Virus record (IMG/VR): IMGVR_UViG_3300000101_000013
Coordinates: 1 to 62,334 of that record
Reading direction: 5' to 3' (one strand)
Source of the DNA: a virus
DNA length: 62,334 nt
Numbering within the stretch: the stretch's first letter is position 1; every line of letters begins with the position of its first letter. A program made the translations under genes and the position numbers. Below, one piece after another: positions 1 to 62,334 of the stretch. Under the pieces are notes generated by a model that searched no databases, was not told the origin of the DNA, and saw only the letters and a program-made list of their open reading frames with translations.

Positions 1-22
1 AATAGAAAAATGGGGAAGATAA
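1..22 (+). CDS. 3' end of an upstream gene (partial)
   Basis: The reading frame starting at base 2 ends in the short tail IEKWGR followed by TAA, seven bases before the gp15 start. This is probably the C-terminus of the preceding structural gene. In T4-like phages gene 14 (neck protein) commonly lies next to gene 15, so gp14 is a guess from position only. Confidence 0.3.
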
Positions 23-28
23 TAAGTT

Positions 29-1507
29 ATGCAACATTTTTATGACGGACAAATAAGACGCTACATAACACAAATGGTACGCCTCATGAGTAACTTTAGT
101 TACAAAGACGGCAAAGGTAACCTAACACAAATACCTGTTATGTACGGCGATCTTACACGACAAGTTGCAAACATAATACGAGAAAATTCGGAAAATAAAA
201 TTCCCAGTGCGCCACGCATGGCTGTATATATTACCGGACTAGCTATGGATACAGCAAGACTTTCTGATTCAAGTTATATTAATAAAGTTAACATACGTGA
301 ACAAGCATATGATACTGATGGCAATGAATACTTAAACAAAGAAGGCAAGAATTACACAGTTGAAAGATTAATGCCTACACCATATACCCTTACAGTTAAT
401 GTGGATATTTGGAGTACAAATACAGATCAAAAATTACAAATACTAGAGCAAATATTAATGTTGTTTAATCCTAGTTTAGAAATACAAACCACAGACAACT
501 ACATTGATTGGACAAGTTTAAGTGTAGTTAATTTAGAAACATTAACCTTTAGTAGTAGAAGCGTTCCAGTTGGTGTTGATAGCGAAATTGATGTTGCAAC
601 TATGACATTTAACACACCAATATATATTTCACCTCCAGTCAAAGTAAAACGCCTTGGTGTTATTACACAAGTTGTTCAAAGTATCTTTAACGAAACCAAA
701 GGTACTATTGATTTAGATCTTGCAAGACCTACTTCTCAAGCATATGACGATGCACCAGTTCCACAAAGTGACATAACAACTAGAATTGCTGTTACTGGCA
801 CAGGTGAAATTGAAGAACAAATTTTAAGCGAGGGCATGTTAAAAACAGATGTTGATTCGCTAGTTACAACAGGACACGACAATTATGGAATATTAGTACT
901 TGGCACAACTGCTAAACTTATTAACAAAGGTGTTGTAGGTGCTGAAACTTGGACTGGATATACCAAAGGTATGCCGTTTGACTTCCAAAGTGGTGTAACA
1001 GAATTAAGACTAAGACGTACTGATATTGCAAACGAATTAGTAGGTACTGCAGTTATTAATCCGTTAGACGAATATGAATTAACAATTTCTTGGGACGCTG
1101 ATAGTTTCCCTGCTGATACTGTAATGCATGGGCCAAATGGTGATAGGAATAAAATTGATTATATTATAAATCCGTATAAAACAAATCCAACAGATTTAAA
1201 GTCTAGTAATCCTAGAATATTAATACTTGATAAAATTAATGATAGTGCTAACGCACAAGACGTTGCATATGATGGACCAGATGCTTGGAAAAACAACGAT
1301 GGTAGTGAATTTGTTGCAGACGCTGGAGATATCATTGAATGGGACGGATCTAGTTGGCATATTGTATTTGATGCTAGTACTGATGATAGTACGGTTGTTT
1401 ATACAACCAACCTTAACACAGGTAAGCAATATAAGTACGAAAACAACGATTGGATTTTAGCCTATGACGGTGAATACCAAAACGGTACATGGAGACTAGC
1501 GTACTAA
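29..1507 (+). CDS. gp15: gp15-like tail sheath terminator/stabiliser
   Basis: T4 gp15 forms the ring that caps the contracted or extended tail sheath and joins tail to neck. The N-terminus carries the family pattern: FYDGQIRRY near residue 4, then LMSNF and IPVMYGD. A middle segment (PTPYTLTVNVDIWS, QILEQILMLFNP) matches the gp15 core, where T4 has a similar run ending in an EQIL-PYF motif. The protein has 492 residues against about 272 in T4. The extra C-terminal half, from about residue 240, is acidic and beta-rich with WDGSSWHIVFD-type repeats like those of phage fibres. A GGGGAAG purine run lies upstream of the ATG. It is first of four plus-strand genes; everything after them is on the minus strand. 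Identification of the N-terminal half is firm; the role of the extension is unknown. Confidence 0.85.
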   Translation: MQHFYDGQIRRYITQMVRLMSNFSYKDGKGNLTQIPVMYGDLTRQVANIIRENSENKIPSAPRMAVYITGLAMDTARLSDSSYINKVNIREQAYDTDGNEYLNKEGKNYTVERLMPTPYTLTVNVDIWSTNTDQKLQILEQILMLFNPSLEIQTTDNYIDWTSLSVVNLETLTFSSRSVPVGVDSEIDVATMTFNTPIYISPPVKVKRLGVITQVVQSIFNETKGTIDLDLARPTSQAYDDAPVPQSDITTRIAVTGTGEIEEQILSEGMLKTDVDSLVTTGHDNYGILVLGTTAKLINKGVVGAETWTGYTKGMPFDFQSGVTELRLRRTDIANELVGTAVINPLDEYELTISWDADSFPADTVMHGPNGDRNKIDYIINPYKTNPTDLKSSNPRILILDKINDSANAQDVAYDGPDAWKNNDGSEFVADAGDIIEWDGSSWHIVFDASTDDSTVVYTTNLNTGKQYKYENNDWILAYDGEYQNGTWRLAY

Positions 1508-1520
1508 GATAATTACTAGT

Positions 1521-1955
1521 ATGAACAGTAAAATTATCATATGTAGTGGTGCATTAGTATATGCACGATCAACAAAACGATTCTTATTATTACACAGAAC
1601 ACAAGGCAGAGCCAAAGACGTATGGGGTCTAGTTGGCGGTACTACTGAAGAAAAAGAAACTCCTTGGGAAGGACTGCGTAGAGAAATATTTGAAGAAATT
1701 GGCGAAATTGAAATAAAGAAAACTATACCACTTGAAACATTTATTAGTAACGATGATAAGTTTCATTTTCATACATTCCTATGTGTTGTAGATAAAGAAT
1801 TTCTTCCTAATCTAAATAACGAACATAATGGATATGCCTGGACTACATTTAAAAGCTGGCCAAAGCCCTTACACAATGGCTTAAAAAATACCTTAACTAA
1901 TAAGGTAAATCAAACTAAACTAGAAACAATATTTAAAGTAATGGATTTATTATGA
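1521..1955 (+). CDS. NUDIX hydrolase
   Basis: NUDIX enzymes hydrolyse nucleoside diphosphates linked to another group. The NUDIX box is complete in spacing, starting at GGTTEEKETPWEGL and running into RREIFEEIGE (residues about 39-62), so the metal-binding REx2EE glutamates are present. The last position, usually hydrophobic, is Glu. At 144 residues it is a single-domain member. Its stop overlaps the start of the following cupin by 4 bases, so the two are translationally coupled. No Shine-Dalgarno sequence is obvious in the 13-base gap after gp15. The substrate cannot be read from sequence: nucleotide-sugar, dinucleotide and mRNA-cap-like substrates are all possible. A link to the ADP-sugar operon on the other strand is speculative. 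Confidence 0.85.
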   Translation: MNSKIIICSGALVYARSTKRFLLLHRTQGRAKDVWGLVGGTTEEKETPWEGLRREIFEEIGEIEIKKTIPLETFISNDDKFHFHTFLCVVDKEFLPNLNNEHNGYAWTTFKSWPKPLHNGLKNTLTNKVNQTKLETIFKVMDLL

Positions 1956-2311
1956 ACGAAAATGTAGATAAAAGTAGTTTTGGATACGAAGCAACTTGGG
2001 CTAAAACTGATAATTATATATCAAAGATTTTAGTATTTGAAAATGTAGGAAGTGGCTTGCCAATGCACTTTCATAAAACTACTGAAAAGTCTTGGTTTGT
2101 AAACAGTGGCAATTTTAAAATTGCTTGGATCGACACAGCTGATGGTATGCTCTACGAAAAAGAAATTAAAGAAGGCAGTGTTTTCCATGTTCCACCTTGT
2201 ATGCCGATTGGTTTAGAAAGTGTAATGGACGGTGGCAGTATTACGCAAACAAGTAACAAAGATCCTAGTTTAGATTTCTTTCAGTTAAGACCTACTCCAA
2301 AGGAAGAATAA
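1952..2311 (+). CDS. Small cupin-domain protein
   Basis: A 119-residue single cupin. Motif 1 is visible as MHFHKTTEKSWFVNSG (residues about 33-48), giving the two histidines and the glutamate of a metal site. Motif 2 is the HVPPCMPIGLE segment around residue 78, in which the usual His is replaced (PxxMPIG). Small cupins of this type act as sugar-phosphate isomerases/epimerases or as non-enzymatic metal or sugar binders. It sits between the NUDIX gene (4-base overlap) and an 85-residue gene (1-base overlap). A related cupin lies in the heptose operon at 13899-14261 and shares the MHxH and SG spacing, so the two may act on related substrates. The function is inferred from fold only. Confidence 0.75.
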   Translation: MNENVDKSSFGYEATWAKTDNYISKILVFENVGSGLPMHFHKTTEKSWFVNSGNFKIAWIDTADGMLYEKEIKEGSVFHVPPCMPIGLESVMDGGSITQTSNKDPSLDFFQLRPTPKEE

Positions 2312-2568
2312 TGCTATCATTAAATAATAGTAAAAAATTCCAAAACGAATTTTCAGAATTTGAACAACAAATTTCTAAAATTACATTTGATAAAACTAAA
2401 AGACAAGCACAAAAAATGTTGCAGGAATTAAAAAGCCACGTTGTTTTAATTAATAATGGACATGCTAGTGAGCATGACGGAAATATTGATCCTCATACAC
2501 TAAGAGAGAATGTTGTTGAGATACAACGACTAAGGTATAGTTTACAAGTTTTCTTAAAGAGTACTTAA
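2311..2568 (+). CDS. Small helical protein of unknown function
   Basis: I do not recognise this 85-residue protein. It is rich in Lys, Gln, Glu and Leu and looks mostly alpha-helical, with a probable coiled coil (FEQQISKITFDKTKRQAQ and a C-terminal EIQRLRYSLQVFLK helix). Its ATG shares one base with the cupin stop. Its 3' end overlaps the convergent fibre gene by 15 bases, so no room remains for a terminator between the two transcription units. It could be a small structural or chaperone protein; nothing in the sequence decides this. Confidence 0.6.
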   Translation: MLSLNNSKKFQNEFSEFEQQISKITFDKTKRQAQKMLQELKSHVVLINNGHASEHDGNIDPHTLRENVVEIQRLRYSLQVFLKST

Positions 2569-3357
2569 TCTTTTAATTGTTATTGGGCCAACCATTAATG
2601 AATGTGATGTACATTGGTATCTATAGTTAGGTGGGCTACTTAAACTTTCTTGTATTCTCCAATACAACACTCCTGAATCTTTTCCTTGAGCATTCGAACC
2701 AGTACTTACTGTGCCGTCTGTAGCTACATGTACAAGTCCGGTACTGTAAGCTGACCCTGTACTGTCCTGTATTTCGAATGGGTGACCACTAATTTGTGAT
2801 AAATCAAAAGCTACTGTAGTTCCGCTTATAACATATATAGTAGGATTGTCACCAGTATAATGACTGTTAAATGTATACGCTGAAGCACTATTATTATCAA
2901 CTCTAAAAGTTGTAATTGCTGATTCATAAAAGTTAGCAGGTGTAAGTCCTGTTGGCACATCAGTTAAATCAGTAAATGCAACAGTTCCTGCGGCACCTGT
3001 AGCATCTGTTCCGTTAACCCATTCTCCTGAACTATATTTTAAAACTTCATTGTCTTGTGGGTTTGAAACGTTTACATCACTTAGGTCATTAATTGCAGAG
3101 GCACCGCCTCCACCTCCACCACCGGATTGTGCAACCCAGTCATAGCCTGCGCCGTCCCAACTAAGTACTTCACTTGATGAAGCTGTACTTGTTTGTAAGT
3201 GGGTGTCAACGTCTGTATTAGAATAAGAGCCTCCGCCACCACCACCGCCACCTGACGTTGATTGAATTGACCAAGCTGTTCCATCCCAAGTCCATGTTAT
3301 ATTACCAACTATGTGGGTTTCGCCTATTGTTGGAGCATTTGGATAATTTATTGCCAT
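2554..3357 (-). CDS. Fibre-like structural protein with C-terminal cupredoxin-like domain
   Basis: A 267-residue modular fibre protein. The N-terminus (WTWDGTAWSIQS) and two oligoglycine linkers (about residues 36-43 and 79-85) are typical of marine phage tail-fibre proteins, as is the DLSDVNVSNPQDNEVLKYSSG repeat type. The C-terminal 110 residues look like a cupredoxin: an upstream GHPFEIQ histidine and a C-terminal YQCTSHSLM loop give His, Cys, His and Met in the order and C-x2-H-x2-M spacing of amicyanin-type type 1 copper sites. Copper binding is an inference. A gene at 10070-11578 has a related domain. The start is supported by an AAGAGAGG ribosome site and an ATAAATAC late-promoter-like box upstream. 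Confidence 0.7.
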   Translation of the reverse strand: MAINYPNAPTIGETHIVGNITWTWDGTAWSIQSTSGGGGGGGGSYSNTDVDTHLQTSTASSSEVLSWDGAGYDWVAQSGGGGGGGASAINDLSDVNVSNPQDNEVLKYSSGEWVNGTDATGAAGTVAFTDLTDVPTGLTPANFYESAITTFRVDNNSASAYTFNSHYTGDNPTIYVISGTTVAFDLSQISGHPFEIQDSTGSAYSTGLVHVATDGTVSTGSNAQGKDSGVLYWRIQESLSSPPNYRYQCTSHSLMVGPITIKRLSTL

Positions 3358-3374
3358 TGTAAACCTCTCTTATT

Positions 3375-3383
3375 GTATTTATT
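3375..3383 (-). promoter_or_regulatory. Candidate T4-type late promoter box
   Basis: The minus strand reads AATAAATAC about 20 bases before the start of the 267-residue fibre gene. It resembles the T4 late box TATAAATA, and similar boxes precede other structural genes here. No experimental support; AT-rich DNA yields such words by chance. Confidence 0.4.
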
Positions 3384-6300
3384 AATATACATCTATTACT
3401 GCTGTGCCGCCGCCAGTTGGTGTTCTAACTAGATACAAGTGTTCTGATGTTATAACAACGTTTCCGTATTCATCCCAATTAAAGCCACTAGGTGGTACTA
3501 GTGTTTTTTGCACTGTCCCAGATTCGTTATAAACTCTAACACTTTGTCCTGCAATACCATATGGATCACTCCAAACCATTACAGCATAATTATCACCGTT
3601 AGCATCAAGTCCTCTAAAACTGTTGTAATTTAATCCGTCATTTGATGTGCTAGTTACTGTTGGATTGGTTATTGTTGCTCCGGACCCTCCAGTAAATAAA
3701 ATATTTCTTAATCTTCCAGCATCTGTATATCCGCTATAATCATCACCTGATGAAGTAAACCAAACTCTGTTTGCTGTTAATGCAATCCCGGCTCCAAGAT
3801 ACCAATTATCTGCTCTATTATTTGTATATCCCCCGGAATACGTTGATGCTGATCTAGATACTCTTACAGCACCAGTTGAAGGAGTAATTACAGAAAATCT
3901 ACCTTCTTGGGCTGTAGTTGTTCCCCCATACTGTCCGTCAAAGTTTGGATCAGTATACCCAATATAGGTTCCGTTAGTACCAACAGCCCATCCTGTCCAA
4001 TCGTCAATTGTTGCAGCTGTACTATTGCTGTAGATGTCAGCTAGATCAATATACTTACATAATCCAGTGGTGCTATAATTATAGTCACCAATTACTATAT
4101 ATTGACCGAAGGCTTTAAAAGATTTTCTGCCTTGTCCAAGACTCTGTGGTGCTCCGGCGTATGATGTGTATTCAGTAAACTCCACAGTTCTACTTAATGT
4201 AATATTTGCAAAACCGTCTGATGTTTCATATATGTATAATCTTGGTTTAGCTACGTTACTTGCATCTCTATAATCTGGTGCAAGTATACATGCATACTTG
4301 TATCCATTATATTCTGTAATATCTACAGCGTAACCAAATTTAGATAATGCTCCGTATGTTTCGCTAGTTGTAGGACTATTAAAAATTCTTACTAATGCTC
4401 CTGTAGCTCTATTAAAAATAGCAACTTGTCCTGAATTTGGATTTACTGGAGTACCACTTACAGCACTTGTTCCATTTCCACTACTGCCTGTAATTATAAA
4501 ATCATTATCACCTCCTATAACTCCACCAAAGAGGTAACCCAAGCCATACCATCCCTGTGCATTACTTGGCATTGAGATAGTTCTTACTAATCCAGTACCT
4601 GGTATTCTTGGTGTAGTACTACTATCAACTATTGTTGCTGTAGTGCTTAACCCGCCAGTAGCATTTCCATTACTGTCTGTTGCTCCTAGTGTAACTGTTA
4701 ATGTTTCTGCACCTTCAGTTGTTAGGTCTGATGTAATAATTGTTTTGCTTGCTGAATAAGGTGAACCTTCGTATGTATATCCATCTAATAATGTTAATAC
4801 ACCGCTTGTTTGGTTAAAATCTCCGGAGCCGCTTGCACTTATAGTATAACTAACTGTAGTACTAATACTATTATTTCCTGTTTTGTTAACTGTAATAGTA
4901 ATAGTTTCGCCTTCGTTATATGTTGACTTATCAAGTGCAATACTATTATATATTGTTGCTACGTAATCATCAGATATCGAAACTGTAGGACTTTGTAAAC
5001 TGTCTGTATCATTTCCTATACTGTCTGTGGCCGCTAGTGTAATCTTAAACGATTCTGTTCCTTCAGTTGCAAAGTCTCCGTCTGCTCTCATAGTAACAGT
5101 TGCAGAGCCATCTGCTCCAATAGTAAATAAAGCATCTCTACTTAAAAAGTCAGAATCATTTACTGTACCTGATACATTTGTAATAGTATAACCTACAGTA
5201 GTACCTTCTGGAACATCAGTTGTACTAAGAGTGAAAATTACTTTAGCTTCGTCAACTTCAGATGCGCTTTCTTCAATGTTGGTGTCACTAGCAATTAATG
5301 TGTCATATGTGCCAGTAACTGCAGCTTCATTTACAGTTCTTGTTGCCGGATATTGTCTACTTGTTCCTGGATATAAAACTCTAACATATCCCGGAGCACC
5401 TGCTTGTCCACTACCTTGAGCTGGATTAGCAGTATAGTTAGATCCTGATCCGCCTCCACCAAAATCACCACCTAATCCATTTTGTCCTTCTTCACCACCT
5501 GAGCCACCGCCACCGTCGTTATTATATAACCCGCCGGCACCTGATATACCTTGTCCTAATTTGCCTACACCTCCACCACCAGAGATACCTGGGCTTTGTG
5601 TTGTAGAGCCTCCACCGCCTCCACCGCCACCAGCACCAGCTGCGCCAGGTGATGTTGATGTTCCGCTTTGGCCAGTTCCGCCAGTGCCACTATATCCTCC
5701 AGCGCCTCCGCCGCCGCCACCTCTACTAAAACGTTGGCCTGCTCCTCCTGCTCCTCCTGCATACCCTGATGTTCCTGTATAAGTGCTACTTGCTGATCCG
5801 CCAGTACCACCTGAAGCTGCACCACCGCCGCCATTCGCTGAACATAAAGTTACTGAACTACTGTTTACTAATTTACTTAGGCCACCTGCTCCGCCACCGG
5901 AACTATTTCTTACTCCTGCTGATCCGCCTGAACCAACCGTTGCCGTTAATACTTCTCCTGGAGTAACAGTTATATTATTTGCATATCCTAAAGTTCCACC
6001 GGCTCCGGCTCCACCGCTATATCCGCCTGACTGTTGAATTCCACTTCCGCCACCGCCACCACCAATACATAAAATACTAATTTTAGTTACACCAGCTGGT
6101 ACCGTCCATGTTCCAGAAGATGAAAAATCATGTTGACCAGTTACTGCTGTTAACGATGTATCACCTATTGTTACTGTAGGTGATTCTAAAGCTCCTGTAG
6201 CCGTTCCTGCACTGTCAGTTGCAGATAATACAACTTTATACGATTCTGCACCTTCAGTTATTTCGTCATTACTTAAAGTTACTGTGAAATCTTGGACTTG

Positions 6301-7545
6301 TGATATATTATTTAATGCACTATTCCATGTAATTGTGCGTGTGGTTGCAGCTGGTATAAAATCTGAACCTGATACTGTTCCACTTACACCTGTTATTGTT
6401 GCAGTTAGTGTTGTTCCAGTAGCAATGTTTCTTCCTGTAATTCTAAAAGTACTTGCAGCTCCTTCGTTGACTGTAGTTGCTGTTTGCAATGTAAAATTGG
6501 TATAGGCAGGTGTTGTATCAACTGAAGTATCATTAACTGTAACTTGTACTGTTCCGCCTGCTCCGTTATCTAAAACAATTTGAAAAGTTTCTGCACCTTC
6601 ACTTAGTGTACTATCTGCTGTTACAACAACAGACAAACTTGCTGTATTACTTTGGACAACAAAATTTCCTGTTAAACTAGCATCATTAATGTCAGCTGAG
6701 CTTACACCACTTATGGTATATCCTACTTCAGTACCGTTTGAAACATCAGTAGTTACTAGATTAACACTAAAAGTGTCTCCTTCATTTACAGAACTTGAAC
6801 TTGCTGTTATTGAATATGTAGGATTTAAACTAGTATCATTAATTGGAATGGTAATTGCATCTTCGCCATTATCCAAAGAAAACACGAGATTTTCAGCACC
6901 TTCAGTTGTAGCATCTGAAGAAATAATTATGTCAACGCTATCAGTTGTTCCTGTAACAAAGTTACCAGTTAAACTAGCACCGTTTATATCTGCACTATCT
7001 ACTCCAGAAATAGTATAACCAACAGTTGTTGCAGCACTAACATTTGCTGTAGTAAGTGTTATAGCTACACTACTGCCTTCGTCTACACTTGCTTTATTTG
7101 TACCAAGGACGAATGTCTCGCCTACTGGAGTTGTACTAGAGTCTAGTACTGTCCAACTAGGTGTACCTGTAATAGTAGTTGTTCCGTCAACTGGATGCTC
7201 ATAACTGTATGACCAGGCCATATTAAAAGTTTCAGGCCCCTCAGTTGTAAGATCTTCGTTTAGAATAAAACTTGCTGATGTTATTCCTGAAGTGACTATT
7301 AATGGACTAGTTGCGGTTGTACTATAATCGGCTGCTTGAACTCCAGTTATAGAAAATGTTATTTCACTGTTGTCTGGTATTCCTGTAGTAGCAAAAGTTA
7401 CTGCAATCTCTTGTCCTTCATTTAAACTTTGTCCGGATGCAGGAGCATATGTAGGAGTTACGGTAGGTGCAACAAATGCTGTATTGCTTATACCACCGGG
7501 CGATGCTGTAAGTATTTTTCTACTTGCTTGTGTAAGTAACGGCAT
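3382..7545 (-). CDS. Giant Calx-beta / glycine-rich adhesin-like structural protein
   Basis: A 1387-residue modular protein. About four Calx-beta-like repeats occupy residues 30-465, each with a VNEG entry and a late TEGAE motif (for example DATTEGAENLVFSL). A glycine-rich region follows (about 470-710) with many runs of four to eight glycines, opening with FSSSGTWTVPAGVTKI, a motif common in phage glycine-rich tail proteins. Two more Calx-beta-like repeats come next (about 730-935). The C-terminal 430 residues look like an FG-GAP or WD-type beta-propeller (GYAVDITEYNGYKYACILAP and similar blades). Calx-beta repeats usually bind calcium and stiffen extracellular adhesins. It abuts the subtilase gene directly (stop 7546, start 7545). 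A role in host attachment is inferred. Confidence 0.75.
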   Translation of the reverse strand: MPLLTQASRKILTASPGGISNTAFVAPTVTPTYAPASGQSLNEGQEIAVTFATTGIPDNSEITFSITGVQAADYSTTATSPLIVTSGITSASFILNEDLTTEGPETFNMAWSYSYEHPVDGTTTITGTPSWTVLDSSTTPVGETFVLGTNKASVDEGSSVAITLTTANVSAATTVGYTISGVDSADINGASLTGNFVTGTTDSVDIIISSDATTEGAENLVFSLDNGEDAITIPINDTSLNPTYSITASSSSVNEGDTFSVNLVTTDVSNGTEVGYTISGVSSADINDASLTGNFVVQSNTASLSVVVTADSTLSEGAETFQIVLDNGAGGTVQVTVNDTSVDTTPAYTNFTLQTATTVNEGAASTFRITGRNIATGTTLTATITGVSGTVSGSDFIPAATTRTITWNSALNNISQVQDFTVTLSNDEITEGAESYKVVLSATDSAGTATGALESPTVTIGDTSLTAVTGQHDFSSSGTWTVPAGVTKISILCIGGGGGGSGIQQSGGYSGGAGAGGTLGYANNITVTPGEVLTATVGSGGSAGVRNSSGGGAGGLSKLVNSSSVTLCSANGGGGAASGGTGGSASSTYTGTSGYAGGAGGAGQRFSRGGGGGGAGGYSGTGGTGQSGTSTSPGAAGAGGGGGGGGSTTQSPGISGGGGVGKLGQGISGAGGLYNNDGGGGSGGEEGQNGLGGDFGGGGSGSNYTANPAQGSGQAGAPGYVRVLYPGTSRQYPATRTVNEAAVTGTYDTLIASDTNIEESASEVDEAKVIFTLSTTDVPEGTTVGYTITNVSGTVNDSDFLSRDALFTIGADGSATVTMRADGDFATEGTESFKITLAATDSIGNDTDSLQSPTVSISDDYVATIYNSIALDKSTYNEGETITITVNKTGNNSISTTVSYTISASGSGDFNQTSGVLTLLDGYTYEGSPYSASKTIITSDLTTEGAETLTVTLGATDSNGNATGGLSTTATIVDSSTTPRIPGTGLVRTISMPSNAQGWYGLGYLFGGVIGGDNDFIITGSSGNGTSAVSGTPVNPNSGQVAIFNRATGALVRIFNSPTTSETYGALSKFGYAVDITEYNGYKYACILAPDYRDASNVAKPRLYIYETSDGFANITLSRTVEFTEYTSYAGAPQSLGQGRKSFKAFGQYIVIGDYNYSTTGLCKYIDLADIYSNSTAATIDDWTGWAVGTNGTYIGYTDPNFDGQYGGTTTAQEGRFSVITPSTGAVRVSRSASTYSGGYTNNRADNWYLGAGIALTANRVWFTSSGDDYSGYTDAGRLRNILFTGGSGATITNPTVTSTSNDGLNYNSFRGLDANGDNYAVMVWSDPYGIAGQSVRVYNESGTVQKTLVPPSGFNWDEYGNVVITSEHLYLVRTPTGGGTAVIDVY

Positions 7546-10077
7546 TTAACTTCCTATCGATATATTACTTGGTCCTGATAATGTCCAAGGATTTTCTTGA
7601 TTATATTTAGAATATAAAATTTTATTTGCTTGTCCCATCCTAGAATTTGAAACATCGTTATAATCGTTGTCAGCACCTGTATCATTTACAACACTTTTTG
7701 CATCTTCTATAATTCTATCTTTTAAATCACTTGGTGACATGCCAGGTAAGACTTGTAAGTGTAAACAACATAATCCAGCTACTTGAGGTGCCGCCATTGA
7801 AGTTCCGCTAATACTCATTTGATAAAAACTAGCATTATCAGAATACGCTACGGGTGCAAATTTACTAGTGTCATAATCATTTGATGTTGCACTCATAATA
7901 TTCGAACCCGGTGCCCATATATTACATCCTGGGCCTCTACTTGTAAAAATACTAGGCTTGTCTTGATTACTTGCACTTACACTACTATCTATACTCGCAA
8001 CCATATAAGCATTTAAACTGTAAGGTGAACTGCCTTGATGATATGTTAAATTTGTTGTCCATAATACCTCGTTAGCATAATCAGCACCTGCGCCTGAATC
8101 TATTTTATTATAATTATTTCCAGCTGCAATTACTACGTGTATTCCTGCATCTACCATATCTTCAATTTCTGCATCAACACTAGCGACTCTTATCGATATA
8201 CGACATGCTGGCGAACCGCCTGAGGTTGTTCTATTTTGGTTTACTCCGGTTGCTGTTTCTAACTCTGCTCGAGTAGTATAATCAACACCGTATGTCCAAG
8301 CAGTTCCTCTGTATGTTCCGCTTGTTGGATCTCCTGTCCTTGTAGTTCCGTATCCCCAACTCATGTTAACAACAGTAGGTCTATTAGCATCAGCTCCTGA
8401 CTTATTATTATGCCATAAACGTATTGTATCAAATGCGTTAGTAATACTAATTCCGCTATTAGGGTCTAATGCACCTTCTAGTCCACCAAGTTTTTGCGAA
8501 TATACTCTTGCGTTTTTTGCCCAGCCAAATGTCTTACCTGTAGCAATACCTGCACAGTGAGTACCGTGGCCGTCATAGTCTGTATAAAAATTTGCGTCTT
8601 GTGTTTCACCAACAATACCACTACCACTAAACCAGTCAATCTCTTGTACTCTTGATGCAGACGGTTGTGCTGAATATCCCGATACTCCGGCATCACCATC
8701 TTGAAATATACGTTTTAGTATATTAAAATCTGGTTTACTAAGTACTGGGGCAAAGTATTTGTTAAACATGGCATAACCTAGTGGATTATTTGATTGCATG
8801 CCTGCTGGTGTTTTTAAAGTATCATCCCATTCAGGACTAAGACTTTCTCCGTCCCAAAACTCACTCATATCCCACATTGACCAATTTACCAAATAAGTAT
8901 ATTCTTTATATGCTATTGTTGCTGCATCAGGATCTGTCGCCCAGTCAGTAGAGTATCCACTCGGATCGTATAGTCCTGCGTCAATAGCTTCTTTCATAGC
9001 AAGATGTAATTCTGTAGTTGTCCAAGAAAAACTTGGGTTACTATTTAATATCATCAGCAATGTTTCCATTGGAACTTGTGTTGCACTTCCTTCTACAGCC
9101 CCCGGAATACCAAAGTTGTGTATTGTATGGAACAAGTGTTCCATTATCTCTTCAATATCTCTATCGCTTGTACTTGGATCAGGACCGCTTGTATTTTTAT
9201 ACCACACCATGTCATTTACAAGATGCGAATCTAAAAATGCTTGATATCCTGTATAACTTGGAATGCCTGCATCTAATAACCAGTTGGGTGTATATGATGC
9301 TCCGCCACCATAACCAATTCGTTGTGCTGTTGGAGTTCCTGCATGTGTTGTTCCTGCATCACCTTTAAGTGTTGCAATTAAATTTTTCTGTTGTGTAATA
9401 TCAATGCTATCTCTATTAGGATCAATTAATAACTTTACAGCCTGCGCTGTTTTCTTTACCCATTCATCTGGTACTGTTGTAGCACCGCCGACCGCTCCTG
9501 CTGCTACAAGTTTTATACCCCTTACAGTTAAACTTCTGTCAAAAACTGCTCCATTAGTAGCATCATTTACTAATGCACCACTTACATATTCAGTTGTGTT
9601 AGGCATGTAAAACTCAGGATGGTCTGCTTGTATTCCGCTATCTTGTACAATAAAGTCAACACCTGTTCCGTCTAAAGGATATGTATAATCACCAGTTAGT
9701 GTAGTTGCATCGTCAAATGTCCCTACATTTGTTTCTTCAATACATCTACGCAATCCCCAATTTACATGAGTATTATTAGTGCTTGATCCCCTATACCATA
9801 TTTCAGTTTGACTAGCATTTAGTCCAATTGATATATCATCGCGTTGATCCGCTGGTATTTCAACAGCTAACACTCTTTCGTCACTTGCTAATGTTTCTGC
9901 TTCTGCATCAGTTAACATCCAATGGGTCATTCTTTTTGACCCCCATCTTGGATTTGCTACTTCAACTGCTCTATTTGGAATTGGTCCAGATCCTGTGTCT
10001 GCTGCAACTTCTGCGTCAAACTCTTCTAAATCTACACCTCTATTAACAACTACTACGTACTCTTTTTCATTAGCCAT
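7546..10077 (-). CDS. Subtilisin-like serine protease (S8) with large insertion
   Basis: The S8 catalytic residues are all present in 843 residues: Asp146 in VQDSGIQ, His504 in GHGTHCAG, the oxyanion Asn in AAGNN (about 654) and Ser760 in SGTSMAAP. The first 75 residues (EYVVVVNRG to ERVLAVE) look like an I9-type propeptide, but no signal peptide is visible. Between Asp and His there are about 358 residues where subtilisins have about 30. The inserted region (about 165-490) is helical and contains EHLFHTIHNFGIP near 313. Placement between fibre genes suggests a virion-associated protease that processes fibres or attacks host surface protein. It overlaps the start of the upstream 502-residue fibre gene's end by 8 bases. 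The family call is firm; the target is unknown. Confidence 0.9.
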   Translation of the reverse strand: MANEKEYVVVVNRGVDLEEFDAEVAADTGSGPIPNRAVEVANPRWGSKRMTHWMLTDAEAETLASDERVLAVEIPADQRDDISIGLNASQTEIWYRGSSTNNTHVNWGLRRCIEETNVGTFDDATTLTGDYTYPLDGTGVDFIVQDSGIQADHPEFYMPNTTEYVSGALVNDATNGAVFDRSLTVRGIKLVAAGAVGGATTVPDEWVKKTAQAVKLLIDPNRDSIDITQQKNLIATLKGDAGTTHAGTPTAQRIGYGGGASYTPNWLLDAGIPSYTGYQAFLDSHLVNDMVWYKNTSGPDPSTSDRDIEEIMEHLFHTIHNFGIPGAVEGSATQVPMETLLMILNSNPSFSWTTTELHLAMKEAIDAGLYDPSGYSTDWATDPDAATIAYKEYTYLVNWSMWDMSEFWDGESLSPEWDDTLKTPAGMQSNNPLGYAMFNKYFAPVLSKPDFNILKRIFQDGDAGVSGYSAQPSASRVQEIDWFSGSGIVGETQDANFYTDYDGHGTHCAGIATGKTFGWAKNARVYSQKLGGLEGALDPNSGISITNAFDTIRLWHNNKSGADANRPTVVNMSWGYGTTRTGDPTSGTYRGTAWTYGVDYTTRAELETATGVNQNRTTSGGSPACRISIRVASVDAEIEDMVDAGIHVVIAAGNNYNKIDSGAGADYANEVLWTTNLTYHQGSSPYSLNAYMVASIDSSVSASNQDKPSIFTSRGPGCNIWAPGSNIMSATSNDYDTSKFAPVAYSDNASFYQMSISGTSMAAPQVAGLCCLHLQVLPGMSPSDLKDRIIEDAKSVVNDTGADNDYNDVSNSRMGQANKILYSKYNQENPWTLSGPSNISIGS

Positions 10078-11578
10078 AACTTGTTAAACTCCCTATAACA
10101 GACCATGCTCCGCCAGTTCTTATTAATGCAAATGTAACCATGTCGGTTTTATTAGCATTTCCTGTTGGCGTTGTACCATCTTCCCAATTAATTGTAGTTG
10201 ATGACCCTGCTATTGTTACTGCTGTTGGCATATATGCTGATGCGCCTTGCACTAGCACTAACGCAACACCTATAACCCTATTGTCTGTAGTAGGAACGTT
10301 TGTAAAGTTTGCTGTAAAGTCAGCAGCTATTGAGGTATGTCTCCATACCGATGCTGTTGCAAGACTGTGATCAACAATACTTGTAGCACCTGTTTTGTTA
10401 CCAACAACTTCACTTGATCTTGCAATACCACTTAAGAATACGCCGTCAGTTGCTGACAATGTTAATGATGTTGCACTTGTAAAGTTTGTTACTCCAAGTC
10501 CTGTAGTTAGTAAGTTAGCCGATGTAACACTAGCAAACGTAACAGCATCTGTTGTATTTAATGTTTGATCAAATGCCGAACCACCTGCAACTGATCCTGG
10601 TTTCCATGTACTTGTTGAATTGTCCCATACTATTGCTTGTCCATTTGTTGGCGCTACTGTAGTTGTATCAACATCTGATAAATCATCTATAGAACCAGGT
10701 ATTGTTGGCGGACTTACTAAGTCTGAAAACGCACCAGTAGTTGCTACTGTAGCTAATGTTGGTGCTCCTACTAGATCAGAATAAGACCCGCTGAATACAT
10801 TACCTGCAACAGGCTGTACCCATTGGCTGCTATCAGCATCTTCTATATAAACATACAAATATCCTGAAGTACTATTATACCAGATATTTCCTGCACTAGG
10901 ACTATTTGGTGCTGTATCACTTACAGCTAAACTAGCGCCGCCGCCGCCTGCTGAAGTTCCTATCGCGATTGTATTTCCCATGCCAGTATGATTTTGGCAC
11001 CAGTAATATAATGTTTCCGGTGTACTAGATGTTACTGTAATTTGAACTTGTCGTTTTGTAGACCGAGCAAACTTACTCCAGTATGTATCTTTATCAACTA
11101 TTAAGTCTTCTAGTAAATATACTACACCATCTAAGAATGTTACGCCACCGCCTAATTCTCCGTTTGCTGTTTGTGAAAAGTTTAACGGATGCTGATTTAT
11201 TGCTCCGCCCTGTGCATTAGGAAAATAAACATTTGTAAAATTAGATTGGTCAAAAACATATGTATAGCCAACAACAAACGATAATGTGGGTGCATATTCT
11301 GCACTACCATTAAATACATACTTGTTTCCACTACCGTCACTTCCAACAGTTGTGATATATTTTATTGTAGCAATTTCAGCGTTGGCTGCATTGATTCGTA
11401 GTCTGTCTTGACTAACAATTTCAAAGCCGCCTCGATCAATACCATTATAGACTCGAAGTGTTTTTGTTTCTTTTTCGTAAAATAGCTCACCACTTGCTCC
11501 AACGTTTCTGTTTAAAAAATCGTTAGGACGTGGTACTAATCTTACTCTATCGAATACGGGGGCTACTGGTAAGACCAT
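10070..11578 (-). CDS. Tail-fibre-like protein with internal cupredoxin-like domain
   Basis: The N-terminus (RVRLVPRPNDFLNRNVG, FYEKETKTLRVYNG) is of a type I associate with marine T4-like structural proteins. Around residues 85-210 is a cupredoxin-like domain: NQHPLNFS supplies a His, and YYWCQNHTGMGNTI supplies Cys, His and Met with C-x2-H-x2-M spacing. The remaining sequence is fibre-like, with Gly/Ala/Thr-rich linkers, WYNSTSGYLYVYIED, repeated DLVGAPTL and DLSDVDT segments, and a beta-rich C-terminal head. The gene lies between the subtilase and a 110-residue gene, 10 bases from the latter. Copper binding has not been shown for such domains as far as I know and is an inference. Confidence 0.7.
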   Translation of the reverse strand: MVLPVAPVFDRVRLVPRPNDFLNRNVGASGELFYEKETKTLRVYNGIDRGGFEIVSQDRLRINAANAEIATIKYITTVGSDGSGNKYVFNGSAEYAPTLSFVVGYTYVFDQSNFTNVYFPNAQGGAINQHPLNFSQTANGELGGGVTFLDGVVYLLEDLIVDKDTYWSKFARSTKRQVQITVTSSTPETLYYWCQNHTGMGNTIAIGTSAGGGGASLAVSDTAPNSPSAGNIWYNSTSGYLYVYIEDADSSQWVQPVAGNVFSGSYSDLVGAPTLATVATTGAFSDLVSPPTIPGSIDDLSDVDTTTVAPTNGQAIVWDNSTSTWKPGSVAGGSAFDQTLNTTDAVTFASVTSANLLTTGLGVTNFTSATSLTLSATDGVFLSGIARSSEVVGNKTGATSIVDHSLATASVWRHTSIAADFTANFTNVPTTDNRVIGVALVLVQGASAYMPTAVTIAGSSTTINWEDGTTPTGNANKTDMVTFALIRTGGAWSVIGSLTSYG

Positions 11579-11588
11579 AGATTAATCC

Positions 11589-11921
11589 TTAACCTAAAAT
11601 GCCGTGTGCTGTAAATGCTCTAATTGCATCAGGCTCAAATCTATGATCAGAATCTGTACTTGAACTAATATTTACGCTGCCTTCTGGTCTTGCTGGATCT
11701 ATTGACGCTGCATATCTTTCAGCTATCATTTCGTCTGTCTGGTCAATTTCATATCCTATTTCTTCTACTACTGCACCTGTGTGTTCTGCTGCAAATGTGT
11801 TTGCTTTTGCTTCATCAGGGAACTTACGAATTTCTTCGTATCCGTCACCGTCTGGATCCCAAGTATGATAAAGCATTACATCCGCTTTACTTGGATGTGG
11901 TTTTTTAACTGCATATGGCAT
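11589..11921 (-). CDS. Small acidic protein of unknown function
   Basis: A 110-residue protein I do not recognise. It begins MPYAVKKPHP and has an aromatic, acidic N-terminal half (YHTWDPDGDGYEEIRKFPDE; the DPDGDGYEE segment resembles an EF-hand-like calcium loop, without the rest of the motif). The C-terminal part is polar. A good ribosome site (AGGAGAAATAT) precedes the ATG, and an AATAAATA box lies about 30 bases upstream. It is cotranscribed with the fibre and subtilase genes downstream and is separated from the heptose operon by only 33 bases. It may be a small virion or fibre-assembly protein, inferred from position only. Confidence 0.6.
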   Translation of the reverse strand: MPYAVKKPHPSKADVMLYHTWDPDGDGYEEIRKFPDEAKANTFAAEHTGAVVEEIGYEIDQTDEMIAERYAASIDPARPEGSVNISSSTDSDHRFEPDAIRAFTAHGILG

Positions 11922-11948
11922 ATATTTCTCCTATAAAAATTACATATA

Positions 11949-11958
11949 TATTTATTAT
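11949..11958 (-). promoter_or_regulatory. Candidate late promoter box before the fibre/subtilase genes
   Basis: Minus-strand ATAATAAATA overlaps the stop codon of gmhB and lies about 28 bases upstream of the 110-residue gene. It would allow the 2554-11921 block to be expressed late and separately from the heptose operon. Confidence 0.35.
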
Positions 11959-12551
11959 AACTGATCTGCAAAGTCAGCTAAACTGTCAAATACATAGGTT
12001 TTCTTTTTAATTTCCTTGTACGTATACTTATTTAGCTGTTTTTCGGTTTCTCTTCCATAACCGGTTCTTACAAGTACAGGCCTAGCACCAACCTTCATAG
12101 CTGCTTTTAAATCACTCATTTTATCGCCTACATAGAAACCTTGCTTCCAATGTATGCCTTTTATTTCTTTTGCACAACGTTTAAACATACCAGCATTAGG
12201 CTTTGCAAACATATCATTTTTTAAACTACTTTCACTGTAATATATACCCTCAATACTAGTACAACCTGCTTCACCAAATAAGTTTAACATATGTTCATGT
12301 ACTGATTCAACTTGTTCGTTTGTAAGCACCCCCTTAGCAATGCCGCCCTGATTTGTAAGTATTACAATACGATGTCCTAGTCTACGTAATTTTGCTACCG
12401 CTTCTAAACTTCCTTCAATTGGCTCAAACTGATCTGCAGACTTTACATATGTTCCTAAATCTCTATTGATTACTCCATCTCTATCTAAACCAATTACGCA
12501 TTGTGTTGGAAGTGTAGGAGCGGCTGTTACAATTTTATGTTTATCTATCAT
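11955..12551 (-). CDS. gmhB: D-glycero-D-manno-heptose 1,7-bisphosphate 7-phosphatase (GmhB-like)
   Basis: GmhB removes the 7-phosphate from heptose 1,7-bisphosphate in ADP-heptose synthesis. The 198-residue protein is a HAD phosphatase with the DxD nucleophile motif in GLDRDGVINRD (Asp23, Asp25), motif II in ILTNQGGIAKG, and a KPNAGMF segment then GDKMSDLKAAM for motifs III and IV. NQGGIAKG and the KP-x-G-M-F pattern are GmhB/histidinol-phosphatase-specific. The Cys/His zinc loop of E. coli GmhB is not visible, so this is a zinc-less variant. It is the last gene of the operon and overlaps the upstream oxygenase by 11 bases. HldE and HldD in the same operon support the heptose assignment over histidinol phosphatase. 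Confidence 0.85.
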   Translation of the reverse strand: MIDKHKIVTAAPTLPTQCVIGLDRDGVINRDLGTYVKSADQFEPIEGSLEAVAKLRRLGHRIVILTNQGGIAKGVLTNEQVESVHEHMLNLFGEAGCTSIEGIYYSESSLKNDMFAKPNAGMFKRCAKEIKGIHWKQGFYVGDKMSDLKAAMKVGARPVLVRTGYGRETEKQLNKYTYKEIKKKTYVFDSLADFADQL

Positions 12552-13110
12552 AGGTATACCAACCTGTTATAATATATTTTTCGCCGTTATATATAGGATT
12601 ACCTCTGTGTGGAAATGTAAATCCACAAGGAAAAATTACAACTTTACCTTGTTCTGGCTTTAGTTTTTTACCTTGGTATAAGAATTCTGTTTCTCCGCCT
12701 TCGTCAATATCATTAAGATATAACATATAATTTATAACTCTTGTACTACTACTTTGATCTGATGCTTCAGCATGCCAGGCGTGATATCCTTGGTGTGGGC
12801 GTGTGCGTTGTACACTCATGCCTTTAGGACTATGTTGTTCACTTTGTTTTAACATTGTATATTTTTCTATATATTGTGTAGTATAAACTTCGTGTATTTT
12901 TTTATAGAAATAGTCGCATAATCCAAAGTCATAATGATATTGATTTTGTGTATGTGCCCAATCAAAAACTACTCTATCGTCACTGCTTGCTTCGCCGTGA
13001 TTAGGACGTACAACTTCTCTCTGTGCCATTACATTAAAATGTTTTATAATTTCTTCGCAATACTCTTTTTCAAATATGTTTGGGTATTCTTCTATTCCTG
13101 TAAATTCCAT
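12541..13110 (-). CDS. 2OG-Fe(II) oxygenase, prolyl-4-hydroxylase type
   Basis: A 189-residue double-stranded beta-helix oxygenase. Likely iron ligands are His and Glu in AWHAEASDQ (HxE rather than HxD) and the distal His in FPHRGNP. The 2-oxoglutarate anchor would be the Lys/Arg after it (GEKYIITGWY). The segment LNDIDEGGETEF is characteristic of P4H-like enzymes. Such enzymes hydroxylate proteins, sugars or small molecules with O2 and 2-oxoglutarate. It is one of six different oxygenases in this operon, overlapping gmhB by 11 bases. The substrate is unknown; a glycan or its carrier is the best guess from the neighbours. Confidence 0.8.
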   Translation of the reverse strand: MEFTGIEEYPNIFEKEYCEEIIKHFNVMAQREVVRPNHGEASSDDRVVFDWAHTQNQYHYDFGLCDYFYKKIHEVYTTQYIEKYTMLKQSEQHSPKGMSVQRTRPHQGYHAWHAEASDQSSSTRVINYMLYLNDIDEGGETEFLYQGKKLKPEQGKVVIFPCGFTFPHRGNPIYNGEKYIITGWYTYDR

Positions 13111-13111
13111 T

Positions 13112-13906
13112 TTATTGTTCCTTTAGCATTGGTATATACTGTTCAGCAATTTGTTTGTGTACTTCTTCAGTATAATGTTCACCGTCTAATGTTTCAAACT
13201 TTTTATTAAAAAATGTTTCGGCATTTTGACTTGCAAACTTTGTTTTATTTAATTTTGTATAGTAGTTAGCTGTTTCTTTTGGTACAAAACACCTATTATT
13301 AATATTCCAAACGTACATAGGTACATTATTGTTATTACATATCATATCACATACAGCAATATCTTTAAAATAATCTTCTTGTTCTAAATGTGTATTTTGA
13401 TAATGCCACATTTGGAAATACAAGTGCGAACTACGCCTAGTATCAGGCTCAGCTACCCAAGGTGCTGTTTCTCTGTTGTAAGGAAACATTTCCCAATCCT
13501 GCGGCTGTGGTTTATGATAATGTTCTAAATATTTGTTGTCTACGCTTAATGCAATACTCCAACGATCAACAAGTTCGTCACTTGTATCTTTTTGTAAGAA
13601 AAAGTCTGTAGGAAATATTTTTGTAGGATCTAAATCAGGATTTATCACAATAGGAAATCTACCCCAATATGTACTTTGAATAAACACTTCGTCTATGTCA
13701 TTATATGTTTGGAATGCGTGTGCTAGAAATCTAGGATATACTCTGTTACCTGTTCCTGCGCTTGCCATTACAACACATTTTTTATTATGTTTTTTACTAT
13801 AAAATTCTGCGTAATTATTCGGTCCCCAAGTGTTAGGATCATTGTCTTTACTTGCTCCTTGGTAACCCATACTATGACTACAACCGATAAACAATGTTCT
13901 AGACAT
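13112..13906 (-). CDS. SGNH/GDSL-like hydrolase
   Basis: I start this gene at an internal ATG (13906), giving 264 residues. The protein then opens with MSRTLFIGCSHSMGY, placing the GxSHS nucleophile block at the N-terminus as in SGNH hydrolases, and overlaps the upstream cupin by 8 bases, like its neighbours. A longer frame runs up to 13948. The C-terminus has LDGEHYTEEVHKQIA, which fits the Asp-x2-His block. These enzymes are esterases or acetylhydrolases, often deacetylating or acetylating sugars. The middle is rich in aromatic residues and lacks membrane segments. In this operon it could trim an acyl group from the glycan; this is inference. Confidence 0.65.
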   Translation of the reverse strand: MSRTLFIGCSHSMGYQGASKDNDPNTWGPNNYAEFYSKKHNKKCVVMASAGTGNRVYPRFLAHAFQTYNDIDEVFIQSTYWGRFPIVINPDLDPTKIFPTDFFLQKDTSDELVDRWSIALSVDNKYLEHYHKPQPQDWEMFPYNRETAPWVAEPDTRRSSHLYFQMWHYQNTHLEQEDYFKDIAVCDMICNNNNVPMYVWNINNRCFVPKETANYYTKLNKTKFASQNAETFFNKKFETLDGEHYTEEVHKQIAEQYIPMLKEQ

Positions 13907-14261
13907 TTTGGCTATCACCCTTTTCAACTCTATAATTATCTTCAACACTATCAGGGGTACTTACCTCAATAATAGACCCTGCTTCTACACACATAAGTTG
14001 ATGTGGTAACATAGGAGGAATGTGTTTTGTATCTCCTTTGTTTAGTGTTTCTACAACTAAGTCTGCTGTCTTTGTGTCAATTGTTTTAAGAACAAAGCTA
14101 CCACTTAGCACATGCCATGTTTCATCTTTTTCTCTGTGCATATGCATACTAAACTTAGCACCTTGATTAAAGTTTAATAATTTACCACAGTATAGCTCAT
14201 TAGTTGCAAAGATAGTTTCGCTGCCCCACCCCTTTTCAACTAAGCCGTTCAGTTTCGTCAT
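13899..14261 (-). CDS. Cupin, mannose-6-phosphate-isomerase C-terminal type
   Basis: A 120-residue single cupin with motif 1 as SMHMHREKDETWHVLSG (two His and a Glu) and motif 2 in PPMLPHQLMCVEAGSIIEVST (about 82-102) with its His. The opening VEKGWGSETIFATNELYCGK is like the sugar-phosphate cupins that accompany nucleotidyltransferases and phosphosugar isomerases. It may isomerise or epimerise a sugar phosphate or simply bind a sugar. It overlaps the upstream oxygenase by 26 bases. No GmhA isomerase gene is seen in the operon, but this cupin is not a GmhA homologue and should not be assumed to replace it. Confidence 0.75.
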   Translation of the reverse strand: MTKLNGLVEKGWGSETIFATNELYCGKLLNFNQGAKFSMHMHREKDETWHVLSGSFVLKTIDTKTADLVVETLNKGDTKHIPPMLPHQLMCVEAGSIIEVSTPDSVEDNYRVEKGDSQNV

Positions 14262-14880
14262 TTGTTGCCGCCTCTATTTTAAAGTTTGCTGCTATTGTAG
14301 CACGTCTTTTGTTAGTTTTATTAGGTAAAACATAATGTGGTATCCAACTAGGAAACAATATAAGTTTACCCGGTTCTAGTTCCGGAATAAATTTTTGATA
14401 TTGCCATTGATTAAATATTTGTTCCATTCCAGATGATTGTATAATATTATAGTTAGGACAATCTAAAACTAGTTGCCCACCTATGTCGTCACCTTCTGGT
14501 AATTCTAAAACGTATACTGCACTAATAGATCTTCCTGGAAATGCGTGATCGTGTATTTCTTGGTAATCGTGTTCTTTATAAGTGTTGACCCAAAACTCCT
14601 CACAAGAAATAGTATAAGGCATTACCGGTTTCATATCATCAAAATACTGTTGTGTATAAGGTCTAATGTTTTCAAAAAATACTTGCCAAGGCAGAGCATC
14701 ATTTTTTTTGCTTCTAATACTACTACGGCAACTGCCATATATCCAAGTATCTTCAAAAAAACTATCGTCATCTAAACAGGGCGAAAACTCTTTATATATT
14801 TTGTCGTGTGTTTCTACTTTAGCTTCATACATCCAAGTAGGCCACATGCCTTGAGTTTTTCCGTTTACAATCATTCCCAT
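14236..14880 (-). CDS. 2OG-Fe(II) oxygenase, 2OG-FeII_Oxy_5 type
   Basis: A 214-residue putative oxygenase. The iron site is suggested by QEIHDHAFPGRSISAVYVL, with an H-x-H in place of H-x-D as in many phage members, and a distal His in PSWIPHYVLPN. A basic residue in KRRATIAANF could bind 2-oxoglutarate. The WxxxFFE and GGQLVLDCPN segments follow the family layout. It overlaps both neighbours (10 bases with the upstream DUF6445-like gene, 26 with the downstream cupin). The substrate is unknown. It shares the PSxxxHxVxPN motif with the oxygenases at 16185-16703 and 17826-18341, so these three are probably paralogues. Confidence 0.75.
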   Translation of the reverse strand: MGMIVNGKTQGMWPTWMYEAKVETHDKIYKEFSPCLDDDSFFEDTWIYGSCRSSIRSKKNDALPWQVFFENIRPYTQQYFDDMKPVMPYTISCEEFWVNTYKEHDYQEIHDHAFPGRSISAVYVLELPEGDDIGGQLVLDCPNYNIIQSSGMEQIFNQWQYQKFIPELEPGKLILFPSWIPHYVLPNKTNKRRATIAANFKIEAATNDETERLS

Positions 14881-15389
14881 CCTCCTCCTGGATTTCCTTT
14901 TGTATCAAAGAAAAACACCTGTGTCAATCTTCCTGTTTCTTTGCTATCGCCAAAGCCAGATAACAAACTACTGTGTAAGGAATCTGCTCTGTATAATATT
15001 AATCTATTATACTTGTTTGCTATAGCATCTTGTAATTCAAATTCACCCGAATTAGGTTCAGTAAAAATTCCTGTGCCTGCTTCTTGTGGTGCGTCCGGAG
15101 TAAGGTATAATACTCCTGCCCAGTCTACACCTTCGTCTCTGTGTACCCAAGTATCAACATCTTCTGTGCATAATTGAAAACAAAAACTATCCATTTTCCA
15201 TGCTGTAATTTTTACACCTAATATACCTTCTATTTTCTGCTGTATATATCTTCTATATTCTTCGTCGGCACTATCGCTACGCATACCAGGATACCTACCG
15301 TCACGTTCAAAAGGTAGCTGTAGAACTTGTTCTCTTACATGGTCAGGATTTGCTAAGAAATCGTCAGTAACAATTAAATTAACATTCAT
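14871..15389 (-). CDS. 2OG-Fe(II) oxygenase-like protein (DUF6445 type)
   Basis: A 172-residue protein opening NVNLIVTDDFLANPDHVRE. Candidate iron ligands are the His and Asp of TWVHRDEGVDWAGVLYLTP and the distal His of RADSLHSSLLSGFG, followed by an Arg (GRLTQVFFFD) that would hold 2-oxoglutarate. This pattern fits the DUF6445 family often found in phage and bacterial glycan clusters. It overlaps HldD by 11 bases upstream and the next oxygenase by 10 bases. Its function is inferred from motif and fold; the substrate is not known. Confidence 0.7.
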   Translation of the reverse strand: MNVNLIVTDDFLANPDHVREQVLQLPFERDGRYPGMRSDSADEEYRRYIQQKIEGILGVKITAWKMDSFCFQLCTEDVDTWVHRDEGVDWAGVLYLTPDAPQEAGTGIFTEPNSGEFELQDAIANKYNRLILYRADSLHSSLLSGFGDSKETGRLTQVFFFDTKGNPGGGWE

Positions 15390-16185
15390 TTACATACTCC
15401 TCTACACTTTTAAATTTGTGCATTACTAATTTACTTAAACTATCTAAGTTAGCACATGTGTATTCTTGGTACTGGCCTTTTAAGTTATTGGGCATAGGAA
15501 TATATTCAATATCAGCACTATGCTTTTTTGCAACAAATTCAGCAACTTGTTGAAAACTAATAGCAGTTCCAGTCCCTATATTATATACACCTTTTTCATT
15601 TATGTCAAGCATTTTTTCGTGTATTTTACATATATCACTTACACAAACAAAGTCCCTTTTATAATTTTCACTATTTTCAAATAGTTTTATTTTACCAGTT
15701 TTTGCTTGTTGTGTAAACTTATGAATAGGACTTGCTTGTTCACCTTTGTGATCTTCGTTAGGACCATAAACATTAAAGTAACGAAATCCTTGTATTGTAA
15801 TTTGCGGATTCATGCCTCCTATCCATCTATCAAACAAATACTTACTCCAAGCATAAGGACTTTTAGGATCACTCGGACCTGACTCAGTAAAGTGTGTTGT
15901 ATTACCATAAACACTTGCACTTGATGCATACTGCATATTAACTTTATAAGCATTACATTGATTATAGAGCCATTTAGTAAATTCGTAATTGTGTAATATA
16001 ACTTTATCTACGTCAGTTTCAGTTGTACTACTTATTGCTCCTAAATGTATAACCCAGTCATAATCTTTTACCAAAGGTAATTGCTCTGGATCAAACTCGT
16101 ACCCTGCAACTTCATGTTTAGATTCTAAATAGGACATCATATTTTGTCCTATAAACCCTTTGTGTCCTGTGACCAGAATTTTCAT
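15379..16185 (-). CDS. hldD: ADP-L-glycero-D-manno-heptose 6-epimerase (HldD-like)
   Basis: HldD converts ADP-D-glycero- to ADP-L-glycero-D-manno-heptose, the precursor of LPS inner-core heptose. This 268-residue protein is an extended SDR with the NAD(P) motif GHKGFIG (residues 7-13), an ISSTTETD stretch (about 51) equivalent to the SSTTE of E. coli HldD, YASSASVYG (86-94) and the catalytic YxxxK in YAWSK (111-115). FRYFNVYGPNEDHKG and SENYKRDFVCVSDI match specific HldD stretches closely. It is shorter than E. coli HldD (about 310). It overlaps oxygenases on both sides (1 and 11 bases). The specific assignment over other NDP-sugar epimerases rests on these HldD signatures plus HldE and GmhB in the same operon. 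Confidence 0.9.
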   Translation of the reverse strand: MKILVTGHKGFIGQNMMSYLESKHEVAGYEFDPEQLPLVKDYDWVIHLGAISSTTETDVDKVILHNYEFTKWLYNQCNAYKVNMQYASSASVYGNTTHFTESGPSDPKSPYAWSKYLFDRWIGGMNPQITIQGFRYFNVYGPNEDHKGEQASPIHKFTQQAKTGKIKLFENSENYKRDFVCVSDICKIHEKMLDINEKGVYNIGTGTAISFQQVAEFVAKKHSADIEYIPMPNNLKGQYQEYTCANLDSLSKLVMHKFKSVEEYVNEC

Positions 16186-16703
16186 TAATACACCGCCAAA
16201 TTAAATGCAACAGTAAATTTTGAATTATCTGTTTCGTTAGTAGTAACACCATGTTTTAAATGACTTGGAAAAATAATGATATGTCCATTTTCAACAGCTA
16301 GTTGGCATCTATCATAATCATTATCGAAAAAGAAATGACAACTATCAGTGTCACCAATATCGTAATAGTAGCAGCCTGAATATGTTGCAGGATAATGACT
16401 ATGTATTTGTGCATAGTCTCCTTTATCATATTTTGCTATCCAAGAATTACATACGTAACGCAATTCACGCTGTGCATAATCACATACTGAATTATATATT
16501 TCTTCTTTCAAGGATGTCATTTCACATCCATCAATAATGCAATTCGACCAATCTTTGAAGTTACTTAATTTTACAGTTTTCCCCCACTCGGGTTGATAAC
16601 CAAACTCACTTTTAGCTATGGCTGTTTTAACTTCTTTTTGTATAGTATCAAATTTTTCTGCTTGCCTTACATATACTTTTGTGGGTAAAATATCATAAAT
16701 CAT
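16185..16703 (-). CDS. 2OG-Fe(II) oxygenase, 2OG-FeII_Oxy_5 type
   Basis: A 172-residue putative oxygenase. AQIHSHYPATYSGCYYYD provides the H-x-H iron motif and the aromatic strand usual in this family; FPSHLKHGVTTN provides the distal His. The N-terminus contains the DILPTKVYVRQ start common to phage members, in which an early segment names the product protein's beta core. It overlaps hldE by 11 bases upstream and shares one base with hldD downstream. It is probably a paralogue of the oxygenases at 14236-14880 and 17826-18341. The substrate is unknown. Confidence 0.75.
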   Translation of the reverse strand: MIYDILPTKVYVRQAEKFDTIQKEVKTAIAKSEFGYQPEWGKTVKLSNFKDWSNCIIDGCEMTSLKEEIYNSVCDYAQRELRYVCNSWIAKYDKGDYAQIHSHYPATYSGCYYYDIGDTDSCHFFFDNDYDRCQLAVENGHIIIFPSHLKHGVTTNETDNSKFTVAFNLAVY

Positions 16704-17829
16704 TTATTATCCTTGTGGTGCTATGTCCTTCAACTGTAGGAAAAATAACAACCTTAGCTAGTTCATTACCTACTACGGTATCAAACGTATAGTCGCCACC
16801 TTTTACTATAATATCTGGCTCTAATTTGGTGATTGCTTCTAAAGGTGTATCTTCTTCAAACACAATAACTTCGTCTACAAAACCAAGCTCTAAGAGGCTT
16901 TCCTTGCGGGTGTCTTCTCCGTTAATGGGTCTTAAATCGCCTTTTAACCTCTTGACACTGGAATCGCTGTTAATGCCCACTATTAGTCTGTTTCCAAGCG
17001 TTTTAGCGTGTCTAAGAAGCTTTAAATGACCAATATGTAATATATCAAATACACCATTAGTGAATACAATAATATCTTCTACATCGTCTTGTTTGAGTAT
17101 ATATGTGCCTGCGTGTTTAACACTTTCTGTTGATCCTTTAACTGCAACTTCTAGACATTTTTTATGTGTGTACCCTTTAGTAAGTCCGTAAACAAATGCC
17201 GCCATGAAACAATCGCCAGCGCCAGTAACATCTGATACTTCTAAATTGTCAACTGGTATCTCATATGATTTGCCGTCAATATTAGCAATAACTTCCTCAC
17301 CAGCATTAGTTGTAATAATATTACCCTGCCACTCATCAAATCCCAAACTATGAAACTCATTATAATTAGGTTTTACTAACCATGCATTTTCATAGAACCA
17401 TGCATTTTCTTTTGGGTCAACAATTACTTTACATCCAAATGTATTAATATATTTTATAATATCTTTTGCTTCGTCAAGTACACCTTTGTTATAATCACTT
17501 AGCACAACATAGTCGTACGGTGAAAAGTCAGTCGATTTTACAAGGTCTAATACATCTGTGCCACTTGATTGTGCGTCATCATCAATACGTGTAATATAAT
17601 GTCCGTCACAAATTATTCTAGTTTTAACACTTACTTGTCCTGGTGTTTCAAACATATCAACATCAACACCTAAATTTTTTAAGTTCTCATATACAAGTCC
17701 TGCTCCGCCTCTTGTTTCTTTTTCTTCAATATAAGTTACAACAGGCACAGGTGCTTCAGGGCTGATACGTGTAGACGTACCGTAAATATATTTGTCAATT
17801 ATTATATCACCTAATACTAATACTTTCAT
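16693..17829 (-). CDS. hldE: Bifunctional heptose-phosphate kinase / heptose 1-phosphate adenylyltransferase (HldE-like)
   Basis: HldE phosphorylates D-glycero-D-manno-heptose 7-phosphate at C1 and, after GmhB acts, adds AMP to form ADP-heptose. Residues 1-240 are a PfkB/ribokinase domain: the N-terminal LGDIIIDKYIYGTSTRISPE is close to bacterial HldE, and VTGAGDCFMAAF (201-212) holds the catalytic Asp. Residues 253-378 are a nucleotidyltransferase with FTNGVFDILHIGH (HIGH at 265-268), then GINSDSSVKRLKG and HSTTRII. Total length is 378 against about 475 in E. coli, with the kinase domain shortened. Overlaps of 4 bases upstream and 11 downstream place it inside the operon. Both halves look complete in their active-site motifs. 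Confidence 0.92.
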   Translation of the reverse strand: MKVLVLGDIIIDKYIYGTSTRISPEAPVPVVTYIEEKETRGGAGLVYENLKNLGVDVDMFETPGQVSVKTRIICDGHYITRIDDDAQSSGTDVLDLVKSTDFSPYDYVVLSDYNKGVLDEAKDIIKYINTFGCKVIVDPKENAWFYENAWLVKPNYNEFHSLGFDEWQGNIITTNAGEEVIANIDGKSYEIPVDNLEVSDVTGAGDCFMAAFVYGLTKGYTHKKCLEVAVKGSTESVKHAGTYILKQDDVEDIIVFTNGVFDILHIGHLKLLRHAKTLGNRLIVGINSDSSVKRLKGDLRPINGEDTRKESLLELGFVDEVIVFEEDTPLEAITKLEPDIIVKGGDYTFDTVVGNELAKVVIFPTVEGHSTTRIINDL

Positions 17830-18341
17830 TCGTAATCCATATATACATTGCCGCTTATTGTTGATCCAACTGATCCAGGACGAACATAATGTTCTAAGAA
17901 ACTAGGAAATATAATTATATCTCCTGTTTTTAATTCTGGTCTAAAGTCTAATGGAAAGTCCTTTACGTTTGTGCCTAAATGATTTTGTATATCCTTAAAC
18001 ATAGGATTCATAAAAACAGTTTTTGATTCTTCTACAGTTTCGTATATAACAAAACTCCAAGCACTATTTGGGTGTATGTGTATATCTTGCCAATCAGTTT
18101 TTTTATACTTGTTGCGCCATATAGGGCCAAATCTTGGATTAGGTCCAACTAGATGCTCTAGGTTTTTTGAAATAATACTTACTAGATATTCAAATGTTTC
18201 GGGTGCAATTTTATGTTCTTTTGTAAATGTACTAGGCGTTTCACTGAGCCAAGTAGGCTCAGTATCTTCTTGACTAATGTCAATTTTTTTTAAATCAATA
18301 GTGTCAATAAATATCGGAACACTAAACATATCAACACGCAT
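17826..18341 (-). CDS. 2OG-Fe(II) oxygenase, 2OG-FeII_Oxy_5 type
   Basis: A 171-residue putative oxygenase with DIHIHPNSAWSFVIYE (H-x-H iron motif) and FPSFLEHYVRPG (distal His). The N-terminal MFSVPIFIDTIDL is the usual opening strand. It differs from its paralogues in having an insert of about 20 residues (NPMFKDIQNHLGT) between the two halves of the site. Overlaps are 4 bases with hldE and 1 base with the upstream oxygenase. The substrate is unknown; the family call rests on motifs alone. Confidence 0.75.
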   Translation of the reverse strand: MRVDMFSVPIFIDTIDLKKIDISQEDTEPTWLSETPSTFTKEHKIAPETFEYLVSIISKNLEHLVGPNPRFGPIWRNKYKKTDWQDIHIHPNSAWSFVIYETVEESKTVFMNPMFKDIQNHLGTNVKDFPLDFRPELKTGDIIIFPSFLEHYVRPGSVGSTISGNVYMDYE

Positions 18342-18982
18342 TATGTTCTCCAGGGTTGTGCCGCTGGTAATGGCTTTGCTCTCATTGTTTTATACACTAA
18401 TGTAGCACGTAGTCCTGTATACGATTCATTTGGTGGCATTCCGTGATGTGGTATTTTGCCTTTAAATAAAAATACCCTACCTGGTTTAGGATAAACTTTT
18501 TGCCACTCGTCGTCAAGTTTGATAACTGTTTCGCCGCCCCATTCTTCTTTCCAATTCCTATTTACATAGTATATCCAACTAATACCATTATCACAATCAC
18601 AGTCAGAATGTGGTGTAGTGTTGTGTATATATTGTTGACCGTTAACAAGTATTTCACCTACTTCTAATTCGAAAGGAATTAATTGGGCAACTGCATTATA
18701 AATCATACTCCATGCACTATCTGACGAGTTTGCACTTTGTGGTGGGTATATTTGTTGCTTCAATGCAGGAATCTCTGGCCAGTCTGGATCTGCTCCTATA
18801 TCATAATTTGGATCTTCAGGGTAATTGCTTGTATGCCCGTACATCCAATTATAACCTGTAAATACTGCATCATGAACATGATTAATAATATATTGAGGGA
18901 ATAGATCATCAATTACAATCATTTGATCTTTTGCTAAATCTATTCCAGATAAGTCTTTTGCTTCTTTTCCATTAACTAACAT
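18341..18982 (-). CDS. 2OG-Fe(II) oxygenase with canonical HxD site
   Basis: A 213-residue oxygenase with a classic H-x-D motif in NTTPHSDCDCDNG, a distal His in KIPHHGMPPN and an Arg in GLRATLVYKT to bind 2-oxoglutarate. WGGETVIKLDDEW is the central strand pair typical of the P4H-like class, and the N-terminal IVIDDLFPQYIIN is the usual leading segment. It differs from the three H-x-H members of the operon. It overlaps the carbamoyltransferase gene by 11 bases. It may act on the same carbamoylated sugar or its carrier; that is inference. Confidence 0.8.
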   Translation of the reverse strand: MLVNGKEAKDLSGIDLAKDQMIVIDDLFPQYIINHVHDAVFTGYNWMYGHTSNYPEDPNYDIGADPDWPEIPALKQQIYPPQSANSSDSAWSMIYNAVAQLIPFELEVGEILVNGQQYIHNTTPHSDCDCDNGISWIYYVNRNWKEEWGGETVIKLDDEWQKVYPKPGRVFLFKGKIPHHGMPPNESYTGLRATLVYKTMRAKPLPAAQPWRT

Positions 18983-20777
18983 TTTCTACCTTTGCTAAAA
19001 TTCCGTGTTCTGCTATGTACAGATATTCAATATCACTGTTAGCAAGAGTTCTAAAAGCATCATCTAATGTTTCAACTAAAGGTTCTCCGCCTAAGTTAAA
19101 TGATGTGTTGAATATAATAGGAACACCTGTCTGTTTATAGAATTCATTAATGTAGTCATAGTATAATGGATTCTGTTCTCTTGTTACTGTTTGTATACGA
19201 CATGTGCCGTCGACATGTATAATGCTTGGAATCTTTTCGCCGATGCCTGGTTGGCAATTCATTGCATACATCATATGCGGTGATTCTTTCATTCCACGCA
19301 TATCAAACCATTCTTCTGCATGTTCAGCTAATATAGTACCAGCAAATGGACGGAAGTATTCTCTACGCTTGACTTTGTTAACATGATCTTTACCGTTAGG
19401 ATCTGTCGGATCATACATCAAACTTCTATTACCTAATGCACGTGGTCCTGACTCTGAACGTCCTTGGAACATTGCTACAATATTTTTGTCACACATAAGT
19501 TTCACAACTGATTCTATATCTGTTGTTTCTAACGTAGCATTATATTTTTCAGCTGTTACAGTCACTTGTTCGTTTGTATAATCTCGAGGTAATCCTAAAT
19601 ATAAACTTTCACCAAACGGAAGTACTTTCTTATTTTGTGATGTTTGATGATATGCAATAAATGCCGCACCAATTGCTGTTCCTGCATCGCTAGATACTGG
19701 TTCAACATATAGGTTAATATCCATATCTTTTAAGGTGTCTAAATAGTAATAATTAGCAACACAGTTAAGCCCGTAACCGCCACTTACTACAACATTTTTA
19801 TTGCCTGTACGTTCTACAGCATCTAAAATTAATTTTAATACTTGTTCTTGACTTTCGCTTTGTAATGCATATGCTAGGTCTCTTCTATTTTCAAGATCAA
19901 CAAGTTTATCCTGCATTATTCCTTCTGGTGTATGTAGTTCTTTAAAAAAGTTTTCATTTACTAAAGCACCATTTGGATAAGTTGGTCTAATTAAGTTAGA
20001 ATTTGCTACAGTCCAGTCTCCTCCAGCTGTGTGATATAATGGAGGAATATTAGCATTAGGCTTTCCATAAGGTGATAGCCCCATAGTTTTACCTGCTTCA
20101 ATTGCACTAAATCCACAATACTGTGTTACAGCTTCATATGCTTTAACAATGCCTGCACTATCGTCAATAATAACTTCGTGGTCACCTTCTTCATCAAATT
20201 TTTCACTAGACATATTAGGAACATATGCAGCTCTAAACGGACCATTTCCTCCCAAGTGTTTCCAGATAGTTTTTATATTATATGGATATTCACATGTAAA
20301 AATACTTTCTAATTCATATAACATGTTATCATAGCCATCCATTTGTGCTGGTATAAATGTTCCTGCACCGTCAACAATAACTGCTACTGCATCTTTGAAT
20401 CCGCTTCTATAAAATGCACACGCGGCATGTAGTTTATGGTGTATATGACTTAGGTCAACTACTTGTGGATGATTTAATACGTCGACACTAGGATCATTAT
20501 TAATTAATCCTAATTTACGTGCAAGTCCAGTGTATACATCATCACCTGTAAAATCTACTTTTCCTGCTGTTTCGTTTACTGGTTGTGTATGTGCAATAAC
20601 TAAAAAATCAATCTTGTCAGTGTAATCTAAAATTTTAACCATAGCCGCATAAGGACCGCCATCATATTTTTGTCTACTTAATCTTTCTTCTTCAATAGCA
20701 AATACAATTTCGCCGTCTTTAAGTAAACATACACCGCCGTTGTGCCCTCTTGTAATTGCAGCAATCCATTGACTCAT
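18972..20777 (-). CDS. NodU/CmcH-type O-carbamoyltransferase
   Basis: These enzymes use carbamoyl phosphate and ATP to carbamoylate a hydroxyl, often on a sugar. The 601-residue protein is full length. The N-terminal Kae1-like domain carries ITRGHNGGVCLLKDGEIVFA and EEERLSRQKYDG, with the metal ligands in SHIHHKLHAACAFY near residue 110. GGYGLNCVANYYY (about 334) and the C-terminal YrdC-like part with GRSESGPRALGNRS, RREYFRPFAG and FNTSFNLGGEPLVE complete the family pattern. It shares one base with the glycosyltransferase gene before it and overlaps the oxygenase after it by 11. In the operon it would carbamoylate heptose or another sugar; NodU and TobZ act on related sugar substrates. Confidence 0.92.
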   Translation of the reverse strand: MSQWIAAITRGHNGGVCLLKDGEIVFAIEEERLSRQKYDGGPYAAMVKILDYTDKIDFLVIAHTQPVNETAGKVDFTGDDVYTGLARKLGLINNDPSVDVLNHPQVVDLSHIHHKLHAACAFYRSGFKDAVAVIVDGAGTFIPAQMDGYDNMLYELESIFTCEYPYNIKTIWKHLGGNGPFRAAYVPNMSSEKFDEEGDHEVIIDDSAGIVKAYEAVTQYCGFSAIEAGKTMGLSPYGKPNANIPPLYHTAGGDWTVANSNLIRPTYPNGALVNENFFKELHTPEGIMQDKLVDLENRRDLAYALQSESQEQVLKLILDAVERTGNKNVVVSGGYGLNCVANYYYLDTLKDMDINLYVEPVSSDAGTAIGAAFIAYHQTSQNKKVLPFGESLYLGLPRDYTNEQVTVTAEKYNATLETTDIESVVKLMCDKNIVAMFQGRSESGPRALGNRSLMYDPTDPNGKDHVNKVKRREYFRPFAGTILAEHAEEWFDMRGMKESPHMMYAMNCQPGIGEKIPSIIHVDGTCRIQTVTREQNPLYYDYINEFYKQTGVPIIFNTSFNLGGEPLVETLDDAFRTLANSDIEYLYIAEHGILAKVENVS

Positions 20778-21799
20778 TATTTTTTATCTCCAATTAAATT
20801 AGTATTACCAGGAACTAACTTAGATATTTGCTTTTTAGTTTCTGGTGCTTTTACTACTGTACCTTTGCCTAAATGTTTTCTTACGCTACTACAGATTTCT
20901 TCAATTTGTTTTTTTGTTAATTCCATAACTTCGTCGTTATGTCTATCTTGTTCTTCTTCCATAGTTAAACGTATTGGCGCATATACACGTTTTCCGTCAC
21001 CTACGTCTATAATATCAAACTTAGGATCATCTGGGTAAGAAATATTAATAGGGTAAGTTGACCCTGTTATAATAGTTGCTGTACCATCTAATGCTTTTAC
21101 CATATGTTGACCTAAACTGTCACATCCTAAAAAGTGATCAGCTACATCAATTACACTTGACCAAATACGTAAGTCTGGTATTTGTGGTTGTGCTACTGGA
21201 TACTGTTTATTTTCTGTTTCTTCTAGCGGAACTGGTATTTCACTCATTATAATTATTGCGTATTCTTTTTTAAGTACGTTAATAATATCTACAATATTGT
21301 TTAGTTGAAAACTACGGCTAGTTGGATCTACAATAAAGTCGCCGTGTGTTTCTGTTGTTCTTCCAAATGGTTGTACAACTAATACTTTGTCTTTACCAGT
21401 ACCTTGTTTTATTTCTTCAACAATAGTTGCGGCTTGTACAATTTCTTGTTTGTTTGCATATATTTTAGGAGCGCCTACTTTACGCAATCCTTTGTTATTA
21501 ATGTTAATATCAAATGCTTGTGCTAAGTCACACTTTTGATTGTAATATTCCCATACTCTATATGGTTCTGGTGTTATACAATTTCTGTCTTTGATGTGTT
21601 CTTCAAATAACCCTTTATGCCAGTGGTCGTATGCTCTATTGTGTAGAGTAGGATGTCCTTTATAAAAGTCCATGCCTCCTTCACATACAATGATAAAGTC
21701 ATCGTTGGGATTTTCTTTTTCATATAGTTCAAATGCTGGCAGGGAACATATCACTCTTCCTGCTCCGCCGTTAATAAAAAATGCTGTAGATCTTGTCAA
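20777..21799 (-). CDS. Heptosyltransferase-like glycosyltransferase (GT9 type)
   Basis: GT9 heptosyltransferases move heptose from ADP-heptose to LPS core. This 340-residue protein has the GT-B outline of that family. The N-terminal FFINGGAGRVICSLPAFE resembles the GAxGD loop. A central VVQPFGRTTETHGD segment follows. DVADHFLGCDSLGQHMVKAL (about 230) and TIITGSTYPINISYPDD match the family's D-S-x-x-x-H-x-A and GxTxP motif region. Motifs are degenerate, so confidence is moderate; another sugar could be the donor. It is the first gene of the operon: AAGGAG lies upstream of the ATG and a sigma70-like promoter just before it. Its presence beside ADP-heptose synthesis genes makes a heptose donor likely. 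Confidence 0.7.
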   Translation of the reverse strand: MTRSTAFFINGGAGRVICSLPAFELYEKENPNDDFIIVCEGGMDFYKGHPTLHNRAYDHWHKGLFEEHIKDRNCITPEPYRVWEYYNQKCDLAQAFDININNKGLRKVGAPKIYANKQEIVQAATIVEEIKQGTGKDKVLVVQPFGRTTETHGDFIVDPTSRSFQLNNIVDIINVLKKEYAIIIMSEIPVPLEETENKQYPVAQPQIPDLRIWSSVIDVADHFLGCDSLGQHMVKALDGTATIITGSTYPINISYPDDPKFDIIDVGDGKRVYAPIRLTMEEEQDRHNDEVMELTKKQIEEICSSVRKHLGKGTVVKAPETKKQISKLVPGNTNLIGDKK

Positions 21800-21820
21800 A
21801 TTAAACTCCTTATAGTGTTT

Positions 21821-21849
21821 ATTATAACACCATATTAGTGATTATACAA
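21821..21849 (-). promoter_or_regulatory. Sigma70-like promoter of the heptose operon
   Basis: On the minus strand TTGTAT (21849-21844), a 17-base spacer and a perfect TATAAT (21826-21821) lie upstream of the GT9 gene; the expected start near 21814 leaves a short leader with AAGGAG before the ATG at 21799. This is a host-type promoter, in contrast to the late boxes before structural genes. Confidence 0.65.
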
Positions 21850-21850
21850 G

Positions 21851-21860
21851 ATATTTATTG
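21851..21860 (-). promoter_or_regulatory. Candidate late promoter box
   Basis: Minus-strand CAATAAATAT lies just upstream of the sigma70-like promoter of the operon. If active, it would give a second, late start for the heptose operon. Confidence 0.3.
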
Positions 21861-21882
21861 AGGTTTTTTCAAATGAGGTGGA

Positions 21883-21916
21883 AAAGCGAACGCAACAATT
21901 AAGTTACGCTCGCTTT
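21883..21916 (-). terminator. Hairpin terminator after the 242-residue gene
   Basis: A 10-base stem (AAAGCGAGCG with CGTTCGCTTT, one G-U pair) with a 14-base loop and a short T run follows the stop of the 242-residue gene by about 12 bases. It would separate the fibre transcript from the heptose operon. Confidence 0.65.
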
Positions 21917-21928
21917 AAAAATTTTAAA

Positions 21929-22657
21929 TTACATTATGATTGAATCAGTATCTGGATCAACCATTCCTGTTTCTGGATCTGCTCCAACTTGGATCGGTTC
22001 CATGTTGTATGCAAATATTGCAGGAACTCCGGCATTTTGCAATACTGTTGGCCAGTCACGTAGTCTTTGACGATAGTCTTCCCACTGTGTTCTAAGTGCT
22101 GCAGGCATGTCTGGGTTAAGTTCACTATCACTGTTTTTTAAGAAAGAGTTACGTTTTGCTCTAACATCATCCCAAGTAATATCTCTTCCAATATCAATAC
22201 CCATAATATAATCTCTAGGTTCTTTAACTGGTATTGTTGGTACACCGTCTGCATCAAATGTTACTTGATCGTCATGTAAAAATTGATACGGTAGTACTGG
22301 TGTTTGATATGTAAATGGTGCATATCCTGCAATCTTAGTTGCTCCTGTTGGTGTAGCTTCACCTGTATGATCTTCTTCCATCTCGTCGATGATCGGTCCA
22401 CGTAACTGACATAATTCTGGATGTTCTGTGCAATCTATTTCTACATATCTGCAATCATCTGGAATTGGTCTTCCATCGTTTTTTTCAATCTCTGTGATAG
22501 GTCCTAATTCTTCTCTGTTTGTAGTATTGTTTACAATGAAGAAAAGTTTATCAGGTCCATCGTACTGAGCCGTTCTTGTATTACCATCTGTAAAAGTATG
22601 GTCCACACATAGTTCATTTGGAACATTGTATGTGTAATTAAATTGTATCATTGGCAT
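21929..22657 (-). CDS. Structural protein with tail-assembly-chaperone-like C-terminal domain
   Basis: A 242-residue protein. Residues about 165-215 (RAKRNSFLKNSDSELNPDMP, then WEDYRQRLRDWPTVLQNAG) match the pattern of phage tail assembly chaperones/tail-fibre assembly proteins (an R-x-x-L-L-x-x-SD segment followed by W-x-x-YRQ-x-LRD-P). The N-terminal part is acidic with no motif I recognise. It is downstream of three cysteine-rich genes, so it may help fold or attach those fibre tips. AGGAGAG and a double AATAAATA box lie upstream. It ends at a strong hairpin terminator. The chaperone domain is fairly clear; the client is inferred. Confidence 0.65.
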   Translation of the reverse strand: MPMIQFNYTYNVPNELCVDHTFTDGNTRTAQYDGPDKLFFIVNNTTNREELGPITEIEKNDGRPIPDDCRYVEIDCTEHPELCQLRGPIIDEMEEDHTGEATPTGATKIAGYAPFTYQTPVLPYQFLHDDQVTFDADGVPTIPVKEPRDYIMGIDIGRDITWDDVRAKRNSFLKNSDSELNPDMPAALRTQWEDYRQRLRDWPTVLQNAGVPAIFAYNMEPIQVGADPETGMVDPDTDSIIM

Positions 22658-22680
22658 AATATATTTCTCTCCTGTATTAC

Positions 22681-22693
22681 TATTTATTTATTC
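22681..22693 (-). promoter_or_regulatory. Candidate late promoter box
   Basis: Minus-strand GAATAAATAAATA about 25 bases upstream of the 242-residue gene and in the 36-base gap after the cysteine-rich gene. It resembles the T4 late box. Confidence 0.4.
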
Positions 22694-23503
22694 TTAGTAA
22701 AAAGTTAGTTTGACTAATCCCGGTCCGCCTGTGCCACCTTGGCCACAGCATCTACCGCAATAGTTTGATGTTGCATTTTGACCGCCTTGTCCGTATGGTG
22801 CTATCCAGCAACCACATCGTATCCAGCAATAATTTGAGTTTTGTTCAGCATATCCTGTGTTTAAAGCTACAGCACCTGTTGAGTGTCCTATGTGTTTCCA
22901 ACAGTGACATGCACTACCTGGATACATATAAGCTGACGCACCCTGGAAGTTACCACCGTGTGTATAACCTACATAGTCTTGACTTGAACTTGTGCCGTTA
23001 CAACCAGATTGTACACAGTATGGCATACTAGAGTGACAGTTATCAGTCCAAGAGCCGTTTGCACAACCTCTTTGTCCGCCACATGCACAAACACATATTC
23101 CTGCACCACATGCAAACGATGAACATCCATTACAGCCGTTACATTCTCTACTTAGACATCTATAAACACCTGCAGCACACATTCTATATGTACATCCAGA
23201 TGTTGTCTGTATTGTCTTACTTGTATATGCTCCACCGCCTGGAGGTCCAAAGTGTTGACATCTGTTACATGAACAAGCACCAGATCCGTTTCCGCCAGCA
23301 CCCCATAATTCAAAATTTAAATTTCTAACTTGGTCAGGTGTAGTCCATAAACAACAACACCCTGCTGAACATCTGCATGGATTACCCCATGTCCATTTCA
23401 CACACCAGTTGTCTCTCACTCCTGCTGCAAAATTATCTGCATCAACTGATCCGTCAACTATTTGTGCTCCGGTAACTTTTTTATAACTTCTATAACTTGC
23501 CAT
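22694..23503 (-). CDS. Cysteine-rich glycine-rich adhesin-like protein, copy 1
   Basis: A 269-residue protein with about 31 cysteines by hand count. It has the shared plan of the three tandem copies: a start of the SYKKVTGAQIVDGSV type, a CRCSAGCCCLW block near residue 42, ELWGAGGNG, CSCNRCQHF, GVYRCLSREC and a C-terminal CGRCCGQGGTGGPGLVKL. The glycine-rich end with a GGPGLVKLTF close is like the polyglycine tips of phage adhesins. Cysteine density argues either for disulphide-bonded or metal-bound folding. The start has no clear AGGAG, only a GGGACAAG run. Similar proteins occur in marine T4-like phages, to my recollection, but I know of no described function. Receptor binding is inferred. 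Confidence 0.7.
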   Translation of the reverse strand: MASYRSYKKVTGAQIVDGSVDADNFAAGVRDNWCVKWTWGNPCRCSAGCCCLWTTPDQVRNLNFELWGAGGNGSGACSCNRCQHFGPPGGGAYTSKTIQTTSGCTYRMCAAGVYRCLSRECNGCNGCSSFACGAGICVCACGGQRGCANGSWTDNCHSSMPYCVQSGCNGTSSSQDYVGYTHGGNFQGASAYMYPGSACHCWKHIGHSTGAVALNTGYAEQNSNYCWIRCGCWIAPYGQGGQNATSNYCGRCCGQGGTGGPGLVKLTFY

Positions 23504-23512
23504 TTCTTGTCC

Positions 23513-24292
23513 CTAAATATATGTTAGTCTTACTAGGCCGCCACCGCCGGTTCCGCCCTGTCCACAGCAACGACCGCAATATGTATTCATTGCACTTTGT
23601 CCACCAGTTCCGTATGGTACACTAAAGTTACCACAACGTACCCAACATTCTCTAATACCTTGTGTACTTATTCCGCCGATAATTGGTGCAACACCTTGAT
23701 GTATTTCTTGCACGTGACAATGACAATAGCCTGACGCTGTTGACCACGCTGGATTGTTTGGAACAACATACATATCACCATTGTTGTGTGTTGGACATCT
23801 ACAATATGCATTTGTATAGAAACATCCGTTTGACCATGATGTGTTTGCTTCTGCTCTATATCCACCACAAGCACAAAAGCCTGACATGTTATAGCCGTTC
23901 ATATAAGTTGTACACCCATTACAGCCTGTACATTCTCTACTTAGACATCTATACACACCAGAAGCACATGTAGTATATGTACATCCTGGTCTTGTTCCTA
24001 GTGTTTTTGTGTTATGACTACCGCCCATGGCTGCTTTAAAGTGTTGACATCTGTTACATGAGCATGAACCTGCGCCATTGCCTCCAGCTCCCCATAAGTC
24101 TACAGTTAATCTGCATACTCCAGTAGGTACAGTCCAGTTACAACAGCAACCTCCACTACATCTACAAGGTACGCCCGATATCCATTTTACACCATAATTG
24201 TTTAATGTATTTGAATTAATATCATTATCAGTTAATGTTCCATTAACCATTTGGTCGCCGTGTACCTTTTTATAACTTGCATAACTTGCCAT
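23513..24292 (-). CDS. Cysteine-rich glycine-rich adhesin-like protein, copy 2
   Basis: A 259-residue paralogue of its neighbours with about 27 cysteines. The conserved blocks are all present: SYKKVHGDQMVNGTL, CRCSGGCCCNW, DLWGAGGNG, CSCNRCQHF, GVYRCLSREC and CGRCCGQGGTGGGGLVRL. The middle third (after YMNGYNMSGFCACGG) diverges most from copies 1 and 3 and would be the likely specificity region. It sits 9-10 bases from each neighbour. It has fewer cysteines than the others because the segment after the second block loses several. The function is inferred as for copy 1. Confidence 0.7.
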   Translation of the reverse strand: MASYASYKKVHGDQMVNGTLTDNDINSNTLNNYGVKWISGVPCRCSGGCCCNWTVPTGVCRLTVDLWGAGGNGAGSCSCNRCQHFKAAMGGSHNTKTLGTRPGCTYTTCASGVYRCLSRECTGCNGCTTYMNGYNMSGFCACGGYRAEANTSWSNGCFYTNAYCRCPTHNNGDMYVVPNNPAWSTASGYCHCHVQEIHQGVAPIIGGISTQGIRECWVRCGNFSVPYGTGGQSAMNTYCGRCCGQGGTGGGGLVRLTYI

Positions 24293-24302
24293 TAATAATT
24301 CC

Positions 24303-25085
24303 TTACGTAAATGTTAATTTTACTACTCCTGGTCCACCTGTTCCACCTTGTCCACAACAACGTCCACAGTATGAAGCCATTGCTCCTTGACCACCATGTC
24401 CTGGAGGTGCAATCCAACAACCACAACGTATCCAACAAACTGATTGTGACATACTAACATTACCACCTAGCATAGGTGCTGCTGTTGGTCTAACATATTG
24501 ATGGTGACAGTGACAGTTGAAAATACCGCTAAAGTGTCCAATGTGGCTCATTATGTGCATCTCGCCTCTGCCTGTTCCACATCCTGGTCCAACACAACAA
24601 CCCCAACAACTGAAACAATAGTTTGACCAGTCAGTGTTTGCGTTTGCGCAACGTCCGCCTACTGTACATAGGGTACAAGCGTTGTAACCGCAAACATATG
24701 AAATACATCCGTTACAAGCAGAACATTCTCTACTCAAACATCTGTACACACCGCCTGCACACATTCTGTATGTACAACCTGGTGCTGTAGTAATTGATTT
24801 TTGATTATATGATCCGCCGCCAGCCCCATGATAGTGATGACATCTGTTACATGAACATGCACCATTTCCATTGCCGCCTGCTCCCCAAAGTTCAAAATGT
24901 ACTTTACGTGTACACCCAGGTGCTGTCCATAAACAACAACAACCTGCTGAACATCTACATGCATCACCAATTAGCCACTTAGTACAAAGTCTGTGACGAA
25001 CACCGCTTCCCATTTTATCTTCGGTAACCGATCCGTCAACAATCTGCTCATTTGTAACTTTTTTATAACTATCGTAAGTTGCCAT
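24303..25085 (-). CDS. Cysteine-rich glycine-rich adhesin-like protein, copy 3
   Basis: A 260-residue paralogue with about 33 cysteines, the highest of the three. It carries SYKKVTNEQIVDGSV, CRCSAGCCCLW, ELWGAGGNG, CSCNRCHHYH, GVYRCLSREC, a CFSCWGCCVGPGCG cluster absent in copy 2, several histidines (CHCHHQY) and the CGRCCGQGGTGGPGVVKL ending. Its N-terminal and C-terminal sequence is closer to copy 1. The His/Cys-rich centre might bind a metal, or the cysteines may form disulphides once outside the cell. It lies 15 bases downstream of the 233-residue fibre gene. Confidence 0.7.
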   Translation of the reverse strand: MATYDSYKKVTNEQIVDGSVTEDKMGSGVRHRLCTKWLIGDACRCSAGCCCLWTAPGCTRKVHFELWGAGGNGNGACSCNRCHHYHGAGGGSYNQKSITTAPGCTYRMCAGGVYRCLSRECSACNGCISYVCGYNACTLCTVGGRCANANTDWSNYCFSCWGCCVGPGCGTGRGEMHIMSHIGHFSGIFNCHCHHQYVRPTAAPMLGGNVSMSQSVCWIRCGCWIAPPGHGGQGAMASYCGRCCGQGGTGGPGVVKLTFT

Positions 25086-25100
25086 TCAACTTTGCTCCTA

Positions 25101-25802
25101 TTAGATTGTAAAGATACGCCATCCGTAAGTGTTATTGTGGAACACCATTTCGAACGCTGCATCTTCTGTAGTAACTGTTAAGTTTGCTGCATCGCCGTTA
25201 ATTAATTTACCGTTACGTGCTACTGTAAAGTTTGATCCACTTACTAAGAAGAATCTAACTCTATCACCTTGTGCTGGTGCACTTGGTAGCGTAACTGTGT
25301 GGTTACCTTGTACCCAATTTGTTTGGAAACTTAGTGTTGTTCTGCCACCTGTAACAGCAACGTCTTGAAATCCACCTACTGTCCAACTTGAACCATTGTA
25401 CCATTCTAGATGACCATAATCAGTGTTAAACCTTACAAAGCCTTCGGACGGAGAGCCGGGGCGTTGTGCAGTTGTACCCTGAGGTATTGTCATATGCGTT
25501 GATGCTGCTGCTGTTAAATATTGTGAAGTTAGTGTTCCTGCGACATTTATAGCGCCACCAACATAAGCATTACTTGCTATACCTACCCCGCCACTAACTA
25601 CTAGTCCACCTGTTGCTGTAGTTGTACTTTGTGTAGTATTTTGTACTAGTAATTGAGGGTTTGCTGGAATAACAACATCACCTGATCCATTTGGTTCAAT
25701 GGTAATATTTTCATTCGGAACAAGACTTGATAGTTTGTTGTCAACACTTACTAATCGTGCTAGTAGAGGTCTTCCAACTGTTCCTGTGTTAATTCTGCGC
25801 AT
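25101..25802 (-). CDS. Tail-fibre-like structural protein
   Basis: A 233-residue protein with the marine fibre signature IPQGTTAQRPGSPSEGFVRF followed by NTDYGHLEWYNGSSWT near residues 118-153, a module also present in the genes at 41788, 44990 and 47943. An N-terminal YLTAAASTHM and TATGGLVVSGGVGIASNAYV segment are like other phage fibre repeats. The C-terminus is beta-rich (FLVSGSNFTVARNGKLINGD). The ATG is preceded by AAGGAG. It lies 10 bases from the 106-residue gene. A fibre or baseplate location is inferred. Confidence 0.65.
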   Translation of the reverse strand: MRRINTGTVGRPLLARLVSVDNKLSSLVPNENITIEPNGSGDVVIPANPQLLVQNTTQSTTTATGGLVVSGGVGIASNAYVGGAINVAGTLTSQYLTAAASTHMTIPQGTTAQRPGSPSEGFVRFNTDYGHLEWYNGSSWTVGGFQDVAVTGGRTTLSFQTNWVQGNHTVTLPSAPAQGDRVRFFLVSGSNFTVARNGKLINGDAANLTVTTEDAAFEMVFHNNTYGWRIFTI

Positions 25803-25812
25803 GTCTGCTCCT

Positions 25813-26133
25813 TTATGCTGTTGCTGTTTCTATACCATATACTACAACATTTACGTCTGTACTGTTAGAATAAACAACAATATTTTTTGTTGCATCTAAT
25901 ACAATTCCGCCTCGTTCTAGGCTACCATTGCCTAATAGTTCGGTATCAAATTCTATCCATTCAGCGTTAGTTGGTGTACCAGTAGCTGATGTTGCTACTC
26001 GTACATCTCTTGATGCTGCGTTTCTATTTGTTACATTAACAGTTATAACTGCAAATGTGTCTGCGGGTACAGTATACACAGTGGTGTTTGCCGCTGCTGC
26101 TAGATCTGCACTTCCTAATATTCCTGTTGCCAT
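25813..26133 (-). CDS. Small beta-rich structural protein
   Basis: A 106-residue protein predicted beta-rich, with TTVYTVPADTFAVITVNVTNR near the start and a regular alternation of hydrophobic residues. It resembles in layout the 109-residue gene at 41448 and the 111-residue gene at 48479: each has a VxVTN/SFTNL strand, an adjacent LPSG or ATKNIVV segment and a C-terminal V-x-V-x-I ending. The three may be paralogous jelly-roll-like virion proteins. The gene follows the giant 2340-residue gene by 15 bases. The function is unknown. Confidence 0.6.
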   Translation of the reverse strand: MATGILGSADLAAAANTTVYTVPADTFAVITVNVTNRNAASRDVRVATSATGTPTNAEWIEFDTELLGNGSLERGGIVLDATKNIVVYSNSTDVNVVVYGIETATA

Positions 26134-26148
26134 TTTCTTTTTCTCCGT

Positions 26149-29100
26149 TTATCTTAAAAAGTAGTTGTATGCTATTGGTAAACCAAGTACACTGCCTGTG
26201 AAGTTTACGTTTGCTTTTATATTTATCTGCTCTCCACTAACTGTTGTAATTTGGTTAGTGTTGATAAAGATATCTCCAGCTGTTACACTGTTAACGTTTA
26301 GTGTAGCACCACCGCCACCAATTTGGGCTTCGATGTATGCTTTCACTGCTCTCTGTGTTGGTACTACTGTATCACTATTAGCTGTAAAGAAAGGATCTGT
26401 ACTAAATTCGCTAATACTTGCAGAGTTACCACCTAGTGTAACTTCACCTAATGATAATTCTTGTAGTCCTGCAATGTTAAACGCTTCTGCGTTCAATGTT
26501 GCAACACCAGTTGCTTGTTCAATACTAAACAAGTCACCAACTCTAAAGTTACCATCTTGGTCAGTAGCTGTAAAGAACACTCTTCCGCCATTGTCGTCTT
26601 TGGTTTCTTTTAATTGGTCTGGTGCTATAGTTGGTATGCCAGGATAATTAGTAGTTGTAAATCCTCCTGTACCAATATCTAAGAAGTCATGTCCTGTTAG
26701 ACGTACTTGACTAAATCTAATACGCATTGTTACTCCATTACCATCTACTGGAGCATCTGTAATACTCATATCTGGTGATAGTTGTAAGAACGCTGTTTTG
26801 GAACCATCGTTAAGTCCTACTAGTGAAACTGTGTTAACTAGTTTAAAGAACTGTCCTGGTAAGCTATCAAACTCAACGTTTGATCCGTTTACTGGAGTTG
26901 CACTTAATCTTCTTACAGCAACAAACTGTCCACTTTGTGTAAAGTCTGCACCACCGTTAGATGTAGTAGCGTCTACTTCCGCACTAGCTGTAATAAATCC
27001 TGAACCTCTATTAATAAATGTTGGATTAGCTAATACTCCGTTTCTAATTTTTGGAACTAGTACAACGTCTTCGATGTTGCCTGGATCTGTAACTGTAATT
27101 GAAGGTGCTGCACCTTCGTATCCTGATCCTGGTTCAGTCATTCTAACTTCAAATATTTTCTGGTTAGCAACGCCTGCTCTACCTAGTGCCGGAGCACCTC
27201 TGTAAATTGCTTTTGCTGTGTTAGATGTATCGTCAACACTTACGAATCTACCAATTGGAACACTTGCGCCAATTGTATGTGGATTACCAAATGCAATCTT
27301 TTCACCGATATCAGTTAAGCCTGTTACTTCAGTCCAAGTAACACCGTCGAATGATTCACCTATAATTGTTTCATCATCACTATATGTTATAACAAATACA
27401 CCTTGTCCGTATGCAATTCCACTTGGTGTAGCTGTTGCACTTGGTGTGCTTGCTGCTACCCATGTTATACCATCAATACTGTATGCCATGTTATTAGCAC
27501 CTGTATCGCTTGCTAGTGCAACAAATATACCGTTGCCCCATACTACGTCAATCCATGTTTTACTGTTAGGAAGTGTTCTAGCTGTCCATGTTTCACCTGT
27601 TGGTGATGTTTGAGCGTTAGTACTTCCTGAGTCAAGTGCAACAAATAATCCTTTACCGTATGTTAAACAATCATAACCAGTTCCTGGTAATGCTGTTGCA
27701 TATGTGGACCAGTTTGAGCCGCCATCATCTGAGTAAGCAACATCTTGATCTGCATTTGATGTAACAATAAATCTGTTAGTTCCTGCTGCAACATAACCAG
27801 TTGCAACATTCATTGCTGTTCCTGCTGTTAAGTCACTAAGTGTTTTATTAGACCATGTAGCTAAACTTTCATCAATACTTACACTAACAATATTTGAGCT
27901 TGCTCTTGTTGCTACTGCTGCATGTGGTTTAAATGTTGTTGAACCATCATTTAGTAATGCACTTGCTAAGTTTAAATGATCACCAGTTTGTGTAATTGTT
28001 GTCCAACTTGCTGCTGTTGTGCCGTCTACACTTGTATAGAAGTTTCCATCTGCACATGCAATAAAGTAACCTTTACGTCCAATACCTGCAAAGTCAAAGT
28101 CAACAACTCCGCCTGCCGCTGTAACTGTGGTAATTGTTACAACAATGTCGTTGTCTACATCTGTACCACCTAAGTTACTACCTTTAATAGTTACTGTTGA
28201 TAGTCTAGTAAATTCTTGACCTGCACTTGCAACAGTTACATAATATTTTGCACCATTACGTGTTACATTAAATGTTGCTCCACTACCGTCACTGTTTGAT
28301 TCACTAGCAACAGCAGTATATTGATTTGCTGTTTCAACAAATTCAATATTATTAAAGTCATCTGTTGCAATAGTTTGTACTGTTGATACTGAGTTAGCTG
28401 GAGCTGGAATTGTAACTCTTGGTTCAACAACATATGTTGAAGAACTGTTTGGAGCAACAATAGCTGTTCCTGGAACAACATGACTCCATCCACTTACACC
28501 GTATCTATTACTTACTGCCGCTAATTTACTTCCTGAGTTGTATGATGTAATGTAACCGTAGTTACCAGTACCTGCACCACCAGTAATATAAATTGCCATA
28601 CCAACATAAGCACTTGAAATGCTACCGTCTGTAGCCGCTAAGTTAATACTTGTTGTTGATCCTGCCTGTGCTGTGTTTGATACAACAGTATAGTTTGTAC
28701 CACCAGCGTTACTAGGAGTTTCAACTGTTTCACCAATTTGTATTCTATTAATTCCGCCGTCTCTAAACTCGTCAGCTAATAATGATTCGTTTTCACCTGC
28801 ACCAAATATATTAATGTTTGCTTCAGTATAATCGTTACCAGCGTGTGCGTATTCTAAACGCTGAAGAGTATCAGTGTCTGTAAACAAGTTACTTATAGTA
28901 GCGTTGTACTGTGTTGAGTTATCAACTACTGCTGTTACTGGAACTTCATCTGGATCAACTCCTTCTGCAACCGAACCGTATGTACCGTATGAGTTGTTAC
29001 CGTTTGTAGCACGAGCTCTTCCGCCTGTTTCACACAAGTACCCAATATGTGAGTAGTATGTAAACACTGACACAAGTTCTGCTCTACCATTGTTAAGCAA

Positions 29101-32100
29101 CCATGCTCCGATACCATCACTAATAACTTGTGTAAAGTCGTTACTAACAATTGAATCATTTCCGCCGTCATGTAGTGCGCCGTCAATTTTCTGACCTACA
29201 GCTGCTCTACCAAACGTTGTACAGTTTTGTACATATGGCGAACGTGCTGTAATCCATACACGCTCATCTTTTGGTCCCCATCCTGGATCCAACGATGCAT
29301 AAGCACCTGCTGATGGTCTACTTGTACCGTAAGCGTTTGCCGGCCCTAGGTCACCTTGTAGTCCGTCCATTGTTTGTAGTCTAATACCAGTACCATTACG
29401 TAGGTAGTAGAAATCTTCTTCTTGTGATCCAAGCACACTATTTGCATAGTATCTTGCACCTAATGCTGCTCTATACCACCCAGTGTAGTCAACTGCTAAT
29501 ACACTTGTATCATACGATACTAATGGAGCGTTATATTTCTTATTCCAGTTACGTGAATATGCAGCGTCCCATTTCATTCCGTATACATATTCTCTAACAT
29601 CTCTTGCACATAATGTTCTATTATAAGCATAAGTGCTTCTAACTTCAAACATTGCACTATAAGTTTTGTCAATGTATCTTACTGTTCTAATAACAATATC
29701 ATCTGCATTACGTTTAATTTGTATTTGTGCTGCTTTTAAGTCAGCTACTGCACCGTTTACATCTGGATAAGTTGCAGTTGGTAAGCCGTCTAAGTCGCCG
29801 TCTGTAATTACATCTTCAACAAGTTGTAGTAGTGTTTGAGAAAGTGTACCTTCTGTTGCACTAGCTGCTGTTCCTGATGTATCTTGGTTAGCTGCGTTTC
29901 CTGATGATTTAGTAACAGAAACTTCTCTAATAACTTCGTCAGTTACTACTGAAAGTCTGTTGTATGCCGCCGCTGTTGCTGCACCTTCGCCAGCACCACC
30001 TTGGTATACTCCGTCTACATAGTAGCTTCTTGCTGCTTGGTTACTTGCACTTGTACCGCCATACATTATATCATAACGTAGTGCGTCAATTACATAACCA
30101 ACATCTCTTTCACATTTTGCTACATCGTAACTCAGTGAAGGATAGTTAACAGCAATCCATGCTGTTATTTCAGCTATCATAAATGCTCTGTTAGCACCTA
30201 GTTGTGCTACAGCATTAGTTGTGTTTGCTGTTGCTCCTGCTGGTGCTGGATATGTAATTGCATCTGCACTTGCTGGATTTCCGTTTAGAATATCTACTAT
30301 TTCTGCAAAGAATGCATTTGATCTTGATAGGCCTGTTGTACTTGTTCTTACTTTATAAAGTTCTGCAACTTTAGCTTTTGTAAAGTTAATACCTGCTGTT
30401 GTTTGAGCTAATTGAGCTCCTCTACTACTGCCTGCACTTGCTCTTTGATAAGCAAGACCTTGTGTTACAGCATTGTAGTTAGTTCCTAATGTAATATCAT
30501 AACCTACAGCATCTAAGAAATACCCAGTATCTCTACGACATTTGGTTTTGTTATATTGGAAAGATGATTCAGTAGGATCAAAGGCAAAAGCTGATCCGTT
30601 AATAGATGCACTTGCAATAAATGTTGTGTCGCTTTCTATTGATTTAACATAGTATGTTGTACTGTCGCTAACACCAGCTTCAGTAAGTGAATTTGAACTA
30701 TCATCATAGTTATAAAATTTAATACCCATGTTTGGAGATAACCAGCTTGTATCTGCAACGGTAACTGTACCATTTGCTTCAACTTTTGAAACAGCTGCTT
30801 TATAACATTCGTCTGCTTCATTAAGTGCTTCTTGTACAATCCATTCTTTATTAGTTTCTAATTGATATTGTGCATTGTAAATTTCTGGATCTGTTACTTG
30901 CTTGTTTGCACCTTCGTAACTTGCTGTCCAAATAATATCGTTAACCCATTCAAATGTTTCTTCAAGTTGTACACTTGTTTCACATTGTTCACTTGATAAT
31001 ACAGCCTGCATCTCTCTCATTGCAAACATGTTAGCTGCAATAGTAGCATCCTTTTGATCTTTAATAGTTTTGTTTCTTGCTGGTTGTCTACGATATGAAA
31101 ATGCTGTAATGATACTTGCAATATTAGTTCCAAGCATTGCATCATAACGTGCTGCATCAAAAATTAATCCTAAGTCTCTTGTACACTTATCATGATTAAA
31201 TTTAAAGTCACTGTATGTATCAGTTACATACTGTAGAGTTGTTTTGATATGCCCGTCTCTATTTGTATCAAACAATGCATAATCAGTAGCTGTTTGTCCA
31301 GCTTCAGTACTTGTTACTTCAGTAATTGCACTAATTCCTGCAGGACTATCAGCTGTAATAGCATTAGTAACTTCAGTAATAAATGATACAATTAAATTTT
31401 CTTCAGTTGCAGATGCTGCATTACCATTTGTACTTTGTGTTTGTGTGTTACCAGTTTGTTTTGTAATTGAAACTTCAGTAATAACATCTTGTGCAACACT
31501 TGATAAATGTCCGTAAGCTGCAATAGTTTCTGTTGCTTCACCTGGGATAACACTTGCGCCGTTTAGGTTAAAGTATGATTTAGCAATACGTACTTGAGCA
31601 ATATTGCCGCCATACATAATATCATGACATAATCCGTCTACAATAAATGCTACGTCTCTTTCGCAACGTGCTCTATCATATACAAATGATCCTGGAGGAT
31701 TATTGTATGTATTTTCAACATAATTTACAACATCATCAATTATAAACTGTCTGTTTGCTTGTAATAAAGTTTTAGCATTAACAGCATTTGTTGTTGAGTT
31801 GTAACTTGGAAAAGTTAATGCATTTTCAGCTGTAGTGCTATTTTGTAAAATATCAATTACTTCGTTATAAAATGTTGTTGTTCGTGTTGTATAAGTTGCA
31901 TCAGTTAAATCAGCTACTTGTAAATCACGGAACTTTCTAATTGCTCCAACAGTTTGGCTTTTTTGAGCACCTTGTAAATATTCAGATGTTTCTCTTCTGT
32001 ATGCTCTTCCAGCTTGTATTGCTAGATAATTAGAACCTGTAAGTGTATCATTTTGTGCACCTTCAGATAATATTTCTAAGTCACGTCTACAAATGCCACT

Positions 32101-33171
32101 GTCATATTTAAAGCTACCAAAGTTTTTGCTAATAAAGTCAATTGTATATTCGCCAACTTGAGCTTTTGCGTTATCTATTGCTGTTGAATCTGCAAATGTT
32201 AATGCGTTTGCTCCTGCGACACTTGGGTATACTTCTGCAACTGTTCCCACACCACTATTAATAGTGTCTGTAATATCGTCAAACAAGTTACCAATTGTAG
32301 TTGATTCAGTTGCTGTTCCGCCAGTGCCTGCAATTTGTGTTACGTCTGTTTGTAGTACCGGTGTTACTGTAATGTTACGCTGTACAGTTTGTACTAGCTG
32401 TTTCATAAATCCGTAAGCTGCAATAGTAGCGGCTTTTTCACTTGCTGCAATTTCTAAAACTGCACCTGTATAATATGCTTCGCCTGCAACAACTGATTGC
32501 CAGTTACCACCGTATGTTAAATCGTATGCTATTGCATCTAAAATAAATCCAATATCTTGTTTACACTTTGTACGACTATATTTTAAGTTTGGATAGTTTT
32601 CTGTAATATAAGCTGTAGTTTCAGTTTTGATAAAATCTCTATTTTGTAAAAATAAATCACGTCCACGTCCAGCGTTTGCATTTGTCATATCCCATGGCTT
32701 AGGAAATTCTGCATATAATTTTTCACCTAGTTGTGCATCAATACTTCTACGTATACCACGTACTTGACGTGTTAAGCCTTCCCAGGCTTGTGGAGTTTCA
32801 GCATATGGATATGCTACTGTTTGAGTTAGAGTATTGCCGGTTGTTGGAGCCATTGTTAGCCCCGATGCAACGTTACCTACAACTTGCTCAATTCTTTCTA
32901 ATGCTTTACTACTATATTTAAAATCGCTTTTTGGTGTTAGTGTTGAGTTTGTAGACTTTCTTGGTTGTACGTTTACAGAACGAAGTTCGTCTCCCATAAT
33001 ACAACATTCAGCTGGAATAATAATAGGAAGTACTTCTCTGTATTGACCAGTTGTAACTTTTATTAATGTTTTCCGTATGCTTCTTGCCGGAATGTTTGTC
33101 GCAACCCCTGCGGTAATTGCGTCTGTAATTATTTTCCCTAAACTGGAAATAGTTGCAAAATTAGTAGCCAT
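26149..33171 (-). CDS. Giant modular structural protein (2340 residues)
   Basis: The largest protein of the window. The N-terminal 150 residues (SIRKTLIKVTTGQYREVLPI, IPAECCIMGDELRSV) are a beta-helix-like domain shared with the 1859-residue protein. About seven copies of a helical motif follow (about residues 200-1200): a Tyr/Asn-x-x-x-Cys-x-Arg-Asp core, then an Ile/Leu-Asp-Ala segment and Gly-Gly-Asn, as in VYDRARCERDVAFIVDG. Next come a right-handed beta-helix (NDFTQVISDGIGAWLLNNGR), BNR-like blades (YGQGVFVITYSDD, DGVTWTE) and a C-terminal fibre domain (HDFLDIGTGGF, DQDGNFRVGDLF, TQRAVKAYIE). These domains recur in the genes at 33171 and 35433. It shares one base with the next gene. A tail-fibre or baseplate role is inferred. 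Confidence 0.7.
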   Translation of the reverse strand: MATNFATISSLGKIITDAITAGVATNIPARSIRKTLIKVTTGQYREVLPIIIPAECCIMGDELRSVNVQPRKSTNSTLTPKSDFKYSSKALERIEQVVGNVASGLTMAPTTGNTLTQTVAYPYAETPQAWEGLTRQVRGIRRSIDAQLGEKLYAEFPKPWDMTNANAGRGRDLFLQNRDFIKTETTAYITENYPNLKYSRTKCKQDIGFILDAIAYDLTYGGNWQSVVAGEAYYTGAVLEIAASEKAATIAAYGFMKQLVQTVQRNITVTPVLQTDVTQIAGTGGTATESTTIGNLFDDITDTINSGVGTVAEVYPSVAGANALTFADSTAIDNAKAQVGEYTIDFISKNFGSFKYDSGICRRDLEILSEGAQNDTLTGSNYLAIQAGRAYRRETSEYLQGAQKSQTVGAIRKFRDLQVADLTDATYTTRTTTFYNEVIDILQNSTTAENALTFPSYNSTTNAVNAKTLLQANRQFIIDDVVNYVENTYNNPPGSFVYDRARCERDVAFIVDGLCHDIMYGGNIAQVRIAKSYFNLNGASVIPGEATETIAAYGHLSSVAQDVITEVSITKQTGNTQTQSTNGNAASATEENLIVSFITEVTNAITADSPAGISAITEVTSTEAGQTATDYALFDTNRDGHIKTTLQYVTDTYSDFKFNHDKCTRDLGLIFDAARYDAMLGTNIASIITAFSYRRQPARNKTIKDQKDATIAANMFAMREMQAVLSSEQCETSVQLEETFEWVNDIIWTASYEGANKQVTDPEIYNAQYQLETNKEWIVQEALNEADECYKAAVSKVEANGTVTVADTSWLSPNMGIKFYNYDDSSNSLTEAGVSDSTTYYVKSIESDTTFIASASINGSAFAFDPTESSFQYNKTKCRRDTGYFLDAVGYDITLGTNYNAVTQGLAYQRASAGSSRGAQLAQTTAGINFTKAKVAELYKVRTSTTGLSRSNAFFAEIVDILNGNPASADAITYPAPAGATANTTNAVAQLGANRAFMIAEITAWIAVNYPSLSYDVAKCERDVGYVIDALRYDIMYGGTSASNQAARSYYVDGVYQGGAGEGAATAAAYNRLSVVTDEVIREVSVTKSSGNAANQDTSGTAASATEGTLSQTLLQLVEDVITDGDLDGLPTATYPDVNGAVADLKAAQIQIKRNADDIVIRTVRYIDKTYSAMFEVRSTYAYNRTLCARDVREYVYGMKWDAAYSRNWNKKYNAPLVSYDTSVLAVDYTGWYRAALGARYYANSVLGSQEEDFYYLRNGTGIRLQTMDGLQGDLGPANAYGTSRPSAGAYASLDPGWGPKDERVWITARSPYVQNCTTFGRAAVGQKIDGALHDGGNDSIVSNDFTQVISDGIGAWLLNNGRAELVSVFTYYSHIGYLCETGGRARATNGNNSYGTYGSVAEGVDPDEVPVTAVVDNSTQYNATISNLFTDTDTLQRLEYAHAGNDYTEANINIFGAGENESLLADEFRDGGINRIQIGETVETPSNAGGTNYTVVSNTAQAGSTTSINLAATDGSISSAYVGMAIYITGGAGTGNYGYITSYNSGSKLAAVSNRYGVSGWSHVVPGTAIVAPNSSSTYVVEPRVTIPAPANSVSTVQTIATDDFNNIEFVETANQYTAVASESNSDGSGATFNVTRNGAKYYVTVASAGQEFTRLSTVTIKGSNLGGTDVDNDIVVTITTVTAAGGVVDFDFAGIGRKGYFIACADGNFYTSVDGTTAASWTTITQTGDHLNLASALLNDGSTTFKPHAAVATRASSNIVSVSIDESLATWSNKTLSDLTAGTAMNVATGYVAAGTNRFIVTSNADQDVAYSDDGGSNWSTYATALPGTGYDCLTYGKGLFVALDSGSTNAQTSPTGETWTARTLPNSKTWIDVVWGNGIFVALASDTGANNMAYSIDGITWVAASTPSATATPSGIAYGQGVFVITYSDDETIIGESFDGVTWTEVTGLTDIGEKIAFGNPHTIGASVPIGRFVSVDDTSNTAKAIYRGAPALGRAGVANQKIFEVRMTEPGSGYEGAAPSITVTDPGNIEDVVLVPKIRNGVLANPTFINRGSGFITASAEVDATTSNGGADFTQSGQFVAVRRLSATPVNGSNVEFDSLPGQFFKLVNTVSLVGLNDGSKTAFLQLSPDMSITDAPVDGNGVTMRIRFSQVRLTGHDFLDIGTGGFTTTNYPGIPTIAPDQLKETKDDNGGRVFFTATDQDGNFRVGDLFSIEQATGVATLNAEAFNIAGLQELSLGEVTLGGNSASISEFSTDPFFTANSDTVVPTQRAVKAYIEAQIGGGGATLNVNSVTAGDIFINTNQITTVSGEQINIKANVNFTGSVLGLPIAYNYFLR

Positions 33172-35396
33172 TAGTATCCTCCGCCCTCGGCATATCCGCC
33201 CTCGGGTGTTTCATCTGAATATGTGCCGCCGGAACTACTTCCGCTTATTACGCCATCATATACAACAGTGTCCTGTGCGCCGAGTGCTGTTTCAAAATAT
33301 TGTGGTACAACTCTAGTTGAGTTATCACCGTTTGTTGTTTGGTAATTTACTGCTGGTGCAGCTTGTTGTAGAACTTTTTCTATTAAACTAATACCGTAAT
33401 TAATACTAGCAACAGTTTCTGCTTCTTGCCCTAGTGCATAAAATTGTCCTGGATCAGTTACATATGATAGTGCAACTTCTCTTGATTTAACATTTCCGCC
33501 GTGTTTTAGATCATATATAAAAGCATCAATAATATAACCCATATCTCTTTCACATTTTTTACTATCATATTTAAATGAAGTAGTAAAAGGTGATGTATTA
33601 TTAGCAACTTGATAGTCAGTCCACTCAACAATTTCACGTTGTATAAATCTTCTATTCATTTCTAATAATTTTGATGCACCAACTGCTTTAGTTCCTCTTT
33701 CAACTTGTTGTGCTGCATATCTAATACTCTTAAATGGTCTATCAATATTTTTTCCGTAAGTTGGAGCAGGTGAATTAGTGCCATGTTCTGCTACATAATA
33801 TACATCTACTGATTGTCCTAAGAACTCCCAGTTTGGTACACCACTTGAATCTACTGTAAGTATTTGTCCATCTTCGCCAATTGGTAATCTAACTGGTGTT
33901 GCACCACTATAGTAAACCATGTCACCTTTAGTAGTTAGTACTGATTGCTCAGTACCAATTGTCATAACATTCCAGTATGTACCTGTAGTATCTTGATCTG
34001 GTCTCGAATTATCAGCACCTGCGCCTACACCAGATGAACCGTCGTCACCTTCTGATAAGTGTCCTAGTATACATACGTATGAGTTATCACCGTAACGTAC
34101 AACATCACCTAATACATAACTTGCATCATCGATCCAAATTCCTTTCCAGTCAAAACCTGTACTTAGTTTTTCCCAGTAAGTAGTATTTGGTGGTGTTTGT
34201 GTTCTGTGTGCTAATATACAACGATACATGTAACCGCCTAAGCGTACAGTATCACCTTGTAAGTAATATCTATTTGTTGAATCTTCTTCCCAGTCTCCTT
34301 GGAACGTCATGCCACGTGCAAACAATTCCCATTCCGGAGTTCCTGTTGCTGTTGTAACCCAAGTTCCGCCTGAGGTATAAGCACCAAACGCAGTTGAATT
34401 AACTGCAATAGTTAATGCTCTATCTGTATAAAGTTTAAAAGTATTAGTACTAACAGCGCCAACATAATAGTTATTTGTATTAAGGTCTGTCATACCAACA
34501 ACACCAGTAATTGTAATCTGTTTACCGTTGCTTAATTCGTGTAAGTTACTTGTAATTGTAACCGATGCCGCATTGTCAGCGCCAGTGATTACTCCGCCAC
34601 TATCGCCTGGCTTAGGACCAAGAGTGTCTTCTTTGGCAATATAACTATTACCGCCAAATTGTACAACGTCACCTGGTTGATAACCAATTGCATCGTTCCA
34701 TTCGTTTTCGTATTGGAAGCCTTCGACAAACTTAGACCATTTTGCACTGTCTACTGCAAATGTTGCTTGTGATGTGTGGTAAGTGTTTACAATCCATAAA
34801 CTAGCACCAAATTTTACAACATCATTTAGTTTATAACGTATGCTAGGTGCCCAATCATTTTTCCAATCAAACCCTTGATTAAATACTGTCCATTTTGATA
34901 AATCAGCTTCTAGTCCTAATGTATCAGTTGCTGCACTAATGTGATATGTATTACAAACATATGTTGAACCACCGTACTTTACTAAGTCATTAGCTTTGTA
35001 ATCGTATGTTGTAGCCCAATCGCCTTTGTAGTCAAGTCCTGTAGCAAATACTTCCCATTTAGCAATGTCTGGTTCTAAACCTGTACTTGAATCAACTGCA
35101 GATGTGTGATCTGTTTTACAGATATAAACTGTTGCTCCGTAACGTACAATATTATCTCTAATATATGCAGTTTGAGGTGCCCAATCGCCTAACCATTTTT
35201 GGCCATCAGCCATAATGTTCCATTTGCTAGGAACAATGTCTAAATCAGTAAAGAAAGCTGCTGAGCCAACATGCCCTGTTACACAAATGTATATCTTGCC
35301 GCCATATTCTACAACGTCATCTTTGAAGTATGTAGTACCGGTTACCCATGTACTTTTCCATACAAATCTAATTCTACCTAACTTAAACTCTGCCAT
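33171..35396 (-). CDS. Modular structural protein with carbohydrate-binding-like repeats
   Basis: A 741-residue protein. The first 430 residues contain about seven or eight repeats of the form W-K-x-x-W-x-x-x-T-x-Y-x-x-x-D-V-V-x-Y-G-G-x-x-Y (for example YKANDLVKYGGSTYVCNTYH), resembling family 5/12 carbohydrate-binding modules. A segment near 280-350 (HELSNGKQITITGVVGMTDL) is an E1-FCCH-like module seen also in the gene at 49936. The C-terminal third has one Cys-Arg-Asp motif (YDSKKCERDMGYIIDA). It begins 36 bases after the end of the 1859-residue gene with a GATAAATAC box in the gap and GGAG before the start. Binding to host glycans is plausible. Confidence 0.7.
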   Translation of the reverse strand: MAEFKLGRIRFVWKSTWVTGTTYFKDDVVEYGGKIYICVTGHVGSAAFFTDLDIVPSKWNIMADGQKWLGDWAPQTAYIRDNIVRYGATVYICKTDHTSAVDSSTGLEPDIAKWEVFATGLDYKGDWATTYDYKANDLVKYGGSTYVCNTYHISAATDTLGLEADLSKWTVFNQGFDWKNDWAPSIRYKLNDVVKFGASLWIVNTYHTSQATFAVDSAKWSKFVEGFQYENEWNDAIGYQPGDVVQFGGNSYIAKEDTLGPKPGDSGGVITGADNAASVTITSNLHELSNGKQITITGVVGMTDLNTNNYYVGAVSTNTFKLYTDRALTIAVNSTAFGAYTSGGTWVTTATGTPEWELFARGMTFQGDWEEDSTNRYYLQGDTVRLGGYMYRCILAHRTQTPPNTTYWEKLSTGFDWKGIWIDDASYVLGDVVRYGDNSYVCILGHLSEGDDGSSGVGAGADNSRPDQDTTGTYWNVMTIGTEQSVLTTKGDMVYYSGATPVRLPIGEDGQILTVDSSGVPNWEFLGQSVDVYYVAEHGTNSPAPTYGKNIDRPFKSIRYAAQQVERGTKAVGASKLLEMNRRFIQREIVEWTDYQVANNTSPFTTSFKYDSKKCERDMGYIIDAFIYDLKHGGNVKSREVALSYVTDPGQFYALGQEAETVASINYGISLIEKVLQQAAPAVNYQTTNGDNSTRVVPQYFETALGAQDTVVYDGVISGSSSGGTYSDETPEGGYAEGGGY

Positions 35397-35413
35397 TTAT
35401 CTGCTCCACTATT

Positions 35414-35422
35414 GTATTTATC
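35414..35422 (-). promoter_or_regulatory. Candidate late promoter box
   Basis: Minus-strand GATAAATAC in the 36-base gap upstream of the 741-residue gene, about 18 bases before its start. Confidence 0.45.
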
Positions 35423-35432
35423 ATTGTTGCCA

Positions 35433-38400
35433 TTAACTCGATCCACCTTGGACTTCTGATACAAATTCTCTTGAAAACAGCATTTGACTTATAATTGTAC
35501 CTTGTACTGCTGTAAGATTTCCGTTTGCGTCTTTACCACTAAAGTCTACTACTCTCGGAATATTTAGATATCCATCAGTTGTTGTTGATATTTCGTTTGT
35601 ATCAGTTCCTACTTTTACTGTACCTGCAACAATTCCGTTTGTTTCTAAGTCAGAACCACCAACTGATAATCTATCAGCTAAGAATGTTGCTACAGCTTTT
35701 TGCGTAGGAATAATATTATTTGAATCAGCACTAAATGTTCCGTCAGTACTAAATTCGTTAATTACTGCTCCTGATCCACCAAGTCTAACACCACCTAATG
35801 ATAACTGGCTCAGTCCGTCTAAGTCAAAGAACTCAGCACTAATTGTTACAATACCAGTTGCCTGTTGTACACTGAACAATTCACCTGCTCTAAAGTTACC
35901 ATCTTGGTCTGTACTTACGTAGAATACTCTACCACCATTAAGTTCTTCAACTTCGTTTTCTGGCGCACTTGTAAAAAATGCTCCGCCAGCATATAATGTT
36001 GGATAGTTTGTTTCTTCAAAGTTACCTGTACCAATATCTAAAAAGTCGTGTCCTGTAATTCTACATTGACTATATCCGCTTCTAAGTGTTACTGCTGTAC
36101 CGTGTAGCATATTATTTTCGTTACGTAGTCTTGGTGTAATTGTAAATTTTACGCTTTTTGTTCCATTACCTGAACCGTCGTCACCTAAGTCAGTAATACC
36201 TACACCTGTGTAAAGTGCTAAGTCTGCTGGATCTTCAGTAAGTAGATTTGGTAGTGTTGAAAATCTAATTTGAACACCTGGTCCAGGTACAACATTTACA
36301 CCGTCAATTACCACTTCATTCTTTTCTGGTATAATATCAGCGTACCCGTCACCTGCTAATGTAATAGTTGAACTACTTGATCTATAACCTGCACCTCTAT
36401 CAATAAAGGATGGTTGAGATAATACTCCATTACCGTAACGCATGTCAACTTCTAATCCTGTAACAAATGTTGTATCAACAATAGTTAAGCTACATGGATT
36501 TGTATCTGAATAACCACTACCTGGATCCCATATTAGAATATTGTTGTATGCTCCTTGGAATATATTTGCTTTAAATTTAGCACGTTTTCCAGCATTCATA
36601 CTAGTTATACCATTGGATGATGTTTGGTCACCAAATGCAATAAATGTACCTACTGATCCTGGGTTTGCAAATAGTAGTGTTGAGTACAATCTAGCATTGC
36701 TATTCATATTACGTTCAGTCCAAATTATACCATCTTCTGTTGTAGCACAACGATCAGTTTCATCTGCTGCTGGTGTCGGTGCTCCTGTTCCAACAATTGA
36801 CTTGTCGCCAACTGCCATAAACACACCTTGCCCGTATATAAAATCTTTAATCTGTATATCTACACCATCAAGTTGTGGAATCTGTGTTCCTAATTTAAAT
36901 GTTTGACCTCTATCTAAACTATAAACAGTTTTACCACTAAATGTTACTCCAATAAATCTATTATCTCCGTATGCAAATCCTGCCCAATCATATTCGCCTG
37001 CTGGTAACGCATTTAAATATAATGTCCAGGCTGAGCCATTTGTAGTTACAGCTGATTGCTGATCACTTCCTGATAACACAACAAATTGTCCTTGTCCGTA
37101 TTCAACTTTTTGCCACTGTGCTGTTGTAGAATCATCACTAGCAGGTATAGTTCCTGAAGTCCAAGTAAGTCCGTCTGTACTAGTTGCAACAGCATTACTT
37201 CCTTCTGCAATAGCTAAGAATCGACCCCCTCCAAATGCAATATCAGTCCAGTTATCTGTTCCTGGTAAAGCTCTTTGAATCCAAGTTTCTCCATCATATG
37301 AAAATGCAACATTACTAGTATTATTTTCTAATGCTACATATGCATCTTGTCCTGCAACAATTTTCCTCCAGTCACCTACATTTGGTAAGTTACCTTCAGT
37401 CCAGGTTGCACCATCATCTGAATATGCTGTAAAGTTCGGATCTGCTATAGCAACAGCTCTTTTACCTCTTGTAGTACCTTTGCTACTAAATGTTACAATA
37501 GCGTTAGTACTATCATCCGATACTGATAATACTTCTACTTCAATATCGTTTGCAGGAGTTGCTCCGCCAACTGCTGTTCCTAAGATTGTAAGTTTATCTC
37601 CAACAGCATAACCTGCACCTGCACCAACTTTTGTTAGATTGTATGCTTGTCCTTTGCGCTCAACATTAAATCTAGCTGCAACAGCTTCGTCGTCAAATGT
37701 TTCACCTGTACCTATACCTACAGTTATGTTTGTATAAACAACAGTTTGATAACCCCAAGTTGCTCCAAGCCAGTTTCTTGCTGCTGGTAAGTTTCCTGAA
37801 TTCGCTGTAAATGTTGGAGCATTTGCAATAATACTTGCTTCAATTCTATAGTTAGTTGTTGAATCAAAATCTGGTACTAAGTCAGTTCCAGGTATAATAT
37901 GATCCCATCCTGCTGTGCCGTCTGATTCTTTTGTTACTGTCACGTCTCTAGTTACACTATCAAATACATTAAGCTGTGCATATTGTCCTGCACCTCTACC
38001 ACTAGTAATAATAACACGCATATCTTGAATGTCTGATGTAAACTGAGTCGGGTCGTTAGCATTTAATCTAATAGTACTTGTTGCATCTACAGTAATCTGT
38101 GCGCTACTTGCTATAACCTTAAATCCACTACCGCCTTCTGTTCCTGAACCTTTTGTATTAATAAGTCTTGGTTCAAATACTCCGCCGTCTCTAAAATCAA
38201 CATATTCAACAGTAGCATTATCGCCAGCACCAATAATAGTTGCTGTTGCATTTGTATACTGTTCGCCTGTGTTTTCGTACTGGAATAAAAATAATTCGTC
38301 AGCTGATCCGCCAGCAAAAGCACTTTCAACAATAGCTTCGTTTACTCTGTTGTTTACTGTTCCTGCATCCGGAGTTTCTAAAGGATCGTTACCGTCAGCA

Positions 38401-41012
38401 ACTGATCCAAAGCTACCGTATGAGTTGTTACCGTTAGTAGCACGTATAACACCACCTGATTCAGCTAGATATCCAACCGCACAATAGTATGTAAATACTG
38501 ACACTAGCTCAGCTCGTGCATTGTTTAAAATATGTGCGCCAATACCATCACTTAATACTTGCGTAAAGTCATTTGATGTCATTGACTTATTACCGCCATT
38601 GTGTAATGCGCCGTCTACTTTTTTACCATAACAACGTTCGCCGATATTTGTTATACCCTGAATGTAAGGTGATCTATTAGCAATCCAAACTCTTTCATCA
38701 GCCGGTCCCCAACCTGGATCAAGTGCAACACATGCACCACCTGTTGGTCTTTGATAAATGTCGTAAACTCCTGGAGGATTCAATCCACCAGTTAGTCCTT
38801 CAATGGTCATTTGGCGTAAGCCTGTTGTGTCTCTAACTCTAAACATATCAGTTGTACCAGACCCTGTTACAGCTCTTGCATATCTGTTAGCAGCATTAAT
38901 AGTACCGTATGTTCCTGGATATTCTATATCTCTTATCATTGCTCGTATAAAACTTTGTACGTCATTTCTAATACGTAATAAGTCACCAGTAAAATCTGGG
39001 AATACTGTTCTAATATATCCGAAACAATCTTGCACAATGTATTCTTTATTTTGATCTAAAATTGCAGCTGCATATGTTAATCCAGTATCTGTACTTTTTG
39101 TGTTAGTGCCACTCATTACAGGATCTGTTGCTCCGCTTGCTGATAGGAATTCAATTCTGTTAAAGTAATCTAATTTACGCTGTGTTATTAATACATATGC
39201 ATCGTTAGATCCTGATGGTAAGTTTCTTTTTTGTTCAATAGTATTTCCGCTTTGTGAAACTACTTCTTGGTTTACTACAATTTTCTGTGCTATACCTATG
39301 AAGTGTGAAATAATGTTATTATGGAATGCTGTGTCGTTTTGATAATCTGCTATGGGTCCTGTAGCTGCTATCGTAGTTGCACGTAATTCGTCGCCCATAA
39401 CAACACATCCTGCTGGAATACTTATAGGTCCAATTTCTTCAAATCTTCCTGTTGATACTGCAACTTTAGTTGGTACTAGTGGATTAAAATTATCTTCAAT
39501 CCATTCACATGCATGTCGTACTGTACGGAATGGGGTTTCTGGTTCTCTACCATATGTTTCCTGGTCTTTGCCATTTAATCCAACATATACAACTTGATTT
39601 TCAAAATCTCTGTTACGCCAAAATATTTCTTGTTCAGCTGTTACACTTAATATTTGATTTGTTTCGCCAATCCCTACTCTTGCATCTCCAAGTGTACTAT
39701 CGTCTTCGTAGTTGTCTTTTCTCCAAGCACCATATGTGAGTAAATCACCTTTGGTTGTAAGTGCCGCTGGCTGTCCTGCTTGTACTGTTAAATCCCAGTA
39801 ATTATAAATTCCTACAGCAAAGTCTCCTGGTGCATTTTCAAAATTAGATGCATGTTCAAAGTTAGCTGTATATGTACTACCTAAGTGATAAACAACATCG
39901 CCTCTTGAGTAGTATGTATTATTACCCCAAGTTCCGTTCCATTTTTGTCCTTTAGTAAGTAAGTTCCATACTTCTGGATCTAGGTCAGTACTTGCACTAT
40001 CTTTGCCATCTTGTAATCCTACATCTCTTACTGCTTCATATAAATAACCACCACGCTGTACAATGTCGCCTGCTTGATATTCGTTTCCTAATGCCCAATC
40101 ACCAGCAAAGTCGTTACTTTTAGCTAAGACTCTCCAGTTAATTGTAGAGTCGCCACCTAAATCTTGTGATACAACTTTACCTTGTGCATCAAGAACAGTA
40201 ACTAAACTTGGTTGACTGTCTTGGTTATTGTTTATGGCACTGTATAAAAATCCGCCGTATCTTACAATATCACCTATTGAATAAACTACTAACGATGACC
40301 ATTCATTTTTAAATGCAGTACCCGGAAATGTAATTGTAAAGTTTGTATTGTCAATTGAATTACCTTCTGATGTATGCGTAGTATTACATTCGTAAATTGC
40401 TCCACCAAATGATACTGTATCATTAACTCTATAAACTGTGCTAGTTAACCAAGCATTGCGCCATTCTTTTCCTGGATGAAAAATGTCCCAGCAATTAAAA
40501 TTAGGATTAGCATCAATGCTTTCTTCAAGTGTTGTGCCTGCATCGTGTGCAAGTTTACAACGATATACTATACCGTTATATTTTACTAATGCTCCTTCGC
40601 CGTATCCTGTACCAGCAACCCAATTACCTACAAAGTCTATACCGTCTCCAAAGTCTTCCCAATTAGTTAACTGTGTTGCAAAGTTAGTAGAGGTATGCGG
40701 TTTAATACATAAGTGTAATTTACCGTTAAATAAAACTATTTCTCCTGGAACGTATTCAACACCAATAGTATAATCGCCGCTAAACGTTTTACTACTAGTC
40801 ATTACAATCCAATATGGTGCAGGTGCAGGAGGATTAGATCCTGGAAGTATTCTTGCTAATTCATTTCCAAATTCTGTACTTGAAGAATGACTTACAATAC
40901 ATACATAACTTTTACCGCCGTTGTAAACAATGTCGTCTTTTAAGTATTCAGTACTTATAGCCCATTGGCCCTTCCATGTATACTTAAACCTGTCTAACTT
41001 AAATTCTGCCAT
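35433..41012 (-). CDS. Giant modular structural protein (1859 residues)
   Basis: It begins with roughly nine CBM-5/12-like repeats (YTWKGQWAISTEYLKDDIV, then YNGKVY/YGGFLY-type units, about residues 1-420). A fibre connection segment follows (QAGQPAALTTKGDLLTYG), then a beta-helix (VPTKVAVSTGRFEEIGPISI), a helical segment, another beta-helix (NDFTQVLSDGIGAHILNNAR), BNR-like blades (YGQGQFVVLSGSD, DGLTWTS) and the shared C-terminal domain (HDFLDIGTGNF, DQDGNFRAGELF, TQKAVATFL). It shares the C-terminal half with the 2340-residue protein, so the two are partial paralogues. It ends two bases before the 144-residue gene begins. A tail-fibre or baseplate role is inferred. Confidence 0.7.
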   Translation of the reverse strand: MAEFKLDRFKYTWKGQWAISTEYLKDDIVYNGGKSYVCIVSHSSSTEFGNELARILPGSNPPAPAPYWIVMTSSKTFSGDYTIGVEYVPGEIVLFNGKLHLCIKPHTSTNFATQLTNWEDFGDGIDFVGNWVAGTGYGEGALVKYNGIVYRCKLAHDAGTTLEESIDANPNFNCWDIFHPGKEWRNAWLTSTVYRVNDTVSFGGAIYECNTTHTSEGNSIDNTNFTITFPGTAFKNEWSSLVVYSIGDIVRYGGFLYSAINNNQDSQPSLVTVLDAQGKVVSQDLGGDSTINWRVLAKSNDFAGDWALGNEYQAGDIVQRGGYLYEAVRDVGLQDGKDSASTDLDPEVWNLLTKGQKWNGTWGNNTYYSRGDVVYHLGSTYTANFEHASNFENAPGDFAVGIYNYWDLTVQAGQPAALTTKGDLLTYGAWRKDNYEDDSTLGDARVGIGETNQILSVTAEQEIFWRNRDFENQVVYVGLNGKDQETYGREPETPFRTVRHACEWIEDNFNPLVPTKVAVSTGRFEEIGPISIPAGCVVMGDELRATTIAATGPIADYQNDTAFHNNIISHFIGIAQKIVVNQEVVSQSGNTIEQKRNLPSGSNDAYVLITQRKLDYFNRIEFLSASGATDPVMSGTNTKSTDTGLTYAAAILDQNKEYIVQDCFGYIRTVFPDFTGDLLRIRNDVQSFIRAMIRDIEYPGTYGTINAANRYARAVTGSGTTDMFRVRDTTGLRQMTIEGLTGGLNPPGVYDIYQRPTGGACVALDPGWGPADERVWIANRSPYIQGITNIGERCYGKKVDGALHNGGNKSMTSNDFTQVLSDGIGAHILNNARAELVSVFTYYCAVGYLAESGGVIRATNGNNSYGSFGSVADGNDPLETPDAGTVNNRVNEAIVESAFAGGSADELFLFQYENTGEQYTNATATIIGAGDNATVEYVDFRDGGVFEPRLINTKGSGTEGGSGFKVIASSAQITVDATSTIRLNANDPTQFTSDIQDMRVIITSGRGAGQYAQLNVFDSVTRDVTVTKESDGTAGWDHIIPGTDLVPDFDSTTNYRIEASIIANAPTFTANSGNLPAARNWLGATWGYQTVVYTNITVGIGTGETFDDEAVAARFNVERKGQAYNLTKVGAGAGYAVGDKLTILGTAVGGATPANDIEVEVLSVSDDSTNAIVTFSSKGTTRGKRAVAIADPNFTAYSDDGATWTEGNLPNVGDWRKIVAGQDAYVALENNTSNVAFSYDGETWIQRALPGTDNWTDIAFGGGRFLAIAEGSNAVATSTDGLTWTSGTIPASDDSTTAQWQKVEYGQGQFVVLSGSDQQSAVTTNGSAWTLYLNALPAGEYDWAGFAYGDNRFIGVTFSGKTVYSLDRGQTFKLGTQIPQLDGVDIQIKDFIYGQGVFMAVGDKSIVGTGAPTPAADETDRCATTEDGIIWTERNMNSNARLYSTLLFANPGSVGTFIAFGDQTSSNGITSMNAGKRAKFKANIFQGAYNNILIWDPGSGYSDTNPCSLTIVDTTFVTGLEVDMRYGNGVLSQPSFIDRGAGYRSSSSTITLAGDGYADIIPEKNEVVIDGVNVVPGPGVQIRFSTLPNLLTEDPADLALYTGVGITDLGDDGSGNGTKSVKFTITPRLRNENNMLHGTAVTLRSGYSQCRITGHDFLDIGTGNFEETNYPTLYAGGAFFTSAPENEVEELNGGRVFYVSTDQDGNFRAGELFSVQQATGIVTISAEFFDLDGLSQLSLGGVRLGGSGAVINEFSTDGTFSADSNNIIPTQKAVATFLADRLSVGGSDLETNGIVAGTVKVGTDTNEISTTTDGYLNIPRVVDFSGKDANGNLTAVQGTIISQMLFSREFVSEVQGGSS

Positions 41013-41013
41013 C

Positions 41014-41448
41014 TTAGTATCCTATCTGTTCGCTACTTGAGTTTACAAGCACTAGTGAATCGTCACCTGATCCGTATCCCGGTGAACTTACTTTATCCGG
41101 GTAAGTATATGCTTCTGAAATTCTTTGTATAAAAAACCCTGTTTCTTCTTCAATGTAATATAACAAACTTCTGTTTTCCCATTTAAATTGTTGGTAACGT
41201 AAGTTTGGATATAACTGCTCATGATCAATATCAATGCCGTCTAAGAAATCAATACCTTCTTCAAAGTCTGGATAGTTTTCTGATGCAATACCTAAGTCGT
41301 TAACAATAACAACATTTTCCTGACCTAAACGCAACTGATCAAGTTGTTGTAAAAATAATTCGCCGTCTTCGTTTCTACGTAGACCATAAAAATATCTTTT
41401 AATAAATCCTGCTGCTACATCACTTGGTGTTGTTCCTATATAATACAT
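41014..41448 (-). CDS. Small conserved phage structural protein (unknown)
   Basis: A 144-residue acidic, aromatic protein, with MYYIGTTPSDVAAGFIKRYFY at the start and EEGIDFLDGIDIDHEQLYPN in the middle. I recall proteins of similar kind adjacent to the giant fibre gene in marine T4-like phages, but cannot assign a role. It shares one base with the 109-residue gene and lies two bases from the giant gene, so it is expressed with both. It may attach the fibre to the baseplate. Confidence 0.6.
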   Translation of the reverse strand: MYYIGTTPSDVAAGFIKRYFYGLRRNEDGELFLQQLDQLRLGQENVVIVNDLGIASENYPDFEEGIDFLDGIDIDHEQLYPNLRYQQFKWENRSLLYYIEEETGFFIQRISEAYTYPDKVSSPGYGSGDDSLVLVNSSSEQIGY

Positions 41449-41777
41449 TATGTAATCTCCACGTAACTAATAATAACGTCTACTGAATCGTCAAGTGTTG
41501 CTGATACATACATTGCATTACTAGTTGCTAATATTAATTTTTCGCCGGATGATACTGCACGTAAACTTGTGCCTGAAGGAAGAATAGAATCTTTTAAATA
41601 AAATCCTCTTGCGCTATCCTGGCTTTGTAGTTCTACGTTAACATACACGAACTTATCAGTAAGATTAGTAAAACTTAATCCAATTACTGTTGCTCGTGTA
41701 GCACCATTAGTTTCAATAACTTTTACTGGTGTTGTTCCTACGTTTTTTACTACTTCATTTCTAAAAAAAGTTGCCAT
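41448..41777 (-). CDS. Small beta-rich structural protein
   Basis: A 109-residue protein, opening MATFFRNEVVKNVGTTPVKV, with alternating hydrophobic strands (VIGLSFTNLTDKFVYVNVEL) and an ILPSGTSLRAVSSGEKLIL turn. It resembles the small proteins at 25813 and 48479 in length and layout. It has one shared base with the 144-residue gene. The function is unknown; a virion surface or fibre-linker part is a guess. Confidence 0.6.
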   Translation of the reverse strand: MATFFRNEVVKNVGTTPVKVIETNGATRATVIGLSFTNLTDKFVYVNVELQSQDSARGFYLKDSILPSGTSLRAVSSGEKLILATSNAMYVSATLDDSVDVIISYVEIT

Positions 41778-41787
41778 CTATATTTCC

Positions 41788-44700
41788 TTATCCCATAAAT
41801 AAAACATTTTCAATTGCAATGTTTGTTGCGTCGATTGAACTAACCGCTCCGCTCAAACCTGCTACACTAGTCCAAATACTACCATCAAAAACTTCAACTC
41901 TAAGATCAGCTGTGTTAAAACGTATCATGCCTATTTCAGGCGTTGCTGGTCTATTTAATGATGTTCCTACTGGTATAACTAATCCGTATGATCCGTCGAA
42001 TTTATAATACGCATTAACTCCAGTTTTTTGGAACTCCATTATGCCTTGAGGTACTGTATGTGTTATAGTGTTGTCTTTGATAGCAAAATTATCAATTACA
42101 ACTGAGCCTGTTCCGTTGGGTGATAAAACTAAGTCTAAATCTCCCGACGTTGTATTTATCACATTACCATCTATGCGAATATTATCTATTTCAATTTGAT
42201 TTGCATTAAATCCGTTAGCATCTACACTAAAAACTACATCATTTTTAACATAAAATCTAATTATATCGTCGTTTGCGCCTTCTGTTAATTCAGCTGTGAT
42301 TCTAGTATCTCCGTTGATATCCTCAACACCTTTTAGGTTAAACCAATTAGTTCCATTAAATCCTTCAAATCTTGCTAATTCACTATTGTAACGTAGTTCT
42401 CCTGCTACGCCAGCTGTACGTTGTGCTGTTGTTCCTGTTGGAAGTCTAATTGCTCCTGATGAATTAAAATTAATTAATTCTGAACCAGCGTCAAATACCA
42501 TATCGCCTGTAGTTGAAATATTATTTGTTTCAAATGTAAATCCTTCAGCTACAACACTACCTGTTCCGTTTGCACGTAATTCTAAATCTGCATTAGATGA
42601 TGTAGTTGTAATAACATTTGTATTAATGTTAACATCATCAACTTGTAATTCTGATACCCAAAGTTTTGACCAACTATTTGTATTTGTTCCTAAACTAAAT
42701 GTGTTTGTACTACTTGGTACTAAATTACTATTAATACCTGCTACAATTTCTATACTATCTGTACCTTCATCACCAATAGTAATATTTCCGCCAATAGTTA
42801 CGTCACCGCTAACATCTAAGTTACCAGTAATATCTACGTTGTCTAATAGATTAATTACTCCGCTACTACTATTAAGATTAATATCACCTACGGTACTTGA
42901 TAATGTATTTCCAGTTAGTCTTAAATTTCCAACATCAATGCGTGATCCGTTTATAAAACTAGTATCTCCGCCTGTTGTAAATGTTGCACCTGTTGTTAAG
43001 TCAACAGTAAGTGCATTTGCTGTGAAACTAACAGTACCGGCATCTTGGTTTACATAAAATAATTCACCAACTCTAAAATCACCTTTATGGTCAACTGAGT
43101 TATATCTTACTTTTGCGTTGTTTAATTCGACAACTTCGTTTGCTTGTATTACTGTTCCTGGGTCGTTAGTAACTTCTTTTCCGTTACCAATGTATGCCAA
43201 ATTTTGTCCAATTGCATATACAATAATACCCGGGCCGTCTCCGTAAATACCAAAGTTACCATATACACATGCAGAACCAATCATTCTTATTTCTGCACCA
43301 AAGTCGGCTAAATCTACATTTTCTATTGTTGTTGCTGTTGCACCTGCACCATTTGAAATGCTTTGCGGAGTTGTGTCAAATCCAATAAAGTTTGTGTTCT
43401 TTCCATCTACGACAAGTATATCATTATCAACACTTTCAACTGTTACAGTTTGTACAGTACTTGCATCAGCTGATGTAAATGTAACTGTATCTGCGGCATT
43501 AAATGTGCCTGTTATTCCACTAAGTCTAATACGTGTTTTACCATCACCTTTTAGACCAGTTGCTCCATCAAGTGCGTGTATTCCTTTATTAGCAAAATAT
43601 GTAAACGAGTTTAGCCATTCTATTCTAACGCCGTTTGTTGCTGTTAATGCATCAACCCCTGGTGTGATAAATGTTACACTATGGAAAAGCATGCTTGCTT
43701 CTTTGCTTGCTGCATTTGCAACTGATCCGTCAGCTAAAATACCTCTACCAGCATCTCCTTGATTGAACCCTCTTGGATCTTCTGCTGTTGTTACACTACC
43801 TGCTGTAATAACTGTAATATTTTTTATGTAAGGTGATCTTGATGTAACTGTAATATTATTTGCAAATCTAAATGCATAACCTGGACTAAAAAATCCTGTT
43901 ATTGTTAAATCTTCAACAGTTGTTTCGCCGTTTAATAATATAGCATCATTACTGTTAGTTCCTGCTGTAGGTTGTATTGTAACTGATCTTATTCCAGCAC
44001 CTTTTAAAGCAACACCAACCGGAATAGTTAATGGAAATACTTCTGTATATACTCCTGGAGTTACCATTACAGTATCACCTGTTGTTGCTAAACTTAGTCC
44101 TTGTACAATGCTTGCTACTGGATCTTGCGGATGTGTACCTGTATGAGCATCGTCTCCGTTTTCACTTACATAAATTATATTACCTTGTCTAAGTGTAAGA
44201 TCAATATCACCTATACTTAAAGCTGTAGTGTTTACAGTGTCAGCATATAAATTATTTACATGCACGTCATTCCAAATTCTTCCAGCTTCACCTAATGTGT
44301 AGGTATTAGATTGGTCAGGAACAATATTACTTGCTATATCTGCGTTGATAACAAGATTATCAGTATCAGCGTCACCTAGTGTAATGTCACCATCAGCTGT
44401 GATATTGCCAGTAGCATGGATATTGCCAGTGACATTCATATCAGAATGTACATGTACTTCGCCGGTGCCGTTTGGTCTAAATTCTAAATTAGCACTAGAA
44501 TCGTTAGTGCTTATTACATTACCCTGAATGTCAATGCCATCAATTCTTGCTTTGTTTTGATAAACTATGTTATCAAGAGTACCTAAGTTTAAATACTGTT
44601 CTGAGGTACTGATTGTATTGCCAGTTACATTAATATTTGCTATGTCTAAATTATTATCAACATTAATATTAGTACTTCTCATTGTACCAGTAATGTCTAA

Positions 44701-44844
44701 ATCGTATTGGGGAGATGAGTTTTTAACACCAATGCGCTGATTGTTTACATCTAAATATAATAAATCTGTCTCAAATGCTAAATCTATTCCATTACGAATA
44801 AGATTCGACTTTAAGAGCGGACCCGATATGCGACCTACAGCCAT
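41788..44844 (-). CDS. Beta-helix tail-fibre-like protein (1018 residues)
   Basis: The N-terminus (ISGPLLKSNLIRNGIDLAFE) opens a domain with the fibre repeat TNINVDNNLDIANINVTGN. Residues about 225-400 are a right-handed beta-helix of the pectate-lyase/DUF1565 kind: YVSENGDDAHTGTHPQDPVA, GDTVMVTPGVYTEVFPL and GVALKGAGIRSVTIQPTAGT. Further beta-helix and repeat segments (VEWLNSFTYFANKG, DHKGDFRVGELFYV) are shared with the 973-residue gene. The C-terminal part has the TGTTAQRTAGVAGELRYNSE module. It is paralogous to the gene at 44990. It has a strongly structured 145-base upstream region and an AAGGAG site. A tail spike or fibre is likely; glycanase activity is possible but no catalytic residues are identifiable. 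Confidence 0.7.
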   Translation of the reverse strand: MAVGRISGPLLKSNLIRNGIDLAFETDLLYLDVNNQRIGVKNSSPQYDLDITGTMRSTNINVDNNLDIANINVTGNTISTSEQYLNLGTLDNIVYQNKARIDGIDIQGNVISTNDSSANLEFRPNGTGEVHVHSDMNVTGNIHATGNITADGDITLGDADTDNLVINADIASNIVPDQSNTYTLGEAGRIWNDVHVNNLYADTVNTTALSIGDIDLTLRQGNIIYVSENGDDAHTGTHPQDPVASIVQGLSLATTGDTVMVTPGVYTEVFPLTIPVGVALKGAGIRSVTIQPTAGTNSNDAILLNGETTVEDLTITGFFSPGYAFRFANNITVTSRSPYIKNITVITAGSVTTAEDPRGFNQGDAGRGILADGSVANAASKEASMLFHSVTFITPGVDALTATNGVRIEWLNSFTYFANKGIHALDGATGLKGDGKTRIRLSGITGTFNAADTVTFTSADASTVQTVTVESVDNDILVVDGKNTNFIGFDTTPQSISNGAGATATTIENVDLADFGAEIRMIGSACVYGNFGIYGDGPGIIVYAIGQNLAYIGNGKEVTNDPGTVIQANEVVELNNAKVRYNSVDHKGDFRVGELFYVNQDAGTVSFTANALTVDLTTGATFTTGGDTSFINGSRIDVGNLRLTGNTLSSTVGDINLNSSSGVINLLDNVDITGNLDVSGDVTIGGNITIGDEGTDSIEIVAGINSNLVPSSTNTFSLGTNTNSWSKLWVSELQVDDVNINTNVITTTSSNADLELRANGTGSVVAEGFTFETNNISTTGDMVFDAGSELINFNSSGAIRLPTGTTAQRTAGVAGELRYNSELARFEGFNGTNWFNLKGVEDINGDTRITAELTEGANDDIIRFYVKNDVVFSVDANGFNANQIEIDNIRIDGNVINTTSGDLDLVLSPNGTGSVVIDNFAIKDNTITHTVPQGIMEFQKTGVNAYYKFDGSYGLVIPVGTSLNRPATPEIGMIRFNTADLRVEVFDGSIWTSVAGLSGAVSSIDATNIAIENVLFMG

Positions 44845-44846
44845 TT

Positions 44847-44908
44847 TTTCTCCTTATACGGGCATCCTGTGCCTCCAACCTGTTCAAGCATTATGCTTCT
44901 ATCGCTGG
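44847..44908 (-). other. Small hairpins in the leader of the 1018-residue gene
   Basis: Minus-strand GGCA/TGCC with a 5-base loop and AAGCA/TGCTT with a 3-base loop lie in the leader, the second inside a weaker CAACC/GGTTG pair. They lie just upstream of the AAGGAG ribosome site and might affect translation. Confidence 0.35.
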
Positions 44909-44926
44909 TTGACCGCGGTTTGTAAG

Positions 44927-44952
44927 TGCAAAACAATGGTCGCTGTTTTGCA
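44927..44952 (-). other. Strong hairpin in the 145-base intergenic region
   Basis: TGCAAAACA pairs perfectly with TGTTTTGCA (9 bases, 8-base loop). It has no T run, so it is not a typical terminator for the upstream 973-residue gene; it could be a processing site, an RNA stabiliser or an attenuating structure. Confidence 0.5.
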
Positions 44953-44989
44953 TTATTAGTATTTAGTTGTATTTGTAATTTTAGGTGTG

Positions 44990-47911
44990 TTATCCTAGGA
45001 CAATGGACCAAATATTAACCTGGTCTTCTTGATACTCTATAGTTACACTTTCCCCAGCACCTGTAGCTGGGATCCATTCTTGGAATTCACCTTCTTTGTT
45101 ATCAACGCCAGCATACACTTCTAGAGCTTTTACGTCTGCTCTAGCATTGAATCTAGTATCACCAGTTTGTGGATTAGGCCCTCTAGTGTCATTACCACCA
45201 CTTGGCATAACTATTCCTGACGCTCCTCTAAATGCAAAGTACCCGTCATCGGTTACAAATGTCATAGGTCCGCCGTCAGTTATTTCTAAAATGTTATTTT
45301 TTATTTTTAAATCTTCTTGTACAAATTTGCCGTTGCCGTGCATAGCAAATTGTAAATTACTATTTGATACTTCTGTTGAAATAGTGTTGCCATCTAATTT
45401 AATATCATCTACACTAAGAGCTCCAAATAAGATACTGTCGCCTGTTATGTCTGCCATTAATGTAGAAGAATCTATTGCATCTACTGCTCCATTTACTATA
45501 AATCTAATGTTGTTTGATGTAGGATCAGCTGTTACGCTAGTAAGTCTGTCTGAAGAAAATATACCGTTAAATGTTATTGGAGCATTGATAGTTTGTCCTT
45601 CAAATCTGTTTGAATCTGTACTGTATCTAATTGATCCTATTGCAGGCGCACCAGAAGAATCAGCGTTTAACCTTTGTCCGTCTGTGCCTGTAGGCAATTT
45701 AATTGATCCTGTAGTTGCAATGTTAAAATTAGTATTTGTAGTAAAATTTAAATCATCAGCTCTAGTAAAAAGTTTATTTTCATCTACAGCTATATCTTCT
45801 AATAATACCGCGCCAGTGCCTTGAGCTCTAAATTCTAAATCGTTATTTGTTTCAGTAGTTGTTATAAAAGTATCCTGTATCAACACATCATCTGATTGTG
45901 CAGCACTTAACCAGGCTTTTTTCCAAGTCTTACTTGCAAGTCCTAAACTATATGCTCCACTAATATCTGGTACAATATCTTGATCAATTTCTTGTGCAAA
46001 GCTAATTGTATCATTGGCATCATTACCGAATCCTATTGCACTTCCACCAATTGTAAAGTCTCCTGACATTACAACATTACCGGTAACATTTGTATTGTCT
46101 AAAAAGTTTATTATTCCTGCTGCACTATCAACATTAATACTTCCTGGACTACTAAACAATGTATTGTTTGTGATTATAAGATTACCTGTTGATGCTTGTG
46201 CGCCGTTTAAAATACTTGTAGATCCACCGGTTGTAACATTAATTCCGTTGAGTGCATTTACTTGTGCTTCTGTAATAACTATACTTGATTCGCCACTTTC
46301 TAAATCAACAACAAATTGATCTCCAACTCTAAAATTACCTAAATGGTCAGTTGACGAAAAGTAAATATTGCCACTGTTAAGCTCACTGGTTTCTTGTGTT
46401 TGTAAAGCTCTACTAGGATCATTGTCCAAGAATTTACCACTTCCGATATATCCAAAGTTGTGTTGTATTAGATACATAATAGTATCTGCACCGTCGGCTA
46501 CTGCTCCGTAATTTCCGTAAACGTTTGCTGAACCAATAGACCTAATTTCAGCTCCAAACTGTGTTGTTGATCCGTCTGTACTTAAATGACCAGTTACTCC
46601 TCTAACAGCATATAATCCTCTGTTTGCAAAATATGTAAACGAGTTAAGCCATTCAACTCTAACACCATTTGTCATAGTAAGTGCATCAACTCCTGGTGTG
46701 ATAAATGTAACGCTATGGAATAACATACTTGCTTCTTTACTAGCACTTAAAACATTTGCTCCATCAACCAATGCACCTTTACCTGCATCACCTTGTGCAA
46801 AACCTCTAGGGTCGCTTGCACTTGTTACACTACCTGCTGTAATTACTGTTACGTTTTGTATGTAAGGACTTCTACTACTTACAACAGTATTAGATGCAAA
46901 ACTAAATGCATGCCCTGGACTAAAGAAATCTTTTATAGTAACATGTTGAACGGTTGATTCGCCATTCATTAAGAAACAGTTATTTGTATTTGTTCCTGCT
47001 GTTGGTTTAATAATTACACCACGCATGTTATGTCCAACTACACTTACGTTAGTTGGTATTTCTAAAGGAAATACTTCTTCGTATTCTCCAGGAAATATAT
47101 GTATTTCGACTGGTCCTTGTATACTTGCATCAGCTCTTGCTAGTGCTGCTTTGATAGTAAGCATAGGACCTTGTACATTGTCTCCTACTGCTGAATCACT
47201 TCCGTTTTTGCTTACATAAAATATGTTACCTACACGTAATCCAAAATTTGCTGTCTCAGCAAGAATAGCACTTGCTTGAACGGCTTGAGTATTAACTAGG
47301 TTAGTATGTAATTCACCCCATTCTTTGCCAGCACTACCTAAATCATATGTGTCTGTAGTATCAGGTAAAATGTTATTTGGTATGTCAGCATTAATAACTA
47401 AATTATCTTCTGATCCGCTACCTAATGTAATATTTCCGTCAAGGGTTATGTTAGATTGTGAATGTAACCCGCCAAATACTTCTAAATTAGTAGGTATTTC
47501 TGTTGTACCTGTGCCGTTTGGTCTTAGATCAATATTTGAATTTGTATTATAACTTTTAATACTATTATCATTAATTTCAATTTGATCTGTTGCTAATCCT
47601 GATAAATTTATTGTTCCGCCAACAGCTGCTTGTAATACAATTGGAGAATCTAAGGAATTAATGTTACTTCCGTTGCCCCAAGTAAGATTTCCTATTTGTA
47701 ATTGTGTAGATGCGATCATACTAGGCATCTTAGACATGCCTAATACTTGTACTTCGTCAGTTGTTGTGTTTGAATTGAATCCTAATTTAAGAGCTGTTGC
47801 ATCTAAATGAAGGAGAGATGTATCACTAAGTGTGTTTTTAACATTTAAATTAATTCCGTTACGTTCAAGATTTGCTGCTAATAACGGTCCGGATATTCTA
47901 CCTACTGCCAT
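44990..47911 (-). CDS. Beta-helix tail-fibre-like protein (973 residues), paralogue of the preceding one
   Basis: It has the same organisation as the 1018-residue gene: ISGPLLAANLERNGINLNV, a central right-handed beta-helix (YVSKNGSDSAVGDNVQGPML, IPTNVSVVGHNMRGVIIKPT), VEWLNSFTYFANRGLYAV, GNFRVGDQFVVD and LPTGTDGQRLNADSSGAP. The two are clear tandem paralogues that diverge most in the C-terminal third. It starts after CTTATGCAGTAG with an ATAAATAC box and GGAGA upstream. Tandem divergence of fibre genes usually reflects host-range change. A right-handed beta-helix spike that digests or binds a surface glycan is possible. Confidence 0.7.
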   Translation of the reverse strand: MAVGRISGPLLAANLERNGINLNVKNTLSDTSLLHLDATALKLGFNSNTTTDEVQVLGMSKMPSMIASTQLQIGNLTWGNGSNINSLDSPIVLQAAVGGTINLSGLATDQIEINDNSIKSYNTNSNIDLRPNGTGTTEIPTNLEVFGGLHSQSNITLDGNITLGSGSEDNLVINADIPNNILPDTTDTYDLGSAGKEWGELHTNLVNTQAVQASAILAETANFGLRVGNIFYVSKNGSDSAVGDNVQGPMLTIKAALARADASIQGPVEIHIFPGEYEEVFPLEIPTNVSVVGHNMRGVIIKPTAGTNTNNCFLMNGESTVQHVTIKDFFSPGHAFSFASNTVVSSRSPYIQNVTVITAGSVTSASDPRGFAQGDAGKGALVDGANVLSASKEASMLFHSVTFITPGVDALTMTNGVRVEWLNSFTYFANRGLYAVRGVTGHLSTDGSTTQFGAEIRSIGSANVYGNYGAVADGADTIMYLIQHNFGYIGSGKFLDNDPSRALQTQETSELNSGNIYFSSTDHLGNFRVGDQFVVDLESGESSIVITEAQVNALNGINVTTGGSTSILNGAQASTGNLIITNNTLFSSPGSINVDSAAGIINFLDNTNVTGNVVMSGDFTIGGSAIGFGNDANDTISFAQEIDQDIVPDISGAYSLGLASKTWKKAWLSAAQSDDVLIQDTFITTTETNNDLEFRAQGTGAVLLEDIAVDENKLFTRADDLNFTTNTNFNIATTGSIKLPTGTDGQRLNADSSGAPAIGSIRYSTDSNRFEGQTINAPITFNGIFSSDRLTSVTADPTSNNIRFIVNGAVDAIDSSTLMADITGDSILFGALSVDDIKLDGNTISTEVSNSNLQFAMHGNGKFVQEDLKIKNNILEITDGGPMTFVTDDGYFAFRGASGIVMPSGGNDTRGPNPQTGDTRFNARADVKALEVYAGVDNKEGEFQEWIPATGAGESVTIEYQEDQVNIWSIVLG

Positions 47912-47930
47912 GATGTCTCCTTATGCAGTA

Positions 47931-47940
47931 GTATTTATTG
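47931..47940 (-). promoter_or_regulatory. Candidate late promoter box
   Basis: Minus-strand CAATAAATAC about 20 bases upstream of the 973-residue gene, in the 31-base gap after the 177-residue gene. Confidence 0.4.
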
Positions 47941-47942
47941 CT

Positions 47943-48476
47943 TTACTTGTCAAAGTTATGTAGTACAGTAATAGGTTTTGTTAAATCTGGAGCTGATCCA
48001 AATTTAATATACCAGCCGTCTGCATATGGTTGATTAGGACCGACTAAATTTCCGCTTACACTCTGTACTAACGTATAGTTTGTTGTTGCTATTTGAAAAA
48101 CATTTTCTACAAATACAAGAACATTTTGAGCTGCTGCTGGAACTGGATAATCTGCATCACCGCTTGCTAGTGGTCCAAAAACAGTTTCTGTTGCATCTCC
48201 GTTACCTAAATTTTGTTGCGTAATACCCGGATCTTGATTTGGTTCTTTAAAACGTATTTCTCTCCAGGCTCCGTTTTGATATGATTCAAATTGATCATCG
48301 TCAGTATTATATCTTAGATGTCCGTTATTTGGAGTTGTTGGTCTTTGTGCTTCAGTTCCTTTAGGAACAAGCATAGTATTTGTACTATCAAAAATAACCT
48401 GACCATTGACATCATACTTAACTCCGTTTCCGTAAATATTACGTAGGTTAGTATTTTGTGCTTTGAGTAATCTCAT
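47943..48476 (-). CDS. Fibre-module protein (177 residues)
   Basis: Contains the marine phage fibre module VPKGTEAQRPTTPNNGHLRY and NTDDDQFESYQNGAWREI at residues about 37-73. The C-terminal half (VFVENVFQIATTNYTLVQS, DGWYIKFGSAPD) resembles a small beta-sandwich joined to phage fibre proteins. It follows the 111-residue gene by two bases. A short connector or tip in the tail-fibre network is likely. Confidence 0.6.
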   Translation of the reverse strand: MRLLKAQNTNLRNIYGNGVKYDVNGQVIFDSTNTMLVPKGTEAQRPTTPNNGHLRYNTDDDQFESYQNGAWREIRFKEPNQDPGITQQNLGNGDATETVFGPLASGDADYPVPAAAQNVLVFVENVFQIATTNYTLVQSVSGNLVGPNQPYADGWYIKFGSAPDLTKPITVLHNFDK

Positions 48477-48478
48477 TA

Positions 48479-48814
48479 TTACACTTCCAAATAACTTATT
48501 GTTACAGCAAGATTAGTTAAATTTGCTCCAATATCTGGTGCAGCAACAAAGCTAACTAAATCGCCAGCTTCTAAAACTATTCTTTCTGAATCAAATGTAA
48601 ATGTTTCTCCTGCTGGTAGTACTAAATTGTTTACAATTCTAGTCACAGAGTTATTAAGTGCTACTCCGCTTGGTAAAAAGTGTAAATCAAAGTTTGCAGA
48701 ATCAACGCTACTATTATTACAAACCATTATATTTGTAATAGCATATCTTTTACCTGACGGTACTGTAATAACATCTAGTTGTGTATTTGTTAGTTGTGCG
48801 TTTACGATTGCCAT
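48479..48814 (-). CDS. Small beta-rich structural protein
   Basis: A 111-residue protein, beginning MAIVNAQLTNTQLDVITVPS with a later LPAGETFTFDSERIVLEAGD, predicted to be all-beta. It shares its plan with the 106- and 109-residue proteins at 25813 and 41448, all sitting beside fibre genes. The three-copy pattern suggests a repeated small structural subunit. It starts 9 bases after the 351-residue gene ends. The function is unknown. Confidence 0.6.
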   Translation of the reverse strand: MAIVNAQLTNTQLDVITVPSGKRYAITNIMVCNNSSVDSANFDLHFLPSGVALNNSVTRIVNNLVLPAGETFTFDSERIVLEAGDLVSFVAAPDIGANLTNLAVTISYLEV

Positions 48815-48823
48815 ATTGTTTCC

Positions 48824-49879
48824 TTAAAAGAGCATTCCGAACAGTAATGCTCTATTTTTACTTACTAGTTCGTCTGTTACATTGTTTTTATTTACATAAT
48901 ATAAGCCAACATTGCCTTCACTGTCGGCTGTATTTTTTGAAAATATTTTTATTCCATCACTAGGTACTGAAGGTGTTGCTGATAGATCATCGTCAAAAGG
49001 AGATCCAGTTAATACCATTGAATCTTTAACTATAACAGATCCTGTTCCAGGTGCTGATAAAAATAAATCATCATCTGATATTGTAGTAGATATTTCATTT
49101 TTTTGTATTTTTATATCAGCAAGTTCTAATCTGTTACTATAAATATTTCCAATCAAAGTATTGTCTACTTTTATCTCTACTGTACTTTCAACTCCGGTTG
49201 TGTCTTGATCTCTTGTTTTTACAGAAGTATCATTATCAACAATACCCGGCTGTAAAATATTTGCAAAACTATATGTAATATAATCCTGCACAGATTTTAC
49301 TGTTGTTAATCCATCATCATTTAATGATACAACTCCGCCACCTGGGTCAGTAATTACAAAGTCATTTGCAACAGCATCGAACGCATAATTAAAAATATTA
49401 CGTTCATAATTTACTGTACCACTAACATCTATCATAGATGCTGGTGTTGTAATATATAATCGTCCTTCGGCATTAATACTATTTGTTGCAAAAGGCAAAG
49501 TTGTTCCTGTTGCATCTTGTAATTTAAAAGATCCTGTTCCGCTTGATCCGCCTGTGGCAAACGGTGTCTGTTCATTAAAAACTATTCTTGCTGCAGGTAG
49601 TGAACCTCTATCAATTTCTACACCTGCTATATAACCAGCTGATGCACTTATTCCTGCACCAGACTCGCCTTCGTTTAGTGTAATAATATTATCAGCAATA
49701 GTAGTAACGGTTGATTCTACTGTAGTTTGTGTTCCTTTTACTTCAAGATCACCGTTAATAACAATAGTTCCTTGAACAGCAGAATTACCATCAGTAGTAT
49801 CTAAAGTAATAGTGCCTGCTGCTCCATTACTAACAGTAATTTTATAATTACCACCAGTTACTTTTTCTATTTTTGACAT
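48824..49879 (-). CDS. Fibre-like structural protein (351 residues)
   Basis: The N-terminus (GTIVINGDLEVKGTQTTVES, TIADNIITLNEGE) is the classic fibre 'identity' module of marine T4-like phages. Later regions have LYITTPASMIDVSGTVNYER and a TTISDDDLFLSAPGTGSVIV repeat also present in the 1018- and 973-residue genes. It is preceded by a hairpin (49896-49922) after the 205-residue gene, with an AAGG site near the start. Probably a distal or linking fibre segment, inferred from modules. Confidence 0.65.
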   Translation of the reverse strand: MSKIEKVTGGNYKITVSNGAAGTITLDTTDGNSAVQGTIVINGDLEVKGTQTTVESTVTTIADNIITLNEGESGAGISASAGYIAGVEIDRGSLPAARIVFNEQTPFATGGSSGTGSFKLQDATGTTLPFATNSINAEGRLYITTPASMIDVSGTVNYERNIFNYAFDAVANDFVITDPGGGVVSLNDDGLTTVKSVQDYITYSFANILQPGIVDNDTSVKTRDQDTTGVESTVEIKVDNTLIGNIYSNRLELADIKIQKNEISTTISDDDLFLSAPGTGSVIVKDSMVLTGSPFDDDLSATPSVPSDGIKIFSKNTADSEGNVGLYYVNKNNVTDELVSKNRALLFGMLF

Positions 49880-49895
49880 TTACAAATCCTTAAAT

Positions 49896-49922
49896 TGTTG
49901 TGGGGAACTTGCCCCCACAACA
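49896..49922. terminator. Strong hairpin between the 205- and 351-residue genes
   Basis: TGTTGTGGGG pairs perfectly with CCCCACAACA across a 7-base loop. It lies in the 56-base gap. The following T stretch is short on either strand (AATTT on minus), so it may slow or partly terminate transcription, or protect an mRNA end. Confidence 0.55.
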
Positions 49923-49935
49923 TTTATATCTTACT

Positions 49936-50553
49936 TTAAGTTGCTTGTGCATCAACAACAATGCCGCCACTTTCAGTCGCCGCTTTAGTTGCTACACCAT
50001 CTGATGTATAACCAGTAAAGCCACTACTATCAACACCATCTAATTCGAAAGTGTTAGTTGTTTTATTTGCCACTGTGTATGCAGTTTCAAGGTTAAGCTC
50101 AACCATTCCAACTACGCCACGGATAGATACTTTATCTCCGTTGCTGAAGCCGTGTCCAGTTGCTGTGATAACACATGGATCTGCCGCTGTTGCACCTGAA
50201 ATAACTTTTTCAATTGCTGAACTTGTTCCTGTAGCTGATCTTGCCCACTTGTGTTTTGTTGCGCCTTCAAGTTGCATTTTTCTGTTGAACATTTTTGTAA
50301 TCTGTTTAGTAACACCGTCACTGTCAGTTACGTTAATGCAAAATTCACTAGCACCTAAACCTCCAATTGACTTGTTAACCAATGTACAAGTTTCTGTTTT
50401 GTTTCCATCAGTAACAATAAATTTATTTGTTGATCTTTGTTTTACAATGTGTGACTCAGTAGTAATTTCTCCACCAGCTGCAAATTTAACTGCTGTTACT
50501 TGGATTTTACCGGCTCCGTCACCAATGTGTTTTTTATTAATTGGTCTTCCCAT
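49936..50553 (-). CDS. Conserved structural protein with FCCH-like domain
   Basis: I start at 50553 because AAAAGGAG precedes that ATG and the protein then opens MGRPINKKHIGDGAGKIQV, typical of a marine phage structural family; an upstream in-frame ATG at 50616 adds 21 poorly conserved residues. The 205-residue product has HIVKQRSTNKFIV in its first half and ATGHGFSNGDKVSIRGVVG near residue 140, a module resembling the ubiquitin-activating enzyme FCCH domain, also in the gene at 33171. It is upstream of the fibre genes and downstream of the membrane protein. A virion role is likely. Confidence 0.65.
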   Translation of the reverse strand: MGRPINKKHIGDGAGKIQVTAVKFAAGGEITTESHIVKQRSTNKFIVTDGNKTETCTLVNKSIGGLGASEFCINVTDSDGVTKQITKMFNRKMQLEGATKHKWARSATGTSSAIEKVISGATAADPCVITATGHGFSNGDKVSIRGVVGMVELNLETAYTVANKTTNTFELDGVDSSGFTGYTSDGVATKAATESGGIVVDAQAT

Positions 50554-50611
50554 TTGTTTTCTCCTTTTAAAACGTTCTAGGTTTACGCAGTGGGTCATTT
50601 CTGCATAAGTC

Positions 50612-50624
50612 CGCATGATGCGGC
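50612..50624. other. Small hairpin
   Basis: CCGCA TCA TGCGG (5-base stem) upstream of the 205-residue gene's true start. Of uncertain meaning. Confidence 0.25.
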
Positions 50625-50640
50625 ACGATTATTGACACAA

Positions 50641-50650
50641 GTATTTATCA
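50641..50650 (-). promoter_or_regulatory. Candidate late promoter box
   Basis: Minus-strand TGATAAATAC at the end of the DUF6580-like gene region, about 90 bases upstream of the 205-residue gene. This would start a late transcript for the fibre genes independent of the accessory island. Confidence 0.4.
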
Positions 50651-50656
50651 AATAGA

Positions 50657-51133
50657 TTAAGTACGGTGTTTTAGTTTCTCTAGTACTAGTTTTTCTACAA
50701 TATAAAATGAACTAACGTATAACAGTGTGCTCAACAACGTCATATGAAAGAACGGTATTGCCGCTATATAACATGTTAATAAGCCTGCAAGAGTTAGTCC
50801 GTAGTATCCACTAGTCCATATTGCAAAGTTAGTTATAACAAAAAACAATATAGGACCCGCAAATGTTATTGATAACAGTTTAATTTTTGTTGCTAGTAGC
50901 GTACACATTATGATACTACTATAAGTCCATATCATGTAACCATGAAGTCCCCAATATATATCTGCTATAAACATAGCAAGTAATATAGCACATATTGCCG
51001 TCGGAATGTGCTTTATAATTCTTGGAGCAAAAACAGCGACAGCAATAATAGGTGTAAAATTAGGTGGGTGTGGTATAATTCTACTAAGTGCTAATACAAA
51101 TACAAATCCTAAAAACCAATATATATTATTCAT
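50657..51133 (-). CDS. DUF6580-like membrane protein, possible transport component
   Basis: A 158-residue protein with about five hydrophobic segments (IYWFLGFVFVLALSRI, AICAILLAMFIADIYWG, FAGPILFFVITNFAIW and others). NFTPIIAVAVFAPR near the N-terminus, FIADIYWGLH and VITNFAIWTSGYYGLTLAGL match the DUF6580 group of putative transporters, which I recall as often sitting next to cobalamin uptake genes in marine bacteria. It shares one base with the BtuB-like gene upstream, so they are cotranscribed. A role as a small substrate-binding (S-like) membrane subunit is a hypothesis. No partner ATPase is in the window, so it would have to work with host proteins. Confidence 0.7.
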   Translation of the reverse strand: MNNIYWFLGFVFVLALSRIIPHPPNFTPIIAVAVFAPRIIKHIPTAICAILLAMFIADIYWGLHGYMIWTYSSIIMCTLLATKIKLLSITFAGPILFFVITNFAIWTSGYYGLTLAGLLTCYIAAIPFFHMTLLSTLLYVSSFYIVEKLVLEKLKHRT

Positions 51134-52869
51134 TACATTACTATTCTAATACCAGCCTGGAAGTTTATTCCCATTTGGTTGTATCCATCTGGTTGTTCAT
51201 ACTTCTCATCTGTAATATTATATAGTCCTAGATAAAACATTTTGTTTTCATGTGTTTGATTTAATTCTAAATCAAACGTAGTTATACTACTTTTATCTAT
51301 TGTTTTAAAAGTTGAACTATCGATGTCTTTGTGGTCACCATAATAATTCATTGACGCTTTGTAATTTAGATCATCTATATTTTTAGAAATACCGGAACTG
51401 TTAGTCCAAGCAGGTCTACGTAACTTTTCATCACCGTTATTTAATTTTGCTTCTGTATAAGTTACATTAGAATCAAAAATATACCCGCTATAATCTTTAC
51501 TATAACTTACTTCAGCACCTTTGCTTGTTCCGCCGCCTGTAATATTAGTATATGTAGAATTAGCATATGTGATTGAATTAGTTTCTTCAATATAAAATAA
51601 TGCTGTATCAAAGTTGCCTATCTTATAACCTATTTCATATGAGTCAATATCTTCAGCATTTAAGTTTGGATTACCATTATATCCATAACTGTCTATACCA
51701 TACATTTCATATAATGTTGGTAATCTATAACCTTGTGAGTAACTTGCTCTTAAATGATCAAATGATATTCCTATTCTTGAACTAAGTTTGCTATCAAAAT
51801 CACTAATGCTATCATATCTACTACTAAAACTTAGAACAGTTCCTAGATAGTATTCTTTATCAACTTCAAAGAACAATCCTGAAACATATCTATTTTCTTT
51901 AACACTACTTTGATAACTGTTTATATTTGTTGCAAAGTCTGCACTTGCTTCATTGTATTCCCAACCTACGGAATAATCATATGAGTCTTTATTAAAAGTA
52001 TGCTGTGTTAAATATGTATTACTTTCACTGTTGTATTTGTCAACTACTCCGTTTTTAGTATATGTTCTATCATGTTTACTATTGTTTAGGACTACTCTTG
52101 TATTTTTGGTTTGGAAATCTATTTGGTTGTTATTCCATTCCCAATCACCTGTATAATTTAATACATCTGCTGATCCGCTATCAAGACTCATATCATTTTT
52201 GTCTTTAATTTTGTTTAGTTTAAGAATGTATTTGTTTCCTATGTAATCATAACCAATATTAAATGTATTTGCTTCATGTGGATCTTTTTCTTCACCTTGT
52301 GCGTATACACTTACACCATCTGTTGTTGTTTGATTAGCAGTAACTTTAAAATTATGTCTATCAGTTTGATCTTTATCAACTACACTTATTTCTTTGCTGA
52401 TAAGATTATTAGAGCCTATACTAACATCTATATAACTATTTCCATATGTACTTGAGTGCATATCAATAACACCGCCTGCCGCATTAGGCCCGTGTGCGTT
52501 GCTCATAGGACCCTTTATAACTGTCAAATAGTCTATTCCTATCAAGTTATGTTGACTAAAATCATCTGCTCCACTAGGTGTGCTATGGTCTTTGATTACA
52601 ATTCCGTTTAACGTAATTAAACTGTGATCGCTTTCGGTACCTCTAATAAACAAACTACTTGATTGTCCTGGAGGTCCATTTTGTACAATACTAACTCCAT
52701 TAGTCGTTTCAACTGGAGTGTCAACACCTATAATATCATATGAATATGTTCTAGTTGCTAAGTCACTTGCTGTTCTTGGAATTGTTATTGTTATTTCTAA
52801 AGGTTCGGCCAAACTTTGGCCACAAAAAAACACGGTAAGAACCGTGACTAACAATATTATTTTATTCAT
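51133..52869 (-). CDS. btuB: TonB-dependent outer-membrane receptor, BtuB-like
   Basis: A 578-residue protein with a signal peptide (hydrophobic 5-18, cleavage probably after SLA, residue 21). A TonB-box-like EITITIPR follows, then the plug domain (GVSIVQNGPPGQSSSLFIRG; SHSLITLNG-like HSLITLNGIV; IKGPMSNAHGPNAAGGVIDM) and a barrel with repeated aromatic strands. The length and plug pattern fit BtuB (614 in E. coli) better than siderophore receptors, but the ligand is not proven. A BtuB-type SYSQGYRLPTLYEMYG segment with NPNLNAEDIDSYEIGY is the usual extracellular loop region. It ends in Met rather than an aromatic residue, unusual for a barrel. It is translated with the DUF6580-like gene. A complete receptor in a phage is notable. 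Confidence 0.85.
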   Translation of the reverse strand: MNKIILLVTVLTVFFCGQSLAEPLEITITIPRTASDLATRTYSYDIIGVDTPVETTNGVSIVQNGPPGQSSSLFIRGTESDHSLITLNGIVIKDHSTPSGADDFSQHNLIGIDYLTVIKGPMSNAHGPNAAGGVIDMHSSTYGNSYIDVSIGSNNLISKEISVVDKDQTDRHNFKVTANQTTTDGVSVYAQGEEKDPHEANTFNIGYDYIGNKYILKLNKIKDKNDMSLDSGSADVLNYTGDWEWNNNQIDFQTKNTRVVLNNSKHDRTYTKNGVVDKYNSESNTYLTQHTFNKDSYDYSVGWEYNEASADFATNINSYQSSVKENRYVSGLFFEVDKEYYLGTVLSFSSRYDSISDFDSKLSSRIGISFDHLRASYSQGYRLPTLYEMYGIDSYGYNGNPNLNAEDIDSYEIGYKIGNFDTALFYIEETNSITYANSTYTNITGGGTSKGAEVSYSKDYSGYIFDSNVTYTEAKLNNGDEKLRRPAWTNSSGISKNIDDLNYKASMNYYGDHKDIDSSTFKTIDKSSITTFDLELNQTHENKMFYLGLYNITDEKYEQPDGYNQMGINFQAGIRIVM

Positions 52870-52874
52870 AATGT

Positions 52875-52903
52875 ATTTTATATTCTAAAGAAAGATTTGT
52901 CAA
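52875..52903 (-). promoter_or_regulatory. Consensus-like sigma70 promoter for the btuB-like gene
   Basis: Minus-strand TTGACA (52903-52898), exactly 17 bases, TAAAAT (52880-52875). The expected start (about 52868) falls on or within the ATG at 52869, so the transcript would be leaderless or almost so. No Shine-Dalgarno is present before the ATG. Confidence 0.65.
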
Positions 52904-52905
52904 GA

Positions 52906-52929
52906 AAAAAGACTCCAAAGAGCCTTTTT
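52906..52929 (-). terminator. Rho-independent terminator of the structured RNA
   Basis: AAAAAGGCTC and GAGTCTTTTT form a 10-base stem (one G-U) with TTTG loop, and six T residues follow on the minus strand. It lies between the structured RNA and the btuB promoter. It could end an independent RNA or act as the switchable terminator of a riboswitch. Confidence 0.8.
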
Positions 52930-52934
52930 AAAAT

Positions 52935-53151
52935 ATAAGCAAAATAGGTAGGACTTGGGTACACCTACAAGCACGGACCGAAATACCATTTCTAAACCGT
53001 ACAACCTGTCCCCGCGGGTTAGTGCGATGTGACTCAGCGTATTTCTACTACCAAGCCTGGGTACCACCCCTGGACAGTCAAGTTCGACTCTTTTGGTAGG
53101 AGCCTCTTCCTTGCACTATAAACAAAAAGTAATTAGTTTTTTGTTGCTTAT
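52935..53151 (-). ncRNA. Candidate structured RNA with long-range pseudoknot, unassigned
   Basis: No gene covers 52870-53205; this interval holds a highly structured minus-strand RNA. An 8-base closing helix (ATAAGCAA at 53151-53144 with TTGCTTAT at 52942-52935) begins at the predicted transcription start. Inside are TAGTGC/GCACTA (53118-53113 with 53025-53020), CTACCAA/TTGGTAG (53099-53093 with 53054-53048), an AGTC/GACT hairpin (53089-53076), GTACGG/CCGTGC with an inner GAAAT/ATTTC (53002-52971) and GTAGG/CCTAC (52968-52948). CTGTCC in 53077-53072 can pair with GGACAG in 53011-53006, giving a pseudoknot. No canonical cobalamin-riboswitch core is found. It is either an independent small RNA or an unusual leader for the B12-type receptor downstream. 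Confidence 0.65.
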
Positions 53152-53157
53152 GTACTT

Positions 53158-53186
53158 AATATAACAGACTTTATTCATAAAGTCAA
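53158..53186 (-). promoter_or_regulatory. Sigma70-like promoter of the structured RNA
   Basis: Minus-strand TTGACT (53186-53181), 17-base spacer, TATATT (53163-53158). The predicted start near 53151 coincides with the first base of the RNA's closing helix. Confidence 0.65.
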
Positions 53187-53205
53187 CCTCTTTTTTACCA
53201 AAATA

Positions 53206-53358
53206 TTAAATTTTTTGTAATCTAGGGTCTGTACTAAGTATGTTCTTTTCAGCTCTTGGTCTAGATAAACGATTTTCAGCCATTTTGCGTATTATTGCTT
53301 TATGTGCTAGTTCGGTTTTTCTTTTTTTGCGAGCTATTTCGAAGTCTTTGTAGTTCAT
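53206..53358 (-). CDS. 50-residue basic peptide controlled by a glutamine riboswitch
   Basis: A short gene, opening MNYKDFEIARKKRKTELAHK and ending LSTDPRLQKI; strongly basic (many Lys/Arg) and probably helical. GAGGAG lies 7 bases before the ATG. It directly follows a glutamine-riboswitch-like RNA (53386-53427). Such RNAs ('downstream-peptide' and glnA motifs) are known to precede short peptide genes in cyanobacteria and marine phages. The peptide is unknown to me. By analogy with cyanobacterial glutamine-synthetase inactivating factors, which are small, basic and helical and controlled by glutamine riboswitches, it might regulate host glutamine synthetase; this is speculation because no specific IF motif was verified. 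Confidence 0.7.
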   Translation of the reverse strand: MNYKDFEIARKKRKTELAHKAIIRKMAENRLSRPRAEKNILSTDPRLQKI

Positions 53359-53385
53359 TGACACTCTCCTCGTTAAAGTTAAGTG

Positions 53386-53427
53386 CGTTCCTTCGCTAAT
53401 GCTACTTCCGGGCTTGACGCCTGAACG
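53386..53427 (-). promoter_or_regulatory. Glutamine riboswitch (glnA / downstream-peptide class)
   Basis: On the minus strand CGTTC (53427-53423) pairs with GAACG (53390-53386) as P1. GGC/GCC forms a short second helix with GTCAA loop. CGGAAGTAGC and GCGAAGGAACG flank a small ATTA loop, which reproduces the diagnostic GGAAGUAG and CGAAGGAACG blocks (E-loop) of the glutamine riboswitch. It lies 27 bases before the start of the 50-residue gene, whose ribosome site it can control. The class is recognised by motif only. Confidence 0.8.
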
Positions 53428-53435
53428 TTGTATTA

Positions 53436-53807
53436 TTATTTAGTATCTAGAACCTGAATAAATTCATTTTCTCTATCCAAATATTTGAAGTCGATCTTTA
53501 CTGGATCAAACTTATCTAGTGCATCAAATACTATACGTGTGTCTAAATCACCACAAGTATAGACATCTAATTGGATTAATTTTGGCGATTGTTCGTCCCA
53601 TATGTGTATTGCTACGTGTGATGTTTCAATAATAGTAACACAAGTAAATCCTTTGTTACCTTCTATATCACAATACTTAACATAAGGTCCCATCATAATC
53701 TTCATACCAATGTCTCTAATTAAATTAGAAGCCCAATCAGTAATAGTTTGTTCGCATATTGGAGGATTACTTACTTCTGCTCGTACTATTAAATGTTTAT
53801 GTTTCAT
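53436..53807 (-). CDS. speD: S-adenosylmethionine decarboxylase-like pyruvoyl enzyme (SpeD type)
   Basis: SpeD decarboxylates S-adenosylmethionine for spermidine synthesis and makes its pyruvoyl cofactor by self-cleavage before a serine. This 123-residue protein matches the short bacterial class 1b: ETSHVAIHIW places Ser63 as the pyruvoyl precursor and His68, and DVYTCGD places Cys85, the proton donor. The residue before Ser63 is Thr, with Glu at 61, where T. maritima has Glu62 directly before Ser63. Several SpeD homologues decarboxylate ornithine or arginine instead, so the substrate is open. It has its own sigma70-like promoter, a weak ribosome site, and lies just after gp23's terminator. 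Such genes occur in cyanophages. Confidence 0.85.
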   Translation of the reverse strand: MKHKHLIVRAEVSNPPICEQTITDWASNLIRDIGMKIMMGPYVKYCDIEGNKGFTCVTIIETSHVAIHIWDEQSPKLIQLDVYTCGDLDTRIVFDALDKFDPVKIDFKYLDRENEFIQVLDTK

Positions 53808-53827
53808 AAGTTTTTGTTTATGTATAA

Positions 53828-53856
53828 TTTATACCTTATTTGACACAAAAAGTCAA
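53828..53856 (-). promoter_or_regulatory. Sigma70-like promoter of speD
   Basis: Minus-strand TTGACT (53856-53851), 17-base spacer, TATAAA (53833-53828), about 14 bases before the ATG from the predicted start. It resembles the two other promoters in the island. Confidence 0.65.
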
Positions 53857-53872
53857 CCAGAAAATTTAGTCA

Positions 53873-53900
53873 AAAAAATAGGCGCCGTAGCGCCTATTTT
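53873..53900. terminator. Strong terminator after gp23
   Basis: AAAATAGGCGC and GCGCCTATTTT form an 11-base perfect stem with a TACG loop and a run of T beyond it on the minus strand. It ends the capsid transcript and is symmetrical enough to work both ways. Confidence 0.85.
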
Positions 53901-53919
53901 AGTATTTCTATTTAACGAC

Positions 53920-55092
53920 TTAGCTGAAGCTTACGTTAGCAATGCTAACACGAGCTAGATAGTCTGCTGCGTTACCTAATGAACTTGCAGTGTTGTTTAG
54001 CTCAACATATCCGTATCTAGTCATGAAACTCACAACTGGCTCGAATGATGTTGGATCTAATACAACGCCACTTGACATTAGTGGGATATATGGGCAATAG
54101 AACGCTGCTGCGTCTGATTCGCTTGATCCTTTGTAACCTACAAGTACGTCTTGTGCATCAGCAGCATATGTGTTTACATATACTTTCATTGCATTGTTTA
54201 AAGTACCAACCATTTTAGTGTTAGTTGGAGCTTCAAAAGTGCCTTCAGTTGTTCTTGCAAACGCTGAAGTTGTTGCTGATTGAAGTACTGTTAATGCAAA
54301 CGGACTCACAACTGCCCAGTTACCTGCGCCTCTACGTGTACGTTGTGCAATTTTGTTACTTGCGCGGTTGATCATAACTGCTAATGCAGCATGCTCGTCA
54401 CCTACGAAAGTAGCTGTACCTGACACACCAGCTTGATCATACTGAGTATCTGCTTCAGCTGTTCCTGCTAATGTATATAGGCTACCAAGTACTTCTTGGT
54501 CAATCTCAGCTGTAATTTCTTGAGCCAAAGCAGCCATAATTTCTGCTTCAACATCAATACCATGCTGTGATTGTGCGTCTTGTGCAGACTCAAAAGTCCA
54601 ACGAGCTGATAGCTTTCTGGATTTTGCTTCTACAGTTTGCTTCAAGATTTGAATTGACATCTTGTTACCAGCTTCACCTTCTAGTGCTGCTGTTGATGCC
54701 GCTGTTCCTGCTGTTGCACCTGAGTACGCTTCAGCAATCTTGAACGGTGATAGTGCTTCTTCACCAGCTACAGTACCGCTTGCGCCTGTACCTACTGTAT
54801 CCGAATAACGAACACGTAGCGTGTGAATTTGCCCTACTGGGCCAGTCATAGGCTGAACACCAACGATTTCATTAGCAATGACTGTTGGCATTACACGTCT
54901 GATGACGGGTAAAATAACTCTGTTAAGAGTTGCGACGTTACCGGCGGATGTTGCGCCTGCGCCTGCAGTTTCTGACAAATACTTACGTGTATTTTCCAGT
55001 GTTGCTGACATTACAGATTTCTTTGTGCCTGATAGGCCTTCAAGAAGTGCGCTCTTGGTATCCAGCCAGCGACTTTCTAATAGTTCTGACAT
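53920..55092 (-). CDS. gp23: Major capsid protein gp23
   Basis: The main shell protein of the T4-like head. At 390 residues it is shorter than T4 gp23 (521) and of the reduced size seen in some marine phages. Family stretches include LENTRKYLSETAGAG, LPVIRRVMPTVIANEIVGVQ, PMTGPVGQIHTLRVRYSD, ARWTFESAQDAQSQHGID and YVNTYAADAQDVLVGYKG. Proteolytic maturation by gp21 would follow a L-x-E motif: LSE at residues 39-41 (before TAG) and LLE at 16-18 (before GL) are candidates. It is just downstream of gp22 (10-base gap) with AAGGAG before its ATG, and is followed by a strong terminator. The assignment is firm. Confidence 0.97.
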   Translation of the reverse strand: MSELLESRWLDTKSALLEGLSGTKKSVMSATLENTRKYLSETAGAGATSAGNVATLNRVILPVIRRVMPTVIANEIVGVQPMTGPVGQIHTLRVRYSDTVGTGASGTVAGEEALSPFKIAEAYSGATAGTAASTAALEGEAGNKMSIQILKQTVEAKSRKLSARWTFESAQDAQSQHGIDVEAEIMAALAQEITAEIDQEVLGSLYTLAGTAEADTQYDQAGVSGTATFVGDEHAALAVMINRASNKIAQRTRRGAGNWAVVSPFALTVLQSATTSAFARTTEGTFEAPTNTKMVGTLNNAMKVYVNTYAADAQDVLVGYKGSSESDAAAFYCPYIPLMSSGVVLDPTSFEPVVSFMTRYGYVELNNTASSLGNAADYLARVSIANVSFS

Positions 55093-55102
55093 AGTTTTCT
55101 CC

Positions 55103-56194
55103 TTAATTTAAACCAGCTAAACGTCTAATGTCAACGACATTATCGTCTTGCTTTGAACTAACGTTAGTTTGTTTTCTATTGCCTGTGATTTCTGTGCCTT
55201 CTGTAATTACTGCCTTCTGCTTCGCTGGAGATTTACCATCAATTACTGACGGTAGGTACTTGTCAAATGCAGATTGTAGTCTGTTTGTTTGTACTGATTC
55301 CAGTAAATCTGTCATGATTTCTTGTTCTGCTCTGTTTAGTGGGCTTAACAATCCATCAATAGTTTCTTTGCGCTCAGCGACTAGTGCCATACGCTTAACT
55401 TCGTTCGCCTTAGACTCAGCTAATACTTTTGCTTTTGTTGCAAATGCTTTTGCTTCAACTAGTTGTTTGTCTTTAACTGCGACTACATTCATAAGTTTAG
55501 CAACTTCTGAATTTTCATTCAGGTGACTAGTTGCGTACTCTGATGCAAACGCTTCAAACATTTTGCGACCGAAATCGTTCTTACGTGCTTCATTGATATC
55601 TTCTTTTAATGCGCTGATTTCACCTTTTAGAGTTGTTTCAACGATTTTCGATACCTTGTTAGCACCTTTCGCAATAAAGTCTTTTTTGACTTCAGCAAAT
55701 TTACTTTTAGCTTCTTTTATAAGTTTTACCTTAGTTTCAGCTAAATCTTTTTTGTCTTCATGGAACTCTGCAATTTCTTTAGCAAGTGCATCGACAATAA
55801 AGTTCTCAAGCATGCTGAACTTATCAGACATTGCTTTTTGATCTTCATGTAACTCAGAAACTTCTGTCTTTAGTGATTCTAAAACAAATTTTTGCATTAA
55901 TTTTGCGTCTTCACGCATTTTAACAGCATATTTTGCTTTAGCTTCAGCTAGTTGTTTGCGATCTTCTGCAAACTCAGATATTTCTTCAGCTAAACGCTCT
56001 GAGATCATAGCATCGATAGCTTCAACCATAGTTGATTTATCATGCTCATATTTCTTAGCAAATTCTTCGCGAAGTTCAGCAGTTGCCTGCTGACGATTCT
56101 CTTTGATTTTGCTTTCCCATGCGCCTTCGATTTCAGCACGTACTTCTTCAGAAACTACATCGTTTTCAAAAAGTGTTTTAAGTGCGTCCAACAT
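55103..56194 (-). CDS. gp22: Prohead core scaffold protein gp22
   Basis: Scaffold of the prohead, removed by gp21 during maturation. The 363-residue sequence is almost wholly Glu/Lys/Ala-rich helix, with long coiled-coil stretches repeating EIAEFHEDKKDLAETK and VSELHEDQKAMSDK (at least four times). This is longer than T4 gp22 (about 269). The C-terminus (NRAEQEIMTDLLESVQ, SPAKQKAVITEGTEITG) is the part conserved in T4-like scaffolds. Its place between gp21 and gp23 fixes the identity. It is preceded by AAAGGAG. Several L-x-E sites for gp21 cleavage are present. Confidence 0.92.
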   Translation of the reverse strand: MLDALKTLFENDVVSEEVRAEIEGAWESKIKENRQQATAELREEFAKKYEHDKSTMVEAIDAMISERLAEEISEFAEDRKQLAEAKAKYAVKMREDAKLMQKFVLESLKTEVSELHEDQKAMSDKFSMLENFIVDALAKEIAEFHEDKKDLAETKVKLIKEAKSKFAEVKKDFIAKGANKVSKIVETTLKGEISALKEDINEARKNDFGRKMFEAFASEYATSHLNENSEVAKLMNVVAVKDKQLVEAKAFATKAKVLAESKANEVKRMALVAERKETIDGLLSPLNRAEQEIMTDLLESVQTNRLQSAFDKYLPSVIDGKSPAKQKAVITEGTEITGNRKQTNVSSKQDDNVVDIRRLAGLN

Positions 56195-56208
56195 ATTATG
56201 TTCTCCTT

Positions 56209-56841
56209 TTATTGGAGTCTACTGATTATATTAATCAGAGATTCTTTTAAGTATTTTTGTGCCTTTGAGTCGTGTTTTGTAGCCTGTGCAAGTTCGTATG
56301 CCTTCATTCCTCCACGTGCATTCATTAAATGTTCGTAGATTGGTGTAGGATACGCACCAGGGGCGCTAGGCTGAGCCACAACGTCCACAGTGATTATTTC
56401 AAAATCAGAGACTTCATTACTTCCGTCTTCTGATACGTTTCCGCTACCACGCGATGAAACACCTAGTTTCACACCATTTTGTATCATAGTGCTTACTAAC
56501 TGTCCCATCGGAGTTGGTAGAATTTTTAATTTACCATAACCGTTTGCGCCATCCATCCAACATTCGTTGATCATATGACTCACGCGGTCTAAGTTAATGT
56601 TAAGTCCTTCTGGATGATCAACTTCGCCGAGAACTGAATATCCTCCAGTGATTTGATCATTGAGAGTTTTGACAGCCCTACCAATTTCGTTTACAGGATA
56701 TACACGTTGGTTTGCGTTACGCACTCCACCTTGTATACAAATACCTTTCATGTAAAGATCTTTGCCCCCACTGGCGTTATCGGTAGACTCAACGACTATG
56801 TTAGCCTGGTCGAATGTCAGATGCTCTCGTAAGTTTATCAT
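56209..56841 (-). CDS. gp21: Prohead core protease gp21
   Basis: Protease of the prohead that removes gp22 and trims gp23. The 210-residue protein carries the catalytic His in GEVDHPEG (His76) and the Ser block GVSSRGSGN (Ser129 or Ser130), in the order of T4 gp21 (MEROPS family S80, to my recollection). GRAVKTLNDQITGGYSVLGE and DFEIITVDVVAQPSAPGAYP are conserved with other T4-like protease genes. The stop is 15 bases from gp22's start. It is flanked by an acidic gene upstream, as in other T4-like head clusters. The assignment is firm. Confidence 0.95.
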   Translation of the reverse strand: MINLREHLTFDQANIVVESTDNASGGKDLYMKGICIQGGVRNANQRVYPVNEIGRAVKTLNDQITGGYSVLGEVDHPEGLNINLDRVSHMINECWMDGANGYGKLKILPTPMGQLVSTMIQNGVKLGVSSRGSGNVSEDGSNEVSDFEIITVDVVAQPSAPGAYPTPIYEHLMNARGGMKAYELAQATKHDSKAQKYLKESLINIISRLQ

Positions 56842-56857
56842 TTAAAGTTCCTTAACC

Positions 56858-57832
56858 TTATTTGCCAACAACAGATTTTTTGTTGTCAGCTGTGTCGCCT
56901 GCGCCTTTTTTCTCTGCGCCGTGGCCTTTTGGCTGTGCTTTCATGCTTTTTGATGCTTTGCCGCCTGGAACATTAACGTTACCAGCTGTTTCATCTTTTG
57001 TAGATGTTCCTGCTAGTCCGCCTTCTGTGCCGCCGTTTCCGCCGTCTGCATTCTGCGCCAAGTTTGAAGCAGTTCCGCCCATGTTGTTTGCACCAGCTAC
57101 AGTTGACTTAGTGTTTGCACCGTTGTCGCCCATTTTTGCTGTTACTTTTTCAACATATTCACGCATTGTTTCTGCTTCTGATTTAGTTGATTCGTCAGTT
57201 TCTTCGTCTGCTGCTTCTTCAACTTCTTCATCGTCTGATGCTTCGTCGACTTCTTCGTCTGATGCTTCAAAAGCTACTGCTTCGTCTGCTTCATCTTCGT
57301 CGCCTTCTTCGCCGTCCATGTCTGGCATTTCTTCGTCGCCACCATCTTCGTCGCCCATCATTTTTTCAAATTCTGCTTTTAGATCATCTAAAGCAACTTC
57401 TAGATCGTCAACACGATCTTCAACATCGCCTTCGCCTTCAGCATCTGGTTCCATGTCCATGTCCATATCCATGTCGCCGCCTTCTGCGTCTCCATCCATG
57501 TCCATGCCCATTTTGTCCATCATATCGTCTGCTGGATCACCACCTTCAACTTCAAACTCGTCTAAGTTAAAGTCTTCGTTAGTTTCTTCTTTGTCATCAT
57601 CATCATCTGATGCTTCATCTACTTCTTCATCTGATGCTTCATCTACTTCTTCATCTGATGCTTCATCTACTTCTTCGTCAGTTGTTTCATCAACTTCTAG
57701 ATCTGACTCTAATAGTCCTTCGTAGATATCTCTTGATTTTTCAACCACTATTTCGTGGAATAATTCTTCTGCTCCAGCTTTGTCTTCGTTGACTAGCTTT
57801 TCGAGCATTTCTTCAAATTTGTTACTCGCCAT
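56858..57832 (-). CDS. Highly acidic repeat protein, prohead-core-like
   Basis: A 324-residue acidic protein. Residues 45-75 have three exact repeats EEVDEASD, encoded by a 24-base tandem repeat, and a second set recurs near 195-215. Between are Asp/Met repeats (GGDMDMDMDME) and an Asn/Gly/Lys-rich C-terminus (GNVNVPGGKASKSMK, KKGAGDTADNKKSV). The N-terminus (NKFEEMLEKLVNEDKAGAEE) is helical. In T4-like phages small acidic or basic core proteins gp67/gp68 lie here, and the position just before gp21 suggests a prohead core role. I do not recognise it by homology. The opposing frames are shadow reading frames. Confidence 0.65.
   Translation of the reverse strand: MASNKFEEMLEKLVNEDKAGAEELFHEIVVEKSRDIYEGLLESDLEVDETTDEEVDEASDEEVDEASDEEVDEASDDDDDKEETNEDFNLDEFEVEGGDPADDMMDKMGMDMDGDAEGGDMDMDMDMEPDAEGEGDVEDRVDDLEVALDDLKAEFEKMMGDEDGGDEEMPDMDGEEGDEDEADEAVAFEASDEEVDEASDDEEVEEAADEETDESTKSEAETMREYVEKVTAKMGDNGANTKSTVAGANNMGGTASNLAQNADGGNGGTEGGLAGTSTKDETAGNVNVPGGKASKSMKAQPKGHGAEKKGAGDTADNKKSVVGK
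57607..57678. repeat. 24-base tandem repeat, three copies
   Basis: Near-perfect repeats in the acidic gene encoding the EEVDEASD motif (last copy differs at the end). The copy number could vary by slippage. Confidence 0.9.
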
Positions 57833-57915
57833 TATTTTCTCCTATAAATTGTTGTACCTATGGTAAGGCTGTCCATTGTATTTAACGTATAAGGGAAAAA
57901 GTGTATAGAAATAGG

Positions 57916-57936
57916 TTCAAAACGACTCGTTTTGAA
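57916..57936. terminator. Hairpin downstream of the 252-residue gene
   Basis: TTCAAAACG pairs with CGTTTTGAA (9 bases, 3-base loop) just after the stop at 57941. No T run on the minus strand, so a weak terminator or mRNA end protector. Confidence 0.5.
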
Positions 57937-57940
57937 GAGA

Positions 57941-58699
57941 TCAGAGCAATGCAAACTGTTTTTTGAATTCCTCTACAGTAATTGTACTGTAGTTTTCAAG
58001 TTTATTTAGTTCCTCAGGACAATAATTATCTGGTATTATAACACGTATAAACTGAGTTTTTTCATGTTCTTTTACAACACTTTGGGTTTGTCTTAACCAA
58101 TTTCCAAAAAATGTTGCAGTATCTTGTGACTTTTTATAGTTAGGTGTATCAGCATATAAGTTATTAAACTTTTGACCATCTTTTAATCCCTTATAATCAA
58201 ACCCTAATATATAAATCCTTTTATGTCTGTGTTGTGCTGATAGCCATAATGCTGTAGGTCCACTTGACCAGCCTTTGCCAGGTTGAAAATAATTAAAATG
58301 CTGTAGTCCTTCATAGGATTTGTTATAGTTTGTCCATACTTGATTTTTTTGTTGATACATAGACTTATTAATTTCTAATATCATTTTAACATCAACAGCA
58401 ATTAAATAATCTGATCTAAATGTTCTATACAAAGCATTACACCCATATACTGGTCCATACTTTTTTAGTTCTTGAGGTTCTATACTTGATCTGCTTAATC
58501 CATTACCTAAGACAAACGCTGCGTTTTGATTGTGAGCAAATCTACTTTCGTCTACTATTTCATTCTGAAGAAAGTCTATTGGTTTAGATCGTTTGGCGTA
58601 TTCTACTTTTTTGTCATGCGACATTTTTTCCAAGCGTCTAATTTCCATTAAACGTGTTGCTTCTTGTTTAGAATACCTAGTCTTATCTAGTTTTGCCAT
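57941..58699 (-). CDS. Conserved phage protein, possible Rossmann-type glycosyltransferase-like
   Basis: A 252-residue protein with NAAFVLGNGLSRSSIEPQEL (about residue 58) and YGPVYGCNALYRTFRSDYLI following it. This GNGxS then G-x-N-x-x-Y arrangement resembles DUF115/sialyltransferase-like folds. HKRIYILGFDYKG (about 166) is the second strand-like motif of that type. The first 40 residues are basic and helical. It shares one base with the gp67-like gene and lies between portal and prohead core genes. I do not claim enzymatic activity; homologues in the head region of other marine T4-like phages would be worth checking. Confidence 0.5.
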   Translation of the reverse strand: MAKLDKTRYSKQEATRLMEIRRLEKMSHDKKVEYAKRSKPIDFLQNEIVDESRFAHNQNAAFVLGNGLSRSSIEPQELKKYGPVYGCNALYRTFRSDYLIAVDVKMILEINKSMYQQKNQVWTNYNKSYEGLQHFNYFQPGKGWSSGPTALWLSAQHRHKRIYILGFDYKGLKDGQKFNNLYADTPNYKKSQDTATFFGNWLRQTQSVVKEHEKTQFIRVIIPDNYCPEELNKLENYSTITVEEFKKQFALL

Positions 58700-58947
58700 T
58701 AAACACCGGCAGCGGCTGCTTGCGCTGCTATTCCATACATTTGTCTTACGAAGTCTAGTTCGTCAGCCTTCTCATTTGTATGTAGCTCGCTTGCTTTCCT
58801 TGCACGGTTAATTTGGCGTAGGGTAAGTCTTGTTTTTCTTGTATCATCAAAATCAACAATTGAATCATCATATTGTGGCTCGTAGCGATGGTCGTCTACA
58901 GGCTCAACAGTTTCTTTATCGTAATAAAATAATTCTCTTAATATCAT
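58699..58947 (-). CDS. Small prohead core protein, gp67-like
   Basis: An 82-residue protein in the position of T4 gene 67 (80 residues), just after gp20. The N-terminal LRELFYYDKETVEPVDDHRY and DTRKTRLTLRQINRARKAS segments are of a kind I associate with marine T4-like gp67. The middle is acidic, then basic; the C-terminus is Ala-rich. In T4, gp67 controls head shape. It shares one base with the 252-residue gene. The assignment relies on position and composition. Confidence 0.6.
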   Translation of the reverse strand: MILRELFYYDKETVEPVDDHRYEPQYDDSIVDFDDTRKTRLTLRQINRARKASELHTNEKADELDFVRQMYGIAAQAAAAGV

Positions 58948-58952
58948 AATAC

Positions 58953-58960
58953 TATTTATA
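58953..58960 (-). promoter_or_regulatory. Exact T4 late-promoter box before the gp67-like gene
   Basis: Minus-strand TATAAATA exactly matches the T4 late consensus. It overlaps the gp20 stop codon and lies only six bases from the gp67-like ATG, so an RNA starting there would be leaderless. Confidence 0.5.
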
Positions 58961-60707
58961 TCGTTTGTTCGGTTGCTGGTGCTGCGCCAGGTGCTCCGGC
59001 TGTGTCGCCGCCTGTTGCTGTGTCGGGTGGTGTGCCTTCTGCGCCTATTTCTGGTGCTTCGTCATCTGGTGCAATATCTTCTGCTCCACTTATGTCAGCA
59101 CTAATTCCTGCAGAGCTAATTCCTGCACCACGCATTTCTGCGCTTGCATCTGCTGGTGGCTGATTTAGTTCTTCATCATTTTCTTCACGCCACATACGTT
59201 CATTCTCTGCAATCTCTTCTGCACTCATTCCTAAGAAACGTTTCATTGCAAAGCGATTTGAAATATATGGAATAGCACTCATTTGTGTATATGTTGGTAC
59301 ACGAGCATTATCAAGTTCTGATTGTCTATATGCCGCAAAGTTTTGTGGTGGTTCAAATTCTAAGTCAAACATTGCTGTGTCAATGTTTACGCCTTTTTCT
59401 AAAAGATACCTTTTAAATTCTTGGTTTAAGTCTTCAATTATAAGACCTTGTAAACGTTCACAGTATGTATTAAAACGTAATTCTTGAATAAATGCTGTAC
59501 CTACTCTACCATCATTATATGATGAAGTTGCGTCATCACCGCCGGTAGGCAAGTAGCTGCTAGGGATTCGTAAGCCACGTACGAGCTTATTAGTAAAATA
59601 TCTAAGGTCATCAATTTCTCCTAGGTTAGTTCCGCCTGGTAATGTTTCTACTTTTGAGCCTCTTCCTTCTGCGGTTTGTGGAAAGAAGTAATCTTCGTTG
59701 ATTGACAAAGGATTATAAGAACTGTCTATGACATTGGTACCGCCCCCAGTCGCCGATGGAATACGTCTTTGGTGTATTTCCGTTTTAACACGCTCTACAA
59801 ATTGCATAGCAAGGTGACTTGGCATGTTACCCACATCAACATAGAATACCCTGCGCTCTGGCGCACGTTGTACTCGATAGATAATAATAGCATCTTCAAG
59901 TAATTCTTTTTGTTTGAATACTTTAAATATTGTTTCTAGTAATGAGTTACCAAAAGGAAAGTTATTGTCTAGTCCTTCACTTAATGAAAGATGAACTACA
60001 TGCTGTGCATCAACAGCAACTTCGCCTTCTTCAATTGCAAAACGTGATCCTGGAGGTACGTTAACGCCGCCAGTCATTCCTCTTGCTCCGCCTGTTTGAT
60101 AACTTGCACCAGGACTACTTATGTTTCCATTAGTAATATGTGGTGACGTAGCAACCATTTCTTTAAAGTTTAAATTTACGTCTTTAATGATATATTGCTC
60201 AGGCCGCTTGCCTTCACTCTCGTTAACAATAATACGTGTAAGTTTTGCAGGATCAATATGAAACAATTTTTTTGTTTCTGGATCTCTTAAAAATATTGCA
60301 TCTCCGTATTTGAATACATTACGGAACGTTCTAAACATTCGTGTTTCAAAATTATTAATTTTGCACCACTGTTTTAGGTACTGGCCTAAAATATTAATTT
60401 CGTTGTTTGTTGCTGATTTATTATAATGAAAATTAAAATTAGTTCCATTTTCATCATTCTTTTGTGTACAAAATTCAGCAAGAATATCTAGTGCAGCATT
60501 TACTTCTGAATCATTATCCATTGTATTGTATTGACCATAACGTTCGACACGATTTGGACTACCTACATATACATCTGGCAAGTATGATGAATAATTTGAT
60601 CTTGCTGGTCCTGGACGACCGGCTGCGCCGCCGCCACTAATAGGTCCGTAACTGCCGCTTACATTGTCACCTGTGGGCACTGGGGTAAAATATTTTTTCC
60701 AACTCAT
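58956..60707 (-). CDS. gp20: Portal protein gp20
   Basis: The portal ring through which DNA is packaged. The 583-residue protein (T4 524) has the gp20 landmarks: NRVERYGQYNTMDNDSEVNA near the N-terminus, FRNVFKYGDAIFLRD, HIDPAKLTRI, a central EGLDNNFPFGNSLLETIFKV, then LLEDAIIIYRVQRAPERRVF, PGGTNLGEIDDLRYFTNK and a tail region LRFNTYCERLQGLI. The first 35 residues are Gly/Pro-rich. The last 80 residues are Ala/Pro/acidic and less conserved. The stop overlaps a late promoter. It starts two bases from the tape-measure-like gene's stop. The assignment is firm. Confidence 0.96.
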   Translation of the reverse strand: MSWKKYFTPVPTGDNVSGSYGPISGGGAAGRPGPARSNYSSYLPDVYVGSPNRVERYGQYNTMDNDSEVNAALDILAEFCTQKNDENGTNFNFHYNKSATNNEINILGQYLKQWCKINNFETRMFRTFRNVFKYGDAIFLRDPETKKLFHIDPAKLTRIIVNESEGKRPEQYIIKDVNLNFKEMVATSPHITNGNISSPGASYQTGGARGMTGGVNVPPGSRFAIEEGEVAVDAQHVVHLSLSEGLDNNFPFGNSLLETIFKVFKQKELLEDAIIIYRVQRAPERRVFYVDVGNMPSHLAMQFVERVKTEIHQRRIPSATGGGTNVIDSSYNPLSINEDYFFPQTAEGRGSKVETLPGGTNLGEIDDLRYFTNKLVRGLRIPSSYLPTGGDDATSSYNDGRVGTAFIQELRFNTYCERLQGLIIEDLNQEFKRYLLEKGVNIDTAMFDLEFEPPQNFAAYRQSELDNARVPTYTQMSAIPYISNRFAMKRFLGMSAEEIAENERMWREENDEELNQPPADASAEMRGAGISSAGISADISGAEDIAPDDEAPEIGAEGTPPDTATGGDTAGAPGAAPATEQTI

Positions 60708-60708
60708 T

Positions 60709-62334
60709 TTATGCTCTTCCTAATCCGCTCATTAAATTGCCCGCACTGCGCATTGTTCGAATCTGTTTATTTCCAATATCTTTATGCATAGTATTTATAT
60801 TAACTAATTGTAACATGGTTTGGTTCAGAATGTCAAGTTTTTCTTCTACCGATCCGCCTTTTGGCATTGTAGCCATAGCTGTTTTAGCCGCTTCTGTCAT
60901 AGGAGCACCCATAGTTGCCATTTGATCTTGTAATTGTTGTGCTATATCTGGCATTCTGTTCAGCATCGACTTCATATTTGGTATAATTGCGCCGTCCATG
61001 CCTGCTACAAATGTTTCTGGTCCTAGCTCGCCGATTTTATATGCTTCTCCAGATAGTACGCCACCGCCAATTGCTTTTGGAGGTAAATTGCCTAAATTTG
61101 TTGGAACTTCAGTTGTTACTTCTGGATTAAGTTTTCCGTCAAAAAAGTTTGGATCCAGTGAACCGGCAAAAATACTAATAGCACTTCTCAGCTTATCTGC
61201 TCCTGCTTCTAACAAACTTGTAAATTCGCTGTCAGGCCCCATTGCTTCACCGATATTTTTATTAAGTTTTGCAGCACTATTAGCAAGCGCCAATTGTACA
61301 TCGTTTATCGCTGTTGACATTTCTTGACCTGTAACCATTCCGGCTTTTTGGGTTTTAGAAATACTAGTTGTTTCTAATATAATATCGTTAAATGTTCGTA
61401 CATACGAAGCTGTGTCAGTTAAAGGTTCACCTATTTTTTTTGCATGCTCGCTTACTTGGTCGATTATACCGCCTACTTCTTCTAGATTACCAGCTACCAT
61501 TTGTGCAATAGGATTTACTTTAGCATATGTAGCTAGTGTTAATCCTTCAGTGCTGTTAGAAAACGCAATAGAAGCTGCTGTTAGTTGCTCACCTAATTGT
61601 TTGGCTTTATCTTTTTCACCGTTCTTAATTGCGTTTGCCATTTCGCGTCCTAGGCGCTCTGCGTCTTTGTTGGTTGACATAAATGCTTTTGTGCTTTCAC
61701 TCATAGGCACACCAGTTTGAAGTAGATCATCTACTAAATCTCTTGCTGCTTTAGGAGCGCCTTGTAATGATGTTTGGGCCGCTCTATAAGATTCGCCTGC
61801 TCCTTTAATACCTTGTTGCTCTAACAAACGTAGTTTGGCTTGTGTGGCACCACTACGTTGTCTTTCAACTAATTCGTCGTTCATCCTCTTTAGATCTTTA
61901 CCAGCAACTTTTGCCATTACATCCAAAGACTCTGCCATTTGTAAAGAACTTTCAAGCATAAGCTGTTGGTTCATTGTTCCGTCGGCATTTCTAAATTTAG
62001 CATCTCTTCGTTGGAATTCTAAATTCTTTAAAATAAATTCATTTGATTCTTGTAAACTATAACCTAAGTTTTGGAAGCCGGCAATAGTGTCACCTTCCAT
62101 CATTGCAGAACTTAGTTGTCTAAAACGTTTTATACCACCGGTCACGCCTCCTGCAAAGCCGCCAAGCAATTCTGAATTGTTTCCAACCATATTTGCAAAG
62201 TCACCTAAGGTCATTCTGGTTTCGGCTGCGGACATACGTAATTCGCCTAGTCTACCTTCAAGACCTGCACCTACTTTAGATAACCCTTTGAATGTATCGT
62301 TTGTTTCTTCAAAATACCCAATTACAGCCCCTAT
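60709..62334 (-). CDS. Tail tape-measure-like protein (truncated by window edge)
   Basis: The reading frame is open to the edge: upstream of the first internal ATG (62235) codons continue without a stop (for example FKGLSKVGAGLEGRLGEL), so the N-terminus lies outside. The visible 540 residues are helical (EFILKNLEFQRRDAKFRN, EQLTAASIAFSNSTEG) and end with a segment typical of tape-measure C-termini: GGVLSGEAYKIGELGPETFV and a later AIIPN, as in the GERGPELFVP motif of lambda-like tape measures. In T4 the tape measure gp29 lies elsewhere, so this could be a gp29 analogue or a different large tail protein. It directly precedes gp20. Confidence 0.6.
   Translation of the reverse strand: MGAVIGYFEETNDTFKGLSKVGAGLEGRLGELRMSAAETRMTLGDFANMVGNNSELLGGFAGGVTGGIKRFRQLSSAMMEGDTIAGFQNLGYSLQESNEFILKNLEFQRRDAKFRNADGTMNQQLMLESSLQMAESLDVMAKVAGKDLKRMNDELVERQRSGATQAKLRLLEQQGIKGAGESYRAAQTSLQGAPKAARDLVDDLLQTGVPMSESTKAFMSTNKDAERLGREMANAIKNGEKDKAKQLGEQLTAASIAFSNSTEGLTLATYAKVNPIAQMVAGNLEEVGGIIDQVSEHAKKIGEPLTDTASYVRTFNDIILETTSISKTQKAGMVTGQEMSTAINDVQLALANSAAKLNKNIGEAMGPDSEFTSLLEAGADKLRSAISIFAGSLDPNFFDGKLNPEVTTEVPTNLGNLPPKAIGGGVLSGEAYKIGELGPETFVAGMDGAIIPNMKSMLNRMPDIAQQLQDQMATMGAPMTEAAKTAMATMPKGGSVEEKLDILNQTMLQLVNINTMHKDIGNKQIRTMRSAGNLMSGLGRA
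60792..60799 (-). promoter_or_regulatory. Exact T4 late-promoter box upstream of gp20
   Basis: Minus-strand TATAAATA inside the tape-measure-like gene about 85 bases upstream of gp20, well placed to drive gp20 and the head genes. Confidence 0.5.

Follow-up and report, generated by a model that had tools for sequence, protein, structure and literature searches.

A cassette related to the locus described here is already known from cyanophages. In P-SSM2, S-SSM7 and S-CAM3, T4-GC 302-308 encode a GT9-like protein, a carbamoyltransferase, an adenylyltransferase, a kinase, a small HAD protein, a cupin and an epimerase beside tail genes, and a 2010 paper noted that in three phages LPS genes, T4-GC 304, 305, 307 and 308 among them, occur together as a set (PMC3037559). 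The bacterial ADP-heptose pathway, composed of GmhA, HldE, GmhB and HldD, provides a second point of comparison. Although such genes occur in cyanophages, the LPS of cyanobacteria is reported to be without heptose (PMC4390846). There is precedent for heptosylation of proteins in TibC (PMC4358343), and carbamoylated LPS heptose occurs in Pseudomonas (PMC8005017).

The DNA analysed here is a 62 kb virus record, referred to in its entirety as the window. It contains a packed late operon of a marine T4-like phage, extending from 21799 to 11955 on the minus strand and comprising 13 genes whose ends mostly overlap or touch. The operon and the genes directly upstream of it are listed below in 5' to 3' order.

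22694..25085, minus strand: three Cys/Gly-rich paralogues (phrog_4205), encoded a short way upstream of the tail-assembly-like gene
21929..22657, minus strand: tail-fibre-assembly/chaperone-like protein, directly upstream of the GT9-like gene
20777..21799, minus strand: GT9/heptosyltransferase-like protein, 340 aa (phrog_8954, T4-GC 302), heading the operon
18972..20777, minus strand: NodU/TobZ-type O-carbamoyltransferase, 601 aa (T4-GC 303)
18341..18982, minus strand: 2OG-Fe(II) oxygenase (PF13640)
17826..18341, minus strand: 2OG-Fe(II) oxygenase (PF13759)
16693..17829, minus strand: fused short HldE (heptose-7-phosphate kinase and heptose-1-phosphate adenylyltransferase), 378 aa
16185..16703, minus strand: 2OG-Fe(II) oxygenase (PF13759)
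15379..16185, minus strand: HldD-like ADP-heptose 6-epimerase with a shortened N-terminal half, 268 aa
14871..15389, minus strand: DUF6445 protein, a putative member of the oxygenase-like genes
14236..14880, minus strand: 2OG-Fe(II) oxygenase (PF13759)
13899..14261, minus strand: cupin, 120 aa (phrog_7851, T4-GC 307)
13112..13948, minus strand: SGNH-hydrolase-like protein, named by motif alone (GCSHS towards the N-terminus, DGEH towards the C-terminus)
12541..13110, minus strand: 2OG-Fe(II) oxygenase (PF13640)
11955..12551, minus strand: GmhB-like HAD phosphatase without a zinc loop, 198 aa

The HldE, GmhB-like, HldD, GT9-like and carbamoyltransferase genes had all been called correctly in the initial annotation of this DNA, and like every named gene of the operon they are open frames, tightly packed and frequently overlapping. 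Missing from that gene list were the cupin, the SGNH-like protein, for which profile searches gave no match, and the six 2OG-Fe(II)-oxygenase-like genes (a count that includes the DUF6445 gene). Overall, the observation made there is confirmed and its interpretation partly supported.

In P-SSM2, S-SSM7 and S-CAM3 the gene types match those of the window, their order is almost unchanged and tail genes flank them; the two arrangements differ in four respects. HldE is fused in the window and split in the cyanophage cluster; the window operon closes with a full-size GmhB-like phosphatase, where the cyanophages have a small HAD protein before the cupin; the epimerase gene, placed before the cupin in the orientation of the operon, is reversed in the cyanophages; and the window has more oxygenases than T4-GC 302-308. 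Particular to the window are thus its HldE fusion, its larger GmhB-like protein and its oxygenase count; its gene set is a variant of a known cassette, and the new part is the proposal for the first step given below. When the 16.7 kb region was compared with annotated phages by megablast, no match was obtained. Scans of viral contigs recovered 328 relatives of HldE and at least 525 of the GT9-like protein. The cassette is recurrent in marine T4-like phages and not rare, contrary to the earlier impression that a near-complete set was much less ordinary. The phage itself is not simply a cyanophage, a possibility we rejected: the nearest relatives of its major capsid protein belong to jumbo T4-like phages that infect Sinorhizobium, Vibrio and Pseudomonas, and among related contigs psbA was found only in the cyanophage isolates and one further contig (G072). 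The host of the window contig may not be cyanobacterial.

The assignment of HldE and HldD to heptose metabolism is backed by strong sequence evidence, and here the initial annotation holds. HldE retains the kinase motifs RISPEAPVPV, SDYNKG and GAGD and the adenylyltransferase motifs GVFDILHIGH, KGGDY and STT, while HldD retains the nucleotide-binding GxxGxxG, YxxxK, HKG and FE.SEN.KRDF, and has E. coli HldD (1eq2) as its best PDB match (4e-51). Against the NCBIfam models, HldE reached 263.7 bits (cut-off 521), with 163.7 bits for its kinase and 154.9 bits for its adenylyltransferase domain, both also below the curated cut-offs; these values are nonetheless far higher than those for unrelated families. 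HldE is shorter than the aligned bacterial copies (378 residues compared to approximately 465-475), with losses in the kinase half, and HldD reached 241.3 bits against the TIGR02197 cut-off of 274.6. The GmhB-like protein (145.6 bits, cut-off 178) has the HAD motif DRDG and GmhB enzymes as its best PDB matches, but AKP replaces the RKP motif and the cysteine cluster of the zinc-binding loop is absent. Since all three proteins fall short of the NCBIfam equivalog cut-offs, we call them divergent members by motif rather than by curated score.

What distinguishes the phage set from the bacterial pathway, with which it shares the HldE, GmhB-like and HldD steps, is that HldE and HldD are shorter and that no GmhA was detected, with a cupin present instead. 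GmhA, a SIS-fold isomerase, was not found in the window, and searches with PF13580 or TIGR00441 gave no GmhA in two sets of 54 and 17 phage records, four complete cyanophage genomes included. Of 18 bacterial genomes with HldE, 15 had a GmhA-like gene by the same TIGR00441 search; the control, Synechococcus elongatus, gave no TIGR00441 match. Recognisable GmhB was present near HldE at 24 of 47 viral loci, leaving about half without it.

We think that the cupin is the key gene of the cassette. Of the 47 viral loci on contigs long enough to show it, 46 have the cupin no more than 5 kb from HldE. When 26 contigs were picked by their GT9-like gene, the cupin was present in all 13 that had HldE and HldD; the remaining 13 included one with a cupin devoid of metal ligands, two with a distant cupin and 10 with none. 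K27, H40, H42, K45, E47, H87, E99, D108 and R111 are kept in 74 of 76 distinct cupins, and the metal ligands among them (H40, H42, E47 and H87) are present in the window cupin. The only two cupins without metal ligands (L184 and L185) both come from phages in which neither HldE nor HldD was detected. A search of bacterial genomes with HldE gave no clear homologue of the cupin.

Comparison with isomerases of the cupin fold suggests a function for this protein. The active site of D-lyxose isomerase consists of K62, H75, H77, K86, E88, H143, E156 and D163 (PMC8378251), and in our alignment seven of these eight residues have counterparts in the phage cupins (K27, H40, H42, K45, E47, H87 and E99); the acid matching D163 differs in spacing, with K27, K45 and E99 conserved. 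By alignment, the metal ligands, the two lysines and the region of the catalytic glutamate correspond to those of D-lyxose isomerase (PF07385) and the type II phosphomannose isomerase cupin (PF01050), whereas the phage protein is a single short cupin with weak scores. Of 21 members, 17 matched PF07385, most of them weakly, and 15 matched PF01050, the phosphomannose isomerase C-terminal family; the window cupin itself scored 24.8 bits for PF01050 (cut-off 23.6) and 13.9 for PF07385 (cut-off 20.8). Alignment with a D-lyxose isomerase by hhalign gave a weak match (probability 17%, E 0.0015), and the top Foldseek hits included quercetinase and oxalate decarboxylase besides D-lyxose isomerase, so that Foldseek by itself does not pick out an isomerase. 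Cupin folds are promiscuous, which counts against the isomerase reading.

D-lyxose isomerase converts a ketose to a manno-aldose. The pairs D-lyxose/D-xylulose, D-mannose/D-fructose and D-glycero-D-manno-heptose/sedoheptulose form a homologous stereochemical series, and because these sugars belong to one series the cupin fold is a plausible replacement for GmhA. We therefore propose that the cupin is a sedoheptulose-7-phosphate isomerase acting in place of GmhA. If this proposal is true, the phage makes ADP-heptose from sedoheptulose-7-phosphate itself, and a candidate is available for the missing first step of phage ADP-heptose synthesis.

The GT9-like protein at the head of the operon had no significant Pfam or PDB sequence match, and its homologues scored 15-17 bits for PF01075, below the cut-off of 22. 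An AlphaFold2 model (pLDDT 84, pTM 0.83) predicts a GT-B fold closest to ADP-heptose heptosyltransferases, and the 30 best PDB hits of the model are all WaaC, a GT9 protein, TibC or WaaF, consistent with the heptosyltransferase-like label given to it initially. Aligned with WaaC (using a query that fully matches PDB 2gt1), the protein has an invariant Arg15 at the position of the catalytic Asp13, and may thus be a variant or an inactive transferase; hhalign of WaaC against the profile of the phage family aligned an N-terminal segment alone, at low probability. The predicted GT-B fold and the DS..H segment of the ADP site are shared with the LPS heptosyltransferases WaaC and WaaF, in contrast to the catalytic residue and the lack of a significant sequence match. 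The autotransporter heptosyltransferases TibC and AAH have a similar fold and set a precedent for heptose on protein, at about 11% identity; TibC has a reported iron finger and N-terminal barrel, and it is by fold that we liken the phage protein to it. We accordingly describe the protein as heptosyltransferase-like by predicted fold without filing it as a GT9 member, and propose it as the putative heptose transfer enzyme from this fold and from its co-inheritance with heptose genes. Every annotated phage record with a long GT9-like match (23 of 23) also matched HldE, one of these matches being truncated at a contig end, and among GT9-like contigs of at least 90 kb, HldE and HldD were present in seven of eight and as remnants in the eighth. 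Some GT9-like loci have GmhB without HldE, and on some GT9-like contigs heptose genes are not visible, perhaps but not necessarily because the contigs are fragmentary.

The adjacent carbamoyltransferase gave a clear match (7e-59) with both Pfam domains found, and we propose that it carbamoylates the heptose. WapO, the Pseudomonas heptose carbamoyltransferase, offers a parallel: it places a carbamoyl group on heptose and is encoded in a cluster that includes heptose genes.

Taken together, these genes suggest a route in which the cupin would convert host sedoheptulose-7-phosphate to D-glycero-D-manno-heptose-7-phosphate, the HldE kinase would form the 1,7-bisphosphate and the GmhB-like HAD protein would dephosphorylate this to the 1-phosphate. 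The HldE adenylyltransferase would then yield ADP-D,D-heptose, which HldD would convert to ADP-L,D-heptose for transfer by the GT9-like protein, with O-carbamoylation by the NodU-type enzyme; both the acceptor and the carbamoylated position are putative.

Gene order favours the tail as the destination of this sugar. With few exceptions among loci whose contig continues, the GT9-like gene comes after tail genes and before the carbamoyltransferase gene, whether heptose genes are near or not, and the tail-fibre-assembly-like gene is its conserved neighbour across loci. In the window, the phrog_4205 Cys/Gly-rich paralogues are candidate acceptors, a tail fibre of 2340 residues is encoded a little farther upstream, and the operon is followed by genes for a baseplate/tail-fibre-like and a subtilase-domain protein. 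Since the transferase is tied to tail genes, and to HldE in all annotated phage records with a long GT9-like match, we prefer a virion protein as the acceptor; this adjacency favours decoration of virion tail proteins but does not identify the acceptor. The reading we favour, tentatively, is that the late-gene cassette makes ADP-heptose and attaches heptose, in carbamoylated form, to a surface, with the tail adhesin proteins of the phage itself as the likeliest target. The full combination of GmhA-free synthesis, a D-lyxose-isomerase-like cupin as the first step and carbamoylated heptose on tail adhesins is, as a whole, rather unlikely. Surface or virion decoration had been named at the outset as a use of the pathway and is the likeliest one; no gene here points to the immune-signalling or defence role that had been offered as a second possibility.

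A somewhat less likely destination, and a serious rival, is the host LPS or another surface glycan, altered for instance to limit superinfection or change a receptor, with heptose obtained partly via host GmhA and the cupin acting on the sugar in some other way. The cassette genes have long been named LPS genes in cyanophages (PMC3037559), WaaC and WaaF, both LPS enzymes, are among the closest solved transferases, and the L,D form made by HldD is the one used in LPS; the tail-gene neighbourhood could also be accounted for by receptor recognition coupled to receptor change. However, cyanophages carry these genes despite the reported absence of heptose from the LPS of cyanobacteria (PMC4390846), the operon contains no LPS ligase or core gene, and the transferase is linked to tail genes across loci. 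With no GmhA in any phage record searched, the pathway would moreover depend on the host. Such reliance on host GmhA, assumed in the initial annotation, is undermined by this absence, by the cyanobacterial LPS report and by the co-inherited cupin with its isomerase-like active site.

It is distinctly unlikely that the enzymes make another nucleotide sugar or small molecule, tailored by the oxygenases, the cupin and the carbamoyltransferase, instead of supplying heptose to a polymer or protein. This would fit the equivalog cut-offs missed by HldE, HldD and GmhB, the segments lost from HldE and HldD, the GmhB without a zinc loop, the tryptophan halogenases found in other members of the cassette family and the use of NodU-type enzymes in antibiotic synthesis, but HldE- and HldD-specific motifs are retained, the predicted transferase fold indicates ADP-heptose, and the cassette sits among late tail genes. 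That it is a remnant or near-neutral cargo without a functional pathway appears very improbable: open frames, gene order and active-site residues are conserved across many divergent contigs, even though "stuffer DNA" was raised as a possibility in 2010 (PMC3037559) and one 146 kb contig carries degraded remnants of HldD and HldE. The pathway proposed here, with tail adhesins as its preferred target, gives concrete and testable form to a group of cyanophage genes hitherto listed as "LPS genes", and suggests how phages might decorate their tails with a sugar that cyanobacterial LPS reportedly lacks.

One cyanophage gene already carries the label "phosphoheptose isomerase". We rejected it as a GmhA, since its product is approximately 110 aa long, begins with a DID(G/N)TIC motif and has only weak HAD matches. 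From its sequence it looks like a small HAD protein, and in at least P-SSM2, S-SSM7, S-CAM3 and P-TIM68 the name "phosphoheptose isomerase" is probably a misannotation.

The HldE of the operon (16693-17829) shares at most 60% identity, over its adenylyltransferase half, with stand-alone copies in Bacteroidota, while similarity over the kinase half is far lower. This fused enzyme was possibly assembled in phage.

Phage homologues of the operon's cupin, the proposed replacement for the phosphoheptose isomerase GmhA, include two in which the metal ligands have been lost, and neither HldE nor HldD was detected in the phages that carry them:

L184, 18473-18838: cupin, metal ligands lost
L185: cupin, metal ligands lost

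In cyanophages, genes of the phrog_1238 family carry the annotation 'phosphoheptose isomerase':

L082, 13119-13463
L083, 14097-14432
L084, 13083-13403
L085, 14272-14610

None of these genes gave a sugar-isomerase match, HAD-like matches were weak or absent, and the label is probably a misannotation.

Two further features lie near the operon:

22694-25085: three tandem Cys/Gly-rich paralogues (phrog_4205)
7546-10077: subtilase-domain protein of 843 residues, a short way downstream of the operon, in the tail region

In most loci, the position of the phrog_4205 proteins upstream of the GT9-like gene is conserved. In many GT9-like loci (L175, L179, L181, L209, L224), the same cassette also holds a tryptophan-halogenase homologue.

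The structural gene region contains:

50551-50625, minus strand: match to the freshwater-2 RNA family
53382-53429, minus strand: match to the glutamine riboswitch family
53920-55092: major capsid protein

The nearest relatives of this capsid protein are those of jumbo T4-like phages (Phosso, Vibrio 2.275.O and PA5oct), at 67-69% identity.

Follow-up and report, generated by a model that had tools for sequence, protein, structure and literature searches.

Glutamine-I riboswitches in phages lead genes for small basic proteins, a possible late switch on host nitrogen assimilation

Phage glutamine riboswitches form a widespread and uniform device: a late promoter motif, the aptamer, a hairpin at the Shine-Dalgarno sequence, and a gene for a tiny basic protein. 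Here we describe one of these cassettes in the sequence of a marine T4-like phage, IMG/VR record IMGVR_UViG_3300000101_000013, whose analyzed stretch of 62,334 nucleotides we call the window (Table 1). We tentatively propose, at somewhat less than even confidence, that this is a late-expressed cassette that is triggered by glutamine, in which a translational ON switch would control a small protein that acts on host nitrogen assimilation; we infer both the target and the sign. Glutamine riboswitches have been described mainly from cyanobacteria; those seen in phages were either reported with no target gene or linked to ssrA. The riboswitch class, its presence in phages, and small riboswitch-led proteins in cyanobacteria are already known. 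In the open-licence literature, we did not come across any account that treats the phage riboswitches as a uniform late small-protein device, nor any of the C60-anchored hairpin, the capsid-adjacent slot, or the window's peptide family.

Table 1. Features of the cassette and its neighborhood in the window.
Feature	Coordinates	Strand	Basis
50-aa basic peptide MNYKDFEIARKKRKTELAHKAIIRKMAENRLSRPRAEKNILSTDPRLQKI, ATG start	53206..53358	-	relatives, dN/dS 0.15, no Pfam or PHROG match
Hairpin at Shine-Dalgarno, arms CACUU (53381-53385) and GAGUG (53362-53366)	53362..53385	-	covariation, centroid fold
Shine-Dalgarno GAGGAG	53366..53371	-	direct reading
Glutamine-I (glnA-type) aptamer, P1 included	53382..53429	-	cmscan RF01739, 44.2 bits, GA 35
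C60 equivalent, first nucleotide after P1 and first 5' base of hairpin	53385..53385	-	comparison with crystallised aptamer
speD-like S-adenosylmethionine decarboxylase, optional member of locus	53436..53807	-	AdoMet_dc PF02675, E 1.3e-13
T4-type late promoter motif CTAAATA, adjacent to the aptamer on its 5' side, overlaps speD stop codon	53437..53443	-	position read
Terminator-like inverted repeat between capsid gene and speD	53875..53900	.	sequence
Major capsid protein gp23, followed by the cassette in many T4-like relatives	53920..55092	-	PF07068, E 8e-99

When we ran cmscan on the whole window, the glutamine-I riboswitch model (RF01739) matched at 44.2 bits (E = 2.2e-6), above its gathering score of 35. 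The GGAAGUAG and CGAAGGAACG signatures are found in this aptamer, its alignment to RF01739 includes the conserved GGAAGUA and GAAGGAACGC elements, and in its P1 helix (CGUUC/GAACG), 53423-53427 pairs with 53386-53390. These results bear out an earlier, sequence-only reading of this DNA, which had recognized a glutamine riboswitch signature with a flanking P1 and had suggested the glnA model as a check. The other model it suggested, for the Downstream-peptide or glutamine-II class (RF01704), has no match in the window, neither at the gathering threshold nor at E values of up to 5. The window's switch is of the glutamine-I (glnA) type, not glutamine-II, and we predict that it binds glutamine. 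The aptamer is directly upstream of the 50-aa ORF. The sequence also supports that reading's claims that the riboswitch would control a small basic peptide and that the phage would sense glutamine.

The 50-aa ORF is a real gene: it has relatives encoded in 290 stretches of IMG/VR, and the median dN/dS of 0.15 (113 usable pairs) indicates purifying selection. The strongly conserved part is the C-terminus ([SA]RPRAEKNILSxDPxLQxI); the N-terminal half is basic and variable. There is an in-frame GTG two codons upstream of the ATG; the ATG is common to the relatives. All of the named relatives are from Pelagibacter phages (HTVC023P, HTVC103P, HTVC104P, and Mosig). In loci L001-L062 and in the Mosig isolate (50 bits), the aptamer directly precedes the peptide gene. 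It is absent from loci L063-L080 and from HTVC023P, HTVC103P, and HTVC104P, where the peptide gene is packed among others. In several cases, these riboswitch-free copies adjoin an M15 peptidase (endolysin-like) or small membrane proteins, and in HTVC023P- and HTVC103P-type pelagiphages, they stand beside lysis-like or structural genes.

Within the data searched, this family is found only in phages. We found no homologs in 162 genomes of a SAR11 order, which includes a Pelagibacteraceae bin, and a profile of the same family does recover the window's own copy. Also, 17 pattern matches to the peptide turned up among cellular genome contigs, and none of the 17 was confirmed as a host homolog. The peptide had no match in Pfam or PHROGs and no meaningful match among solved structures. 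We considered a resemblance of its RPR motif to proline-rich antimicrobial peptides and set it aside. Its occurrence points to SAR11-like hosts. The window's capsid and portal proteins are closest to those of jumbo phages of Sinorhizobium, Pseudomonas, and Vibrio, so a SAR11-like host is a candidate for the window's own phage.

Upstream of the aptamer is a putative late promoter. The T4 late consensus is TATAAATA at -13 to -6, and in phage Aeh1 the late promoter is CTAAATA at -12 (PMC1524935). The window carries this T4-type signal, TATAAATA or CTAAATA near -12, as the CTAAATA listed in Table 1. More broadly, among the matches listed, 77 of 105 distinct leaders have a TAAATA whose first base is 11-19 nt upstream of the aptamer, versus 1.4% of control sequences (random 30-mers from the same loci). 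So, the riboswitch is probably transcribed late in infection.

On the minus strand, the genes and elements are in the order gp23, terminator-like repeat, speD-like gene, CTAAATA, aptamer, and 50-aa ORF. The sequence-only reading had pointed to speD as a nitrogen-related neighbor. The neighbor is confirmed (AdoMet_dc, E = 1.3e-13), but it is not a necessary partner, as the riboswitch directly follows the capsid gene in some relatives. Considering the loci with a capsid gene also present, the cassette is directly after that gene (within 300 nt) in 27, after speD in 25, and elsewhere in 10. Peptides of different families are found next to similar capsid proteins: the capsid protein of L144 is 90% identical to the window's, yet this locus encodes an unrelated 28-aa peptide, and L165 (89% identical) has a peptide of the window's family. 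The capsid proteins of L115 and L151 are only about 33% alike, and both loci have DUF4278-type peptides in the capsid-adjacent slot. In many T4-like phages, the gene for the major capsid protein is followed by the cassette, whichever peptide the latter contains.

To survey phage riboswitches, we scanned viral sequences with a DNA pattern for the aptamer that is blind to the downstream ORF. This gave at least 80 viral loci; these counts are a sample, and many of the loci are interrelated. Among the matches listed, the ORF behind the riboswitch is 81 aa or less in 69 of the 70 phage loci where it can be read. For cellular genomes scanned in the same way, the figure was 27/75 (Fisher p = 1e-17), and a few of those 27 small ORFs are poorly called or due to chance. 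Across both phage sets, there are at least 107 distinct peptides, all with a net positive charge, in at least six sequence clusters. The 74 distinct peptides from the scan (Melnitz included; among the matches listed) are all basic, with a median charge of +6, compared to +1 for 24 other small phage coding sequences (p = 2e-6). One of the clusters belongs to DUF4278 (Pfam, E = 8e-6), which is the N-terminal domain of IF17 (PMC6316151). Rfam confirmed the aptamer in Melnitz, in 14 other loci selected to span the clusters, and in additional loci.

A minority of the phage loci have tandem aptamers before the small-protein gene (L041, L044, L045, L049, L052, L062, L098, L101, L133, and L145). In the Prochlorococcus phage P-SSM2 (L326, 2251-2470) and the Synechococcus phage DSL-LC02 (L327, 2253-2474), an ORF of 49-50 aa lies between a weak aptamer (35.1 and 35.6 bits, respectively) and a second 3' aptamer half, with a YRG (DUF4278-like) peptide immediately following. 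These ORFs appear to be nested in or between tandem glutamine aptamers.

In most of the phage leaders, a hairpin starts exactly at the first nucleotide after P1 and ends shortly ahead of the start codon; the Shine-Dalgarno sequence is in its loop or 3' arm. In the window, the Shine-Dalgarno is in the loop and the inner end of the 3' arm. Because the stems of single leaders are often not significant relative to shuffles (p of 0.05 or less in 23/79, among the matches listed), our evidence for the hairpin is covariation. In all 61 of the 61 distinct platforms whose 3' arm ends in TG (among the matches listed), C-G and A-U form the first two pairs, and compensatory changes are seen in the three that follow (CACTC/GAGTG, CACCC/GGGTG, CATCT/AGATG, and CAATC/GATTG). 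Of 14 distinct arm pairs, 10 are fully paired, a result that none of 2000 shuffles matched. The 5' arm of the Mosig hairpin is CTCTTT and is opposite AAGGAG, which is the Shine-Dalgarno sequence itself. Of the phage small-ORF platforms, 54 of 69 (among the matches listed) have the hairpin, as do 20 of 27 cellular small-ORF platforms but just 2 of 47 cellular long-ORF platforms. The cellular small-ORF leaders with the hairpin include those of cyanobacterial IF7-type and DUF4278 genes (CGCCTC/GAGGCG, with the same layout) and of SAR86 peptides. The leaders of SAR11-type amt and glnA belong to the long-ORF class.

The position of the hairpin suggests how the switch might work. By comparison with the crystallised construct (sequence from PMC5393176), the base that opens the hairpin corresponds to C60, and the G23-C60 pair is the linchpin of the glutamine-bound aptamer (PMC11477058). 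Because C60 pairs with G23 in the bound state and also opens the hairpin, the ligand and the hairpin would compete for C60. In nearest-neighbor folding with P1 formed, the hairpin is predicted to be stable, with a value of 0.93 for its third pair; with C60 and A61 withheld, this drops to 0.71, and the predicted accessibility of the Shine-Dalgarno is almost unchanged, so the calculated energies do not demonstrate switching. For gifB and a Prochlorococcus gene, binding of glutamine to the riboswitch activates expression (PMC6316151). The window's switch is most likely an ON switch for translation of the peptide. Late in infection, transcription would start a few bases before the aptamer. When glutamine is low, the hairpin would hinder ribosome loading; when glutamine is bound, G23 would pair with C60, the outermost pair of the hairpin would be lost, and translation would rise. 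More speculatively, the peptide may bind and tune down a host protein for nitrogen assimilation, most likely glutamine synthetase or one of its partners, at a time late in infection when glutamine is no longer drained into virion proteins. It would act like a cyanobacterial inactivating factor, although unrelated to one.

The opposite direction of control seems unlikely to us, but it deserves consideration. If glutamine stabilized P1 stacked on the Shine-Dalgarno hairpin, it would repress the peptide, which would then be made under nitrogen shortage. The hairpin abuts P1 without a gap, so coaxial stacking could stabilize both, and in SAR11-type hosts, the genes behind the riboswitches include amt and glnA, which glutamine could reasonably be expected to repress. 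However, those cellular long-ORF leaders have a different platform that rarely includes the hairpin (2/47), the cyanobacterial small-protein leaders with the same layout as the phages' belong to a class reported to be ON (PMC6316151), and G23-C60 pairing competes with the hairpin. We consider it far less probable still that the peptide is a true homolog of IF7 or IF17 that was acquired from cyanobacteria. Inactivating factors are small basic proteins that inhibit glutamine synthetase (PMC6316151), and the window's peptide, at 50 aa and with a net positive charge, is likewise small and rich in basic residues; the riboswitch class is also alike. The likeness proposed in the sequence-only reading holds for size, charge, and type of control, but not for homology. 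An alignment of the peptide with inactivating factors had been proposed there as well, and a profile of the peptide family did not align to eight cyanobacterial proteins encoded by riboswitch-led ORFs found in this analysis (hhalign probability 0.05%). We take those eight, used in place of an IF7 sequence that had no match in the PDB, to be IF7-type because of their NRQxSMLxR core and the spacing of their arginines. This core is missing from the window's peptide, and searches of Pfam and PHROGs came up empty. The sequence thus contradicts homology, and the host lineage is different too. As for a decayed aptamer that happens to lie beside a spurious short ORF, the aptamer does score below most of its relatives', and the whole leader folds no better than shuffled sequences (z = -0.29). 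But the score is above the gathering cutoff, the pairing of aptamer and peptide is kept in at least 60 relatives, and the peptide is under purifying selection, so we give this reading almost no credence.

A more serious alternative, although still doubtful, is that the peptide is a general late protein for virion assembly, DNA condensation, or lysis, and that glutamine merely gauges the supply of amino acids and times its production. In many T4-like phages, the cassette immediately follows the capsid gene, the peptides are strongly basic, and riboswitch-less copies in pelagiphages precede the M15 peptidase (endolysin-like) or membrane proteins. Because the peptide family is also free of riboswitches in some pelagiphages, its action need not be tied to glutamine. 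On the other hand, unrelated families, including DUF4278, fill one slot, even beside similar capsids (90% identity for L144), which is a poor fit to a fixed structural role. Several unrelated basic proteins, one of which shares a domain with IF17, are under the same sensor, and this fits a regulatory target in nitrogen assimilation better than a fixed structural component. An action of the peptide on glutamine metabolism would be plausible.

Among known systems, the cassette is most like the glutamine-I riboswitch of gifB from Synechocystis, with a similar aptamer sequence and structure and a small basic protein downstream, and like the leaders of cyanobacterial IF7-type and DUF4278 genes, in which a Shine-Dalgarno hairpin starts at the base after P1. 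Some of the inactivating factors (IF7/IF17, or GifA/GifB) are themselves under the control of glutamine riboswitches. Unlike gifB, the window's switch is in a phage, is behind a late promoter motif instead of an NtcA-controlled promoter, and leads a protein with no detectable sequence relation to IF7 or IF17. Glutamine-II riboswitches also precede short ORFs in cyanobacteria (17-100 aa), but these are another aptamer class.

The glutamine riboswitch of the Methylophilales phage Melnitz was reported to control ssrA (PMC9004378). Melnitz is also a T4-like marine phage, with the same class of aptamer and a very similar leader. In its locus (L086), models of the tmRNA end at 2974 at the latest and the aptamer is at 2982-3030, so the aptamer is 3' of ssrA. 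Behind it come the Shine-Dalgarno GGGGAG and a basic ORF of 32 aa (3053-3151) that the record does not annotate. Unlike the published assignment, we think that the Melnitz aptamer most likely controls this ORF, not ssrA. The host of Melnitz is stated to lack glutamine synthesis (PMC9004378); if so, glutamine synthetase is excluded as the target of the Melnitz peptide.

Glutamine riboswitches have been stated to be restricted to cyanobacteria (PMC6316151), and there were earlier metagenomic reports of them beyond cyanobacteria (PMC2864571). We found glutamine-I riboswitches in 105 of 162 genomes of the SAR11 order, mostly paired, so the restriction does not hold for the genomes that are now available. 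In our cellular scan, the alphaproteobacterial riboswitches lead mainly an ammonium-transporter-like protein, glutamine synthetase, and a 468-aa protein (the first two names were assigned from sequence by eye). SAR86-type and other gammaproteobacterial genomes (L281, L282, and L218) have their own riboswitch-led proteins of 52-54 aa that end in FFPYYL, with the same hairpin layout. This family is present in 5 of 101 genomes of the SAR86-type order, and we found no relation between the SAR86 riboswitch peptides and the window's family.

Other RNA elements lie near the cassette. A manA RNA (RF01745) at 52938-53143 on the minus strand is below the cutoff (49.9 bits versus a gathering score of 55.2; E = 4.8e-11). 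It is upstream of a gene for a TonB-dependent receptor (51133-52869) and one for a DUF6580 membrane protein (50657-51133); it is unusual to find a manA RNA ahead of a TonB receptor. There is a sigma-70-like promoter at 53158-53186 (minus strand). A freshwater-2 RNA (RF02980; 50551-50625, minus strand, 53.2 bits) leads a tail-protein-like ORF that probably starts with the ATG at about 50553. In L088, the glutamine riboswitch, manA, and freshwater-2 again share a strand and come in that order; freshwater-2 is found after the cassette in L059, L060, L098, L129, L144, and L165 as well.

The phage device is often in a fixed slot in the genome with the protein swapped. We speculate, while viewing the full scenario as possible rather than likely, that glutamine-activated inhibitors of the host's glutamine synthetase have repeatedly arisen in, or been captured by, marine phages. 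These viral inactivating factors, often in one interchangeable late slot behind the capsid gene, would turn down nitrogen assimilation in SAR11, OM43, SAR86, and cyanobacteria when glutamine rises late in infection. The Pelagibacter phage Mosig, paired with HTCC1062, offers a culture system for testing these ideas. That a cassette with several unrelated basic proteins is present in many marine phages suggests that infected cells are adjusted to the level of glutamine. If the proteins do act on nitrogen assimilation, then phages of very abundant marine bacteria would hold metabolite-gated control over the flow of nitrogen during infection.
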